Positions 1-64,000 of a DNA stretch of 64,000 bases are shown here, in pieces. Within the stretch, counting starts at the first letter, position 1. Each line of letters opens with the position of its first letter. Where the stretch lies: contig LODT01000034.1 of the NCBI GenBank assembly GCA_001606155.1, forward strand, positions 659,665-723,664, read 5' to 3'. The notes below the pieces were generated by a model. That model did not search any database. It was not told the origin of the DNA and saw only the letters and a list, made by a program, of their open reading frames with translations. The position numbers and the translations under genes are program-made. This DNA is from Tieghemostelium lacteum (taxonomy: Eukaryota > Evosea > Eumycetozoa > Dictyosteliales > Raperosteliaceae).

Positions 1-505
1 ATCACTTCAAACATTTAAAATCACTAACACTACCATTCCATTAGAAATCATCACTGGATTCATGTCATTTTCACATCCAACTTCTTTTCATCTATCATTT
101 CCATTTTGTGAACCTAAATTCGCAATACCAAGAGAACAAGTTTTTAAACAAGTTTTTAGTGCACTTCAAAGTAACAGTACCATTAGAATACTCAATCTCA
201 GAGGATTCATGTACTTTGGTAACCTTGATAAATTTGACTACCTTTGTGAACTCTTACAACTTCCCATTGAATTACATCATTTGGATTTTAGTAACAACAG
301 ATGTACAAACATTGATAAACCTAAAAATCCTAAATCTCCATTAATGAAAAAATTTGAAACTCTTTTAATCCAACATCCTAGCCTGCAGTCCATTGGTTTC
401 CAAAGTACTGGATTGGATTACGATTGCATTTATATAAATGTATATAAACATTTTAAAACTCCTTTTTTCAATCCACCAAACATTATAAAATTTAAAACGA
501 AATGA
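1..505 (+). CDS. Leucine-rich-repeat protein, 3' end only
   Basis: The reading frame is open from base 2 to the TGA at 503-505, so this is the 3' end of a gene that starts before the window. The visible 167 or so residues include two leucine-rich-repeat-like segments: LHHLDFSNNR, and LQSIGFQSTGL further on. They resemble ribonuclease-inhibitor-type repeats found in many dictyostelid proteins. The tail is short, basic and ends in KFKTK. No membrane segment is visible. A Met at 62 lies in frame, but the open frame upstream and the repeat spacing argue against it being the true start. The protein's partner and role cannot be told from this fragment. Confidence 0.6.
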   Translation, partial: SLQTFKITNTTIPLEIITGFMSFSHPTSFHLSFPFCEPKFAIPREQVFKQVFSALQSNSTIRILNLRGFMYFGNLDKFDYLCELLQLPIELHHLDFSNNRCTNIDKPKNPKSPLMKKFETLLIQHPSLQSIGFQSTGLDYDCIYINVYKHFKTPFFNPPNIIKFKTK

Positions 506-698
506 AATCTCTGTATATAATATATCTCTGTATAAATAAATATCTATTCTTGTTCCTATTAAAAAGAAACTTCATATGAAAATTGATTAAAAAAAATCTA
601 GTAGTTTTGATCAAAATAGCGTGAGATAAAGGGATTTTCATAAAAACTTTTTTTTCATTTCGATAACTCTCTATATTTCATATTTCTTTGTCCAAAAT

Positions 699-1787
699 AT
701 GAATTCTAGTGATGTAGCATTGCTATCATCAGAGCCCTATATTCTATTTAAAAGTTGGGTACCACAACAGAAAATCAGTATAGGAACAGTAAATGAAAAG
801 TTATGGAAATACTATGATTTTGGACCTAAAAAAGATACAATCCCACTAGTATTTATATCACCAGGAACAGCTGAGATATTTTATAAACAATTTGTATCAC
901 TGTGTCCTAAAGGCTACAGATTTATAAGTGTTCAATTTTCACCATATGACAGTCTTTTAGGTTGGTGTAAAGGTTTCGAAAGATTCCTTGATAGATTAGG
1001 ACTAGAAAAAATTCATTTATTCGGTACTTCACTTGGAGGTTATTTGGCACAATGTTTCTATCAGACTAGACCTAGTAGAGTCATATCAATGATTCTTAAT
1101 AACACTTTTTGTGATACCCAATATTATCATGATAATTCTTCATGTGCTGCAATGTAAGACATAGTACACACAACTAAAGAGAGTAGATATAGATGTCTAA
1201 CACATTAACATGCAACACACATTCATAGGTTTTCAATATTACCAGAGTTTATGTTAAAAAAAATTATTTTATCTAATTTCCCATCTGGTAAATTGGATAA
1301 GGAAATGTGTGATACTGTTGATTTTATGGTATATCAGATAGAGTCACTTCAACAACAGGAGTTGGCATCTAGATTGACACTCAACTGTTCAATTGGATTA
1401 TTGAATCCTAGTGGTGGTTTAATGGAGAATATCACCATTATAGATTCACTAGATACTGTATCAGTACCCGAAAAACTAAGAGAGGAATGTTATAAATACT
1501 ACCCAAATGCAAAGATTGCTTTAATTAAAGAAGGTGGTGATTTTGTTTATATATCTAGATCTGATGAAGTTAATATTCACATACAAGTTCACCTTCGTAA
1601 TTTTGGTTTGGATCCAGTAAACAATCCAAAATCTGATGAAACAACTAATAACAACAACATTAATAACAATAATAATAATAATAATAATACTACCCAAATT
1701 AAAAAAGAAAAATTAAACAAACCTTTAAAAACTAAAGATACCAATCAATTTAATAAGTCTTCAATATTTGAAGATGAACATGAATAA
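699..1787 (+). CDS. spg21: Maspardin (SPG21/ACP33) homologue, alpha/beta-hydrolase fold
   Basis: The gene has two exons, 699-1153 and 1229-1787, giving 337 residues; human maspardin has 308. The intron starts GTAAGA and ends CATAG, and the join restores an unbroken match to maspardin through PEFMLKKIILSNF. The hydrolase nucleophile-elbow motif GTSLGG is present, and the segment ESLQQQELASRLTLNC is strongly conserved with the human protein. Maspardin is known as a cytosolic and endosomal/trans-Golgi-associated protein that binds CD4 in mammals; its catalytic activity is uncertain. The C-terminal extension after about residue 290 holds an Asn run and is not shared with the human protein. The start follows AAAAT, a typical dictyostelid context. 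Confidence 0.9.
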
Positions 1788-1859
1788 ATAAATATACTTT
1801 TAAGTTTTATATTATATGGATTTATAAATAGGTAAGGTTAATTTAAAATTATGTTTATT

Positions 1860-2597
1860 TTAGAGTAGTAATAAAACTAATAAGGTAGATATTATACAGG
1901 TTGATATGGATATCAGTAATGTTTTAGTTGCAGAGGATCTATTGGGTCTCTGTAAGAAATCTCTATCTACTGTTTGATAAAATATTGGTACACCACGATC
2001 CACCATAAACTTACAAACTCCATTACTACTTTCACCAATTTTTTCACCATTTCCACAACTGAATATTTCAAATTTATTAATTCCACATTTGATCTCAAGT
2101 CCTTCTACACATTTTTGTTTTCTAAATACTACTAAACCTTCTGGTTTTAACATACACGATGTTGAATCATATCTAATTTAATATATTAAATTAGTTTATA
2201 GAACTAGCTGTTATGGTAAATGTAGGTCTACTTACCCTTCACTTTGTGTACAATAATTTCTTTCTAGATAATTTAAATTTTCATAATAGATACCTTTACC
2301 ATTTTTACATTCATTTAGTTGGAAGGTCTCCCTGCAACTGGTTGTATTACAATCACAGTCATTGGATATATAACAAACATTCCCTGAGGAACAGTCCATA
2401 AATGTATTATTGTAAAAAGGTATATATCTAAAACAATATTGACTTGCTGTAAACATTACTCTATGTATCAAAACTTCACCTGTACAGTCGTTATTTTCAA
2501 ATTGTTTATAAATATATTCTTTACAGTCTACATTGTTTATTGTTAAAATTGCTATTATTATTGTATAGTATATAATTTTTTTATTTTTAAAATTCAT
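1860..2597 (-). CDS. Small secreted Cys-rich protein, probably GPI-anchored
   Basis: Two exons on the minus strand, 2597-2236 and 2172-1860, encode 224 residues. The intron begins GTAAGT and ends TTAG, and the phases agree. Residues 1-25 form a clear signal peptide (hydrophobic, ending NVDC). The mature part has about 15 cysteines and several N-glycosylation sequons. The C-terminus is a hydrophobic stretch with no charged tail (LISISTCIISTLLVLLLL), which looks like a GPI-attachment signal. The layout resembles families of Cys-rich surface proteins in dictyostelids, but I do not recognise a named family. It is transcribed away from the ComC-like array, and its upstream region is shared with the 3' end of the first array gene. 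Confidence 0.75.
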
Positions 2598-3028
2598 ACT
2601 AAATTTATATAACTATTTTTATATCTATGAAATTTTATTTATCTCTTATTAAAAAAAAATTAAACATTAATTTCAATATAAATATGATTATTATAACCGC
2701 AATGATCATTTATCAATTTTTGTGTAAAAGTGTGGTTAAAATGGGTTAGTTGGTATTTTTAAATAAAATGTGTTAAAGTTTTTATTTACACCAACACAAA
2801 CTAATAATAGATTACTGAGAACAGTTTATTGTGTTTTAATAGTTGAGTTTGTTCATTAATTAAACTCTAAATTTATTTTTCTTTAGGGAAAATCAAGTCC
2901 ATTTAAATGGAAGTCCAGGATTGGGTTGAAATTGTATCAAAAGGATGCGTGAATTCTAAACATTGTGGGACCACAATATATAACTGTGGTACCACGAGTT
3001 ATCTCAATAAATATATAAATAATATTAT
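2598..3028. other. Intergenic region between secreted protein gene and ComC-like array
   Basis: This 431-base AT-rich region holds the promoter side of the secreted Cys-rich gene and the 3' flank of the first ComC-like gene. The only structure I see is a pair of small perfect inverted repeats near 2963-2995, listed separately. No convincing coding region lies here. Confidence 0.6.
2963..2995. repeat. Two adjacent short palindromes
   Basis: TTGTGG-GA-CCACAA (2963-2976) is followed 9 bases later by the perfect palindrome GTGGTACCAC (2986-2995). Both carry the core GTGG/CCAC, so they may be a paired site for a dimeric factor upstream of the secreted-protein gene, or hairpins in the 3' untranslated region of the ComC-like gene ending at 3029. 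Function is inference. Confidence 0.4.
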
Positions 3029-6000
3029 TTATTTCTTTGGTTTTAATTTTAATGCAATTACTCTAATGGTTGAGTTCTTTTTATATAGTAAAAATGCACC
3101 TATAACAATTGCAATGATACCAATAGCAACACTTCCAATGATGATACCAATCAATTGAGTTTTGGTTAAACCTTTATCTTCAGATGGTTGACCACATGTT
3201 GATGTTGATTGGTCACTTGCTTTTTGTGAATCAATTAAAACTGAATAATCAGGATCCATAATAACAAGGTATTGAAAATTTGGAATGTTGATTGCAACTT
3301 GATTTTGAATATGGGTGGATTGTGATTCACCATTTTGGAAAGTGTTACTTATAGTTTGTATTCTGTTGTCAATAATAGCTCTTTTGATGAATCTTCCATA
3401 AAGAGAATGTTCATTCACTTGAAGTTTTACATAGTCTGCATCTGAATCTGGTGAATTTCCTTGTTCTTGATAGGTACATGAGTAATCATTGGTATCTGAT
3501 TGAATGGATGCTGACATTACAAGTTGTAAAGTGTTTAATGAGCTTTGGAACTTGAATGGTGAAATTGAAATTTGATATTTCAAAGTTGAAGGCAAAATAT
3601 CAAAAATTTCACCAGCAAACTCAACAGTATCTTTGTTGTGGAAATATTTCAGAGTGACTTTAACTGTGGTGTTTATTCCTCCATAAGGAACATCAGTTTC
3701 ATAGAGATACTCTTCAAAATTCTTTGTTCTATCACTACTGGTTATATTGGTATATTTCCAATTTGTGAAGTTATAAGAGAAATTAATTGAACTATCTTTG
3801 TTGATTTCGTTCAATGATACAATTGAAACAAGAGTTTTGAGTGAAACATCTTTTCCATCCAAATCAGCTTTATAATCATTTCCAGTATCAGGACTTGTTG
3901 TATTGATGATTGGTTTTATGATAATATTTTGTGATAAACAATCATTTCCAATCCAAGGATCTTTGCATTGGCATTTATTTGCAATACAATCACCATTATT
4001 TGGACCACCACACAAAGGAGTTCCTGGACATTGAGTTGGTATGATTGGTGGTGTATATGGGACAACTAATTCATTTTCAATTGGTACAATAAATGTATTT
4101 GAAGATTCGAAACCTACAACTATTACGACTTCAAGGTGATGTAGATTGGCTTGAATTCCTTTGATAACTGCTACAACGTTTTCAACATAGCTGACAGAAT
4201 ATAATATAGGATCAACTGAAGTTATAACTCTTGCTGAGACTGAACTGGTATTTGTTCCGAAATTGTGACCATATACAGTTAAATCACCACCTAAATTAGT
4301 CAATTTAGTTGCACCTTCAATTACAGGAACCTTATTCAAAGAATTTGTAATAAGAATTCTACTAACATAATTTACATTTTGGGATAGAGAAAAAGATGAA
4401 ATTCCACCAAAATTCATAAGTGCATCAGTGTATCCATATATAGAAAGGAATAAATTATCATTATTAAAAGGACTTCCAAACATGTATGGAAATACACCAG
4501 TGCATTTAAAACATCCCATAGTAGAGGTACTATTTACTTGAGTAGCTCTGACTTGGAAACGTTGGCTTAATATACCATTAAATACACAATATGGAAGATA
4601 TCTAGGATTACTATTTATACAACTGACCATATCCTCGACACAGAATGATATACTGAAATCTCTTTGTCCTGAGTTTATAACAATAGAAGATGGTGAAGAT
4701 AATACAACTGATTTCATATTTGGTGTTGTTAAATCATTAAAATAGGGACATGTTGCTGTGATTTCAAATTGATTTGAATTCATTACTTGCATAAATGGTG
4801 ATATTCCATTACTTGCTTTACCATACCTATACTCTGAGAAAACTCCATTGCTATTTTCTAAATACAGATATTTGATCCTGTAAGTTTGTGTAATACATGG
4901 TGTAGTAACAGACCAAGTGACATTAACAACCTCATTTGACTTAGTCAATGAATATGTTTGATTAAAATCACTTCCATCAACATCACTAAAGACTGTAATT
5001 ATCATTTTCTTTACCCCAACACCATCAGATATACTTAATGACCAACCAGTTTCCACAGCTCCAGATATTGGAACATTAAAAGCAGTGGCAGGTATTGATG
5101 TTAATCTAAATAAATAAGGTGGAATTGCATAAGAATCTAAAATTTAAATATAATTTAATTGTCAGTATTAATCTAAATCAAAGAAATATAAAATTTGAAT
5201 TTAGCCTACTTTTAGATTTAACTCTTAGCTGTGAAGATTCACCAAGTGTTAAAAACAAATTAATACTTGTGAAAAAGAGATCAGGGTACCATATTGAATA
5301 TTCAACTTGTCCTGTGAAAATTCTTGAAGGAAGTTCAAAGTTAATTGAAAACATTCCAGATGGTTCATGCCATTTACCATAGAATACATATTTATAGGGA
5401 TCAGTGTTTCTTACATTGATAAAGAACTTAATGGCGACTCCAGAATCTTTGTTGGCATTACTGATATTGAAATAGATTGCATTCTGAGCACCAGTACTAG
5501 ATACATCAATATCATTAAATGCAAATCTAACTGAAGTGACATCATAGAGATTGTAATTCTGTACAATATTTTCAACATAATTCGAAATGACTGGAATTGG
5601 ATTGAAGTCATAATAACCTTGAATGTACTTTTTTACATTTGATGCCATGTCATATAACATAATTTTATCAATTGGACGGAATGGGTTTTTTAGATTAAGG
5701 AAATCATAAAATTTCTGATAAACTCCATCACTATTAGTTCCTGATACTATATCTCTAAAATCTAAATAGGCAACTAGGTTATATCCACTGAACATTTCTA
5801 TAGCATAGAAACCTGAACCCCAATCAATTACGTTTATCTCTAGAATATATTTTTGTCCACCTAATGAAATCCATTTAAAATCAACAAGCTGTGGCAAGGA
5901 GGTATCTGGAACACCTAATGAAGCTGTAAAAGTACTTCCAAGCAGAGTAAATGTACCTCCATTGAATATTGGGATTGCTATTGATATTTCCATTTGGGTG

Positions 6001-7237
6001 TTGGTTTTATAAGTACCCGATTCAATAGACATAGGGAAACTAAATGGTAAGGTGAGAGATACTCCATTGTATTGGAATGAAATTGGTCCAATGTTTACAA
6101 GGTTTTGTGTTGAGAATTGACATACATATAGGGCAGTTGGACCCACAGAGGATTCAGGTCCATACGTGACTACTGAAGTTGAGAATGGGTTGGTAGTGGT
6201 TGGAGCAGATGCCTCAAATGTAGTAAAAGTACTCATTTGGATATCAAAATTTTTGTAATAGAAAAAAGTGCTATATTGAGTTGTGGGTGCAATAATAGGT
6301 GTATCATAAATCATTGTGGTAATTGATGGGTTACCATATGCAATTCTATTTTCTTTACCTACTATATTATTAGCTACCAACATTCCAAAATAGGGGTCAG
6401 AATCGGAGGCTCCCTGCACCGTTACAAATTGATAGAAATTACAAGGCACAGTGGCGCCAGAATTGGGATAGGAAAATTGATTGTTTGAAACACTTGATGA
6501 TGTGTTTTGTATAAAACTTGGAATTTGGTGGCTATAAACTACAGTTGAGGTTATAGAGTTTGTAACTGTAAAATCAATGATTGAGATATCTCTTTGGTCA
6601 GGTGGGTCTCTGACCTTTGGTTTAATTGAGGCAATATATTCACCTAGTTTCAATGGGATTGAATTCTCATAGGTTACATCATAGTAATTACTTGATACTA
6701 CCAATCCTGTCAAACTATACTTTACATCAAATTTAAATTTGGCAAAGTACCCTATTTGATTACTATAATAGGTTTTTGTAGCATTTTGAAGACTTACTAA
6801 TGTCGAAGGCATATCCTCACATTCAAATGGGGTTATGTAGTAAGTATTCGTTTGCTCGGATGTAACTGAATCTGTCAAAACCCAAAATGGTGCTGCAGGT
6901 CCTTTGGGTAGAGTCACAGTCATATATAATATCTGTCTGGAACCAACAGTATTTTGAGACACTATAGTTGGAGGTCCATTTTGATAGAATGTACTCGAAG
7001 CTGTAAATGGATTTCCATTTAAATTTGTGTACTCAAGTAAATAATGTACAACACATCCGCCAGCTGAGTTGGTGTATTTGTCATTTATATATTTTGGAGT
7101 TCTATCCTGGAAGCCATACATGGCGTTTGCGTATCCTAGATAGGACTAGTTAATACCCTCATTAAATCAATTAATTCATTAAACATACCTGTGTATAGAA
7201 CTACCAATAACAAAAAGATTACATTGTATATGTGCAT
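3029..7237 (-). CDS. ComC-like EGF/IPT membrane protein, array copy 1
   Basis: Exons 7237-7189, 7135-5210 and 5136-3029 give 1360 residues; both introns are phase 1. The first exon encodes a signal peptide (MHIYNVIFLLLVVLYTG). A long beta-rich ectodomain is followed by an IPT/TIG-like segment at about residues 930-1010 (GGDLTVYGHNFG), an EGF-like module at about 1026-1055, the conserved C-terminal domain of ComC-type proteins (ending in DPDYSVLIDS), one membrane helix at about 1316-1340 and a short basic tail. ComC of D. discoideum is a transmembrane EGF/IPT protein involved in cell-cell communication in development; assignment to this family rests on domain order and the C-terminal sequence. 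The donor of intron 2 is a weak GTAGGC. The last 430 residues are nearly identical to the next gene. Confidence 0.85.
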
Positions 7238-7350
7238 GTTGCAGGCTTAAAATGATTTTTCTGCAGAAAAATTATTAAAAATTACTAAGAAATCGAGATT
7301 TTTTTCATCAGTTTTTCCAAGGACTTGAGATTTTCAAAGATTTTAAGTTT

Positions 7351-10300
7351 TCATTTCATTATTTTTATTTCTTTTAATTTTAATGCAATTACTCTAATGG
7401 TTGAGTTCTTTTTATATAAGAAATAACTTATCACAATGATTGCAATGATACCAAATGCAACACTTCCAATGATGATACCAATCAATTGGGTTTTGGTCAA
7501 ACCTTTATCTTCAGATGGTTGACCACATGTTGATGTTGATTGGTCACTTGCTTTTTGTGAATCAATTAAAACTGAATAGTCAGGATCCATAATAACAAGG
7601 TATTGGAAATTTGGAATGTTGATTGCAACTTGATTTTGAATGTGATTGGATTGTGATTCACCATTTTGGAAAGTGTTACTTATAGTTTGTATTCTGTTGT
7701 CAATAATAGCTCTTTTGATGAATCTTCCATAAAGAGAATGTTCATTCACTTGAAGTTTTACATAGTCTGCATCTGAATCTGGTGAATTTCCTTGTTCTTG
7801 ATAGGTACATGAATAATCATTGGTATCTGATTGAATGGATGCTGACATTACAAGTTGTAAAGTGTTTAATGAGCTTTGGAACTTGAATGGAGAAATTGAA
7901 ATTTGATATTTCAAAGTTGATGGTAAGATATCTAAAGTTTCACCAGCAAACTCAACAGTATCTTTGTTATGGAAATATTTCAGAGTGACTTTAACTGTGG
8001 TGTTTATACCTCCATAAGGAACATCAGTTTCATAGAGATACTCTTCAAAATTCTTTGTTCTATCACTACTGGTTAAATTGGTATATTTCCAATTTGTGAA
8101 GTTATAAGAGAAATTAATTGAACTATCTTTGTTGATTTCGTTCAACGATACAATTGAAACAAGAGTTTTGAGTGAAACATCTTTTCCATCCAAATCAGTT
8201 TTATAATCATTTCCAGTATCAGGACTTGTTGTATTGATGGTTGGTTTTATGATAATGTTTTGTGATAAACAATCATTTCCAATCCAAGGATCTTTGCATT
8301 GACATTTATTTGCAATACAATCACCATTATTTGGACCACCACACAGAGGAGTTCCTGGGCATTGAGTTGGTATGATTGGTGGTGTATATGGGACAACTAA
8401 TTCATTTTCAATTGGTACAATAAATGTATTTGAAGATTCGAAACCTACAACTATTACGACTTCAAGGTGATGTAGATTGGCTTGAATTCCTTTGATAACT
8501 GCTACAACGTTTTCAACATAGCTGACAGAATATAATATAGGATCAACTGAAGTTATAACTCTTGCTGAGACTGAACTGGTATTTGTTCCGAAATTGTGAC
8601 CATATATAGTTAAATCACCACCTAAATTAGTCATTCTAGTTGCACCTACGATAACTGGGTGTGGATTCAAAGAATACACAATTGGAATTTTATAGATGAA
8701 ATTTGGATTTTGTTTCAAATCAAAAGAAGATAATCCACCAAAATTCAATAACTTGTCTGTATAACCATAAATTGAAAGGAATACATTATCATTATTAAAA
8801 GGACTTCCAAACATGTATGGAAGATTACCATTACATAGATAACATGCTGTAGTTCCAGTATAGTTTGTTTGAGTTGATCGAATTTGATATCTTTGGTTAT
8901 AGAGTCCACTCAACAAACAATATGGTAAATGTTTTGGATTATCACTTATTCCTTGTGAGCCTTGAATACAAAATGATATACTTAAATCTCTTTGTCCAGT
9001 GTTGATATAACTTGGCAATGACCCTGAACTCATAGATATAATTACAGGAGGAGTACTAGCAGTCATTGGTGTACATGATACAGTGATTTCAAATTGATTA
9101 GAATTCAGTATTTGAATAAAAGGTGATATTCCATTACTTAATTTACCATATCTATACTCGGAAACAATTCCATTTAAATCTTCTAAATACACATATTTAA
9201 TTCTATATACTTCTGTCATGCATGGTGTACTAACATTCCATCGAACTGAAACAAGTGCATTTGTTCCAGTGGGTGTAAAAGTTTTGTTAAAATCACTTCC
9301 ATCAACATCACTAAATACTGTAATGATCATTTTCTTTATCCCAACACTATCCAATACATTAAAGTTCCAACCAATTTCAGATGGAACATCATTTGCAATA
9401 ACTGAATTAGATGGTATTGCTGTTAGCTGTTTGAATATAGGTGGCATTGAATCTGCATCTTGTGTTTAAATTTGTAAGTAAATTATATTTTTATATCAAA
9501 ATTCTATTGTACTTACTATTGGATTTAACTCTTAATTGTGAAGTTTCACCAAGTGTTAAAAGCAAATTAATACTTGAGAATGTTAGATCAGGATACCATA
9601 TTGAATATTCAACTTGTCCTGTGAAAATTCTTGAAGGAAGTTCAAAGTTAATTGAAAACATTCCAGATGGTTCATGCCATTTACCATAGAATACATATTT
9701 ATAGGGATCAGTGTTTCTTACATTGATAAAGAACCTAATAGCAACACCAGAGTTTTTATTGGCATTACTGATATTGAAATAGATTGCATTCTGAGCACCA
9801 ATATTTGATAGATCAATATCATTAAATGCAAATCTAACTGAAGTGACATCATAGAGATTGTAATTCTGTACAATATTTTCAACATAATTCGAAATGACTG
9901 GAATTGGTTTAAAACCATAGTATCCCATGATATTTACAACCCTATTAGCTGCAACATCAAATATTATAATATTATCAATTGCACGAAATGGGTTTCTGAT
10001 ATCAAGAAAATCAATGAATTTCTGATATACACCATTATAAATGTCTCCACTAACTAAATCTCTGTAATCCATTGATGCAATTACCATATTATCGTTATAT
10101 ACATCCAAAGTATAAAAGCCTGAATGCAAATCTTCTACCTCTGCATGCATGATATATTTTTGAGCACCTAATGAAATCCATTTAAAATCTAACAGAACTG
10201 GTAATGTATTATCTACATTTGGCCCAGGTACAGTAACTGTAGTACCCCATACTTTTAAAGGATTGTTATTAAACTGATATGGTACTACAACTGGAATTTG

Positions 10301-11551
10301 TAACTTCGTATTGGTTTTAAAGTTTCCAGATGCTATCCAAGATGGGAAATTGAAAATTAGAGCTCTATTTATGGACCTATATGTCATCAAAATATTAATA
10401 TTGATATTTACTATGTATTGTGTCATAAATTCAAACACAAAGAGTCCCGATGGTCCCTGTGAAAGAATAGATGATTGTGCTTGTGAGACATATTCAAAAA
10501 TTTCACTGTTGGATGATGTAACAGTCGTGAATAGACCATTACTTTGTCTTTTAGGTATTAGGTTATCGTAGAAGACAAATGAATAGTTTTTACTAGCGAT
10601 TGTTAGAATACTTTGATCTAAAACCATTTGGTATCTAGAAGGATTCCCATTCGCTATTAAATTCTCTTTTACATACAACACATCATTAATTTCCAAACCA
10701 AAGTAGGTTTCAGAGTTTCCTGAAACAAGTATATCTGATACATGGTAGAATTTACATGGATAGAATGCAGGTGATAGAGGATATGTTGGTTGTACTAGAG
10801 GTGATTCTACAGTGGCTGTTACATTCTTTATAAAACTTGGGAATGTATTATTATAAATTAAATTGTTTAAATTACTTGTTATAGTCATATCTATTAAAAC
10901 CATATCAGAATCTAGTGTTGGGGTTGTACTAGGGTAAAATGATACAAAATATTCACCCAATTTAGATTTCATACTTGATTGTAATGTTGGTCTATAATTT
11001 ACACTACCAACATTGATATTACTCAAAGGATATTTTATATCAAATTTAAATTTAGCATAATATCCAATTTGATTACTATAATACACTCTGGTAACATTTT
11101 GAAGTGTTACCAAATTAGGTTGATCTTCGCAAGTGTAGCTTTTATAAAATGTCCAGTTAGTATCCTCAGATGTAACTGTATCTTTTATAATCCAAGTTGG
11201 GGTAGAAGTTCCTAATGGAACTCTAACTAAAATACTAAGTATTTGCATTGAACCATTTAAAGATTTTGCCACTACTTGTGGACTTGAGGTGAAAGATGTG
11301 CTTGAAGCAATAAAAGGATTTCCTGCATAATTTATATATTCTATTAAATAATTTACTACACATCCATTCTCATCTGTTGAATATTTATCATTTAAGTAAA
11401 GTGGTGTTAAATCTGAATAACCATATAATGGTAAACTATCTATTTTACTTAAATTAATATTTTATTTTCAAATTGTATTTTTTTATTTCTTACATGTATG
11501 ATATAGATAAAATAAAATAAGTGTGAGGGAATACACCTTGCTCACAATCAT
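7351..11551 (-). CDS. ComC-like EGF/IPT membrane protein, array copy 2
   Basis: Exons 11551-11494, 11439-9517 and 9458-7351 give 1362 residues with the same phase-1 introns as its neighbours. Exon 1 encodes a signal peptide (MIVSKVYSLTLILFYLYHT). The ectodomain, IPT-like segment, EGF module (LCGGPNNGDCIANKCQC), C-terminal module and membrane helix are in the same order as in copy 1. Exon 3 is exactly the same length as in copy 1 (2108 bases). The acceptor of exon 3 is an AAG; a CAG six bases later would also keep frame and remove two residues. I prefer the first because the residues ADSMPP match copies 3 and 4. It is most likely a plasma-membrane protein. Confidence 0.85.
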
Positions 11552-11811
11552 ATTTGATTTTGATATAATCGGTTACCGATTTTTTTGAAAAGTTTTTTAA
11601 ATTTATTTTAGATATTTATAGAAAGTGTATAATCAGTGATTCTTTGATATTTATGATGGTTCTAATTATTAAAATAAATACTTTAGGTTATATTTGCTGA
11701 TCAGGTATCAATTTGAATAAATAAAATCAACTATTTAAAAGATTTTTATTATGATATTTCATTATTTTTGATTTTTTGGGAATGTAATTTAAATGTAAAT
11801 TTCTATCTATT

Positions 11812-14800
11812 TTATTTAGGTATTGGTTTGAGTTTGATCATTAATACTCTTACTGAAGAACTCTTTTTATATAAGAAATAACTTATCAGAATGATTGCAA
11901 TGATACCAATTGCAACACTTCCAATGATGATACCAATCAATTGGGTTTTGGTTAAACCTTTACCTTCAGTTGGTTGACCACATGTTGATGTTGATTGGTC
12001 ACTTGCTTTTTGTGAATCAATTAAAACTGAATAATCAGGATCCATAATAACAAGGTATTGAAAATTTGGAATGTTGATTGCAACTTGGTTTTGAATTTGG
12101 GTGGATTGTGATTCACCATTTTGGAAAGTGTTACTTATAGTTTGTATTCTGTTGTCAATAATAGCTCTTTTGATGAATCTTCCATAAAGAGAATGTTCAT
12201 TCACTTGAAGTTTTACATAGTCTGCATCTGAATCTGGTGAATTTCCTTGTTCTTGATAGGTACATGAATAATCATTGGTATCTGATTGAATGGATGATGC
12301 CATTATAAGTTGAAGAGTGTTTAATGAACTTTGGAACTTGAATGGAGAGATTGAAATTTGATATTTCAAAGTTGAAGGCAAAATATCAAAAGTTTCACCA
12401 GCAAACTCAACAGTATCTTTGTTGTGGAAATATTTCAGAGTGACTTTAACTGTGGTGTTTATTCCTCCATAAGGAACATCAGTTTCATAGAGATACTCTT
12501 TATTGTTGGTTGGTGTTGCCGATGTTACATTGGTATATTTCCAATTTGTGAAGTTATAAGAGAAATTAATTGAACCATCTTTGTTGATTTCGTTCAATGA
12601 TACAATTGAAACAAGAGTTTTGAGTGAAACATCTTTTCCATCCAAATCAGTTTTATAATCATTTCCAGTATCAGGGCTTGTTGTATTGATGATTGGTTTT
12701 ATGATAATATTTTGTGATAAACAATCATTTCCAATCCAAGGATCTTTGCATTGGCATTTATTTGCAATACAATCACCATTATTTGGACCACCACACAGGG
12801 GGGTTCCTAGACATTGAGTTGGAGGTGTAGATGGTATTATTATAGGTACAGGAGCTGGAGATATAACTATAAAGAATTGATTTGAACTACCCGTATTAAT
12901 ATAAAGTTCAATTTTATATTTACCTTTCAGTGTGAGGGATGGTACATTCTTGAATACTGCAAAAACATTATTTACAAATACACTAGGGAGTTTGTATACA
13001 TTGCCCACAGCTGGGTATATGGTAAGGGTGGCATTGGTATCACCAAAGTTTTTACCATAAACAGTTAAATCACCACCATCAGTTGTCAAAGTACTTGTAC
13101 TAGTAATGTATGGAACTAGAAGATTAGTATTGGTTACAACTATGTTAGAGTATCCAGAGATTTCAGTTATATCATTTGTACCAGTGCCTCCGAAGTTCAA
13201 TTGTAGGTCAGAATATCCATAAATTCCCATACCCAAAGTGGTAGTTAATGTCCACGGACCTCCATGCATATAAGGTAACTCGATTTTACATTTAAAACAT
13301 GCACTTTTTGAACCTACATTTACAAGAGTCGATCTGGTTACATAATGATCAAAAAACAGTCCAGTAACCATACAATAAGGCAAATGTCTTGTACTGATTT
13401 CAGAATCAGCATCTCTGATACAAAATGACATATTAAATGCTCTTTTTGTTGGTGAATTAACCAGAATGATATTTTCTTTGTTGATTGTCATATTTGATAG
13501 TACTGGTGCTATTGTATCCATTGATGGAGATACACAATTTAAATTTATACTAATAGGTGAAAACTTCATTAATGGTGATATACCTTGGTTTACAGAATTC
13601 AATTTGTACTCAGAAAATACACCATTATAATCCTCTAAATAAATGTATTTAATTTGGAAAATCTGTGTAATGCAAGTTTGGTTGATTCTAATTGGCATAT
13701 AATAAGGTTCTACCTTATTCTCATTTGTATAGGTAAAGTTATGCTCATACCCATCCAAATCAGATATAACTGATATTAAACCATATTTAAAACCATTATT
13801 ATCGTCAGATACCGTTATATCCCAACCAAATTCTATATCAGTGTTTATATTAATAACATCTGAAGGAAATGCTGCCAAACTTGTAAATATAGGTGGCATT
13901 GCATCAGCATCTTTGGTTTTATAAAATATTAGTATTTGTTTTTAATTCCAATGTTAGTTATTATTTTACATACTTTGAGAAAACACACGTAAAAGTGATG
14001 AAAATCCATGTGTTGTATATATATCTATACTTGTAAATTCGAGATCTGGATACCAGATAGAATATTCAACATTACCAGTGAATACATGGGATGGTATATC
14101 AAAATTAATGGAAAACATATTCATTTGTTGATTCCATCCACCATAGAATACATATTTATATGGATCAGTGTTTCTTACATTGATAAAGAAAGTAATGGCT
14201 ACACCAGATTGTCTGTTGGCATTGCTGATATTGAAATAGATTGCATTCTGAGCACCAATATTTGATAGATCAATATCATTTAATGCAAATCTTATTGAAG
14301 TAATTTGATAGATTTCATAGTTTTGCTCAATATTCGTTATAAATTCTGGTACAGTTGGAATTGGATTGAAATTGTAGAATCCATTAGTGTAAGTTTTCAA
14401 ATTACCAGCAAAATCATATAATGCTATATTGTCAATTGGTAGGTATGGCTTTTTTATATTTAAAAAATCGACATATTTTTGAAAGTTACCAACTATATAG
14501 GTACCATCTATAATATCAGTATAGTTCAAGTGTTGCACTTCTGTAGTACCAGAATACAAAACCATACGATAGAAACCGGATACATCGTCAGATATACTTG
14601 CTGTAATTAAAACCCTTAGCTTTCCAAATGACTTTAGTGAGAGATTGTTTAGTTGTGGTGGTAGAGTATCAGTTGAATCAGCATTATTAAGAGAATATAG
14701 ATTTTGGTTAATTGAAAATATAGAAGGTCCATTGAATCTTGGAATTGATGCAATAACATCCAAAAATGCATTTTTGTAATTTCCACTGTAAATACGAGTA

Positions 14801-16037
14801 AATGGGTTCAAGTAAAACTGATCACTGATATATGCATAGTTATAGAATAATGAATCTGGAGCTAAATTGAGATACTGAGTTGAAGAGAATGTAATTCTAA
14901 TTACAGCCACATTATTAAAATATTGTGAAGATGCAAGAGTAGATCCATACCCAAAAATCTGTATTGGTGGTGGAGTGGTTGTAATTGACTTTCCAATCAC
15001 TTGATTGGATTGATAATTTCGAATATAGGTGAATGCCAATTGGGTGTATGCGGCCTGAGTTTCTGTAAAGTCAAATACAAATCCATATTTATCAGGATTT
15101 CCACTAACCATTCTGTTTTCCATTGGCTCCACTTTCTGTTTATTCCAACAGTACATATACAGTCCATTAGGTTTTTCAACTGATCCTGCATAATAGTAGG
15201 AAAGGGGTGTTAAATAAGATGTTTTGTCATTTGGATACAAATCAGCATGAATAGAACCTGGTAAAACACTGATATTTCGAATAAAACCTGGAATTGCATA
15301 TTTATGTGTAACTGTCATGTTGGCCCCATCTTGTAACTGTACAATCACTGATGAAAAATCCAGAGCAGTATTACTAAATGCTGGAGTTGCCATCACAATA
15401 AATTCGCCCATTTTCATTGTGGTTTTAAAAATCTTGAAATTAAAGTTATTGGGTGCCAAAGATGTCAATAGATTAACCATTCTTTTACTGAAATTAAATT
15501 TGAATTTAGTGTAATATCCAACTTGATTACTATATAACCATTGTTGTGGTAAACTGCTTATCCAATCTACTGGTGGTGCCTCACATTTATATTCAAGTAA
15601 AGTGTATGGAGAATCTCCAGTATCAGTAGTGATCTTGAATCCAACCAATGTTGTTCCAATAGGTACTATATACTGTAATTTCAGTAATTGTCTATCATTA
15701 TTACCTGTACTTGAAACCACCTCGGGTGATTCAATAAAATACTGATCAGTTACTGTGAATGCAACACCATCATCACTAGAAATATCGGCATAAACTTCTA
15801 AGCTACATCCTGAAACTGTATCTGCATATTTATCATTTATATAAGGTGGTGTTCTATCTTTTATTACAAAATTTGAATCTATAAAAATATGGTAAATTTT
15901 TAATAAAAATTAATATCCCATTAAATTAAATTTAATGCAATTCACTTACCTGCAAATTTTACAAATAAAAATAATGATAACAATAAAAATTTAACATTTA
16001 ATGTGAAATTTACATTGAATAGCATCTTAAATTTCAT
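11812..16037 (-). CDS. ComC-like EGF/IPT membrane protein, array copy 3
   Basis: Exons 16037-15950, 15878-13974 and 13910-11812 give 1363 residues. Two in-frame ATGs open exon 1 (16037 and 16025); either leaves a good signal peptide ending LFLFVKFAG, and neither has the usual AAA before it. The N-terminal two-thirds is clearly diverged from copies 1 and 2. From the EGF module onward (bases below about 12,805) it is almost the same as those copies, including synonymous sites. The membrane helix near the C-terminus and the tail ending KLKPIPK follow the family plan. It shares the block around NDIDLSNIGAQNAIYFNIS with copy 2. Confidence 0.85.
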
Positions 16038-16166
16038 TAGAAATATGATATTGAAAAATAAAATTTTATTGATTACAAAATCAGATCATCGTTTTTTTTT
16101 GGAACCAGTGGTTTCAGTCCAACCGAAAAAAAAAAATCTTAGGGTATCTCCTGGTTGAAAATAAAT

Positions 16167-19100
16167 TTATGACATTACATTAGCAATGTTGTTCTTGAAC
16201 TTGTGTGTCATAACTCGAACTGCTGAACTCTTTTTATGTGCAAAATAGGTAATAATGATGAGAGATATAACACCAAATGCTACACAACCAATTATGATAC
16301 CAATCAATTGAGTTTGGGTAAGGGTTGATGAATTTTCAGCTCTTTGATAGTCACATACTGCATTATACTTGTTAGATGCAGGTTTAGAGTCTACTAAAAC
16401 TGAAAAATCAGGATCTAATGTAACTGAATACTTATAATTTGGAATATTTATACCAATTTGGTTTTGGACTTGGTTGGATTGTGATTGGTTGTTTAGAATG
16501 GTATTGGTTATGGTAAGGATTCTGTTGTCTACTATAGCTCTTTTGATAAATCTTCCATAGAGAGAATGTTCGTTTACTTGAAGTTTGACATATTGATTAT
16601 TGTCAAGATTGTCTTCAATGTAGGAGCATGAATTGTCAGTGGTGTTAGATTGCATAGATGATGCCATAACCAATTGAAGGGTGTTCAATGAGCTTTGGAA
16701 TTTGTAGGGTGAGATGGTGACTTGGTATTTCAAAGTCGATGGTAACATATCCAAATATTCATTGGCAAAATAAATTGTGTCTTGGGTAAGGTAGAATTTT
16801 AATAGTACTTTTACAGATGTGTTTAGGTTACCTTGTACAATGGATGTTTCATACAGGTACTCTTGATAATTAGTTGATGTATTGGTTGATGTTGTATTGG
16901 TGTATCTCCAAGTTGTGAGATTGTGTGATGTATATATTGAACCATCTCTATTCAGCTCATTGAGTGATATAACAGATATCAAGGTTTTTAATGATATTTG
17001 GTTTCCGTCTAATTCAGTTTTATAATCATTTCCAGTATCAGGACTTGTTGTATTGATTTCTGGTGATATAATGATATTCTGCGATAAACAATCGGTACCT
17101 GTCCAAGGATCTTTACATTTACACTTGTTATTATTACATTCACCATTGTTAGGGCCACCACACAGAGGTGATCCTGAACATTGAGTGGGTTGGGTGGTAG
17201 GTTGTGGAATATATGGTTCGGTAGACTCTACTATTTGTCCTTGATATGCATTAGAATCTACACCATTGAATGAAAGAGTTAAGGTGAATCCTGTTGGAGA
17301 GGTACCTGGTAGATAGTTGATAATTGCCATTGTTCGTGCAGTGTAACTTAATGGCATTGACATTTGTATTCCAGTGGCTGTTATCAGCCTAAATGTAGCT
17401 CCGGATAGATCACCAAAGTTTCTTCCAAAAATTGTCAATGAACCACCATATGAGTAATATTTACTTGTTGATTCAATGTAAGGTGGAGGATGGTCAGCAA
17501 GTTGAATCACAATATCTTGATATCCATTTAATGATCTAGTATCAACTGCTCTGGATCCTCCAAAGTTTTGTACACGATCTGCATAACCGTATATAGCAAG
17601 ACCTAGTGAAGTTGTGTAAGGCCAAGGTCCTGCAAACATATAAGGTAACTGAACATGGCATACCCAACATACCACATCCTGAGTTGGTGAGGTAGTGGAT
17701 ATAACAGATTGTACAGTATAATGGTCAGTGTATAACCCTGTAATAAGACAATATGGTAGATGTCTTAGATTGATCAGTGATGTATCCTGTGCACAAATAG
17801 TGATATCAAATTTACTTTCAAGAGGTGAGTTTACATTAATTACTGCTGGTTTGTTGGTGTAGGATATATTGGTGAGTACTGGTGGTAATAAATCAACAGG
17901 TGATGAAACGCATGATATTGTTAATTTAGTTTCAGTGGAATCTTGGAAAATCATTAAAGGACTGATTCCACTAGTTGCTTCGTTGATGGTGTATTCTGAA
18001 TATGCACCATTCAAATCTTCCAAATATATATAATTAAATGTGAATACCTCAGGTTTACATGGATTCTTAACATTCCATGTAACCAATACATTATAAGGAC
18101 TAACATAACCATCATTATTATCATTAACAATTGTGAAATTATTAGCATAACCATCTATTGAACTAATAACCGATACCATTCCTGATTTAAAGCCACTACT
18201 AATTGTAATATTAAAACCAATATCAATTTCACCCAATACGCTTTGAGTGTTACCTGGAATTGTCCATAAACCGACAAATACAGGTGGCATTAAATCTGCA
18301 TCTATTTAAATAATACCAAATTTATATTAGTGTATAATAATTCATGGGTATAAAGATAGGGTGTACATACTTTCGGATATAACTCTTAATTGTGATGAAG
18401 GTCCTAAAGATATTAGTAAATCTATACTTGAATAAGAGAGATCAGGGTACCATATAGAGTATTCAACATTTCCTGTGAACATTCTTGGAGGAAGTTCAAA
18501 ATTAATGGCAAACATATTGATTTGGTTATTCCATTTACCATAGAATACATATCTGTTGGGGTCAGTGTTTTTTACATTGATAAAGAATTTAATGGCAACA
18601 CCAGATTCTTTGTTGGCATCAGAGATATTGAAATAGATTGCATTCTGAGCACCAGTAATTGATAGATCAATATCATTTAATGCAAATCTAATTGATGTGA
18701 TTTCATGTAAAAGGTAGTTATCTTCAGTATTTTGAATATAATGTTCAATTACTGGAATTGCATTGAAATCGTAAAAACCATTTTGGTAGACCTTTAAATT
18801 GCCAGCTAAATCATAGACCTGAATGATATCAATAGCTTTGAATGGGTGATTGATATCTAGGAAATCTTCGTATCTTTCATAGTACCCATTTACACTATCT
18901 CCATCAACAAGATCTCTATAATCAACAGTACATATAAGTTCATTATTGGAGAACATTTTCATTATATAGAAACCAGATAGATTGTCTTGAATGTTTGCCC
19001 ATATTAATACCTTATTAGGACCAACTTTTATAAATTCCAAATTGTATAGTGTAGGTACAACTGTATCAGTACTACCTCCAATAGTCTGTGTATAAGTGTT

Positions 19101-20400
19101 ACCCATTAGATTGTAGGATAGCATGGTATTATAGTTTGGTATTGTTACAGGAACTGATGCTTGACATAACTTAAAGTCACCTCCGAGTTGACCCATAGGA
19201 CTTGGCATGTAGAGACTCAGTGTCAATGCTCGGTATGTAAATGTCAGCAAAGGCATTAAAACCAAATTTTGCATATTAAATAAATGCTCATATAATGTCA
19301 GTGTAAGGAATGAATTGGAAACAACAGAGGCTGAGGTTGCTACAAATGGACTAGTAACAGAAGACACTGTATTAAATGAACGGGGATTTCTAAACATACT
19401 AGTACTGTTAGCTATAAAGGTGAAAGCATATTCAACATTACCAGATGGACTACTAATAGGTACATCATACAAATATCTAAAATTACTAGGATTTCCACCA
19501 ACAATTCTATTTTCGATAGGTTGGAATACTTGATTTATAGATAAACCCATTAGGACACCCTGTTGAGTTGGTTGAACATTGCCAAAGTAGTATAAGGTCA
19601 GAGGTGTAATCATATTGTTTGTTAATGGATACACCGTAGAAGGACTTACAAATAAATCAATAGAGGTATCTAGTACAAATCCTCCTAGTGTAATGAAATG
19701 GGTATTGGTAGAAATGAAACTATTGGCAAAAGGTACTGATACTGTAGTGAAATTAGTTACTGAAAGTGCAATCTTTGGACTTGCAGTTACAATATATTCT
19801 CCAACCTTCATTTTCATTGGTAATATTTGAATATTGTATATATTAGCTATTGGAGCCAAAGCTATATTCCCCAATTTTTTGATGAAATTCAATTTTAATT
19901 TAGTGTAGTATCCATACTGGTTACTGTAGTACCAGTGGGGTGATACAGCTTGATTAATCCAAACAACAGGTGGTGATTCACATGTATAATTGTGTAATGT
20001 TAAATTATCTGATCTTGACAAATTAAATGCAACCATTGATAAGGTAGTAGCAGTGTCAACTGGAATTTGGAAAACCAGTTTAAATAAAAGTTTAAAACCT
20101 GTGGTATCGGTTGCTAAAAGAACAGGTGGAACTGAAAACTGATCACCTCCCAATTCAAATGTATTATTATCCAAATTTGTTATTTCTACTATATAATTCA
20201 AAACGCAACCTGTTGACGTCTCAGCATATTTGTTATTATTATAGGGATTTGGAGTTTTATCAACCACAAGAAATCTATCGCATTCTATAAAAACCTAGTA
20301 AGTACTTTATCATGATTACAAAAAAAATTAACAAAAACCTACTAATAATTGAAATGAAGATAATTATACATAGTAATCGTAAATTAGATATTATCCCCAT
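16167..20400 (-). CDS. ComC-like EGF/IPT membrane protein, array copy 4 (most diverged)
   Basis: Exons 20400-20343, 20284-18371 and 18301-16167 give 1368 residues. Signal peptide (MGIISNLRLLCIIIFISIIS), ectodomain, IPT-like segment (GGSLTIFGRNFG), EGF module (LCGGPNNGECNNNKCKC), C-terminal module and membrane helix all follow the array plan. Unlike copies 1-3, its C-terminal module has not been homogenised: it differs at many residues and at the nucleotide level. It therefore probably shows what the family looks like without recent conversion. Its 5' end faces the plus-strand gene that starts at 20723. Confidence 0.85.
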
Positions 20401-20722
20401 TGTGCGGAATTGATTATCTAATCAAAAAAATATAAAAATTTTCTAAAATTTATTAATAAATTTTTTAAATATCGATCAAAGGTAGATTAGGCAGGCCATT
20501 CAATATAAAGATATGTGATTAAAATTTTAATTATTATTAGTCTTTATAACTGCCATAAATTCGAAAATATTTTATTTATTTTTAAAAAATATTTCAAGAA
20601 AATATCCGAAATATCTAAAGAATCTTTTTCTGAAGATGATTTTTTTTTATGATGAAAAAGTATATTGAGACAATCTTGGGACATTGTTTTTTGACTCTTC
20701 AAATATAAAAAGTAAACAAATA
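20401..20722. promoter_or_regulatory. Divergent promoter between ComC-like copy 4 and the EGF-repeat gene
   Basis: The two start codons lie 322 bases apart in opposite directions. The space is very AT-rich with oligo-T and oligo-A runs typical of dictyostelid promoters. No strong G-rich box is visible. Shared control of the two genes is inferred from the layout and the similar protein architecture. Confidence 0.5.
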
Positions 20723-23700
20723 ATGAAAAATTATTCATTGTTTACCTTTTTTTTTATTTTTTTTATTTTATTTGGAAATTTAAATGGTCAATGTCCACTA
20801 CCTTACCAGGTTACAAATAGAGGTTGTTTATTAGGAGGCACCTCAGATGTAATAGAAACTGTTCGTGTAAGTAGCTGAAATTTCATTAAATAATTTTAAT
20901 AATTTGGTATCAAAATTATTAATTGTAATAAATTAGTGTGTAAATGGAAATAATTTTTATAATGAATTTACATCTGTAGTTGGAGGTAATCCCTGCACCA
21001 ATGGATATACCAGAGATAATACTTATTCTTTTGGATATACAATACCTCCTAATAGATATTTCCAAATGACCGTTTGTCAAACTCTTGTACCTAGTATGAG
21101 ATATGCAGTGCCTCTATTTATAAATGGAGAAATTTGCACTGAAAATGGCGGTGATGATTATTTATTTGATTTTAATAGTGCACAGTATAGAAGTAAAAGA
21201 TATCTGACCATGGAAACTTGTATTGATGGATATATTATGTTTGATGGTAGTGAGACTTCAACCACAGCAACTCAATGTGGACCTAGTGGAGGTAGTTTAC
21301 ACATGGCTTCTTATGATATGGGTCTTTTGTATACTTGTTCTGGAGTTTGTGCTAATGGAGGCACATGCAACCAACCAACTGGACAATGTCAATGTACCCC
21401 TGCTTGGACAGGTGCATTATGTCAAAATGATGCAGATGAATGTACATTAAATATTGATAATTGTGCACAAAATTGTATCAATACAAATGGTGGTTTCAAA
21501 TGTTCATGCAACACTGGATATACATTGAATGCTAATAAATTCTCTTGTGATGATATTAACGAATGTCTGCTTGATACTGATGGTTGTCAACACGGTTGTA
21601 TTAATAATGTACCAGGATTCACATGTACTTGTAACCCTGGTTACAGACTAAATACTCTAAATACCAAGACTTGCGATGACATTGATGAATGTTTAGAAAA
21701 TACTGATGGATGTGCACAAAACTGTACCAATTCTGTGGGATCATTTACATGTTCATGTGGTAATGGTTACACTTTGAATACGAATCAAAAGACTTGTGAT
21801 GATGTTGATGAATGTTTGTTAAATACCGATGGATGTCAACAAGGTTGTCTAAATATAGGTGGAGGGTTTACTTGCACTTGTAATACTGGTTTCTCTTTGA
21901 ATGCCGATAAAAAGACTTGTGGTGATATAAATGAATGTACTTTAAATACAGATGGCTGTGCCCAAAATTGTACCAATACTGTAGGTGGATTCCAATGTTC
22001 TTGTATGTCTGGTTATGTTTTGAATTCTAATGGAAAGTCTTGTGATAATGTAAATGAATGTGCAATGGATACTGATTTATGTACAACTTCAACAACTTGT
22101 GTTGATACTGTGGGTAGCTATAGATGTGATTGTGTCAATCCAACTTATGGACATTCATCTCCTTATGAATGTATCCCAGTTCCACAAGTTACATCAGTTA
22201 CACAAATTGCAAAACTAGATTTCCAAATTAGTGGTAGTAACTTTGGTACTACTGCATCTCTCCTTCAAATTAAAATTGGACAAGTTAATTGTCAATCTAT
22301 TTCTTTTGTCAACCCCACCACCTTAAAATGCTCCATTCCAATAGGTTCTGAGGCTTTTGGTGTTGTTTCAGTGAAATTATCTGGTGTTGAAGGTACTGGT
22401 AATTACATAGGAAGTCCATATATCGAATCATCTAGTAACAGAGTAGTCAACACTGATATCCTAGTTACTATAATGGGTAAGAGATTACCAAATACATTGG
22501 TTGGAACTAAAATGTTTATAGGTAGTCAAGAGTGTACACTTACCAGTGCAACCAACATAAGACACGAATGCACAATTGGTAGAGGTACTGGACATAAATT
22601 AGTTAAATTGACAAATGGTGCTTTTGAAAATACAGATAATCACCAATTTGCATACCCATTACCAGAGATTCATGATATCACTAATATCACAAGTGAAGGT
22701 GGTTCACTAACTGTTACTGGTCAACACATTGGCACTGACCCTTCAAAAATATCAATGCAAATTGGTACTATTAAATGCAATAATATTGAAATTCTAACCG
22801 GTCATGAAGAATTCAAATGTAATGTTGTCAGTGGAATTCAAGAGATTACACATTCAGTTGAACTTACTGTAGATGGTCAAACTACTGACAGCACAATTCC
22901 AGTTTATATAACTGTAAAACCACCAACCAACCCTAAACCACCTCAATGTGGTACTTCATGTCCAGTGAATGGTGTATGCACAAGTGATGGATGTAAATGC
23001 AAAGAAGGTTACACAGGTACCAATTGTGATAAAGTTCCTACACATGTAGATCCTAAACCAGATCCTGAAAAACCTGGTGTAGATGTTGGAACTGATCCTA
23101 AAGACAGATACAAAATTTCTATCGTTAGAGTACAGGAACTAAACTATCAAGATACACCAGTTGTTTCTATTGATCTTTTGAATTCTCAATGGAAACTTGC
23201 AAGTAACCAAAGTACCAATACATGGACTTATACAACTACATTATCAAACAATGCCAGTATATCAACAACTTTTGAATATATAACACAGGCAGATGGTAAA
23301 TCATTTAATTTCTCTGGAAGATCTATTCATTTGTCCAAGGATTCAATGAAACTCTCAATTGCCGTCAACAACTGGGACTTTGATAGTAGATTAAATAGAT
23401 TGGAATTTCATATTGAAAACAGTAGTCCTCAATTGATGACTGATAAATGTGATAATCCCGTTAACCAATCTTCAGTAAGCCAATCTACCAATCAGAATAC
23501 TATATTCACAGAACTTAAGAACCCATCAAATGGAATGTATGCTAGATTCATGTCCTATGCCGAGATTGATGGTCACGCAATCAATGGTAGAGTTAGAACT
23601 ATACCAAATGAAGATACCACCAAAACCAATACAGTTATTGTTGCTACCTCTGTCCCCTATTTCAAAACCAGTGCTGTTATAGATCCTGATTATTCAGTAT

Positions 23701-23912
23701 TTCTTAGAGTTGCATCAGATTCCTCTGAGGATGAAAACAATATTGAATGTTCGTCAAATTCTAAAAAAACCAATTGGAGATTAATTGTTGGTGTCACCGT
23801 AGGTGGTGTTGCAGGAATTGCTTTAATTGTAGGTGCAATATTACTTATCAAAAAGAAAATTGTAGTCCGAAATTTTATGAAAAAACTAAATAACAAAGTT
23901 AATAAAGCATAA
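20723..23912 (+). CDS. EGF-repeat/IPT transmembrane protein with ComC-type C-terminal domain
   Basis: Exons 20723-20866 and 20937-23912 (phase 0) encode 1039 residues. The order is: signal peptide ending NLNG; a Cys-containing N-terminal region; one EGF module at about 182-210; six calcium-binding EGF repeats (D-x-N/D-E-C pattern) at about 213-460; three IPT/TIG-like segments to about 700; another EGF at about 720 (CPVNGVCTSDGCKC); the same C-terminal module as the neighbouring array, with DPDYSVFL; a membrane helix at about 995-1020; and a basic tail. It is a likely cell-surface adhesion or signalling protein. The calcium-binding EGF run sets it apart from the four array genes. The TTG at 20684 in frame is not a plausible start. 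Confidence 0.88.
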
Positions 23913-23988
23913 GAGTTTATAAATAAATTCATAATATTATAAAATTAAATTCAATTACCTATTATTTCATTATTTATTGTATTTGAAA

Positions 23989-25096
23989 CTAATTATATAA
24001 TTTAATTAATTCATCTGAGACTGCTGATGGTGTTAATACTCCTAAATCAGTAAATAGTAATGTAATATATGATGGTGGTGTATAATCTAAAGTTGGTGAA
24101 TCAATCTGTGTTTAGATAGTAAAGTGTTAGACAGTGAAAGAGTTATGATGAGGAATAGATTATACATACAGTTAAAGATTCAGGTTTATCTAAATTTGAA
24201 CAAGTCTTACAGATGGAGGGTGAACCTACAACATTTTCATTTTTTATAGATTCGACATCAGTTTGATTCAAAGGGTAGGTTCTGGTAAATTTAAAACTTT
24301 CAGCAGCTACATAAAATGGTTTCTTAAAGGCTTTGGCAACGATACTGATTTGATAGGTACCTACTTTATTAAGGATACCACCATTCTCTACAATAGCCTC
24401 TGCACCACAGAGTACATAATCAACTTTATCCATAAATCTAGAGACTGCGCCATCCATAATCAATTTGACTTGGATACCTGCAGACTGAAGACGTAAAGCT
24501 GTTTTATATCCACTGGAATCCGGTCTGGATTCAGTTACTATAACATTAAATCTCTTACCCTGTGCATGTGAATTTATCAAAACTGCTAGTGCAACTCTAC
24601 TGTATCCATGCACTAAAATAGTAATACCATCTCTAATAAATCTATCTGCTAATTGTGAAATCTTTGTACGTGCAGTTGATGATCTGTGACTAAGTTGTTT
24701 ACCTCTTTCAATCAATGTCTTTTTATAATCGTCAAATACTGGGAAATCCAATGAAGTTCTAGTTACAAATCTAACAAATAAACTGCATACAGATGACAAT
24801 GATATAGAGGTATTATATTCACAACCTTTCAATATATTTATAATCTCATCCAATTCTTTTTGTAAACCCATAATTGTTGTGGCTTGACTTTGTTGTATAG
24901 CTTGTGTTAATACCTTTACTGCTGGAATTGCAATAGGTATTTCTGATTCCTTTTGAATCATTGTTCCAAATTCCTCAATAACTAGTTAACATCTTTATAA
25001 TTAGATTCAATTTCAAAACCTATCATACATCTAATACCATTTTAAATAATTACCCCATGCATTCTTAGTTGCAGCTGGTGTTGAAGATGAAGACAT
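23989..25096 (-). CDS. eif2b1: Translation initiation factor eIF2B subunit alpha
   Basis: Three exons on the minus strand, 25096-25054, 24981-24170 and 24105-23989, give 323 residues; the human protein has 305. The core matches eIF2B alpha throughout: [44 protein letters not shown], and [18 protein letters not shown]. The last exon supplies the family's C-terminal signature ([20 protein letters not shown]), which is missed if the second exon is read through. The protein is a regulatory subunit of the cytosolic guanine-nucleotide exchange factor for eIF2 and senses phosphorylated eIF2. The first exon is short (14 codons and one base); its junction is the least certain part. Confidence 0.93.
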
Positions 25097-25699
25097 TCTA
25101 TTTTGATCTTTGTTCGAAATAAACGTTTATATAAAAATGTGAACAAAAATGAAAAAGACTTCATTTTTTTTTTGTTTATGCAAAATTTCTCATATTAGAT
25201 TTATCTGTGATGTTAGATACCAAAATATTATTTGTTTTATCTAAAAGATAAAAAACCTAGAATTCATTATTTTGACAAAAATATATTATTATAGATCATT
25301 TACATATAGTATACTGAGGTCATTATTTACCAATATTTAAGAGATAGTTGTTTTAATAGTCAATACTATATGTATTGTTATAGTTTAAATCAGTGTTTCT
25401 CACAATTGTAAAACATGTAGATTTAACACTGTGTTCAATGTTTTTATTCACAAAATCATTATTTGACTTACCCCCATTTTACAATTTATATCACAAATCA
25501 CTATAAATTTAGTACTACAGAGTGGGGGGTTAAAAGATGATGGAAACAATGAATATCAATATTAAGGAATTATACTTGTAGGTGATAAATTTATAAGTTT
25601 AAAATTAATTTTTTTTTTTTTTCTATATAATTGTTTCAATTATTATTATAACTATTTATTTCAACTATTATTATAACTATTTATTTATTAGTATATAGA
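25097..25699. other. Divergent intergenic region, eIF2B alpha / secreted unknown
   Basis: This 603-base AT-rich region separates two outward-facing genes. It contains a run of six G followed by TTAAA at 25524-25534, rare for this background, and a 25-base tandem duplication at 25636-25685 just before the start of the plus-strand gene. No coding sequence is supported here. Confidence 0.6.
25636..25685 (+). repeat. 25-base tandem duplication
   Basis: Two adjacent 25-base units (25636-25660 and 25661-25685) differ at a single base (TCAAT versus TCAAC at the start). They end 14 bases before the start codon at 25700, so they lie in the leader or core promoter of the secreted protein gene. Confidence 0.8.
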
Positions 25700-26535
25700 A
25701 TGAAAATTAAAATAATAACTATTTTAATAGTGTTTTTGTTAATTTCAACTATTTGTGTTTCTGCAAAAGTATGATTTTCAAATAAAAGTTCTACTATTTA
25801 TCAATTTTACTAATTTAGGAATTTATTTAGAAATCAAAAAAATTAAATAGAGGAAGTGTTGTTGATGATGTGAAAGTTAGTGATAAATTAAAAGTAAGAA
25901 AACATAATGGAATTGTCCATAGTCAATCACCAGTTGCAGTAAAGGTTGATGATAATCAATCATTATTACAAGATATTCAACCACTAAAAGAAGAAGCAAA
26001 ATCACAAGCACAACAAAATATTAAAAATGCTAATGATGAGGTTCAAAATGCTAAAAATGCTCAAAATGTCGAATTTACATATGGTTTAGAAGAAATCAAA
26101 GAGTTCTGGAGACAAGAACAATCCAGATGGCTAGATACATTGCAACATTTGAATAAACAATTGCTTAAACAAGATTCCAATTCAGATGGATACTATCGTC
26201 AAATTAATAAATTGATGGAAGATTGGAACTCTGGTGAAGAAGTAAATCGTATTGCTTTAAATTACATTGAAAGTGCTTGGAATCTACAAGTCATGTTACA
26301 AAGTATCAGATCTCTGAATAAACTAATTGAAGTTACTCAACTTGAACAATACCCAGAGATGAGACAAAGAATTGAAAATTTCTTTGTCAATAGATTGCAA
26401 AATGGAATGGTTGGTTTGGGTCCTGATGCTGAAGTTCTATTGGATAGTATCCTACCAAATATCTCTCCAGCATTTGCCAATGAAGATAACCAAAAAGCCA
26501 TTGCCAATTTACTAAACCAAAAGGCATCTGCCTAA
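25700..26535 (+). CDS. Secreted or lumenal helical protein of unknown function
   Basis: Exons 25700-25768 and 25831-26535 (phase 0) give 257 residues. Exon 1 is a 23-codon signal peptide ending STICVSAK. The nearer upstream acceptor at 25819 would bring an in-frame stop, so the one before 25831 is required. The mature protein is basic at first (KSKKLNRG), then rich in Gln, Lys, Glu and Ala with long helices, and has no cysteine or second membrane segment. I do not recognise a family. The sequence FWRQEQSRWLDTLQHLNKQL looks amphipathic. Confidence 0.75.
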
Positions 26536-28714
26536 GAAACTCCTGGCTCTATAAACTCATAAAATATTACATCCTGTTAATTCTACATAAATTAAACACG
26601 TCCCAATTTATGCAGAATTATTATTAGTTTTTATTTTTTTTAATTTTTACAATCTTACCTCGAGGTGATACATTTATTAAATGAAAAGATGTAATCTAAA
26701 TTTATCTTAATATTAATTATTGGTATAACAATGAATCCTTTAGTAATCTCAGAAATCTATTAATAGTTGAGATTAACTTTTACATATTATAATAAATCGT
26801 CAAAGTGATGTTGAATTTAAAATTCAGATAACCAATTTGATGTTAATTACAATTTGATTTTAAAAATATACGATTAAATACCATATGTGAGTGTGGTGGT
26901 GGGCGGTCTAGTATGTGGAAATAGAAGAGTATTCAAGATATATACAATGAAATTTGATTGTGGGTGTGTAGGTATTCCAATTTTAGAAGTCTTTTAATTT
27001 TCAATTATTGATAATTGAATCACCTATTCAATCCTCAAAAAAGACTGTGCAGATTGGTATTCCTCCAATAGCTATTCCCCATCGTAGCTGTAGCTGAGAA
27101 AAAAGTTTCTTTTGATTATCCCTTTAATTTGTAAAATTACACAGCCCCTCTCTAGCACATTTAGCACAAATACTACCACATATTACACATAGTTTTTTTT
27201 CAATAACACTCTTCATTGGTATGTGATAACATTTTCAATCACTACCCACTCCACACACTCACTTACACTTAAAAACAAAAAAAAAACACCCACAAAACCA
27301 CCACTAAAACACACAACCAATTGTTAAAACATACAAAAACTCCCACCCACACCCCACTTACATCAGCTAAAAACACAATATTATTGGTATATCTAGCCAT
27401 AGTACATCTAGGTACAATACATTTGTTTATAAACACTCTCTCCCCACATAGCACTAATTTAAATAATTTAGTGGGAGGTTATTAAGGTGTTTTTGATGTT
27501 GAAAATAAACCAGATTTTGACCAGAATATCCTGCTATAATTATCAACCTCCATACACCTAGTTTAAACTACCAAATCACTAGTGTAATTTATATATAATG
27601 TTTTTTTTTTATTGTTTTTATTTAAAAAAAAGAAATTAGCAAGGTGTGTGCCACTACATTTTATATATTTAAATTTGTGAGTTGCCATAACACTAGAAAT
27701 TATATAATTAATTTTAAATTTAAACAAAAGGTGAAGAAAGAAAGAATCATTAAAAAAAAAAAACATTTCTGTTTTTGCACTTTGGATTGATTATCATATA
27801 CCCAATTATATAATTATACCTATTTTTTATTTCATTTAATTATCACATCCATTTTCCCTCTTTTTTTTTTTTTCTCAGTTCATCATATATATATATAAAT
27901 ATAAACACTATATAAAATTTACTCCATAGCTAAAGTACTCTATCACAATCTATTTACTATTCAATCAAATATTTTTGAATAGATTAGAAAAACTAGGAAT
28001 TTAATTATTTATATTTGTAAAAACTCTCTCCACAAATCCAATCACCTAAATAAGGTAAAAGAAAAAATAATAACTAAACTAAATACTATTAATTTTTTTA
28101 AATCCATATCTACAGTATATCGTGTTTGATTCACACTATCTATCCTAGTAGAAAAGAAACAAACAGATCAACACTCTTCTATTGTTTTTAAATTTGTAAA
28201 ATCTCTGTGCTTAATTATTTTTTTTTTTTTATTATCTTTCAATTATAATCAAATAATCTTTAATTTGATTAGTTTTGGTGTTACATATAACTCACAAAAT
28301 TGACAATCTCAAATCAATTTTATTTTTTCGTATTCTTTTCAAAAAGTCACTATCATAACAACAACATAATATCATTTTAAATTTCCATTAAAAATATTGT
28401 TACCATTTTATTTGTTTTTAATTCTCTCCTCTCTTTCCTTTTATCCATTCTATATAACCATCCATATATCTCCCCTTTTAGTGGGAGTATAATTTTATTT
28501 CTTAAATTTTTTTTTTTTTGTATTCCTTACTCCTCTTCTTAATCAAATTCTATATTTCTTTATAATATTAATATTAATGCAATAATTTAAACAATAATAG
28601 GATTTTAAAATTATATAAATATAAAGTAAAAAAAAATTAGATAAAAAAGAAGGTCAATCAAATATTAGAATTTAAATTATAATAATAACTATTTCTACAG
28701 TTTTTTAATTCCAT
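26536..28714. other. Long intergenic region upstream of the transporter gene
   Basis: At 2.2 kb this is by far the longest gene-free stretch here. Both flanking genes are on the plus strand, so most of it is probably 5' control sequence or leader of the transporter. Between 26,885 and 27,360 it is markedly less AT-rich, with clustered GT- and CA-rich boxes (separate entry). The rest, 27,470-28,700, is oligo-T/oligo-A-rich. Short open frames exist (for example minus 27269-27454) but have low-complexity composition and no family resemblance. I saw no tRNA-like or snRNA-like structure. Confidence 0.55.
26886..27360. promoter_or_regulatory. Cluster of GT/CA-rich boxes resembling G-box factor sites
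   Basis: GTGTGGTGGTGGG (26891-26903) and TTGTGGGTGTGT (26958-26969) lie on the plus strand; CTACCCACTCCACACACTCAC (first bases at 27242) and CCCACCCACACCCC (27342-27355) carry the same motif on the opposite strand. D. discoideum G-box binding factor (GBF) is known to bind GT-rich elements of this type in post-aggregative promoters. The match is by eye, and control of the transporter by these boxes is inference. Confidence 0.45.
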
Positions 28715-30364
28715 ATGGAATCACCAAGTGACAATACTCTAAGTGATACATCAGAACAAGTAATGAAAAATTCAGAAGTCAACTCAGAATCCTCCAGTAT
28801 TGGTGATAACGATCGACTAGTTATAAAATCTAATATATTTATTGCAAGTTTATATTATATTAAAATATCATTGTAGGTTTTTATAATCATAGTTTTGGTA
28901 AAACACAAAAATTGTTTTTTTTCCAAATTTGGTTTTTAGGAATATATATATTAACTAGAGATGTCATATTTTAATACATAATTTAATAGATGGTTTTTTG
29001 GATACAGTATTATTAGTGGTGCTACTGCGAGTATTTTAATTCCATATCAAGTGTTAGCGATGGTTGGTGATGGACCAAAAGAATATTGGAATGGTATAGT
29101 ACCAATCGGTGGTATGTTTATTAATCTAGTAGCAACTCCAATTTTTGGATATTTAAGTGATTGTACAAAGACTCCATTTGGTAAAAGAAGACCATATCTA
29201 TTTGTATGTAATTTTTTTAATATTTAAGTATTTAGATAGAGAGATATACTAATTTGATTATTTTTTGATTTTTAGATTGGATCACTAATAATGTTAATAT
29301 TTTTATGTGCATCAGCTACATTTACAATTGGTGATAGTATTGGTGGATTCATTGGAGTATTGATAGGTTATCATTTTGGACAAGGTATTGCAGGTGGAGC
29401 ATTTTCAGGTATCATTCCAGATATTGTACATCCATCACAAGCAGGTATTGCAAGTGGTTGGTTAGGTGTTGCCTATTCATTGGGTACACTTATTGGTACA
29501 TTGGTTGGAGGTGCATTGGCTACCAACCTTTGGTATGCCTATGGATTTGTAATTGCCATTTTTGGATTCCTTAGTATGATGTCAGTCATTTTACTCAGAG
29601 AAGACCAGTTTGATGAATGGACAATGACAGGTACTGTCGTAGGATTCTTTAAATCATTGTATCTACCATACAAGACCTACTACAATTTCTATTGGGTGTT
29701 GATTACACGTTTCTTCAATACCATGGGTGTCTATATGGTACTCAGTTACCTCTTTTACTTTAGTGCCAATATCATTGGAAAAGCTGAGATCTTTGTTGCA
29801 TCCATCATTTTGGCAGTTGTTATTGTATTCAGTATTCCATCTTCGATTCTAGGTGGTTACTTGGCTGATTTCTATAATACCAAGCTACTAGTGTACATTA
29901 GTTCCTCCATTCAAGTTATTGCCATGTCACTCTTTATCGTACTGTGTTTCTATCCATCTTATGCTGGTTTATTGGTACTTGCTGGATTCTTTGGAACTGG
30001 TTATGGTGCCTATCAGTGTGTTGATTGGGCATTGGCACTTCACAGTCTACCATCCAAGACCATTGGTAAAGATATGGGTATCTGGCACATTTCATTCATT
30101 GCCCCAACTGTAATCGCACCAGCTATCACTGGTGGCATTCTAAATTCATTCAAAACCGCTCAAGGTCTACCAATAGGTTATGCAGTAGTATTCGCTATTG
30201 CAACCATGTGGTTCCTCTTATCCACCATTTTCATCTTCCCAATGAAACTCTCTGCCATTTCTTTTAAATCTAGACAAGCTAAAGAGGCTCAAATGAAAGA
30301 ATTAGAGATGAACAACACCAATACAACTACCACTGAGATTAAATCCACTGGTGGTTCTGTATAA
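28715..30364 (+). CDS. Major facilitator superfamily transporter, GPH/SLC45-like
   Basis: Three exons, 28715-28872, 28990-29203 and 29276-30364, encode 486 residues. The first exon gives a hydrophilic Ser/Asn-rich N-terminus and joins to the first membrane helix (WFFGYSIISGATASILIPYQ). The cytoplasmic loop between helices 2 and 3 has the facilitator signature in the form SDCTKTPFGKRRPYLF, typical of the glycoside-pentoside-hexuronide/sucrose group. About 12 hydrophobic helices follow, and the tail is Thr/Asn-rich and hydrophilic. The substrate is unknown; sugar or another small solute by proton symport is the family norm. The first exon-intron boundary (GTAGGT donor) is the weakest part of the model, though phase and length fit. 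Confidence 0.8.
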
Positions 30365-30678
30365 AAAATAATCAATTATATTTCTTAATAATAATAATAA
30401 TATAAACAAAAACAATACAACAACATCATATTTATATAATTCCATCAAAATCAACTCTAAATCTGAATTGATTCAAAATGACTACTACTACTCTGCTGTC
30501 CTACTTGCTATATTTTAAACACTCCTACCCCCTTTTTAATCTTTGATTTATATGAAAATAAAAACTAAAACATTTAAACAAATGTGATATGTATATTCTA
30601 TATTTTACATTCGCCTACTATTTGTTATACTCTCTGTATTTTTACTAAACTATAAATATTATATATCTGTGTATTGGT
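30365..30678. other. Convergent intergenic region
   Basis: This 314-base AT-rich stretch lies between the 3' ends of the transporter (plus) and uL30m (minus). It contains a C-rich tract (CCTACCCCC) near 30,524. I see no gene or repeat here. Confidence 0.5.
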
Positions 30679-31081
30679 TTATTCAATTGGTATTTCATCT
30701 ACTTTAACATAATGTTTTGCCTTAGTTAAATAAATTAGTATACGATATATATGTGCAATGAATTGTTAAATTGCCTACTTTGTTAATCATTCCTCTAACT
30801 TCTGGTGTATTTTTATGATATCTGTAATGTAATCTTTTATGTAATCCTAATGCTTCAATAGTTCCTTTTAGATCAGGTCTACAATTTGAAGAACTTTTCA
30901 CTAGAGTTACTTTAATGACTCCTGATGGTGCTTTAGGTAGTGTTTCTATAAATGGTTGTGGTAAACTCTGTAAAACATGTTCAGGGAATTTATTCAATAT
31001 ATTATGTGGTACATTTCTAAATATCTTTCTTTTTAATTGTTCTGTAACTGCTTTACTGATTATACCTGTTGTTCCTGACAT
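30679..31081 (-). CDS. mrpl30: Mitochondrial large-subunit ribosomal protein uL30m
   Basis: Two exons, 31081-30779 and 30720-30679, give 114 residues. Exon 1 holds the L30 core (VIKVTLVKSSSNCRPDLKGT, then LGLHKR, then HKNTPEVRGMINK). Reading straight on would replace the family's ending with an unrelated tail. A 58-nt intron (GTAGGC to ACTAAG, with TACTAAT as a likely branch site) instead joins MINK to AKHYVKVDEIPIE, matching the L30 pattern in which a hydrophobic-VKVEE strand follows. The N-terminal 50 residues are basic and poor in acids, consistent with mitochondrial import. It should act in the mitochondrial 39S/54S-type subunit near the central protuberance. Confidence 0.85.
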
Positions 31082-31233
31082 TTTTGCAATACAAAAAATG
31101 AAAAAAAATCGATTCGAAAATGCACAAAACTAAAGTTTTTTGATTAAAATGATTTCGATACGAAGAGTGTTTTGTTTTATTATTGATTAAATAATAGATG
31201 TTATAAATAAGTAATTTTTGGTTTTGAAATATA

Positions 31234-34200
31234 TTAGTTTGGTGGTTGTTGTTGGACTGATATTTCAGACATTCTAATGGATTCAGTAGTCTCACCAGAA
31301 GGTGTTTCATCAGTGGTGCCTGACATTGCATTCTTCTTCTTTTTAGATTTTTTACCAAATCTCATAAACACATAGATTAGGAATATACATGGTATCAATT
31401 CTACAACAACATAGTAAACCAATGCCAATGCAATAGTTACTCTCTTGGAGAATGCATTCAAGTATAAAAATATAATTTGTAGAGCCAATGCAATGGAGGT
31501 AATTAATAATACAATTGTCATCTGTTTTATAAGTAAATTAATAATGTTAGTTAGTATTTGAAATTGTAGTGGAAGTGTAAAGTAAACTTACATTTTTTAA
31601 ATTTCTATTTAATTTTTGACTTTTAATTCTGAGGACTTGGAATTGAATGATAATGAGTCTACCACCATAAGTCCAATAACCAATAATCAAAATTACACAG
31701 AGGATAGATAGAATAGTTGAATAGATGATTTTAAGAGTATGTTGTTGATCACTATTCAGACTGTGGAAGATAGATAATACAATGACAAACATGATATACA
31801 TTGCAGAGTTGGCAATAATGAATGGGTAACGAAGGTTACTAAGGAATGACTTGTAACGTGATGATGCATTTTGATTTAATTCAGCCCAGAAGAATACCAA
31901 TGTTGAGAAAATGGAAAGGAAAATGTATAGTGGCAATTCAGATAGCAGATAAAATGCAGCCAAGTTTCCTTGGTTAGGTCCAATCTTCTCTTTACCAATG
32001 AGATACAAATACAGAGCTCTGACAAGACAGAACACAATAATCTCAGCATTGATGAGTTTTGGAAGTGTGAGATGGAACCCTGTTTTTCTGATTTGATTCC
32101 ATAATGAGAGGAGAGAGAATATGATGGCAAGAGTAAAGAGTACTGCAATGAGATAAATGAAGGCAAATTGAACTTTGGTGAAAATTGGTTGGTTTCTAGC
32201 AGCCTCCCAATCTTCAATTCTGAAAATTGGGAAGAAGGTGTTGGCTCTGGTTATATTTGCACAGAATTTACCGTTTCTAACGACAATGTTGGCTTCCATT
32301 GGAACCCAGTTTGATCCATCGGTTGAAGTTGCGAAATCCATTACTGGGAAGTGTGGAGAGATATCTGATCTAGGTTCAATGCAGAGCTCCATTGGATTGG
32401 TGAGATCTTGAGTGAATGGAGAGACCTGAGCACTGGTATTGTAAGTCATGATAACCTCAATACCATCACCTATGAGTTGACCTACAATAACACGATCTTC
32501 ATTTACAACGACATCGGATGGTGAATAGTCGTTGATGGAGTTACTAAGCACATCAGTACTGAGGATATTTTCACGGAAGAATTGAGAAGCAGGTTGAATT
32601 GCAACTTCAATGCCCAAACATGAAATCTCTCTGGGAACGGAGTTGTAAGGGATAGTGAGTTCCATAGGCCCACTAACTAGAATATCGTCCCATCCATAAC
32701 AAACTTTAGCAACACCAATAAGGAATCTGGTTGGACCGGATTTGTAGCAATCGCTTGGGGTATTAGGATCTCCACTACAGTCACAAGGGATAGCATTCAA
32801 AGTGTAAATGTATGGCATGTAGTTACATAATAACTCTGATTGTGTGGATGGACCTAGTTTAGTTAAAAGTGCAGATTCAATAGATGACTCAATAGTAGCA
32901 ATGTTAATACTGTTACCCCAAGAATTAGTGCTTCCCCATTGTGCATTTGGGAGCCACTGGGTATCTGAGAAATTCTGACCGTTCACCCAGAAACCTGAGT
33001 CCCATGCAAATGGTGATTTATACTGTCCTCCACATTCCTGACATTCAACTTGACTCTTGGCGGATATAGCTCCGTTGGCTTCATGACAAACTGAGAATCT
33101 AGTTTCACATTCACTCTTGGTTCTACTTAAAGTCTGCCATGTGTATCCTGGGGTTGCTTGACAAGCTGTTTGATCGAATATTGTAAAGTTTACACAACCA
33201 GTTGGTGAAAAGCTTAGCCCTTCAGCACAATAAGCTGTACCTTGAGTTGTCAATAAGAAAGTAGTCAAACATACACCAGCGCATTCTGGAGCTATTGTGA
33301 AACCTCTTGTATAACAGTCCTTTCCAGAGTTCTCGATACCATCTATATACCAATAGTTATCTGAACATGACCCAGCATATCTATTACAAAGGTCTAATGT
33401 ATAAGGATCATTTCTCCAGCCTGGTTCACATTGCATATCTTGATAATCAACTGCACAACCTGGTTCATTATTCTTACAAATTTGGCATTGAGTAGAAGTT
33501 AAATCTGAACATGACACAAATGTAGTATTTTTTAGAAGTTTACATTGGTTGTAGATATCAACTACGTCACCTTGAAGTGTGAAATAACATTTTTGTACAC
33601 CATTGCCACTAGCAGGTTGACCACCACTAAGACTACATGCACCGGGTAGAGAGTAATTGTAACATTTAGTAATACCTGAGTAACATAAGGTAGCAGGTTG
33701 AGTACAGAATGAGAAACTCTGACATGACTGATCTCTATCTAACCAGAGATAATCACCTGTTCTACATAGAGGCTTAGCACATTGTTGTGAGTCTTGTCTG
33801 GAACCTGTGATGAATCCTCTTCCATCCCAATAATTCTTATTACCATCACTTAGACATACTGATTTACTGTCTTTGGTCCAACAAAGACCTTGACCGCTAT
33901 TGTAACTACCCATCCATGTGTCGCCTGGTGAATTGCATGTTGCTTGTGTAGTGATACCAGGTCTGTAGCAGAATGGTTCACGACATCTTTTCTTATTGTA
34001 ACTAGGATATACTTCAACAATTGGACAAATAGTTGGTGGTAGACATTCATCTTCTGTTGTATAATCTAGTAGTTTGCAGTTGTATTGAAGGAGTTTAGGG
34101 TCCCAAGTACCACTAACACTTGCACAACCAGCCTCATCGACATATGGGTAGTAACAGTATTCTGGGAATGTAATAGAATCTACAAATTGTCTATCAATCA

Positions 34201-35948
34201 CACAATATCCACCTGGAGTACATTCCTGTTGATTTGGAATTCTAGTTGAGAACTGACATGATTCATCAGAGAGACATTGAGTCTTATTAGCAATGACGTA
34301 TTGGTATCCTGTAGATGTCTTAATTTGGGTATATTGATCAGCAGTTGCACCAACACAGTTCTGGACTATAACTTTTTGTTTATAGAGTGCTTTGAAGTCA
34401 GTTGGAGATGTTGGAGTCTTCCATTGATCAGCTAGAAAAGATTTTACAAATGATGACATTTTCAAAACATGACATGTAATGAACAGATCGTTTAGTTGGT
34501 CTTGGTCATCTGGGTACTCACAGGATTTGATGACACTGTTACAGTTGTTACTTACACAGTCACTGTTTCTTTCACATGGATAACCACTCTTATGTATACC
34601 ATAGATTGCAACTTCACAATCGGATATAAAGGTAGTCAACTCGGATAACAATGATTTCTTTACTGAGTTGAAATAGGTACTGGTACATCCTGATATAGGG
34701 TTTTGAGAAGATGCCACTGTACTGATGAGATTGAGTAATGTTTCATTGGCTTTTTGAGGATTCTTACAGTCACTCAAAAGTGGGGTGAACTGTTGAGATC
34801 TAGTGAGAATTGGTGAATATATAGTCAAGTCTCTATCTGCACAACATTGTGTCCAAAGTAGTGTACTGTTACAACAAGGGTCTGTAGAGTAACTTGGATT
34901 ATTCAGTGACTTACCACAGAGATCAGTTGAGAATGTAGATGGTTTCTGAGCATTGGTCAAATCAATATAGTTTTGAATGAGTTCTAAACCTACTAACCAG
35001 GTATCGGAATTCGACAATACACTGCTTCCAAATGATCTGAATCCCAAAACTGCCAAGCTATCAGCCTTCTGCAACGAATTGATTTGGTTTTGGAAATAAG
35101 TGTTCATAATAGTTGTATCTTGAACAACTAATGAAATCTGAGGTTTTGCTGTGAAATTAGAGGTGGAAAAAGTAACTGTCTCTCCACCTTGATTTGTATA
35201 TTGTTTGGTATTTCCGTTACCAGATCCTAGGATTATAGTACAAACACCTGAAGCAATCTCTTCAGCTGTTACACGACCGGCATTCTGCATTCTATTGGAT
35301 TTGTAAATGAAATCGTTGAATATCAAATAGGACAATTTATTGGGATCCGAAGACACCAAATCAATGTTAGTCCAACCAATGATATTACTAAATGCTAAAA
35401 ATGTGTCTCTTCCAACACTTGGCAATGGAATTAAACCATTGGGAATACTAATAATAGGGTCTGGTTGAAGGTTGCTGTTATATACTCTACCACTTCCACA
35501 ATTCAGTACTGCAGTACCGGTTTGGTAGAATATAGATGCTGGTTGTAATTCACATTCTGGTACACAAATCTTATTGCTTCCACTTTGTGTTTTTACATTA
35601 TTTGTTGAGTTGTATATTGATGTTAAAACATTATTAATATATAAATCTGTAATTCATGTGGTGTGTGGTTTTTTTTTATATTTTTAGTAATTTATGGTGA
35701 GATGTTAATATTTCCATTTTCTTTGAAAATTTAGAAATCTAGATAAATGAGTAATTACTTTGATCAAAATTCAATTCAATGATGGTTGCAGTGAATGAAT
35801 AGGTATTGGTGATATCAGATAATTGCTTTACTTGATATGTACTGGAAACTACAGCAGGTGCTGCTGCATTGCATAATGTTACAAAATAAAAAGATAAATA
35901 AACAATCAGTAATAATATACTATTATTATAAGTTGTTTTATTTATCAT
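31234..35948 (-). CDS. Seven-helix receptor-like protein with large Cys-rich ectodomain (THH1/TOM1-like)
   Basis: Exons 35948-35759, 35646-31592 and 31521-31234 give 1510 residues. A signal peptide ending VTLCNAAA is followed by about 1150 extracellular residues containing many Cys-rich segments, some with EGF- or laminin-like spacing, and many N-glycosylation sites. From about residue 1215 there are seven hydrophobic helices. The third, with LLSELPLYIFLSIFSTLVFF and then WAEL, matches the signature of the THH1/TOM1/TOM3 (GPR137-like) family. The cytoplasmic tail is basic (GKKSKKKK), then Ser/Thr-rich. The last intron falls between helices 5 and 6. It is likely a surface receptor or sensor; ligand unknown. 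The helix count is my own reading. Confidence 0.85.
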
Positions 35949-36143
35949 TTTTAAATATTTAATGTATAGTAAGATTACAAAAACAAAACAATCAAAAAAA
36001 TAAAATATTTTAAAAAAATCAACAAAAATCGTATGGTTTTTTATTTGAAAATTAGGTTTACGCGATGGGGTTGATTGAGCAAAAATAGATTTTTTATCGC
36101 AAATTTTAATAAAACATTAAATTTGTTAAACATTGGTCCGAGT

Positions 36144-39077
36144 TTAATTATTTGAAAGTAGATAACCTGGAAATAAAACTCTTTCAAAAACCTCCATATT
36201 ATTCATTAAATCTATAAAGTTATTAAATGGCAGATTTTCTGTAACCATGTGTTTCCATTCACTTAATTCCAAAAATTCAGGTAATCTTGTCTGTTGTTTA
36301 AATAGGTTCATTAAAGATATTGATTGTGTGAAATAGGAATAGTAGTTTAGTCTACTACCAATGGATGTCATTCTTATATTACCCATAAACTCTTCTGTAA
36401 ATTTGGAAATTGGTGTAATATCAGTATTCACATTATCAGGTATTATAGGATACCTAGTCAATAGTTTACATGTATCTAGTAACCTTGAAAGATAATCTAA
36501 TCTATTATTAGATATAATCATACCAGGTCTATGTACAGTTACCTTAATATCCTTATTCAAACTATCAATACCACTTAATAATACATATTCACCCAACCAC
36601 TTTGATTGTGCATATCCACCATATATATACCCTTCATCATCATTAGTGTTTAGTATAGACTGATTCAATACAATTTGTAAATTAGTCTTATTTAACCAAT
36701 TTGATGAATTGGATAAAACTGTTGATAGTGTTGAAATATAATGGAATTGTTTGATTGATGTATTATTGGTAATAAACGAAAGGATATTGTATATAGATTT
36801 TACATTATCATTATATAGTAATTCTAAAGGTAGTGTCATATCTACTTTGGCAGCACAGTGAATGAGAATTTTGGTTTTTGAACGTAACCCATCCCATTCA
36901 ATCTCCGATAACCCAAAATTATCTAATGATAAATCAGCCTTTATATACATTACTCTATTATTATCATTACTCTGTTTCTTTATATCTCTTATTGGTAAAA
37001 TAAATTTATATTCTTTATATTCCATCGAATTTATCATGGAATGTAGTATATCACCACCCAAGTTACCACTAGACCCTGTTATTATTATACATTTACCATC
37101 TGTACTATCTACATTAGTTTTTAATTGTAAATTATTATTCTTAAATTTGAGATATTCTTTTAGCTCTTTAATTGATTTTTTATAATATATACTATTATTG
37201 GTTTGCTGATTGTTTTGTTGTTCTATATAGTTGATAATCATATTTACTGATTTATAAGTGTACAATTGAATTGGTGATAATAATATACCTTGGTTTCTAA
37301 GTGACTGAATTATTCTAACAGAGTCTATAGAAGTAAGAGATAGGCTATTCACAAGATCATCTTCATCTTTAATTGGAACTTGAAGAATGTTCTGAATAGT
37401 AGACAATAAAATGGATTTAAGAGACTTTGAATCACTTGATAGAACGTTAGTAACAGTTGGCATAGGTAATAGTGATCTATTAACTTTTTCATTACTATTC
37501 AAAGGAAATGATTCCATTACTATATAGTACTTTGGTATCATATAGTTTGGTAATTTACTCTTTAGAAATTGACAAAGTTCTGATGTTAGATCAACTTTAG
37601 TTGTTTCCATTGGCAATAGTTTACATGATACTTGATTCGAACTTTTCAGTATCAAATAAGCTACTAAAAGTCTCTGACCATTATCCAATGTTTTGGTATC
37701 TACTATAGACTGATGTACCAGTGGATGTTGTTCAAGTGATCTTGAAATCTCATCCAACTCCACTCTAGACCCATTTAATTTAACTTGGTTATCCATTCTA
37801 CCTCTAAATTCTATATTTGAATGATTATGAAGTTTACCCCAATCACCAGTTTTAAATAGAATATCATCTGATGAAAATGGACTTGGAATAAATGATTTTT
37901 TAGTGGACTCTGATAGTTTGTAGTATTCCATAGCAACACCAACTCCTCCAATATATATCTCACCTTGGTTTCCAATAGTTGTAATTTCATTTAAGGTGTC
38001 ATCTAAAAGATACACTTTGGTGTTAGAAACAGGTTTACCAATATACACTACATCATCAGGTGAGAGTTGATGTTGATATCGTAGAATAGTTGTGCATACT
38101 GTTGCTTCAGTAGGACCATAGACATTCACAAGGTTGACTTTATCAATCCACTGATTTATAACTCTAACTGGACACACTTCACCACCAATCACTATAGTCT
38201 TTAAAGGTGTGTTCATAGTAACAAAATCATCAATAGACAATTGCGAGAGAAAAGATGGTGATACCATAACAGCTGTTATATGGTTATCCAAAATACACTG
38301 ATAAAAGCTTTGACTTGACCCACGAATAAGTGTAGATTCTTGTGGACTCTTTGGAATCATTAATGTACCACCACTAAGTAAACAAGTACCAATCTCCGAT
38401 AAAGATGCATCAAAACATATAGGAAGTGATTGTAAAAGTCTTGTACTACTGCTGAATTCGAATGCATCTATTTGGTCTATTAAAAAGTTTACAATACCTC
38501 TATGTGATACCAACACTCCTTTGGGAGATCCAGTGGAGCCTGATGTATATATTAAATAAGCCCTATCATTCTCCAAATTCTCAATGATATGAAGTGGTTT
38601 TTTATCAAAACAATTCCACCATTTCTCACCACTGTTACCATTTATATTGAATAGTGATTCAATGGGGATTATTTTAATTGAATTTGATGAGGTTTCTACA
38701 GGCTTGATTTTGGATATCCAATCATTACTTGTCAAAATCAAAGTTGCTTCAGAGTTTTGTGTTATATAAGATAACCTATCCAAAGGATACGATGTATCTA
38801 ATGGGACATATATATATCCCAATTTCCATATTGATAGTATTGATACAATTAATTCAAATGAGTGTGGTAGATATACAGCTACTATTATCCCCTTTGATGG
38901 TGATGATGTATTATATAAACTACTGGCAACATAATCAGATATCTGATCTAATTGTTGGTATGTTATACCATTCTTATTACCATCTACATATTCAATGGCA
39001 TTCTTATTTCTAACAAAATCATTTGATTTTAGTAAATTGTGAAAATATCGAATAAATGAAATGTATTGAAAATTCAT
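36144..39077 (-). CDS. NRPS-like enzyme: adenylation, carrier and thioester-reductase domains
   Basis: A single exon of 977 residues. The adenylation domain (about 30-530) has motif A3 LIYTSGSTGSPKGV, A4 FDAS, A5 NVYGPTEATVC, A7 FKTGDWG, A8 GRMDNQVKLNGSRVELDEI and A10 with the catalytic lysine in NSNEKVNR. A carrier domain follows (about 560-630), with the phosphopantetheine serine in LTSIDS. The C-terminal domain (about 665-977) is a short-chain-dehydrogenase-type reductase with TGSSGNLGG for NAD(P)H and YAQSK as the catalytic Tyr/Lys. There is no condensation domain. Enzymes of this type activate a carboxylic or amino acid, tether it and release it as an aldehyde or alcohol; Lys2 aminoadipate reductase is the best-known relative. 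The specificity residues cannot be assigned to a substrate by eye. Divergent neighbour: an ABCG transporter. Confidence 0.9.
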   Translation of the reverse strand: MNFQYISFIRYFHNLLKSNDFVRNKNAIEYVDGNKNGITYQQLDQISDYVASSLYNTSSPSKGIIVAVYLPHSFELIVSILSIWKLGYIYVPLDTSYPLDRLSYITQNSEATLILTSNDWISKIKPVETSSNSIKIIPIESLFNINGNSGEKWWNCFDKKPLHIIENLENDRAYLIYTSGSTGSPKGVLVSHRGIVNFLIDQIDAFEFSSSTRLLQSLPICFDASLSEIGTCLLSGGTLMIPKSPQESTLIRGSSQSFYQCILDNHITAVMVSPSFLSQLSIDDFVTMNTPLKTIVIGGEVCPVRVINQWIDKVNLVNVYGPTEATVCTTILRYQHQLSPDDVVYIGKPVSNTKVYLLDDTLNEITTIGNQGEIYIGGVGVAMEYYKLSESTKKSFIPSPFSSDDILFKTGDWGKLHNHSNIEFRGRMDNQVKLNGSRVELDEISRSLEQHPLVHQSIVDTKTLDNGQRLLVAYLILKSSNQVSCKLLPMETTKVDLTSELCQFLKSKLPNYMIPKYYIVMESFPLNSNEKVNRSLLPMPTVTNVLSSDSKSLKSILLSTIQNILQVPIKDEDDLVNSLSLTSIDSVRIIQSLRNQGILLSPIQLYTYKSVNMIINYIEQQNNQQTNNSIYYKKSIKELKEYLKFKNNNLQLKTNVDSTDGKCIIITGSSGNLGGDILHSMINSMEYKEYKFILPIRDIKKQSNDNNRVMYIKADLSLDNFGLSEIEWDGLRSKTKILIHCAAKVDMTLPLELLYNDNVKSIYNILSFITNNTSIKQFHYISTLSTVLSNSSNWLNKTNLQIVLNQSILNTNDDEGYIYGGYAQSKWLGEYVLLSGIDSLNKDIKVTVHRPGMIISNNRLDYLSRLLDTCKLLTRYPIIPDNVNTDITPISKFTEEFMGNIRMTSIGSRLNYYSYFTQSISLMNLFKQQTRLPEFLELSEWKHMVTENLPFNNFIDLMNNMEVFERVLFPGYLLSNN

Positions 39078-39333
39078 TTAACGATTCTGTTGAGTTTGTT
39101 TGGAAATCTAAAATTTTTTTGACCATTTCACCCAATCACAACGTTTTGATTAAAATACATGTCTAACATAAATGTACATCTCAATGAAATTAAAAAAACC
39201 ACAAAGTTATATCACTTAAACATGTTTTAAATGATACAATAGTAGAGAGACCTCTATAAGGGGGGTTAAATCTAAAGTATACAAATAGAAAAAAAAACTT
39301 TACTATTATAACAATCAATTAATTTATTAGTTA
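39078..39333. promoter_or_regulatory. Bidirectional promoter, NRPS-like enzyme / ABCG transporter
   Basis: Only 256 bases separate the two start codons. The region is AT-rich with A/T homopolymer runs and holds one G-run, GGGGGGTTAAAT at 39261-39272, which shares an 11-base core with the region upstream of the secreted gene at 25700. Co-regulation of the enzyme and the transporter is inferred from the head-to-head layout. Confidence 0.5.
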
Positions 39334-42300
39334 ATGTATTCAAATAATAGTAATAATATTCCTTGTAAACCTTTACCAAAAATAAAGGGAATTAAAAATA
39401 TTGGTAATAGTGGGACTATACCAGACCCATTTGGAGATGATGACAATCAATGTATTCCAGAGAACAATAATAGTAGTAATAATAATAATAATAATGCTGC
39501 CAAATGGAAGATTGGTATTAGGTCACCTAAAGTACTGGAACAACAGGTTAAGAGTAAACTAATGGATGACTACTTGGAATTGTCTAGTAGCTATAATAGT
39601 AGTCAAACTATAGTAGTTGAGAATCTTAATTACTCTGTAATGGAAAGACAATCAATATTTAAATCAAAGTCAAAGATTGAGATTCTTAATGATCTTTCAT
39701 TTTATTTGAAACCTGGAATGATGGTGTTGTTACTTTCAGGACCTGGATGTGGAAAGACATCATTATTCAAGTGTTTATCTAATCGTCAGCCTTCTAGAGG
39801 TATAGTTGAAGGTACTATACTATTTAATGGTAAACCTATTCAACCTGACACTCATTATCAGGAGACTGTGTATGTGAGTCAGAGTGATAACCATATACCA
39901 ACTCTGACAGTCAAAGAGACTCTGGACTTTAGTATTCAATGTCAATCTCAACTTGACCTACACCAAAGGGAAAAGCTATCTGCAACCATCTTGGAGATCC
40001 TTGGGCTTACTCATTGTAAAGATACCTTTATAGGAAATCATTCTATCCGAGGTATATCAGGTGGACAAAAAAAGAGAATGACAGTTGCAGTGGAGTTGGT
40101 AAAAGGCGCCAAAGCCATCATAATGGATGAACCATCAACAGGACTTGATTCAACAACATCCTATGATTTGGTATCTTCAATTAAAATGATATCAACATCT
40201 GCCAATGTACCTGTTATCATATCACTTCTTCAACCAAGTCCTGAAATCTTTTCATTATTTACTCATATACTTATGATGAGAGACGGTAAATTAACTTTCT
40301 TTGGAACTCGTGAAGAAGTATTTCCTTGTATGTATAAATGCGATATCTACAATACACTTAGTACAAACTCATTAACTCAATTATTATTTTTAAAGATTTT
40401 AATAGCTTAGGGTTATCTTCAACTAGTAATAATCCAGCTGAATTTCTTTCGAATATCTATGAAATTGCTAGAAATTCAAATTTAGGTTTGGAAACTGCTG
40501 ATGAGTTTATTAGTGCCTATAAGTCATCAGGTATCTATCAAAAGAATATGGAAATTATTCAATTGGAAAAGTCAAAGAATATATCACCATCGTTATCTTC
40601 ATCATTTTATAATGATATTCATATGAATACCAATAATAGTGAAAATACCAATCAACAAACAATTAATATTGATAATAATTTAGATCAAAATGGTCAAAAT
40701 AGTATTGAAGTTAATCTACTAAACATGGATTACTACTACCAAATGACACTTAGACTAAAATCAAAATCCTCTCAGGTTATAAATGATCTTTTAGAAGGTA
40801 TTAAGAGAATTAACCAAAATACAAATGTAACTAAAGTAGAAGTTAAACAGTCAATGTCCAATTCCAAAACTAAGAATTCCAATGGTGATGGTAAAATTCT
40901 ATTTCAGTTAGCAATGTATCTTCAGATTTATCTATGTGTAAAAAGATCATTTCTTATGGCATGTAGAGATAGATCAGGACTGTTATCTAGAATATTAAAA
41001 TCATTGATATTAGGTCTACTTATCGGATCACTATTCTTCCAATTAGACAACTCACAGAGATCCTCACAATCATTACCATCATTGGCATTCTTTTTATTGA
41101 CTTTTGTAGTTTTTGGATCACTTGCTGGTGTACAACAACTGTTTCTAGAGAGACCTGTATACTATGACCAAAGACAGAGTAAATATTACAGTCCATGTGC
41201 ATACTTTGTTGCGAGTTTACTCTCTGATTTGTTTTGGAATTTCATAGATGTTTTGGTATTTAGTGTAACTAGTTACTGGATGGTAGGGTTGAATCCAATT
41301 GCCACAAGATTTCTATTCTTTTTGATGGTTATTTATCTGTTGGATACATTGGTTATTAGGGTATCTAAAACAGTTAGTATATTCTCACCAAATTCAACTA
41401 TTGCATCTACAATAGCTCCATTGTATTTCAGTTTATTTTTATTGATGGCTGGATATTTGGTACCTAAAGATAGTATACATCCAGTATTAAGAGTATTCCA
41501 CTATATATCACCATTTAAATGGGCATATGAATCTATTCTATGTAACCAAGTAATGGGTGAAGATTATGTTTGTGAACCTGATGAATTACTGCCACCTGCC
41601 AATCATCCACTATTTAATGTACCATTTCCAAATGGGTATCAAGGATCACAAGTTTGCCAGATATCACATGGAAGTCAGATTCTATTACAAAAGAATATTG
41701 ATACTGAATATGACCATAGATTTGATGCTTTCTATGTAATAGTTGGAATGTACGTATTCTACTGTGCATTGTCACTGGTGGGTTTGTATATGATTACTTT
41801 TGATCAAGTAACTGGAGGTGGTAAGACCAATCAACCAAAGAAACCAAATTCCAATACATCTGATAGTTCCAATAAGAAATCAAAAATTAGATTAGATTTA
41901 GTTTCACCAAGTCTTATTGGATATACATCAACAGCTCAAGAGGAAGAAGATATGAAGAAGTTCAAGAGAAGATCAACCAATGGTTTGGTAACTGTCAAAC
42001 AAAGACTCTCTGGAGGATGTTATCTGTCATTTAAGGATCTGACCTATATCGTGACCATGAAGAAACCAAATGGTGAATGGATTAAAAGAACACTTTTAGA
42101 CCAAATCAATGGGTATGTTAGACCTGGTCAGTTACTGGCTTTAATGGGTGCTTCAGGGTCTGGTAAAAGTACTCTACTAGATATCCTAGCCAATAGAAAA
42201 GACAGAGGTGAGATATCTGGTGAAATCCTATTGAATGCCAAACCAAGAGACAAATGCTTTAGTAGATATATTGCATATGTTGAACAAGAAGACCAGTTAC

Positions 42301-43964
42301 CACATACTCAAACAGTTCGTGAAGCTATTACATTTTCAGCACTTCTACGTCTACCCCAGGACTACAGTATGGAAACTAAATTGTCAGTTGTAGACTATAT
42401 CATAGATGTACTTGAACTCTACCCTATAGAGTCTGTTCAAATTGGTAAACCTGGATATGGAATATCCATGGAACAGAGAAAACGTGTGAATATCGGTGTG
42501 GAGCTGGCATCTAATCCTTATATTCTCTTTTTAGATGAACCTACTAGTGGACTAGACAGTGTATCAGCTATAAAGATTATGGCACTTATAAAGAAAGTCT
42601 CATCAAATCATAGATCTGTTATATGCACAATTCATCAACCATCAGAGACTATATTCAGACAATTTGATAGCATTTTGTTGTTGACACCTGGTGGATATAT
42701 GGCATACTTTGGTGAATTGGGAATCAATTGTCAGACCATTCTAAACTATTGTTCTAAACTAGGATACCATTGTCCTACAAATAAGAATCCTGCTGATTTT
42801 CTATTGGATTTCTCTGGTAGTATTGACAGAGTACAAAGACTACTAGATCATGATGAACCTATAAAATCTAGATTCTTTAATTTACAATCTCTAAAATCAA
42901 AGTTGTTCACTTCAAAACCCACCACATCTGATATTGAAATGGGACATAACAAGAGTGTAGTATGTACCAAGAAAAAGGATGTAATTGACCACTTTTTAGA
43001 ATCTAATATTCCTCAAATGTGTAAAGACCAAATCAATCAAGGTCTGCCAGAAGGATACAGTGGTAAACTCTACCTACAAAAGAATGCAGCAAGTTATTGG
43101 ACACAACTCAGATTGCTTTTAGTTAGATTCTTTGTAGGTTCATATAGAAAAAGAAATATAGTTTTAGCTAGAGTATTTAGATCTTTATTATTGTCATTGG
43201 TTACTGGTACTCTATATCTCCAGATGGAAAATGATCAAGAAGGTGTAATGAATAGAATATCATTTATATTCTTTACCAGTACTTTTGCATCTATATCATG
43301 TCTATCGAATATCCCAGCAGTCTTTGAAGACAGATTCTTGTTCTATCGTGAGGTTGATTCGTCAACTTATCGTCATGCTGCCTATGGCATCAGTATGATT
43401 CTCTCAGATCTTCCATTTACATTTCTCTACAGTATACTATTTTCAGTACCCATCTACTGGATTGGAGGTCTACAATCAGATCAGAGTAAGTTCCTCTACT
43501 TTATCGGTATCTATTATCTTTATCTACAGATTCTAGTAAGCTTCTCACAATTACTTGCATTCATAAGTCCAAGTCTCCAAGTAGCCAATGAGATCTCTGG
43601 TATCTCATTCTCAATATTCAGTCTATTCGCAGGGTTTATCATTCGTAAACGTTTCATACCTAGTTACTTTAAATGGCTAAACTACATTTCATTAACCAAG
43701 TACCTCGTAGAGTCTCTCACTACTAATGAGATGTTGGGTGACATTGAATTCCATTGTAAAGCTGAAGAGTACACCTATGTACCAATCCTAAACACCACAG
43801 AGGTTAAGACATTTTGTCCAATTGTCAATGGTGACATTGTAATGCAACAATTTGATTTATCACCAGAGATGAAAACTGACAATCCAAAAATTCTAGGCAC
43901 TATCCTAGTAGTCTTCTTCACCTTGACAATGATAGTCATCAGAGTATTTAAATATAAAAAATAA
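39334..43964 (+). CDS. Full-length ABCG (PDR-type) transporter
   Basis: Exons 39334-40327 and 40396-43964 encode 1520 residues. The 68-nt intron restores VFPYFNSLG, typical after the first nucleotide-binding domain. The order is NBD-TMD-NBD-TMD. NBD1 has Walker A GPGCGKTS, signature ISGGQKKR and Walker [17 protein letters not shown]2 has Walker [10 protein letters not shown] and Walker [14 protein letters not shown], but its signature is degenerate (SMEQRKR instead of SGGQ), a known asymmetry of PDR-type pumps. Each membrane domain has about six helices, the second preceded by [19 protein letters not shown]. The N-terminus has a short Asn run. These proteins export lipophilic compounds from the plasma membrane or endosomes. 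Its stop lies 6 bases from the convergent methyltransferase stop. Confidence 0.93.
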
Positions 43965-43970
43965 TCATTT

Positions 43971-45368
43971 TTATTTACAACCTACAATCATAATTTCATT
44001 ACCTTGATTCAATAAATGTTTAATAAAATACTTTTCAATTTTAAGTTTTCTCATTAAGCCATGTATTTGATCAAAGATTTTTTGGTGGTCTGTTGAGGTT
44101 ACAAACTTCACTGCCCACACAAAATGATGAACATCAGATCGCTTTAACCATTTTTCAAGTGTTTCTAAAGATTTTGGAGGTGGCATTGCCATATCATTAA
44201 ACAACCAATCTACTTTCTCTTCTGGAAACCATTGAGACCCATCATCAATAAAATGTTTTACATTTGCATTTCTTTCAAGACTATTAACTAATGAAGATCT
44301 ATCACAAGAAAGTATTCTCAAATCAGGGTTAATCTGTAAGAGTAATGATATCCAACCACCAGGTGCACTACCCAAATCCACACAAGTACTCTTACCAGAT
44401 GGAGTGTACCCTAAAATCCCAAATACCTCCAATAACTTTTTATAGGCTCTGGAAGGATGAGTTTGGTCTCTTTTCATTGGAATAGTGCCATTTAAGAAAG
44501 GTAGTGGATAACCCCATCCTATCTCTTGTGAATATGTAAGTCTATTCACAGAGACATACACTTTATGAGTGTTTACCAACAATAGTTGAACTAAATAAGG
44601 TGACTTATCCTTTAAAACTGAACTATCACAATCATAATCCACCATTCCCTTCAATAGTCTCTTTCTAGTACGTTCAATACGCTGTATAATAGATGATCTC
44701 AATGACCTACTTTGATCTGATAGTTTTTCTAAAATCTCTTCATCTTTATGGTCGGATATCACTGTAGATTGTATCATAAATGAAAATGGTAGTTCATTTT
44801 CACCACTATCACACTTTTTCTGATGATAAACTGATAGAAATGATAATATCGGAAACAAGTAATCAAATGTAATCTCATCTAATTTCTTGTTTGAGTGTCT
44901 CGGTAAAACAATTTCTTTGGCATTTGGTAACAGTTGTTGTGACCAAATAACAGAGTCTTTATAGTATTTATGTGGATATATTGAAAAATGGTTTGCAAAG
45001 TCATCTAGATACTCTTTATTCTCCATTTTCACTTTATCTATATGTACCTCCACTAAATTTGAATTTCTTTTTGATTTTGATTTAACTAATTGTGTTCCTA
45101 CTGAAACTGCATCAAATGATTTTAACCTATCCATTAATAATTGTTGGTAGTTTGTATTGATAGGATTGGATGTAGACAGTGATATAGGTTGAGGTGTTAT
45201 CCATAAGTCATCATTCGATAATTTCTGATCTTTGAATTTATATTTATCAAAAATATTATATATTGACTTAAATGGTGATTCAGTAGTAGATGTGCAATAT
45301 CCTCTTGATGTCCTAATACTAGTATTTTTTAAACAATGACATATCGCAGAGCGAATACTTATGAACAT
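43971..45368 (-). CDS. FtsJ/RlmM-like RNA 2'-O-methyltransferase, probably mitochondrial
   Basis: A single exon of 465 residues when started at the ATG at 45368. The upstream in-frame start at 45428 is TTG and is rejected. The C-terminal third is an FtsJ-type Rossmann methyltransferase: the AdoMet site VDLGSAPGGW, the catalytic Asp in WLFNDMAMPP, a Lys in WAVKFV and a Glu in GNEIMIVG complete the usual K-D-K-E set. The long N-terminal part (about 40-300) is not a motif I can name, but the overall plan resembles bacterial RlmM, which modifies 23S rRNA. The first 25 residues (MFISIRSAICHCLKN, then Arg/Ser-rich) look like a mitochondrial presequence, suggesting mitochondrial rRNA as substrate. 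That is inference. Confidence 0.8.
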   Translation of the reverse strand: MFISIRSAICHCLKNTSIRTSRGYCTSTTESPFKSIYNIFDKYKFKDQKLSNDDLWITPQPISLSTSNPINTNYQQLLMDRLKSFDAVSVGTQLVKSKSKRNSNLVEVHIDKVKMENKEYLDDFANHFSIYPHKYYKDSVIWSQQLLPNAKEIVLPRHSNKKLDEITFDYLFPILSFLSVYHQKKCDSGENELPFSFMIQSTVISDHKDEEILEKLSDQSRSLRSSIIQRIERTRKRLLKGMVDYDCDSSVLKDKSPYLVQLLLVNTHKVYVSVNRLTYSQEIGWGYPLPFLNGTIPMKRDQTHPSRAYKKLLEVFGILGYTPSGKSTCVDLGSAPGGWISLLLQINPDLRILSCDRSSLVNSLERNANVKHFIDDGSQWFPEEKVDWLFNDMAMPPPKSLETLEKWLKRSDVHHFVWAVKFVTSTDHQKIFDQIHGLMRKLKIEKYFIKHLLNQGNEIMIVGCK

Positions 45369-45516
45369 TGAAAATGTAAAATGAAAAAAAAATAATAGAA
45401 ATTGGATTACAACAGATAAATAATTCAAAACAACATAGAAGTTGTTTTTTATTGATGATTTAGTTTATTTTTACATTGTTTTTTTGGTTGAAGGTTGGTG
45501 GATTTAAATCTAGATT

Positions 45517-46614
45517 TTAACAGTCAAAAGAAGATTCAAAGACTTCATTTTCACCAGTTTCGAGGATACGAACAACAGAGGTGAATTCTGGACGATTGTG
45601 AGTTTTTAGATAGTCAGTGGCATAACCAAAGGCATTCTTCTTTTCGTTGGCAGAGGCTTTCAAACCAATCCAAACAAATACTTCGAAACCGGCATCCAAG
45701 ATGAAGGCATCATTGGTGTCCAAAGCTTTACGTGGGATTTTACCTTTGGCAACTTGAGTAAAGGTGAGTTTACCACTGGCATCAGAGAGTTTGAAGAGGG
45801 CTTTTTCAGTTGGTACAACTGGTTTGGCAACTGGGCCAGCAATTGGTCCTTTACCTCCCAAGATGGTCCAGAATTCAGCTGGAATGTCAGTGTCAGTTTC
45901 AGTAAAGACGATAACTTGTGGTTGACCTTTTCTTTCATCATCGATGGCTCTGGCGAGTGAGGCACCTTTGGTTCTTTCATTACCAGATGATTTGCTACCG
46001 TTGAATTGGTAGATCTTCAAACCAGCATCCAAGAGGAAAACGTCACCAGAGTTCAAAGATTTAGTAGTTAAATCAACTTCAGCAACTCTGACGTGTTTGT
46101 CACCAGAAATGTGTAAGAGTCTTGGTTTGTATTCCTCTGGTTTGACGTGATTGAAACCAGATTGAATACCACCACGTAAGATAAAGATGGCATTATTTGG
46201 GAACAAGGAGAGGAATCTTGGTGATTCGAATCCTTGGACTTCACGGTATTCAACTGGACCACCACCCAAGTAGTCATCCAATTCTACAGTCTTGTAGGCA
46301 GCAGTACCGGCTTCATCTTGAGATGTTTGTTCACCTAACCAAAAGTGAATATCATGTTTCAATTTACCGTCAGCTCCCTTGATGGAGTTCAATACAATAT
46401 AACTGTCACCCTCAAAGAACTTTCCATATTGATCCTTTGGCCATGGAACAACTTTGAAACTTTCAATTCTCCAAATGGTTACACCAGCGTTTACACCAGC
46501 ACCTTTCCATTGAATTTCTTTTTCAGCTTTGTCAGTTCTACATTTTTTATCAAGGTCTGAACCAATGGCTGCGATATTAGTATCGGCAATATTTAATTTT
46601 CTAGTTTTGATCAT
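45517..46614 (-). CDS. sevA: Severin, actin-severing protein of the gelsolin family
   Basis: A single exon of 365 residues, colinear with D. discoideum severin (362) from [13 protein letters not shown] to the end. It has three gelsolin-like segments: about 45-150 ([20 protein letters not shown]), 170-260 ([19 protein letters not shown]) and 275-360 ([20 protein letters not shown]). Severin cuts and caps actin filaments in a calcium-dependent way in the cytosol; the calcium- and actin-binding Asp/Glu positions of segment 1 are kept. Codon use looks more biased, with more C-ending codons, than in neighbouring genes, fitting high expression. Confidence 0.97.
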
Positions 46615-46994
46615 TCTTTGTTGTTTTGGGTGTCAATTAATTTATTAAAAAAAAAAAAAAAACAATCTTTTACAAAAAAATTTTAAAATATCTATGAACC
46701 ATTTTTGATCTGTGAAAAGTTATTTCAAATATTTTAAACTACTCAATTTCAACGAAAAGACCAATGTAACGGAAAAATATTTGGTTATCATAAAAAACAC
46801 AACTTTATGTTCAACAAAGTTTAATTGTGTAGCTCTTCTAAAGTAAATATATATTTTTAATAGTCTAAAATATTTATTGAGAATTTATAACTTGCTTAGT
46901 GATATAAAGAAATATGATTAAAAATTTTTTTTTTTTTAATTTTTCTTATCTTTTTTTTTTATTTAATTTTAACAAAGAAGAAGAATAAGTGAGA
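46615..46994. promoter_or_regulatory. Divergent promoter, severin / E2 enzyme
   Basis: A 380-base AT-rich region with long A and T homopolymers near both ends (A run at about 46,646-46,662; T runs near 46,925 and 46,950), as is usual for dictyostelid core promoters. No G-rich box and no coding sequence seen. Confidence 0.55.
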
Positions 46995-47759
46995 ATGGCT
47001 ACTTATATGTCAACTGTATGTGTTTATTATTTGCAGTTTTATATGTATTGAGTAAACTAATGTATTGGATTGATTATTATAAAATAGCAAAGATTACAAA
47101 AAGAATATGTAGCTATAATGAAGAAGCCAGAGAAACTATTTACTATAAAACCTCTAACTAATAATCTATTGGAGTGGCATTTTTGTTTACATAATTTACA
47201 AGACGAATTTGAGAATGGGTATTATCATGGAAAACTGGTATTCCCACCAGAGTATCCACTGAAACCACCTAGTGTCTATCTGTTGACACCTTCAGGTAGA
47301 TTTGAGATTAATCAAAGTATATGTATGAGTAATACCTCTTTTCATCAAGAGAGTTGGTGTCCAACTTGGAGTGTGTCATCCATAGTACACGGTTTAATAT
47401 CATTTATGATGGAGGATTCACCTGGTGTAGGTTCAATAACGAGTAGTAAACAAGTAAAGAGGAAATTTGCAGAAGCATCAATGTATTATAATTTAAAAGA
47501 TCCCAATTTCAATAAGATTTTCCCAGAGTTAGTTAAAGATTTTAAAAAACAATTAAAATCATCTTCATCATCTTCTTCTTCTTCAAATAATGCAAATATA
47601 AAAACAACAACAACCACTACCACTACAACTACCACAACAACATCAAGAAAACCAACACCAAGTCAAGAACCTAGTAACACATTTTTATATGTTTTTGGAT
47701 TTGTATTTTTAATATTTTCATGTTTACTAATATATTACTTTAAACAACAATTAAAATAA
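46995..47759 (+). CDS. Tail-anchored ubiquitin-conjugating enzyme, UBE2J/Ubc6 type
   Basis: Two exons, 46995-47015 (seven codons) and 47088-47759, give 230 residues. The join yields MATYMST-QRLQKEYVAIMKK, the standard start of the UBE2J fold. The core GGYYHGKLIFP-like segment, the PPSVYLLTPSGRFE strand, the catalytic Cys in SICMSNTSFH and the W-x-P-x-WSVSSI helix are all present. This family lacks the HPN motif of other E2s. A Ser/Thr-rich linker (about 155-195) leads to one C-terminal membrane helix (VFGFVFLIFSCLLIYYF), so it should be tail-anchored in the endoplasmic reticulum with the catalytic domain in the cytosol and act in ER-associated degradation. Confidence 0.93.
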
Positions 47760-47845
47760 AATCCTAGAACGCAACAACAAGACGGCTGTAAATAGATTAC
47801 ATATATATATACAAGTACAATGAAAAAAAAGGTATGATTATAAAT

Positions 47846-50194
47846 TTATTTATTGCAAGTTGCCAAAGAGATGTGGTCATTCTTTTTGTGACATGATAAG
47901 ACCATTTCCATGATCATTTTGTTATATTGTACTGGTATATCCAATTTCTCACCTTCTTCTACAATGACACCATTGATGGAATCAATTTCAGTTTGCTGAC
48001 CACGAATGACATCTTGAAGCATTGAAGAGTAGTTTGCTTTAGTTCTCTCTGCTATTTGTGCTACATATTTAAAACCTTCTTCAGAATCCTCTCCATAGGG
48101 TAATCGGATTCCCTTAGCCTTACATACATCCATACCCTCCACAATGATCTTTTTCATCATTTGTTTTGAATACTCATTCTGAACTAGATATCCATTAGGA
48201 ACACCCAAAACTGCAGAAAGTGGGTTAATAGCTGCATTTACAACTACTTTACCCCAAACTAAACTGTCGACATCATAAGATAGCTGTGTAAGTATTCCGG
48301 CTTGATTGAGAATCTCAGAGAGTGCTTCTAAAGCCTGATGCTCTTCTTTAGACTTTGGTTGCAACATTTCAGAATTTACACCCAATTTCAAATTGGGAGA
48401 TGCCAAATAGGTCAGTCCATGACCAGTATGCTTTACATGACCTGGACTGACAACCTGTGCACCATTACTTGTTACACCTTGCCAAACTACATTTTTGTAA
48501 CCTTTCTCTTGTATACAAGATTCCAAAGACTCTCTATTTCCAATACCATTTTGTAGTGTCAAGACTACAGCATTAGGATTACCACTAATCATCTTGGCAG
48601 CTGTTAGAGCAGCTTGTTTTGTTGAGTTACTCTTTACCAAAACCAATGCCAAATCTGGATAACTACCATCTTTAATAACATCCAATGAATCCAAAGTTGC
48701 TTTTATAGATCTAATTTCTTGAGTCTCACCGCCAATATTATGTAAAATCAAACCTTTCTTATTTATATGATCAACATGTTCTTTCCAACCGGATACCATC
48801 CACAAATCAGCTAGATTATTCTGAGCTAATTTTGCACTAAAAAAACTACCCATTGCTCCAGCACCTATTACTACAACCTTTGGTTTCTTCTTTTTATCTT
48901 CCAACACTTTAGAATTCATTTGTTTTTTTACATTTTCAATTATATTATTATTTAATTTGGTATTATTATCATCTAATGGTTTTGATACACTTTGTGTTGT
49001 ATTAGGTTCTTGTATTGATGTTGATACTGTTGATTTTTTACTCGTATTCTTTAATATTTCACTATTTTCATAAAGTAATTGTTGTTTTTCAATCTTTTTT
49101 TGGTTGTCTAGTGGGGTTAGATATTCATTTAATTCATTTTCTTTCATTGAAAAGGAATGAAGGGAATCTGGAAACGATCTGGAGGTTACTTCTTGTTTGA
49201 AGTTCGATAGTGCTTCTTGAATGTGTTTAGAAATATTAGCGTATTGTTTTACAAATTTAGGTAGGAAATCAGAGTACATTCCCAACATGTCATGGTAGAC
49301 TAGTACTTGACCACTAGTACCATTTCCAGCACCAATACCTATAGTAGGTATCTTTAGCATTCGTGTTAGGGAGGTTGCAACTGCATGTGGTACCATTTCA
49401 ATTACAATAGCAAAGCAACCGGCCTCTTGCAATGCTAGAGCGTCCTCTAGAATCTTGTTTGCCTCCTCTGCTGTTTTACCCTGTAATTTAAATCCACCAA
49501 ATGAAGATACACTCTGAGGTGTCAAACCTATGTGACCCATAACCGGTATACCAGCTTCGACAATTGCTTTAATCTTATCCTGATGTTTTTTACCACCCTC
49601 CAATTTAATTGCATCCACTTGAGTTTCTTTGACTAATCGAATGGCATTCTGAACTGCGTCCCTAGGTGATGCCTCAAAACTACCAAATGGCATATCACCA
49701 ACTACAAATGCCCTCTTATTGCCTTTAATCACAGCTTTGGAGTGGTGTATCACCTGATCCATTGTAACTGATGTCGTACTCTTCTCACCTAACATTACCA
49801 TACCCAAGCTATCACCTACAAGTATCATATCAATACCAGCACGATCAACCTCCTTCCCACTACAATAGTCATAAGCAGTGACCATTGTCAGTGGTTTTCC
49901 TTCCTGGTACTTCTTCTTTAGATCCAGAATGGTAACTTTCTTATCTTCGCTATTTACATGTGTAGAGTAGTAACTTTTCAAGCCGCTATAACTCAAATTA
50001 CTACCACTACTACTATTATTATTAATACTGTTATTTGATTTACTATTTATCAAATTGAAGTTACATTGTTGTTTTTTCTCTGTACATATGAATCGATAGA
50101 TATCAACAATATTTCTATTTAATTTTTCATTTTTATATATAAAATTTTTTAAAGTATTCGATCTTAATACTGTTTGTCTTAGACATTGTAACAT
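47846..50194 (-). CDS. panB-panE: Bifunctional ketopantoate hydroxymethyltransferase / ketopantoate reductase (PanB-PanE fusion)
   Basis: One uninterrupted exon of 782 residues joins two enzymes. Residues 85-350 are PanB: TMVTAYDYCSGKEVDRAG, the metal-binding VGDSLGM, KLEGG, MGHIGLTPQ and the active-site Glu in VIEMVP. An Asn/Lys-rich linker (about 355-430) follows. Residues 435-780 are PanE: the NADP site VVIGAGAMGSFFSAKL, the ketopantoate-reductase Lys in WGKVVVNAAINPLSAV, and SSMLQDVIRGQQTEID near the end. Together they would convert 2-oxoisovalerate to ketopantoate and then to pantoate, the first two steps of pantothenate synthesis. The first 40 residues are basic and hydroxylated with no acids before residue 23, a likely mitochondrial presequence. 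Confidence 0.93.
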   Translation of the reverse strand: MLQCLRQTVLRSNTLKNFIYKNEKLNRNIVDIYRFICTEKKQQCNFNLINSKSNNSINNNSSSGSNLSYSGLKSYYSTHVNSEDKKVTILDLKKKYQEGKPLTMVTAYDYCSGKEVDRAGIDMILVGDSLGMVMLGEKSTTSVTMDQVIHHSKAVIKGNKRAFVVGDMPFGSFEASPRDAVQNAIRLVKETQVDAIKLEGGKKHQDKIKAIVEAGIPVMGHIGLTPQSVSSFGGFKLQGKTAEEANKILEDALALQEAGCFAIVIEMVPHAVATSLTRMLKIPTIGIGAGNGTSGQVLVYHDMLGMYSDFLPKFVKQYANISKHIQEALSNFKQEVTSRSFPDSLHSFSMKENELNEYLTPLDNQKKIEKQQLLYENSEILKNTSKKSTVSTSIQEPNTTQSVSKPLDDNNTKLNNNIIENVKKQMNSKVLEDKKKKPKVVVIGAGAMGSFFSAKLAQNNLADLWMVSGWKEHVDHINKKGLILHNIGGETQEIRSIKATLDSLDVIKDGSYPDLALVLVKSNSTKQAALTAAKMISGNPNAVVLTLQNGIGNRESLESCIQEKGYKNVVWQGVTSNGAQVVSPGHVKHTGHGLTYLASPNLKLGVNSEMLQPKSKEEHQALEALSEILNQAGILTQLSYDVDSLVWGKVVVNAAINPLSAVLGVPNGYLVQNEYSKQMMKKIIVEGMDVCKAKGIRLPYGEDSEEGFKYVAQIAERTKANYSSMLQDVIRGQQTEIDSINGVIVEEGEKLDIPVQYNKMIMEMVLSCHKKNDHISLATCNK

Positions 50195-50621
50195 GTTATT
50201 TAAATTAAAATAAAAAAAAAAAAAATAAAATAAAAAAAAGATGTATATGTATATTATCTGTTTGCGATATTATCTGTACAAAAAATAATTAATTTTTTCA
50301 GTGTGAGTTTCGTTAGATTTTTTGAGAATAATCTGTTTCTTTTGACGTTTTGATTACTAATTTATTTGTTTGATTAAAAAAATTTAAATTTTATATTGAT
50401 TTTATAAACATTTTAAATTGAGGAAAAGGGATAAAATTTGTAACGAAGTTGGGAAATAAAAAAAAAATAAAAAACCAATTTCCATCTTTGGAAACACAAT
50501 TCGACATTTAATTAAAAAATTTTTTATTTTCGCAATATAAAACTTTTTATGAAGATCAAACTAATCAATAACAACACCTTAAGGGTGTTATATATAACTT
50601 AAAGATGAAAATAACAAGAAT
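50195..50621. other. Intergenic region between the fusion enzyme and the ankyrin gene
   Basis: This 427-base region is the promoter side of the PanB-PanE gene and the 3' flank of the ankyrin gene. It is AT-rich, with long A-runs next to the PanB-PanE start. It contains one small hairpin, listed separately. Nothing else stands out. Confidence 0.55.
50573..50589 (-). other. Small hairpin in the 3' flank of the ankyrin gene
   Basis: AACACC-TTAAG-GGTGTT forms a six-pair stem with CCTTAAGG at its centre, 33 bases beyond the ankyrin stop codon. It could be a 3'-UTR element or chance; no function is assigned. Confidence 0.35.
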
Positions 50622-52703
50622 TTATTTATAAAATTCAATTTCAATTTCATCATTTTCTTTTAGGAATTGTAAATCATAGTCATCTTGAAGAATAATGTCA
50701 GGTCGTAAGAGAACAGATTTGATAAATCTTTTTTGAAATTGTTCATTAGTTAGTTTTTGTAGAGAGGATGACTCTTGTGGTTTAAATCGATTTCTAATGA
50801 TAGTTAACAGGTGTTGGAATGTAGGTTTATGTAGTAGAATATGTTTATAGTATACATCCTCTTTAGATTTGATTTTCAATTGTCTAGAGAACCCACTACT
50901 TGACTGTTGATTGATTTCTATTGTGATTTTGGTTATATCATTTGTAGAGTCTGGTTGGTAGTTTAGAGGTTTAATTATTTGGTAAGGACTAGACATGAAC
51001 TGATCGGATACAATCTGGTCAAGTTCCTCTTTAAAATCATATTTTGATAATACCTTACATACGGTCTGTTTAAAATACACTTGAACATGACCATTTATAT
51101 AATCTACAAGATCTTCATGATCCTGAGCCAATGTCAATAAATCATTTTTATCTTGGTCTACACAATCTAATCTTCCACCATGTTTTATGATAAAATCAAA
51201 CATGTCAAAGTCACCTTGTTGACACACAATCTGAAGTGGGTTTGATCCAGGGTACACTGATTTTCCCAGATTCACATCAGAACCACACAAAATCAGCTTC
51301 TTTGCAATCTCATAGTATCCAAGATACAAAGACTCGTGTAGTGGTGTGCATCCATACTTGTTTAGTGAGTTTGGACATGCACCAATCTCCAATAAATAGT
51401 CCAATGCCAGTTTATTACCATTGGCAGCTGCTATAAACAGTGGTGTCTCCTCTCTTGTGTTCTTTGATTCTATAATTTCCAAACGGTCTTTCTCAGACAT
51501 GTTAAATCTGAGGAAATTCAATACCTGTGACAATAGTAGACTCTTGGATTCATTGTAACACATGTATCCTATAGAAGTCTCACAGTCATCTTGACTTGAT
51601 TCTTGTTCACTTTGGAATATAGATGGTTGGGAGTTTAGTGAAAATTGGTAGTTATTGTGGTACCACAGTCTGACTAAAACCAGAAACAGTGTCTCAAAAG
51701 TCACTTTAAAATGGTCTTTACTAATCTCTATATTATTGAATTGAAGATCTTGTGCCATGAATCGAGTGTATTCCTCAGTGTCTGATGGAAACTGATAGAT
51801 GAATTGCTGTAATGCTGTTCTACCAGTACACTGATCAATTTGGTTACTGTATTGACTGTGCATCTGTTGAAATAGTAGTTTGGCAAGTCTTATTAGAGGA
51901 TGATGTTTTTCAATCATCTCTTCTAATTTACTGCTATCGTGATCGTTCATGGGATCCCATGACACTATAAACTCCAAAGTCAGGGACTTTATTTTATTCA
52001 AACTCTGTAGGAGTAGGTGCAGACAAGTAGGTCCGTTTTCAATGGATTGTCTGTCATTTAATTTATCTATAATGTTCTGTTTCCTCTCTTTAGTCTTAGT
52101 CTCTAGATATTTACTAATTTGAGGTAACTGTAAAGACTGTAGTTGTAGTGAATAGTGATTTAAATCTATAATTTTTCTGTGTGGTTTTTTTAGGGTGTTT
52201 TCTGTGTCGTATTCTTGCAATAGTTCAACAACTTTAAAATCAATTTCTTTGCATGCAAGTTGCACAGGACAGTAATTTAACTTATTATATCTACTAGGTG
52301 AAGACCCTCTCTCTAGCAGCAACTTAACAACCTGATATTTCTTTGATTGGTCTCTATTGCTTACATTAGTTGTGCTATTGTTTAGGTATGGGTGATTTAG
52401 ATTCTTGTTGATAAATGATATAGGTGTAATTTCATTTATTGAGGAACTACACGCATAATGTAGTGCTGTATTATCATTAAAATCTACAGCATCAATATCA
52501 AAATTGATAAACTCTTTTTCGTTTTCATTTACTATATTAAATATCAGTTCGAGTAGTTCTAAAAATCTCTTTTGCGCTGCTAGATGTATTACAGTCAAAC
52601 CAAACTGATCTTCAACTGAATTAATAAAACTATGATTTTCTTTTATTATTCTTGTACACTCTATTTCATTATTATTATTTAAATTACGAAATATGTCACT
52701 CAT
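50622..52703 (-). CDS. Ankyrin-repeat protein with ubiquitin-like/PB1-like C-terminus
   Basis: A single exon of 693 residues. Two ankyrin blocks are visible: about 30-175 (FGLTVIHLAAQKRFLELLEL; DNTALHYAC; VVKLLLERGSSPSRYN) and about 420-540 (EETPLFIAAANGNKLALDYL; GCTPLHESLYLGYYEIAKKL). Between them is a helical region with no motif I know. The last 110 residues (ITIEINQ, then FQHLLTIIRNRF, ending LQDDYDLQFLKENDEIEIEF) have the spacing of a PB1 or ubiquitin-like fold, which is a guess from pattern only. There is no signal peptide or membrane helix, so a cytosolic scaffold is likely. I do not recognise a named orthologue. Confidence 0.8.
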   Translation of the reverse strand: MSDIFRNLNNNNEIECTRIIKENHSFINSVEDQFGLTVIHLAAQKRFLELLELIFNIVNENEKEFINFDIDAVDFNDNTALHYACSSSINEITPISFINKNLNHPYLNNSTTNVSNRDQSKKYQVVKLLLERGSSPSRYNKLNYCPVQLACKEIDFKVVELLQEYDTENTLKKPHRKIIDLNHYSLQLQSLQLPQISKYLETKTKERKQNIIDKLNDRQSIENGPTCLHLLLQSLNKIKSLTLEFIVSWDPMNDHDSSKLEEMIEKHHPLIRLAKLLFQQMHSQYSNQIDQCTGRTALQQFIYQFPSDTEEYTRFMAQDLQFNNIEISKDHFKVTFETLFLVLVRLWYHNNYQFSLNSQPSIFQSEQESSQDDCETSIGYMCYNESKSLLLSQVLNFLRFNMSEKDRLEIIESKNTREETPLFIAAANGNKLALDYLLEIGACPNSLNKYGCTPLHESLYLGYYEIAKKLILCGSDVNLGKSVYPGSNPLQIVCQQGDFDMFDFIIKHGGRLDCVDQDKNDLLTLAQDHEDLVDYINGHVQVYFKQTVCKVLSKYDFKEELDQIVSDQFMSSPYQIIKPLNYQPDSTNDITKITIEINQQSSSGFSRQLKIKSKEDVYYKHILLHKPTFQHLLTIIRNRFKPQESSSLQKLTNEQFQKRFIKSVLLRPDIILQDDYDLQFLKENDEIEIEFYK

Positions 52704-52790
52704 TCCATTTAAAATTTAAAGATTCAAAAAAAAATGAATAAAATCTAGTTATAGAATATTTAAATTTAATAAATTAATATAATTTTTTAT

Positions 52791-52990
52791 TGATTATCAA
52801 CAATCAATCAACTAACTCATTTCAAAATTCATTTGTTTTATTATATATAGAAACTTAAACAAATGGATTCATATTGTTTTTTGTTTTTATAAATTTTATT
52901 TTTAGGGTATGAATGTATTGAAAAGAATTAAAAGGATATATAATTAAGGAATTAAAAATTAACTAAAAATAGAAAAAAAGTTTCAACCTT
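52791..52990 (+). pseudogene. Degraded 3'-end relic of a Tgr-like gene
   Basis: About 33 bases starting at 52791 match, with few differences, the stretch encoding IINNQSTNS in the Tgr-like gene at 57118-57150 (core ATCAACAATCAATCAACTAA). Further on, a stretch like AACTTAAACAAATGGATTCA aligns to the membrane-helix start, and CTAAAAATAGAA plus TTTCAAC match the 3' flanks of both the intact gene and the other relic. The coding frame is lost. This places a further, older copy of the family just downstream in the same orientation, before the small ORF at 53053. Confidence 0.55.
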
Positions 52991-53052
52991 AGACATCAAT
53001 CTAAATTTTAGAAAATACTTGATATTTTAATATTTTATTTTCTTCAACAAAT

Positions 53053-53265
53053 TTAAAGTTTACTTTGTAAGTTAACAGAAGATATATTGGGAGCTGATGA
53101 ATTAAGATCGGGACTAATAGTTACATTTTGCTCTAATTGAGGCATTTGTAATCCCATTTCAGCAATTTTTTTAATGGGATCTGGCAATGAATTGAAAAAA
53201 TCCATACGATCTTGTATAGTTACTTTGCGAACTATTATCTGAGGTTGAGAAATTATAGTTGACAT
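53053..53265 (-). CDS. Small hypothetical protein, 70 residues
   Basis: An ATG-started frame with a non-repetitive composition (QPQIIVRKVTIQDRMDFFNS, then LPDPIKKIAEMG) and no low-complexity runs, so it may be real. No signal peptide, cysteine or membrane helix. It lies alone between two Tgr-like relics in otherwise non-coding sequence. I do not recognise a family. It could also be a fragment of a longer spliced gene. Confidence 0.4.
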   Translation of the reverse strand: MSTIISQPQIIVRKVTIQDRMDFFNSLPDPIKKIAEMGLQMPQLEQNVTISPDLNSSAPNISSVNLQSKL

Positions 53266-53826
53266 GTCTTTTTAGAATTATGATATAAATTTAGCTTTTT
53301 AAAGTAGTTTTGAAATAAAAAAAGTAATTGATTTGCCAAACAAATATGAAAATGTTGAAAAAATAGTCGAAAAGTGCTGATTTTCTATTTCAGGATTATC
53401 CTTTATTTTATTCTTCAATTAACAATTAGATTTAATATCAATCTAACCACACACCTATATTTTTGATGAAATTGGTTATTCCATATCCAATTTTTACTTG
53501 GTAGTTATCTCTACATTTTGCAAATCCTTTACAAATACATTTTCAATAATTATTCTATATTATTTATATTAAAATTCATATGAACCATAAACAAGAAATT
53601 TAATTATATTAATTCAAGGACAAATGAAGTAACTACTAGTCCATATCATTAACTCTCTCTTTATATATCAGAAGATTTATAAGATAAAACTATCCTTACA
53701 TATATCATTTATTAAAAATATCTATACTTTTATTTCTTTTTTAATTTTAATAAAATAATAAGTTTAATTGTTTTATATATTTTAAGTTAATAGTGATTTA
53801 AAAGTTCATTATAAAAGTTAGGAAAA
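53266..53826. other. Intergenic region before the Tgr-like pseudogene
   Basis: A 561-base AT-rich region. I see no gene, no repeat and no clear homology to the neighbouring Tgr-like genes until the pseudogene begins near 53827. Confidence 0.5.
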
Positions 53827-54944
53827 ATTGATTGGAAATAATTTTGATGATTCTCTTCAATCAATTCACAAAACCAATATTTCATTCAATTGTCAGACAT
53901 TGGTCTGTTTAGGTAACTTGTCTTAGTATAGGACAATAGACAAAACTAGTAACATTTCCATATATAGTAATATTAAGAGATCTAGGGTCTCTAATAAACA
54001 TATATAATAAACATTAAACCATTATGGTTCAGTAGGGTCTATAGTACGTTAAAGATACATATAACACTTTAGAACTTAATATAACTATCCTTAATATAAC
54101 TTAAGTCTTACATTCAATGGGAGATCTATTTCACTTTCAAATCTGAATAATTATAATAATAATTCTAAAAAAACTGATTTTATCATTATCAGAAATATTT
54201 CAAATGAAATTGATGAATGGAGGAATTCAAGTTCATACTCCTTTCAATAAATCATCAAATTCAATTGAAATCAAATTCAAACCTTCAATTCAAGAAATCA
54301 AAGGAAATATCAACAAAAATGGAGGTGAAATCACAATCATTGGAAGATATCTCAATTTCAAAAGATTCAATGAACAACCAACATCAATGAGAATTGTTAA
54401 TCATCTCAATTCAACAATTTGTAATAATATCAAACAAATTGATAATAATAATATATTAATATGTAATCATTCACCAACCAAATCAATAAATCAAAATCAA
54501 TTAAAGATTATAATTGATGATCAACAATCAAACAATGATATCAATGTTCAATTTCAACCTCCTATCATTCATTCAGTTGTTTCACAATCAGAATCAACTC
54601 TCATCATAATTGGTGAGAATTTTGGAGAAGATCAATCATTGATTCAAATCAAACTTGATGAATCATTTTTAAAATTGAATCAATTCACAATCAATGAAAT
54701 TTCATTTGAATATCTTCAAATTGAACTCTTCTATAATAATTTTTAAAATATTCAAACAATTTCATTAATTATCAATAATCAATCAACAAATTCATTTCAA
54801 AATTTAAATTTTCAATCAAGTATTGAAGAAAACGTAAATCTTTCAAATGGAATCATCATTGCAATTGTTCTTTGTTGTTGTTTATTTACAATAGTTTTCA
54901 TTTTTGGATTATTAATGTATTTAAAGAAAATTAAAAAGAAATAA
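53827..54944 (+). pseudogene. 5'-truncated Tgr-like pseudogene split by an insertion
   Basis: From 53827 the sequence follows the third exon of the intact Tgr-like gene at 56396 onward (ATTGGAAATAATTTTGATGA), is interrupted by a 222-base insertion at 53891, and resumes at about 54113. It then encodes IPT-type segments almost the same as the intact copies (GGEITIIGRYLNFKRFNEQP; IIIGENFGEDQSLIQIKL). An extra A in the run near 54157-54163 shifts the frame, and a TAA at 54744 replaces a Ser codon; past it the old frame runs on through the membrane helix to a stop at 54942-54944. The first two exons and the signal peptide are absent. The short-tail ending shows it derives from the 55086-type gene. 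Confidence 0.8.
53891..54112. mobile_element. LTR-like insertion (possible solo LTR), about 222 bp
   Basis: The insert is defined by comparison with intact paralogues, which lack it. It begins TGTCAG and ends TTACA, the usual TG...CA ends of an LTR, and is flanked by a short direct repeat (TTCAAT). No internal coding region is present, so it would be a solo LTR of unknown family. Because C and A next to the repeat also match, the duplication could be read as 8 bp (CATTCAAT), which would suit a small hAT-type element instead; clear terminal inverted repeats were not found. It is younger than the duplication that made the host pseudogene. Confidence 0.55.
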
Positions 54945-55085
54945 AATTCCTTAATTTAAAATAAACTAAAAATAGAACAGTGCTTTCAACATTTGGTTAA
55001 TCTTCTAAAATTAGATGTTTTATTGTCATTTTACAAAAAATAAAAGTTAAAAGTTTTTATTATTAAGTGTTTTCAGATTAAAAAA

Positions 55086-57297
55086 ATGAAGAACATTTAT
55101 TTATGTTTTTTTATAACTTTGATATCAATTTGTAAATGTCAAATATATGATATAGACCCAGGTGATAACACTAAAAATACATTTAGTTTTGAAATTTTGT
55201 ATAATAATAATAATATTGATATTATAGAAATTAAAACAGATAAAAGTAACCAAAGTTATACACCAACTTGCAATATTCTAAGCACAAGTTTAAATTTATG
55301 TTCAATTCAACTAAATAATTATTCACAAACAGAGCAATACACCTTCATAGATACTTTAAATCCAATTCCATTCAAAATTTTAGGTATATTAAATAATAAA
55401 TATGATTTATCAATAGTTTCAATCCCAAAAACATCCAACACTTCAATTCTAAAGTTTTCAGGATTATATTTTCAACCATATGGTTCAATTTTTTATTTAA
55501 ATATAACAACAAAGAATTTAAATAATACAAAAACTTTTTTAAGCTCAAAAAATGAAATAGTTTTCTATCCTTTAAACCCAAACATTTTTGAAATTGATAT
55601 TGGGAATTCTGTTGGTGAGATTGAATTCTGGATTCAACAGGGAATTTACAATTCAGGAAGAATTGTTACACAATATCAGAGTAAGTATTATTAAAATATG
55701 GTTATATAATATGTTTTACATATAATTAATCGATTATATGAAATAGATCCTACAATAGAATCTACTTCTTTTGATAACAATAGATTCACAATTAATGGTG
55801 ATAATTTCGGAAATTCACAGTTTTCAAGTTATTCATTGGTTAAAATCAATTCAATTGTTCATGATTCATCTTCATTCTTGGATTATCTTGATAATAGAAT
55901 CATTGTAAATCCATTAATCAACACAAACTATTCTAAATCAATTCAATTTGATTTATCAATTGCAAATATTTCAACTTTAACACCTTTCAATTTTGATTTA
56001 AGTATGTTAGAATATTTTTCAACTTTTAAATTTATTCTAATTCTTTAAATTTAACAATTAAGGACCTTCAATCAATTCAATCAGTGTTTTGAATTCATAT
56101 TTAGGAGGTGAAGTTACAATTTTAGGATTTCGATTGAATTGTAAAAGAGATGATAATTCAACTTCAAATATTGAAATATCAATTGGAAATAAACCATGTT
56201 CAATGCCTGAGAATTTAATTGAAAAAGAATTCACATCAATTAAATGTTTATTACCTTCTGGATCTGAGAATGATGAAAATCTTTCAATCAATATCACAAT
56301 TGATTCAATTCAAAATGATCAATCTCAAATCAAATTCAGTTATCACCTTCCAACAATCTCAAATTATCAACATCAAATCGAAAATGATTCATTGATATTG
56401 ATTGGAAATAATTTTGATGATTCTCTTCAATCAATTCACAAAACAAATATTTCATTCAATGGGAATTCAATTTCACTTTCAAATCTAAATAATGATATTA
56501 AAAATTCTAAAAAACTGATTTTATCATTATCAGAAATATTTCAAATGAAATTGATGAATGGAGGAATTCAAGTTCATACTCCTTTCAATAAATCATCAAA
56601 TTCAATTGAAATCAAATTCAAACCTTCAATTCAAGAAATCAAAGGAAATATCAACAAGAATGGAGGTGAAATCACAATTATTGGAAGATATCTCAATCTC
56701 AAAAGATTCAATGAACAATCAACATCAATGAGAATTGTTAATCATCTCAATTCAACAATTTGTAACAATATCAAACAAATTGATAACAACAACAATAATA
56801 ATAATATGATAACATGTAATCATTCACCAACCAAATCATTAAATCAAAATCAATTAATGATAATAATTGATGATCAACAATCAAACAATGATATCAATGT
56901 TCAATTTCAACCTCCAATAATTCATTCAGTTGTTTCACAATCAGAATCAACTCTCATCATAATTGGTGAGAATTTTGGAGAAGATCAATCATTGATTCAA
57001 ATCAAACTTGATGAATCATTATTGAAATCGAATCAATTCACAATCAATGAAATTTCATTTGAATATCTTCAAATTGAACTCATCGATTATAATTTTTCAA
57101 ATATTCAAACAATTTCATTAATTATCAACAATCAATCAACTAATTCAATTTATAATTCATTATTTCAATCAAAAAGTGAAGAAAACGTAAATCTTTCAAA
57201 TGGAATCATCATTGCAATTGTTCTTTGTTGTTGTTTATTCACAATAGTTTTAATTTTTGGAACATTATTTTATTTTATGAGAAATAAAAAGAAATAA
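55086..57297 (+). CDS. Tgr-like IPT/TIG adhesion protein, short-tail form
   Basis: Exons 55086-55680, 55747-56001 and 56063-57297, all phase-1 joins, give 694 residues. Signal peptide (MKNIYLCFFITLISICKCQ), an N-terminal domain in exon 1, then IPT/TIG-like segments (GGEVTILGFRLNC; SLILIGNNFDDS; GGEITIIGRYLN; TLIIIGENFGEDQ), one membrane helix (GIIIAIVLCCCLFTIVLIFG) and a cytoplasmic tail of only about ten residues (ending MRNKKK). This is the plan of dictyostelid Tgr (TgrB/TgrC) proteins, single-pass surface proteins used in cell adhesion and kin recognition. The very short tail recalls TgrC1. The family match is by domain order and motif; one-to-one orthology is not claimed. Confidence 0.8.
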
Positions 57298-57406
57298 AAT
57301 TTCTTAATTTAAAATAAACTAAAAATAGAACAAAGCTTCAACAATTTTTTTGTACATTAATCTTTTTACAAAAAAAATTTTTTTTTAATTCATTTGATTA
57401 TTCAAC

Positions 57407-59928
57407 ATGTTGATCAAACTTATATTAGTAGTTATATTTTTTTCATTTTCATATTGCCAAATTACTGATATAAATTATTATCCTAACTCTTATACATCAT
57501 TAGAATTTCAAATAAATTTTAATAATGATATAAATATCAATGAAATTAAAACAGATAAAAGTAATCAAAGTTATATACCAACTTGTAACAACTATAATCC
57601 AAAAACATGCACAATTCAACTCAATTTTAAATCACAATCAGAAGAATATACATTTATTGATTCTTTAAACCCAAATTCATTTAAAGTAGTTTATTTATCT
57701 AATAAATATAATTTAACAGTAATTTCAATTCCAACAACAATTAATTCTTCAATCCTAAAATTTTCAGGATTATATTTCCAAACATATAAAAATTACATTT
57801 TAAAAATTACAACAACAAATTTAAACACAACAAAAACATTTCTCAGTTCAGAAGGTCAAATAACTTTCAACCCAGAAAACCCAACAATTTTCGAAATAGA
57901 TATAGGTAATTCAGTGGGTGAAATTGAATACAGAATAGAACAAAATATATATAACTCTGGTGTATTAAAAACAAATTATATGAGTAAGCTAAAATATATT
58001 AATTTTTTTAAATTGTAGAATATATTTTTCTTACATTATTCTTAAAATCTAAGAACCTACAATAGAATCAGTTTCATTTGATAACAATAGATTCACCATT
58101 ATTGGTGATAGTTTCGGAAATTCACAGTTTTCAAGTTATTCATTGGTAAAAATCAATTCAATTGTTCATGATTCATCTTCATTCTCTGATTATCTTGATA
58201 ATAGAATCATTGTAAATCCATTAATCAACACAAACTATTCAAAATCAATTCAATTTGATTTATCAATTGCAAATGTTACAACTTTAACTCCTTTCAATTT
58301 TGATTTAAGTATGTTTGAATAACATTTTTTACCTTATATATTTATTCTAATTCTTTAAATTTAACAAATCAGGACCATCAATCAATTCAATCAGTGTTTT
58401 GAATTCATATTCAGGAGGTGAAATTACAATTTCAGGATTTCGATTGAATTGTAAAAGAGATGATAATTCAACTTCAAATGTTGAAATATCAATTGGAAAT
58501 AAACCATGTTCAATGCCTGAGAATTTAATTGAAAATGAATTCACATCAATTAAATGTTTATTACCTTCTGGATCTGAGAATGATGAAAATCTTTCAATCA
58601 ATATCACAATTGATTCAATTCAAAATGATCAATCTCAAATCAAATTCAGTTATCATCTTCCAACAATATCAAATTATCAACATCAAATCGAAAATGATTC
58701 ATTGATATTGATTGGAAATAATTTTGATGATTCTCTTCAATCAATTCACAAAACAAATATTTCATTCAATGGAAAATCAATTTCACTCTCAACTTTGAAT
58801 AATGACAATAATAATTCTAAAAAACTGATTTTATCATTATCAGAGATATTTCAAATGAAATTGATGAATGGAGGAATTCAAGTTCATACTCCTTTCAATA
58901 AATCATCAAATTCAATTGAAATCAAATTCAAACCTTCAATTCAAGAAATCAAAGGAAATATCAACAAAAATGGAGGTGAAATCACAATCATTGGAAGATA
59001 TCTCAATTTCAAAAGATTCAATGAACAACCAACATCAATGAGAATTGTTAATCACCTCAATTCAACAATTTGTAACAATATCAATCAAATTGATAACAAT
59101 AATAATAATAATAATAATATATTAACATGTAATCATTCACCAACCAAGTCATTGAATCAAAATCAATTAATGATAATAATCGACGATCAACAATCAAACA
59201 ATGATATCAATGTTCAATTTCAACCTCCAATAATTCATTCAGTTGTTTCACAATCAGAATCAACACTCATCATAATTGGTGAGAATTTTGGAGAAGATCA
59301 ATCATTGATTCAAATCAAACTTGATGAATCATTATTGGAATCAAAACAATACACCATTAATAATATGTCATTTGAATACCTTCAAATTGAAGTAGAAAAT
59401 CTCTCTGGAGATGCCCAAACCATGACTCTTATAATTAATAATCAAACAAGTAATTCTAAACCAATTACTATGGGTAATGATGATACTAAAAAAGGTAGCT
59501 CTATTGGTATGATAATTGGTATTGTACTTGGTGCTGTTTGTCTTGGTACCATTATTTCTGTAGCCATTGTATTTAAAAAAAGAGAAGACCAAAGATTAAA
59601 AAATGAACTTAATAGTGAAAATGAAATGGAAATTAAATTAGATGTAGAAAAGGTATTACCCCAAAAGAAACCTGAAACTATAGTTGAGAAATCAATTGTA
59701 ATTAATAAAGATCCACAGAGAACTGAAACCAAAACTGATATTCTTGAACACCCAGATGAAGAAAATGAAGTATCAAAATCCCAAGTAGCAATTTGTAAAG
59801 GTATGGAGGGTAACAAAATCACAGGCAATATTCAACTAGATAATCAACCATCTCTTACTGGTCTCAACCCAGTTGTTACCGGTAAATACAGTGACTCTTG
59901 TATGAATGAAAATCCAATTAAGAAATAA
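57407..59928 (+). CDS. Tgr-like IPT/TIG adhesion protein, long-tail form
   Basis: Exons 57407-57983, 58054-58308 and 58373-59928 give 795 residues, with the same exon phases as the upstream paralogue. Exon 1 (signal peptide MLIKLILVVIFFSFSYCQ plus N-terminal domain) is diverged; exon 2 and most of exon 3 are almost identical to the paralogue up to about base 59,345. After that the sequence differs completely: another juxtamembrane segment, a different membrane helix (SIGMIIGIVLGAVCLGTIIS) and a hydrophilic tail of about 118 residues rich in Lys, Glu and Asn. The long tail could bind signalling partners, as the receptor TgrB1 is thought to do. The start codon follows CAAC. Confidence 0.82.
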
Positions 59929-60167
59929 CAATAATAATAATAATTATAAATATAAATATATATATCAAAAATTCTAAATCTAATAAAAATTGTGTAAATA
60001 TACAAATTTGTAACCTATAAAAAAAAATGTACAAACCCTCTTTTAACATTTAAAAATTCAATTTTTAAATCCAGAGTTAAATATAAATTATAAATTTCAA
60101 CAGAAACTAGTGTATAATCATCAATTTATATTAGTTAATTGTAAAAAAAAGATTAATGTTTATATGT

Positions 60168-63100
60168 TTATTTATTTTTAAAAATTGGGGTTCTTGGAAA
60201 TTGTTCTCTGTATTTGTGTTTAACAGGGTCCTTCAATTCTTCACTATTGTTGATAAAATTGAGAAGATCAATTTTCTCCTCATCAGTAACCATTGGGTGT
60301 ACACAGTTAGCGGCTTTCTTTGCGTAGAGAGCAGCTTCTGGACATTTTTTGGGTAGTTTGGATGCTTTGTCAAAGAAGACTAAAGCTACTCCGTAATTGG
60401 GTGCAGACATACCATGGCCTCTAAGGAACATTAAACCAATGCCAATGAAACCTCTTGGATGTCCGCTGTAACCTGACTCTTCATACAGACGAAGTGCCAT
60501 TGGATAATTAACGTTACATCCAATACCATAATAATAGTAACTTGCAAGAATAACTGCTGATTCAGATGTATAATTGTTGTTTACACAAGCCATAGTGTGG
60601 CTTTCAAAACTCATTTCATAAATGGTGAGTTGAGCATAGATTCCTCCTAATCTTGTATGCACATCTCTTAAGTTATCTGGAGTTTTGTTGGTAACTGTGA
60701 GATACTTATTTAACCAGTTTATAGCATCATAGAGGTAAGATGGATTTAATGATAAAATAAATCCAACAAGCATAAATGCTTCAGCATATCCAAATTGAGC
60801 AGCTTGGATGGCATAGAATAATGCCTTTTTCTTATCTGATGTTATACCTTCTCCATACAAATAACAACGTGCAAGCTATAAAAATTAATAATATTAATAT
60901 CTCTAATGTAAATTTACAGAGTATAGGTAATGAATTAATTAAATACATACTTGATATGTTCCTCTTGGGTGTGAATCTTTGGCAGCTGCTTTATAGTGTT
61001 CAATTGCTTTACCAGGTTTACCATCAGTTTCAATGAGAACACCATAGAATGCCATAGTTGGAACATGACCACCCTTTCTTAATTGGTTGCATTCATTTAG
61101 CGTCTGTTCAGTAATATTCTTCTCACCACCGAGCAATCTCATAATATACTTGGCAAGAATCTTGTTGAATGCCATATCTAGACTTTCATAACCCTTAGAA
61201 TTTGGATGACCCTCTTGCAATTCATAGCTGTTCATTTTTATAATTTTTGATGGATTGGCAATGTTTTTGATTGGGTCAACCTTTTGTTTTGTGGTAGGTA
61301 GAGATTGTCTACATCCAGCCAAGAAGGAATTGGTGAAAGATGATGGTGTCAAATTGGAAAAGTCATCATCAACCATTGGACTTGAACTCAATAATTCAGA
61401 GTTTCTGGCATTAGATGGCACAGATTTGGAAATTGGTGATGACTGTGGATGAGTTGGTTTAGTGGATTTCCATTTTGAAACTGAGAATATTTCACCGGTG
61501 GATGGAGGTGGTGTCTCAACATTTGGTTTTACAGTGACTTGTTTGGCTGGAGTTGGTAATGCAAATACTCCCATCTTTGCAATCATCTCTGGTGTTGTGG
61601 TGTCTGGTAAAGCTGATGTTTTCATTGAACCCAAAGCCTTAGATGAATTTGAAAAGTAGGAAGCATTTTGAGGAATATTATTATTGTTATTGTTGTTGTT
61701 ATTGTTATTGGCATGATAAGCAAGATTATTCATACTAGTTCTACTTTCTGTTGATACCAAGAGTGAATGGTTATCAGGTGTCATTGTAGTTGGTGCTGAG
61801 AATTCGTAATCCTCTGTAAAGTATATTCCTCCTCTGAATGTTGATGGAGTGGCTATAATAGATCTGTCTCTGTCATTGCTGATATTGGATCTAGTTCCTT
61901 GAGATTGAGAGATATTTTTACCAACTCCATAACAATCTGGAATAGGCATACGAATGATGAATTGCTCTTCATCAGATAACTTGGTTATAAAATCCTGAAT
62001 ACTTAAGTTCTCCATTTTAGTTGGTGTTGTTAATGGGCTTTGTGATCCTTTGGATGCAAACAATGGGATACCTTGAATGACATCCAAGTGGTTGAGGTTA
62101 TCAGCAGCACCTTCAATACCATATTCAAATGCTCTTTGGAAGAATATACGAGCGATCTCATAACAACGCATAACACCAGTACCATCACGATACATTTCAC
62201 CAATGGCACTGATAGCTAAAGGCTCACCTTCTTTGGCAGCTGATATGTACAATGAATATATTCTAACATAGTCAGGTTGTCTTGCAGTATCATATCTAAG
62301 ACAATTGGCAACATCATAGAATGCTCTACGATAATTCAATTCATAGGCGGTCTTATTGAACCAGAATGCAGCATGCATTAGATTCTTTTTGTAATAGTAA
62401 CAGTATTGACCAAGAGCATAACATGCATCAGGATGCTTATCAGTTGCAGCCTCCTTAAGAAAGTCAATACCCCTAACCATATCAGATGGTATACCAATAC
62501 CATGAGATAGACACAACCCAATTTCAAACTTTGCAGATGCATAACCTTGTTGAGCACTCTTTAAAAATAGAGCAGCTGCAACAGAGAGATTAGGTTTCAT
62601 GTATCCTTCCAACCCATTCTTATTAAGAGTAGCTAGGAAATGTTGAGCCTTTGAATGACCACTTTTGGCAGCCAGTTCAGCCCACACCAATGTTTCTTGA
62701 TAGTTCTGGTTAACTCTATCTAGACCTACACCTACACCCATATAGAGTCTAGCCACTTGAACCATAGCTTCAATATTACCCAATTTAGCAGACTCCATAT
62801 AACAAACAATGGCCTTGTTATATTCTTTAATTTTTAAATGTTCATCACCAAGTCTCTTTGGTTCAAGACTAGTTTCTGGATTTTCAGGTTGAATAGTAGG
62901 AGTGATAATACTCTTTCTACTTACAGGTACAATTGTATTGACAGTAATTGCACTATCTTTACTTAACAATGAATCATCAACCTTTGGTTCATTATTACTA
63001 ATGATATTAGTTGGTGTTGGTACCACGTTAGAGGATGCTGTGGTATTCAATGTAGATGGTGTTGGTAATACACTTGATGAGGTGGTAGTTGTTGTAGTAG

Positions 63101-64000
63101 TAGTAGTCACCTTTGGTGGTGTTGATAACATATTTGATGGTGTGGTAGTTGTTTTAGTTGTAGTCAACTTTGGTGATACTGGTTTTGGTAACATATTAGA
63201 AGATGATGTTGTTGTAGTTGTTGAAGTAGTCAACTTTGGTGGGGTTTTCAAAGTGTTTGGAATTATAATGACTCTGTTGGCAGTGGAAGGTACATTCATC
63301 TTTGGTGGTGTTAATAACATACTTGATGAAGTAGTTGTTGTTGTAGTTACATTGAGATTAGATGCTGGCTTATTTACAATAGTAACAGGTATTTGATCAT
63401 CTGGTGTTGTAGAGTTTATTGGCTTTGGTGGTGGTTTCGAAGGTGGAAAGTTTAAGAATGGTATTGTAGTTGAACTTGGTGGAATACTGACAATAGGTTT
63501 AGGTGTGGTGTTGTTCACAGGTACTTGTGGCAGTGGTTTAGAAGCAAATTTTTCAAGTCTGTTGAACATTGGTTTTGGTTGTACTGAGATAATAGGTTTT
63601 ATAATGGTACTAAATTGTGCTAGTGGGTTTAAGCTTGGTAAAGTATTCTCTTTACCAATAACCTTTTGGGGAGAAACAGATGCATTTAATGGTTTATCAG
63701 ATTGTGGTGGTTGATGATGTTGTGGAGTATAAATAGTTTTTAGTGAAGCTATTACAATAGTAGATTTACGTTTTGATTTTACAATAACTCTTGAAGGTAC
63801 CCAAGGAACACCTTTTGGAACCTCAGTAGTTGCTTTTGAAACTATGTGTTTTTTAGGTGCCTGTGTTACAACTTGTACTTTAGAACTTTCTCCATTGAAA
63901 TCCATTGGTAAAATAGGACTTGAGTTTTTTGTGGTGGTTGTGGTTGTGGTGGTTGTGGTGGTTGTGGTAGGGGTGGGTGTATGATCAATTTTACATGGTG
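60168..64000 (-). CDS. Sel1-repeat protein, N-terminus beyond the window
   Basis: Exons 60875-60168 and 64000(or beyond)-60951; the join is phase 0 (GTATGT donor, TATAG acceptor) and restores a Sel1 repeat, GTYQLARCYLYGEG. The ATG at 63905 is preceded by an open frame with a run of Thr codons right to the window edge, so the true start is probably outside. Counted from 63905 there are 1220 residues: a Pro/Thr/Ser-rich region (1-340), about seven Sel1-like repeats (345-620), a disordered linker with an Asn run (to about 910) and more Sel1-like repeats to the end. Sel1 repeats are alpha-helical scaffolds; Skt5/Chs4-type regulators share this plan. No membrane segment is visible. Function unknown. 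Confidence 0.85.

What the first reader, a model, noticed from the sequence alone, without database searches (positions are those of the whole stretch)
55086..59928. Two Tgr-like genes with shared ectodomain but different N-terminal exon and tail
The two genes are almost identical across exon 2 and most of exon 3 but differ in exon 1 and entirely in the membrane helix and tail (about 10 versus about 118 residues). In D. discoideum the neighbouring tgrB1/tgrC1 pair acts as receptor (longer tail) and ligand (short tail) in kin recognition. A tandem pair with a common ectodomain core, a variable outer domain and asymmetric tails could be an independently arranged recognition locus.
Basis: partly seen in the sequence, partly recalled or inferred. 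Interest (0 to 1): 0.7.

Follow-up and report, generated by a model that had tools for sequence, protein, structure and literature searches.

The report
Tandem amoeba receptors sharing one core
A social amoeba carries two neighbouring cell-surface genes whose middle parts are kept almost identical by DNA exchange while their outer tips and inner tails differ, and much the same design recurs at other places in its genome, which hints at a home-made recognition system with a tailed and an almost tail-less partner.

Summary
Two intact three-exon genes, A (55086-57297; 694 aa, 5-residue tail) and B (57407-59928; 795 aa, 117-residue tail), carry IPT/TIG domains and lie head to tail, 109 nt apart. 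dS is 0.12-0.13 in exon 2 and the exon 3 core but 0.88 in exon 1 and 1.34 in stalk plus membrane helix: the core was homogenised by recombination. Decayed copies lie upstream.

The design recurs: six of eight further related loci in this genome show a diverged exon 1, a near-identical core and a changed end. In six of six multi-copy arrays with a long-tailed gene (83-117 aa) that gene is last. At loci C14a and C21 informative sites switch from locus grouping (core) to tail-class grouping (membrane helix). A MEF2-type site lies within 200 nt of the start codon in 14 of 20 family genes, against 2 of 39 control ORFs.

Best reading (function inferred): a dictyostelid counterpart of paired receptors, a signalling long-tail gene with a short-tail partner of matched ectodomain, arranged unlike tgrB1/tgrC1. 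Main rival: a neutral array-end effect with decaying short-tail copies; short-tail copies are broken at two loci. No positive selection was seen in exon 1. TgrB/TgrC orthology was not testable.

The parts
55086..55680 (+). gene A exon 1: signal peptide and N-terminal domain without Pfam or PDB sequence match
55747..56001 (+). gene A exon 2, homogenised with gene B
56063..57297 (+). gene A exon 3: TIG core (homogenised), stalk, membrane helix, 5-residue tail
57407..57983 (+). gene B exon 1: signal peptide and N-terminal domain
58054..58308 (+). gene B exon 2, homogenised with gene A
58373..59928 (+). gene B exon 3: TIG core (homogenised), stalk, membrane helix, 117-residue tail
54103..54993 (+). 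decayed third copy (3' half of exon 3, short-tail type, one in-frame TAA)
53827..53890 (+). 64-nt fragment of the core, 98% identical to A and B
52785..53039 (+). remnant of a short-tail 3' end and intergenic stretch, about 67% identical to A's end
54966..54975 (+). MEF2-type site CTAWWWWTAG, 120 nt before A's start codon
55005..55014 (+). second MEF2-type site, 81 nt before A's start codon
57319..57328 (+). MEF2-type site, 88 nt before B's start codon

Best explanation
A and B are two members of a Tgr-like (signal peptide, unknown N-terminal domain, IPT/TIG repeats, one membrane helix) family arranged as small head-to-tail arrays. Shown: within each array recombination (gene conversion or unequal crossing-over) homogenises exon 2, intron 2 and most of exon 3, while exon 1 and the membrane/tail end stay different; the long-tailed gene stands last; older copies upstream decay. 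Inferred: the long-tailed gene is the signalling receptor, and the short-tailed gene displays nearly the same TIG core with little or no signal of its own, as ligand on neighbouring cells or as non-signalling competitor, so the pair works like a paired receptor or like the TgrC1 (ligand) / TgrB1 (receptor) division of labour. Repeated copying of the core keeps the two ectodomains matched when either one changes; the N-terminal domain gives each copy its own outer face. A shared MEF2-type promoter site suggests that both are switched on together in development.
For: dS by segment in four intact within-locus pairs: exon 1 0.26-0.88, exon 3 core 0.03-0.12, stalk+helix 0.91-1.79. Same profile by nucleotide identity at six loci: first half of exon 1 0.67-0.89, exon 2 0.92-0.98, first 900 nt of exon 3 0.87-1.00, then a drop to 0.46-0.60 in the bin from 1200 nt. 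Six-gene array C21b: exon 1/intron part 0.63-0.89, core 0.87-0.99 in six pairs looked at. Quartet C14a/C21: 36 by-locus to 2 by-class sites in the core stretch, then 1 to 32 at the helix. Core tree groups by locus in six of six loci with two or more copies in it; in the C-terminal tree the short-tail ends of C14a and C21 form one clade (99/99) without the long-tail ends. Long tails C14aL/C21L dN 0.22, dS 0.60, so constrained. MEF2-type site in 14 of 20 family genes, 2 of 39 control ORFs. Two other tandem TIG arrays of this genome lack the divergent end.
Against: No expression, binding or knockout data. Short-tail copies look broken at C14a and C21, C42 has a long-tail gene with no short-tail neighbour found, and C14b has only tails of about 30 residues, so a pair is not kept everywhere. 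A single ancient short-tail class is not shown: in the C-terminal tree C30 and C31 ends group by locus and C29B is unplaced. Exon 1 trees also pair by locus. No sign of positive selection. The quartet is undecided upstream of the core stretch: exon 1 8 by class, 8 by locus. Long tails share no clear motif beyond C14aL/C21L.
Confidence: 0.5

Rival explanations
1. Array-end effect without paired function. Unequal crossing-over inside the near-identical core multiplies the inner repeat unit; only the last copy can keep the unique downstream end, so it alone bears the long tail. The long-tail gene is the working one and short-tail copies are transient by-products on the way to decay.
For: The long-tail gene is last in six of six multi-copy arrays that hold one; upstream copies are often fragments or frameshifted; C31x combines an exon 1 second half close to the long-tail gene (0.92) with a short-tail-type end, as a crossover would give; C40 and C42 manage without an intact short-tail copy.
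Against: Short-tail genes are intact at C29, C30 and C31 with the same exon phases; dN/dS between A and B is well below 1 in exon 1 (0.33) and core (0.17); short tails of C14a and C21 stay alike; the promoter element is kept before short-tail genes.
Confidence: 0.33
2. Donor-cassette diversification: decayed and short-tail copies serve mainly as templates from which pieces are copied into the long-tail gene to make new recognition variants, as Holland et al. speculate for the tgrBC locus.
For: Decayed copies beside intact genes at C29, C30, C14a, C31 and C40; the decayed window copy shares 10 informative core sites with B and 13 with A, then 92 of 103 with A (permutation p 0.0005); speculation in PMC12324515 (text parts read).
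Against: What is exchanged is the conserved core; the variable exon 1 is the part not homogenised in most pairs. No programmed donor features were looked for or seen.
Confidence: 0.09
3. Direct orthologues of tgrB1 and tgrC1 in a changed order.
For: TIG receptors, neighbouring genes, long and short tail.
Against: Published tables list tgrB1 as limited to group 4 and tgrC1 to D. discoideum (PMC4931340 passages), and one-to-one tgrB/C orthologues as restricted to the discoideum clade (PMC12324515). A and B are each other's nearest relatives in core and exon 1. Orthology itself was not tested here.
Confidence: 0.03

Closest known systems
TgrB1/TgrC1 allorecognition pair of Dictyostelium discoideum
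   Same: Neighbouring genes for TIG-domain membrane proteins; unstable locus with duplicate and broken copies and recombination within genes; receptor and ligand roles; one has a signalling intracellular domain (PMC12324515 parts read; PMC11088635 passages).
   Different: There the genes are divergent and share a 523-bp promoter (PMC5288501 passage) and the two proteins belong to separate branches (PMC12324515). Here they are head to tail, the core is near identical, and the design is repeated at several loci.
Mammalian paired receptors (CEACAM1/ITAM-type CEACAMs, Siglec-5/14, CD300A/C)
   Same: Very similar ectodomains kept alike by gene conversion or recombination, with different cytoplasmic parts (PMC2832619 passages; PMC12447643 abstract start in the listing).
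   Different: Different domain type and kingdom; opposite signalling motifs are known there and none was recognised here; in CEACAMs the ligand-binding N domain is homogenised, here the N-terminal domain is the part left out.
Hydractinia Alr and clustered protocadherins (recalled; listings only)
   Same: Recognition by surface proteins with related ectodomains in gene clusters.
   Different: No tandem short-tail/long-tail order with homogenised core was seen in what I read of them (listings only).

Membership tests
[quoted passage not shown]
   PF01833 above cut-off in A (41.1 bits) and B (35.5 bits), cut-off 20.9
Tgr family | type I membrane protein: signal peptide and one membrane helix | tested here: met
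   hydropathy only: C-terminal helix in 12 of 12 models; N-terminal hydrophobic stretch above threshold in 10 of 12, A and C30S falling short of it although their N-termini look like leaders
TgrB/TgrC branch | places inside that branch in a tree | not testable with these tools
   no D. discoideum Tgr sequences are held; the published tables argue against orthology
tgrB1/tgrC1-type locus | divergent pair sharing one promoter | tested here: not met
   A and B are head to tail, 109 nt apart
tgrB1/tgrC1-type locus | high polymorphism among isolates and heterophilic binding | not testable with these tools
   one genome only
tgrB1/tgrC1-type locus | unequal intracellular parts in the two partners (recalled for TgrC1; the papers seen describe TgrB1's intracellular domain) | tested here: met
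   5 versus 117 residues
paired receptors | ectodomains kept alike by recombination while tails differ | tested here: met
   true for the core, not for exon 1
paired receptors | opposing signals through recognisable motifs | tested here: inconclusive
   no shared motif found in seven long tails by alignment and blastp except between C14aL and C21L

The most novel reading that the evidence does not exclude
A modular self-recognition system in which gene conversion itself keeps ligand and receptor matched: the almost tail-less gene shows the same TIG core as the long-tailed receptor, binding is between like cores, and any change in one spreads to the other by copying. This would solve, in one step, how a two-gene recognition system can change specificity without passing through a mismatched state; the array design would have been used at several loci of one genome, under common MEF2-type control.
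Probability: 0.2. Interest if true: 0.87.

Novelty: new variant of a known kind. Interest (0 to 1): 0.62.

Why it matters
How a two-protein recognition pair gains a new matched specificity is stated as an open problem for tgrB1/tgrC1 (PMC12324515, text read). Arrays that keep a common core by recombination, while tip and tail differ, offer a concrete and testable answer, and bring paired-receptor logic, known from vertebrate immunity, into a social amoeba. If the neutral rival is right, the arrays are still a clear natural example of how crossover inside a shared core fixes one tail at the array's end.

Tried and rejected
Structure prediction of the exon 1 domain (two window sequences) and of A's exon 3 (three window sequences) gave mean pLDDT 44 and 33; not used, no fold search made. 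The exon 1 model is mostly strands, which at that confidence says little. Sequence searches of exon 1: no PDB match up to E 10 with a 12-sequence profile; no convincing Pfam match in 12 members up to E 1. PDB search with B's exon 2-3 part gave only two weak plexin hits, E 0.1 and 0.67.

Diversifying selection on exon 1: looked for by NG86 pairs and 40-codon windows, not found; site models were not run. A common ancient short-tail class across all loci: not supported. Tyrosine or other motif common to the long tails: not found. Shared promoters by overall similarity: above shuffles at C30, C14a and C31, not at C29 or C14b. A paper with tgrB1 and gene conversion (PMC8129030, passages) describes TgrB1/TgrC1 without gene conversion. 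Searches for print on this; no listed title dealt with such arrays, but the lists were capped and subscription journals are mostly not held.

Gene models were made by a script that joins GT-AG introns and keeps the best alignment to A or B; they are not backed by transcripts. The first models of C40 (intron 1) and C14aS were wrong and were redone or treated as frameshifted. C14aS frameshifts could be sequencing errors.

Full report
WHAT IS THERE. The window lies in contig C29 of a 23.33-Mb genome of 43 contigs. Size fits the published 23.4-Mb genome of Dictyostelium (Tieghemostelium) lacteum, reported as 54 contigs (PMC4931340 passages); this identification is an inference and the contig counts differ. 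Both have exon 1 ending in phase 1, a 255-nt exon 2 and a long exon 3. Twelve intact family models in this genome share these phases, with exon 2 of 252-261 nt. Pfam sees TIG domains and little else.

HOMOGENISED CORE. Along A and B, dS is 0.88 in exon 1, 0.13 in exon 2, 0.12 in the exon 3 core, 0.13 in the next 52 codons and 1.34 in stalk plus helix. Intron 1 is 0.58 identical, intron 2 0.89. Synonymous and intron sites follow the same steps as amino acids, so constraint alone does not explain it: the middle has a more recent common ancestor than the flanks. This is recombination between the copies.

RECURRENCE. A search of the genome with A's exon 3 found 52 matches (candidates capped). I followed eight loci besides the window: C30, C31, C40, C42, C14a (388-394 kb), C14b (441-447 kb), C21a (192-197 kb; called C21 in most calls) and the more distant C21b (644-660 kb). 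Other TIG genes (C23, C4, C24, C17, C2) were not followed, apart from two control arrays. Identity profiles within six loci (C29, C30, C14a, C21a, C31, C14b) all show a near-identical core and a sharply different end. Exon 1 is clearly less alike at C29, C31, C14b and C21a, less so at C30 (0.89) and C14a (0.85 and 0.93 for its halves). C21b shows the exon 1/core step in the six of 15 pairs I profiled. So six of the eight further loci repeat the pattern; C40 has only fragments beside its gene and C42 is single.

LONG TAIL LAST. Tails after the helix: C29B 117, C30L 110, C42L 103, C31L 98, C40L 94, C21L 84, C14aL 83; C29A 5, C30S 6, C31S 13; C14b1 29, C14b2 30. In the six multi-copy arrays with a long tail (C29, C30, C14a, C21a, C31, C40) that gene is the last in the direction of transcription. 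In C21b the last of the five plus-strand genes has about 47 more residues than the others. C14b is the exception. Upstream copies are broken or partial at C29, C30, C14a, C21a, C31 and C40; intact short-tail genes stand at C29, C30 and C31.

TAIL CLASS VERSUS LOCUS. Loci C14a and C21a are close enough for a four-way test. In exon 3 from L032 8000 to 8713, 36 informative sites pair genes by locus, 2 by tail class, 1 crosswise; from 8744 on, 32 pair by class, 1 by locus, 2 crosswise (recount and Fisher p 1e-16; sites are linked, so p is nominal). Upstream, exon 1 is undecided (8 class, 8 locus, 3 cross), exon 2 and the first 420 nt of exon 3 have few sites. So at these two loci the tail classes are older than the locus duplication and the cores were homogenised afterwards within each locus. 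Trees agree: cores group by locus (C29 100/99; C30, C31, C14b 100/100; C21 97/90; C14a 94/89), the short-tail ends of C14a, its decayed copy and C21 group together (99/99), A's end groups with the decayed window copy (97/99). But C30 ends and C31 ends group by locus (92/89, 99/99) and C29B's end is unplaced, so an ancient split across all loci is not shown, and exon 1 also pairs by locus. The program flagged several long branches in the C-terminal tree.

MOSAICS. C31x has an exon 1 second half nearer to the long-tail gene (0.92 against 0.76) and an end nearer to the short-tail gene (0.89 against 0.69 in the bin from 1050 nt). The decayed window copy shares 10 informative sites with B and 13 with A before 57000, then 11 and 92 (permutation p 0.0005); part of that contrast is B's own divergent end.

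SELECTION. dN/dS in exon 1: 0.33, 0.40, 0.46, 0.34 for C29, C30, C31, C14b; in the core 0.17, 0.40, 0.13, 0.27. In C21b exon 1 averages 0.49 over 15 pairs, windows 0.31-0.74; core windows 0.16-0.54. No value exceeds 1. Long tails C14aL/C21L: dN 0.22, dS 0.60.

CONTROLS. Two other tandem TIG arrays of the same genome were compared (two of ten regions asked for were granted): the C24 pair keeps a 0.94 end (its N-terminal bin is lower, 0.78, and a mid bin 0.83), the C37 trio is evenly diverged. Neither has a changed tail.

PROMOTER ELEMENT. The strict MEF2 consensus CTA(A/T)4TAG occurs nine times in the window, expected 2.5, none of 100 shuffles reaching nine; four of the nine lie in the array. 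Within 200 nt of the start codon it is present in 14 of 20 family genes: C29A (twice), C29B, C30S, C30L, C14b2, C31L, C31S, C31x, C40L and five of six C21b genes; absent in C14aS, C14aL, C14b1, C21L, C42L and C21b g1. Control: 2 of 39 ORFs of 300 aa or more (first ATG taken as start, which may be wrong where introns exist; p 2.7e-7 ignores that paralogues are not independent). The genome has four MADS-box matches above cut-off. In D. discoideum mef2A mutants tgrF1 and tgrC5 change expression and tgrC5 has a consensus Mef2 site (PMC3640940 passages).

MECHANISM. Shown: architecture, homogenised core, array order, promoter element. Inferred: short-tail gene as ligand or competitor, long-tail gene as receptor, core matching by conversion as functional. 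TgrC1 is described as ligand and TgrB1 as receptor, with a nearly invariable intracellular domain (PMC11088635 passages), and binding is by mutual TIG domains (title in reference lists). The neutral rival, an array-end effect, explains order and decay just as simply and is held at 0.33.

VERDICT. Real, recurrent and, as far as the searches show, not described for this arrangement; a new variant of a known kind.

Noticed in passing
54966-54975, 55005-55014, 57319-57328 and upstream of 11 other family genes: MEF2-type site CTAWWWWTAG near the start codon in 14 of 20 family genes against 2 of 39 control ORFs; a shared developmental switch may be testable.
   Followed up: partly
3029-20294 (minus strand): Tandem array of four alternating ORF pairs of about 704-712 and 647-656 aa; of the first pair one has DUF7035, DUF7034 and ComC_SSD domains and the other DUF7743. 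The other three pairs were not scanned.
   Followed up: partly
20937-23912 (plus strand): 991-aa ORF with EGF repeats, three TIG stretches and a ComC supersandwich domain, a second TIG gene in the window.
   Followed up: no
47846-50269 (minus strand): One ORF joins ketopantoate hydroxymethyltransferase and ketopantoate reductase domains, a fused pantothenate enzyme.
   Followed up: no
L037 about 3700-4060 (C21b, 646.2-646.6 kb): The first two genes of the C21b array are divergent with a short gap between their first exons, the orientation known for tgrB1/tgrC1, though both have short tails.
   Followed up: no
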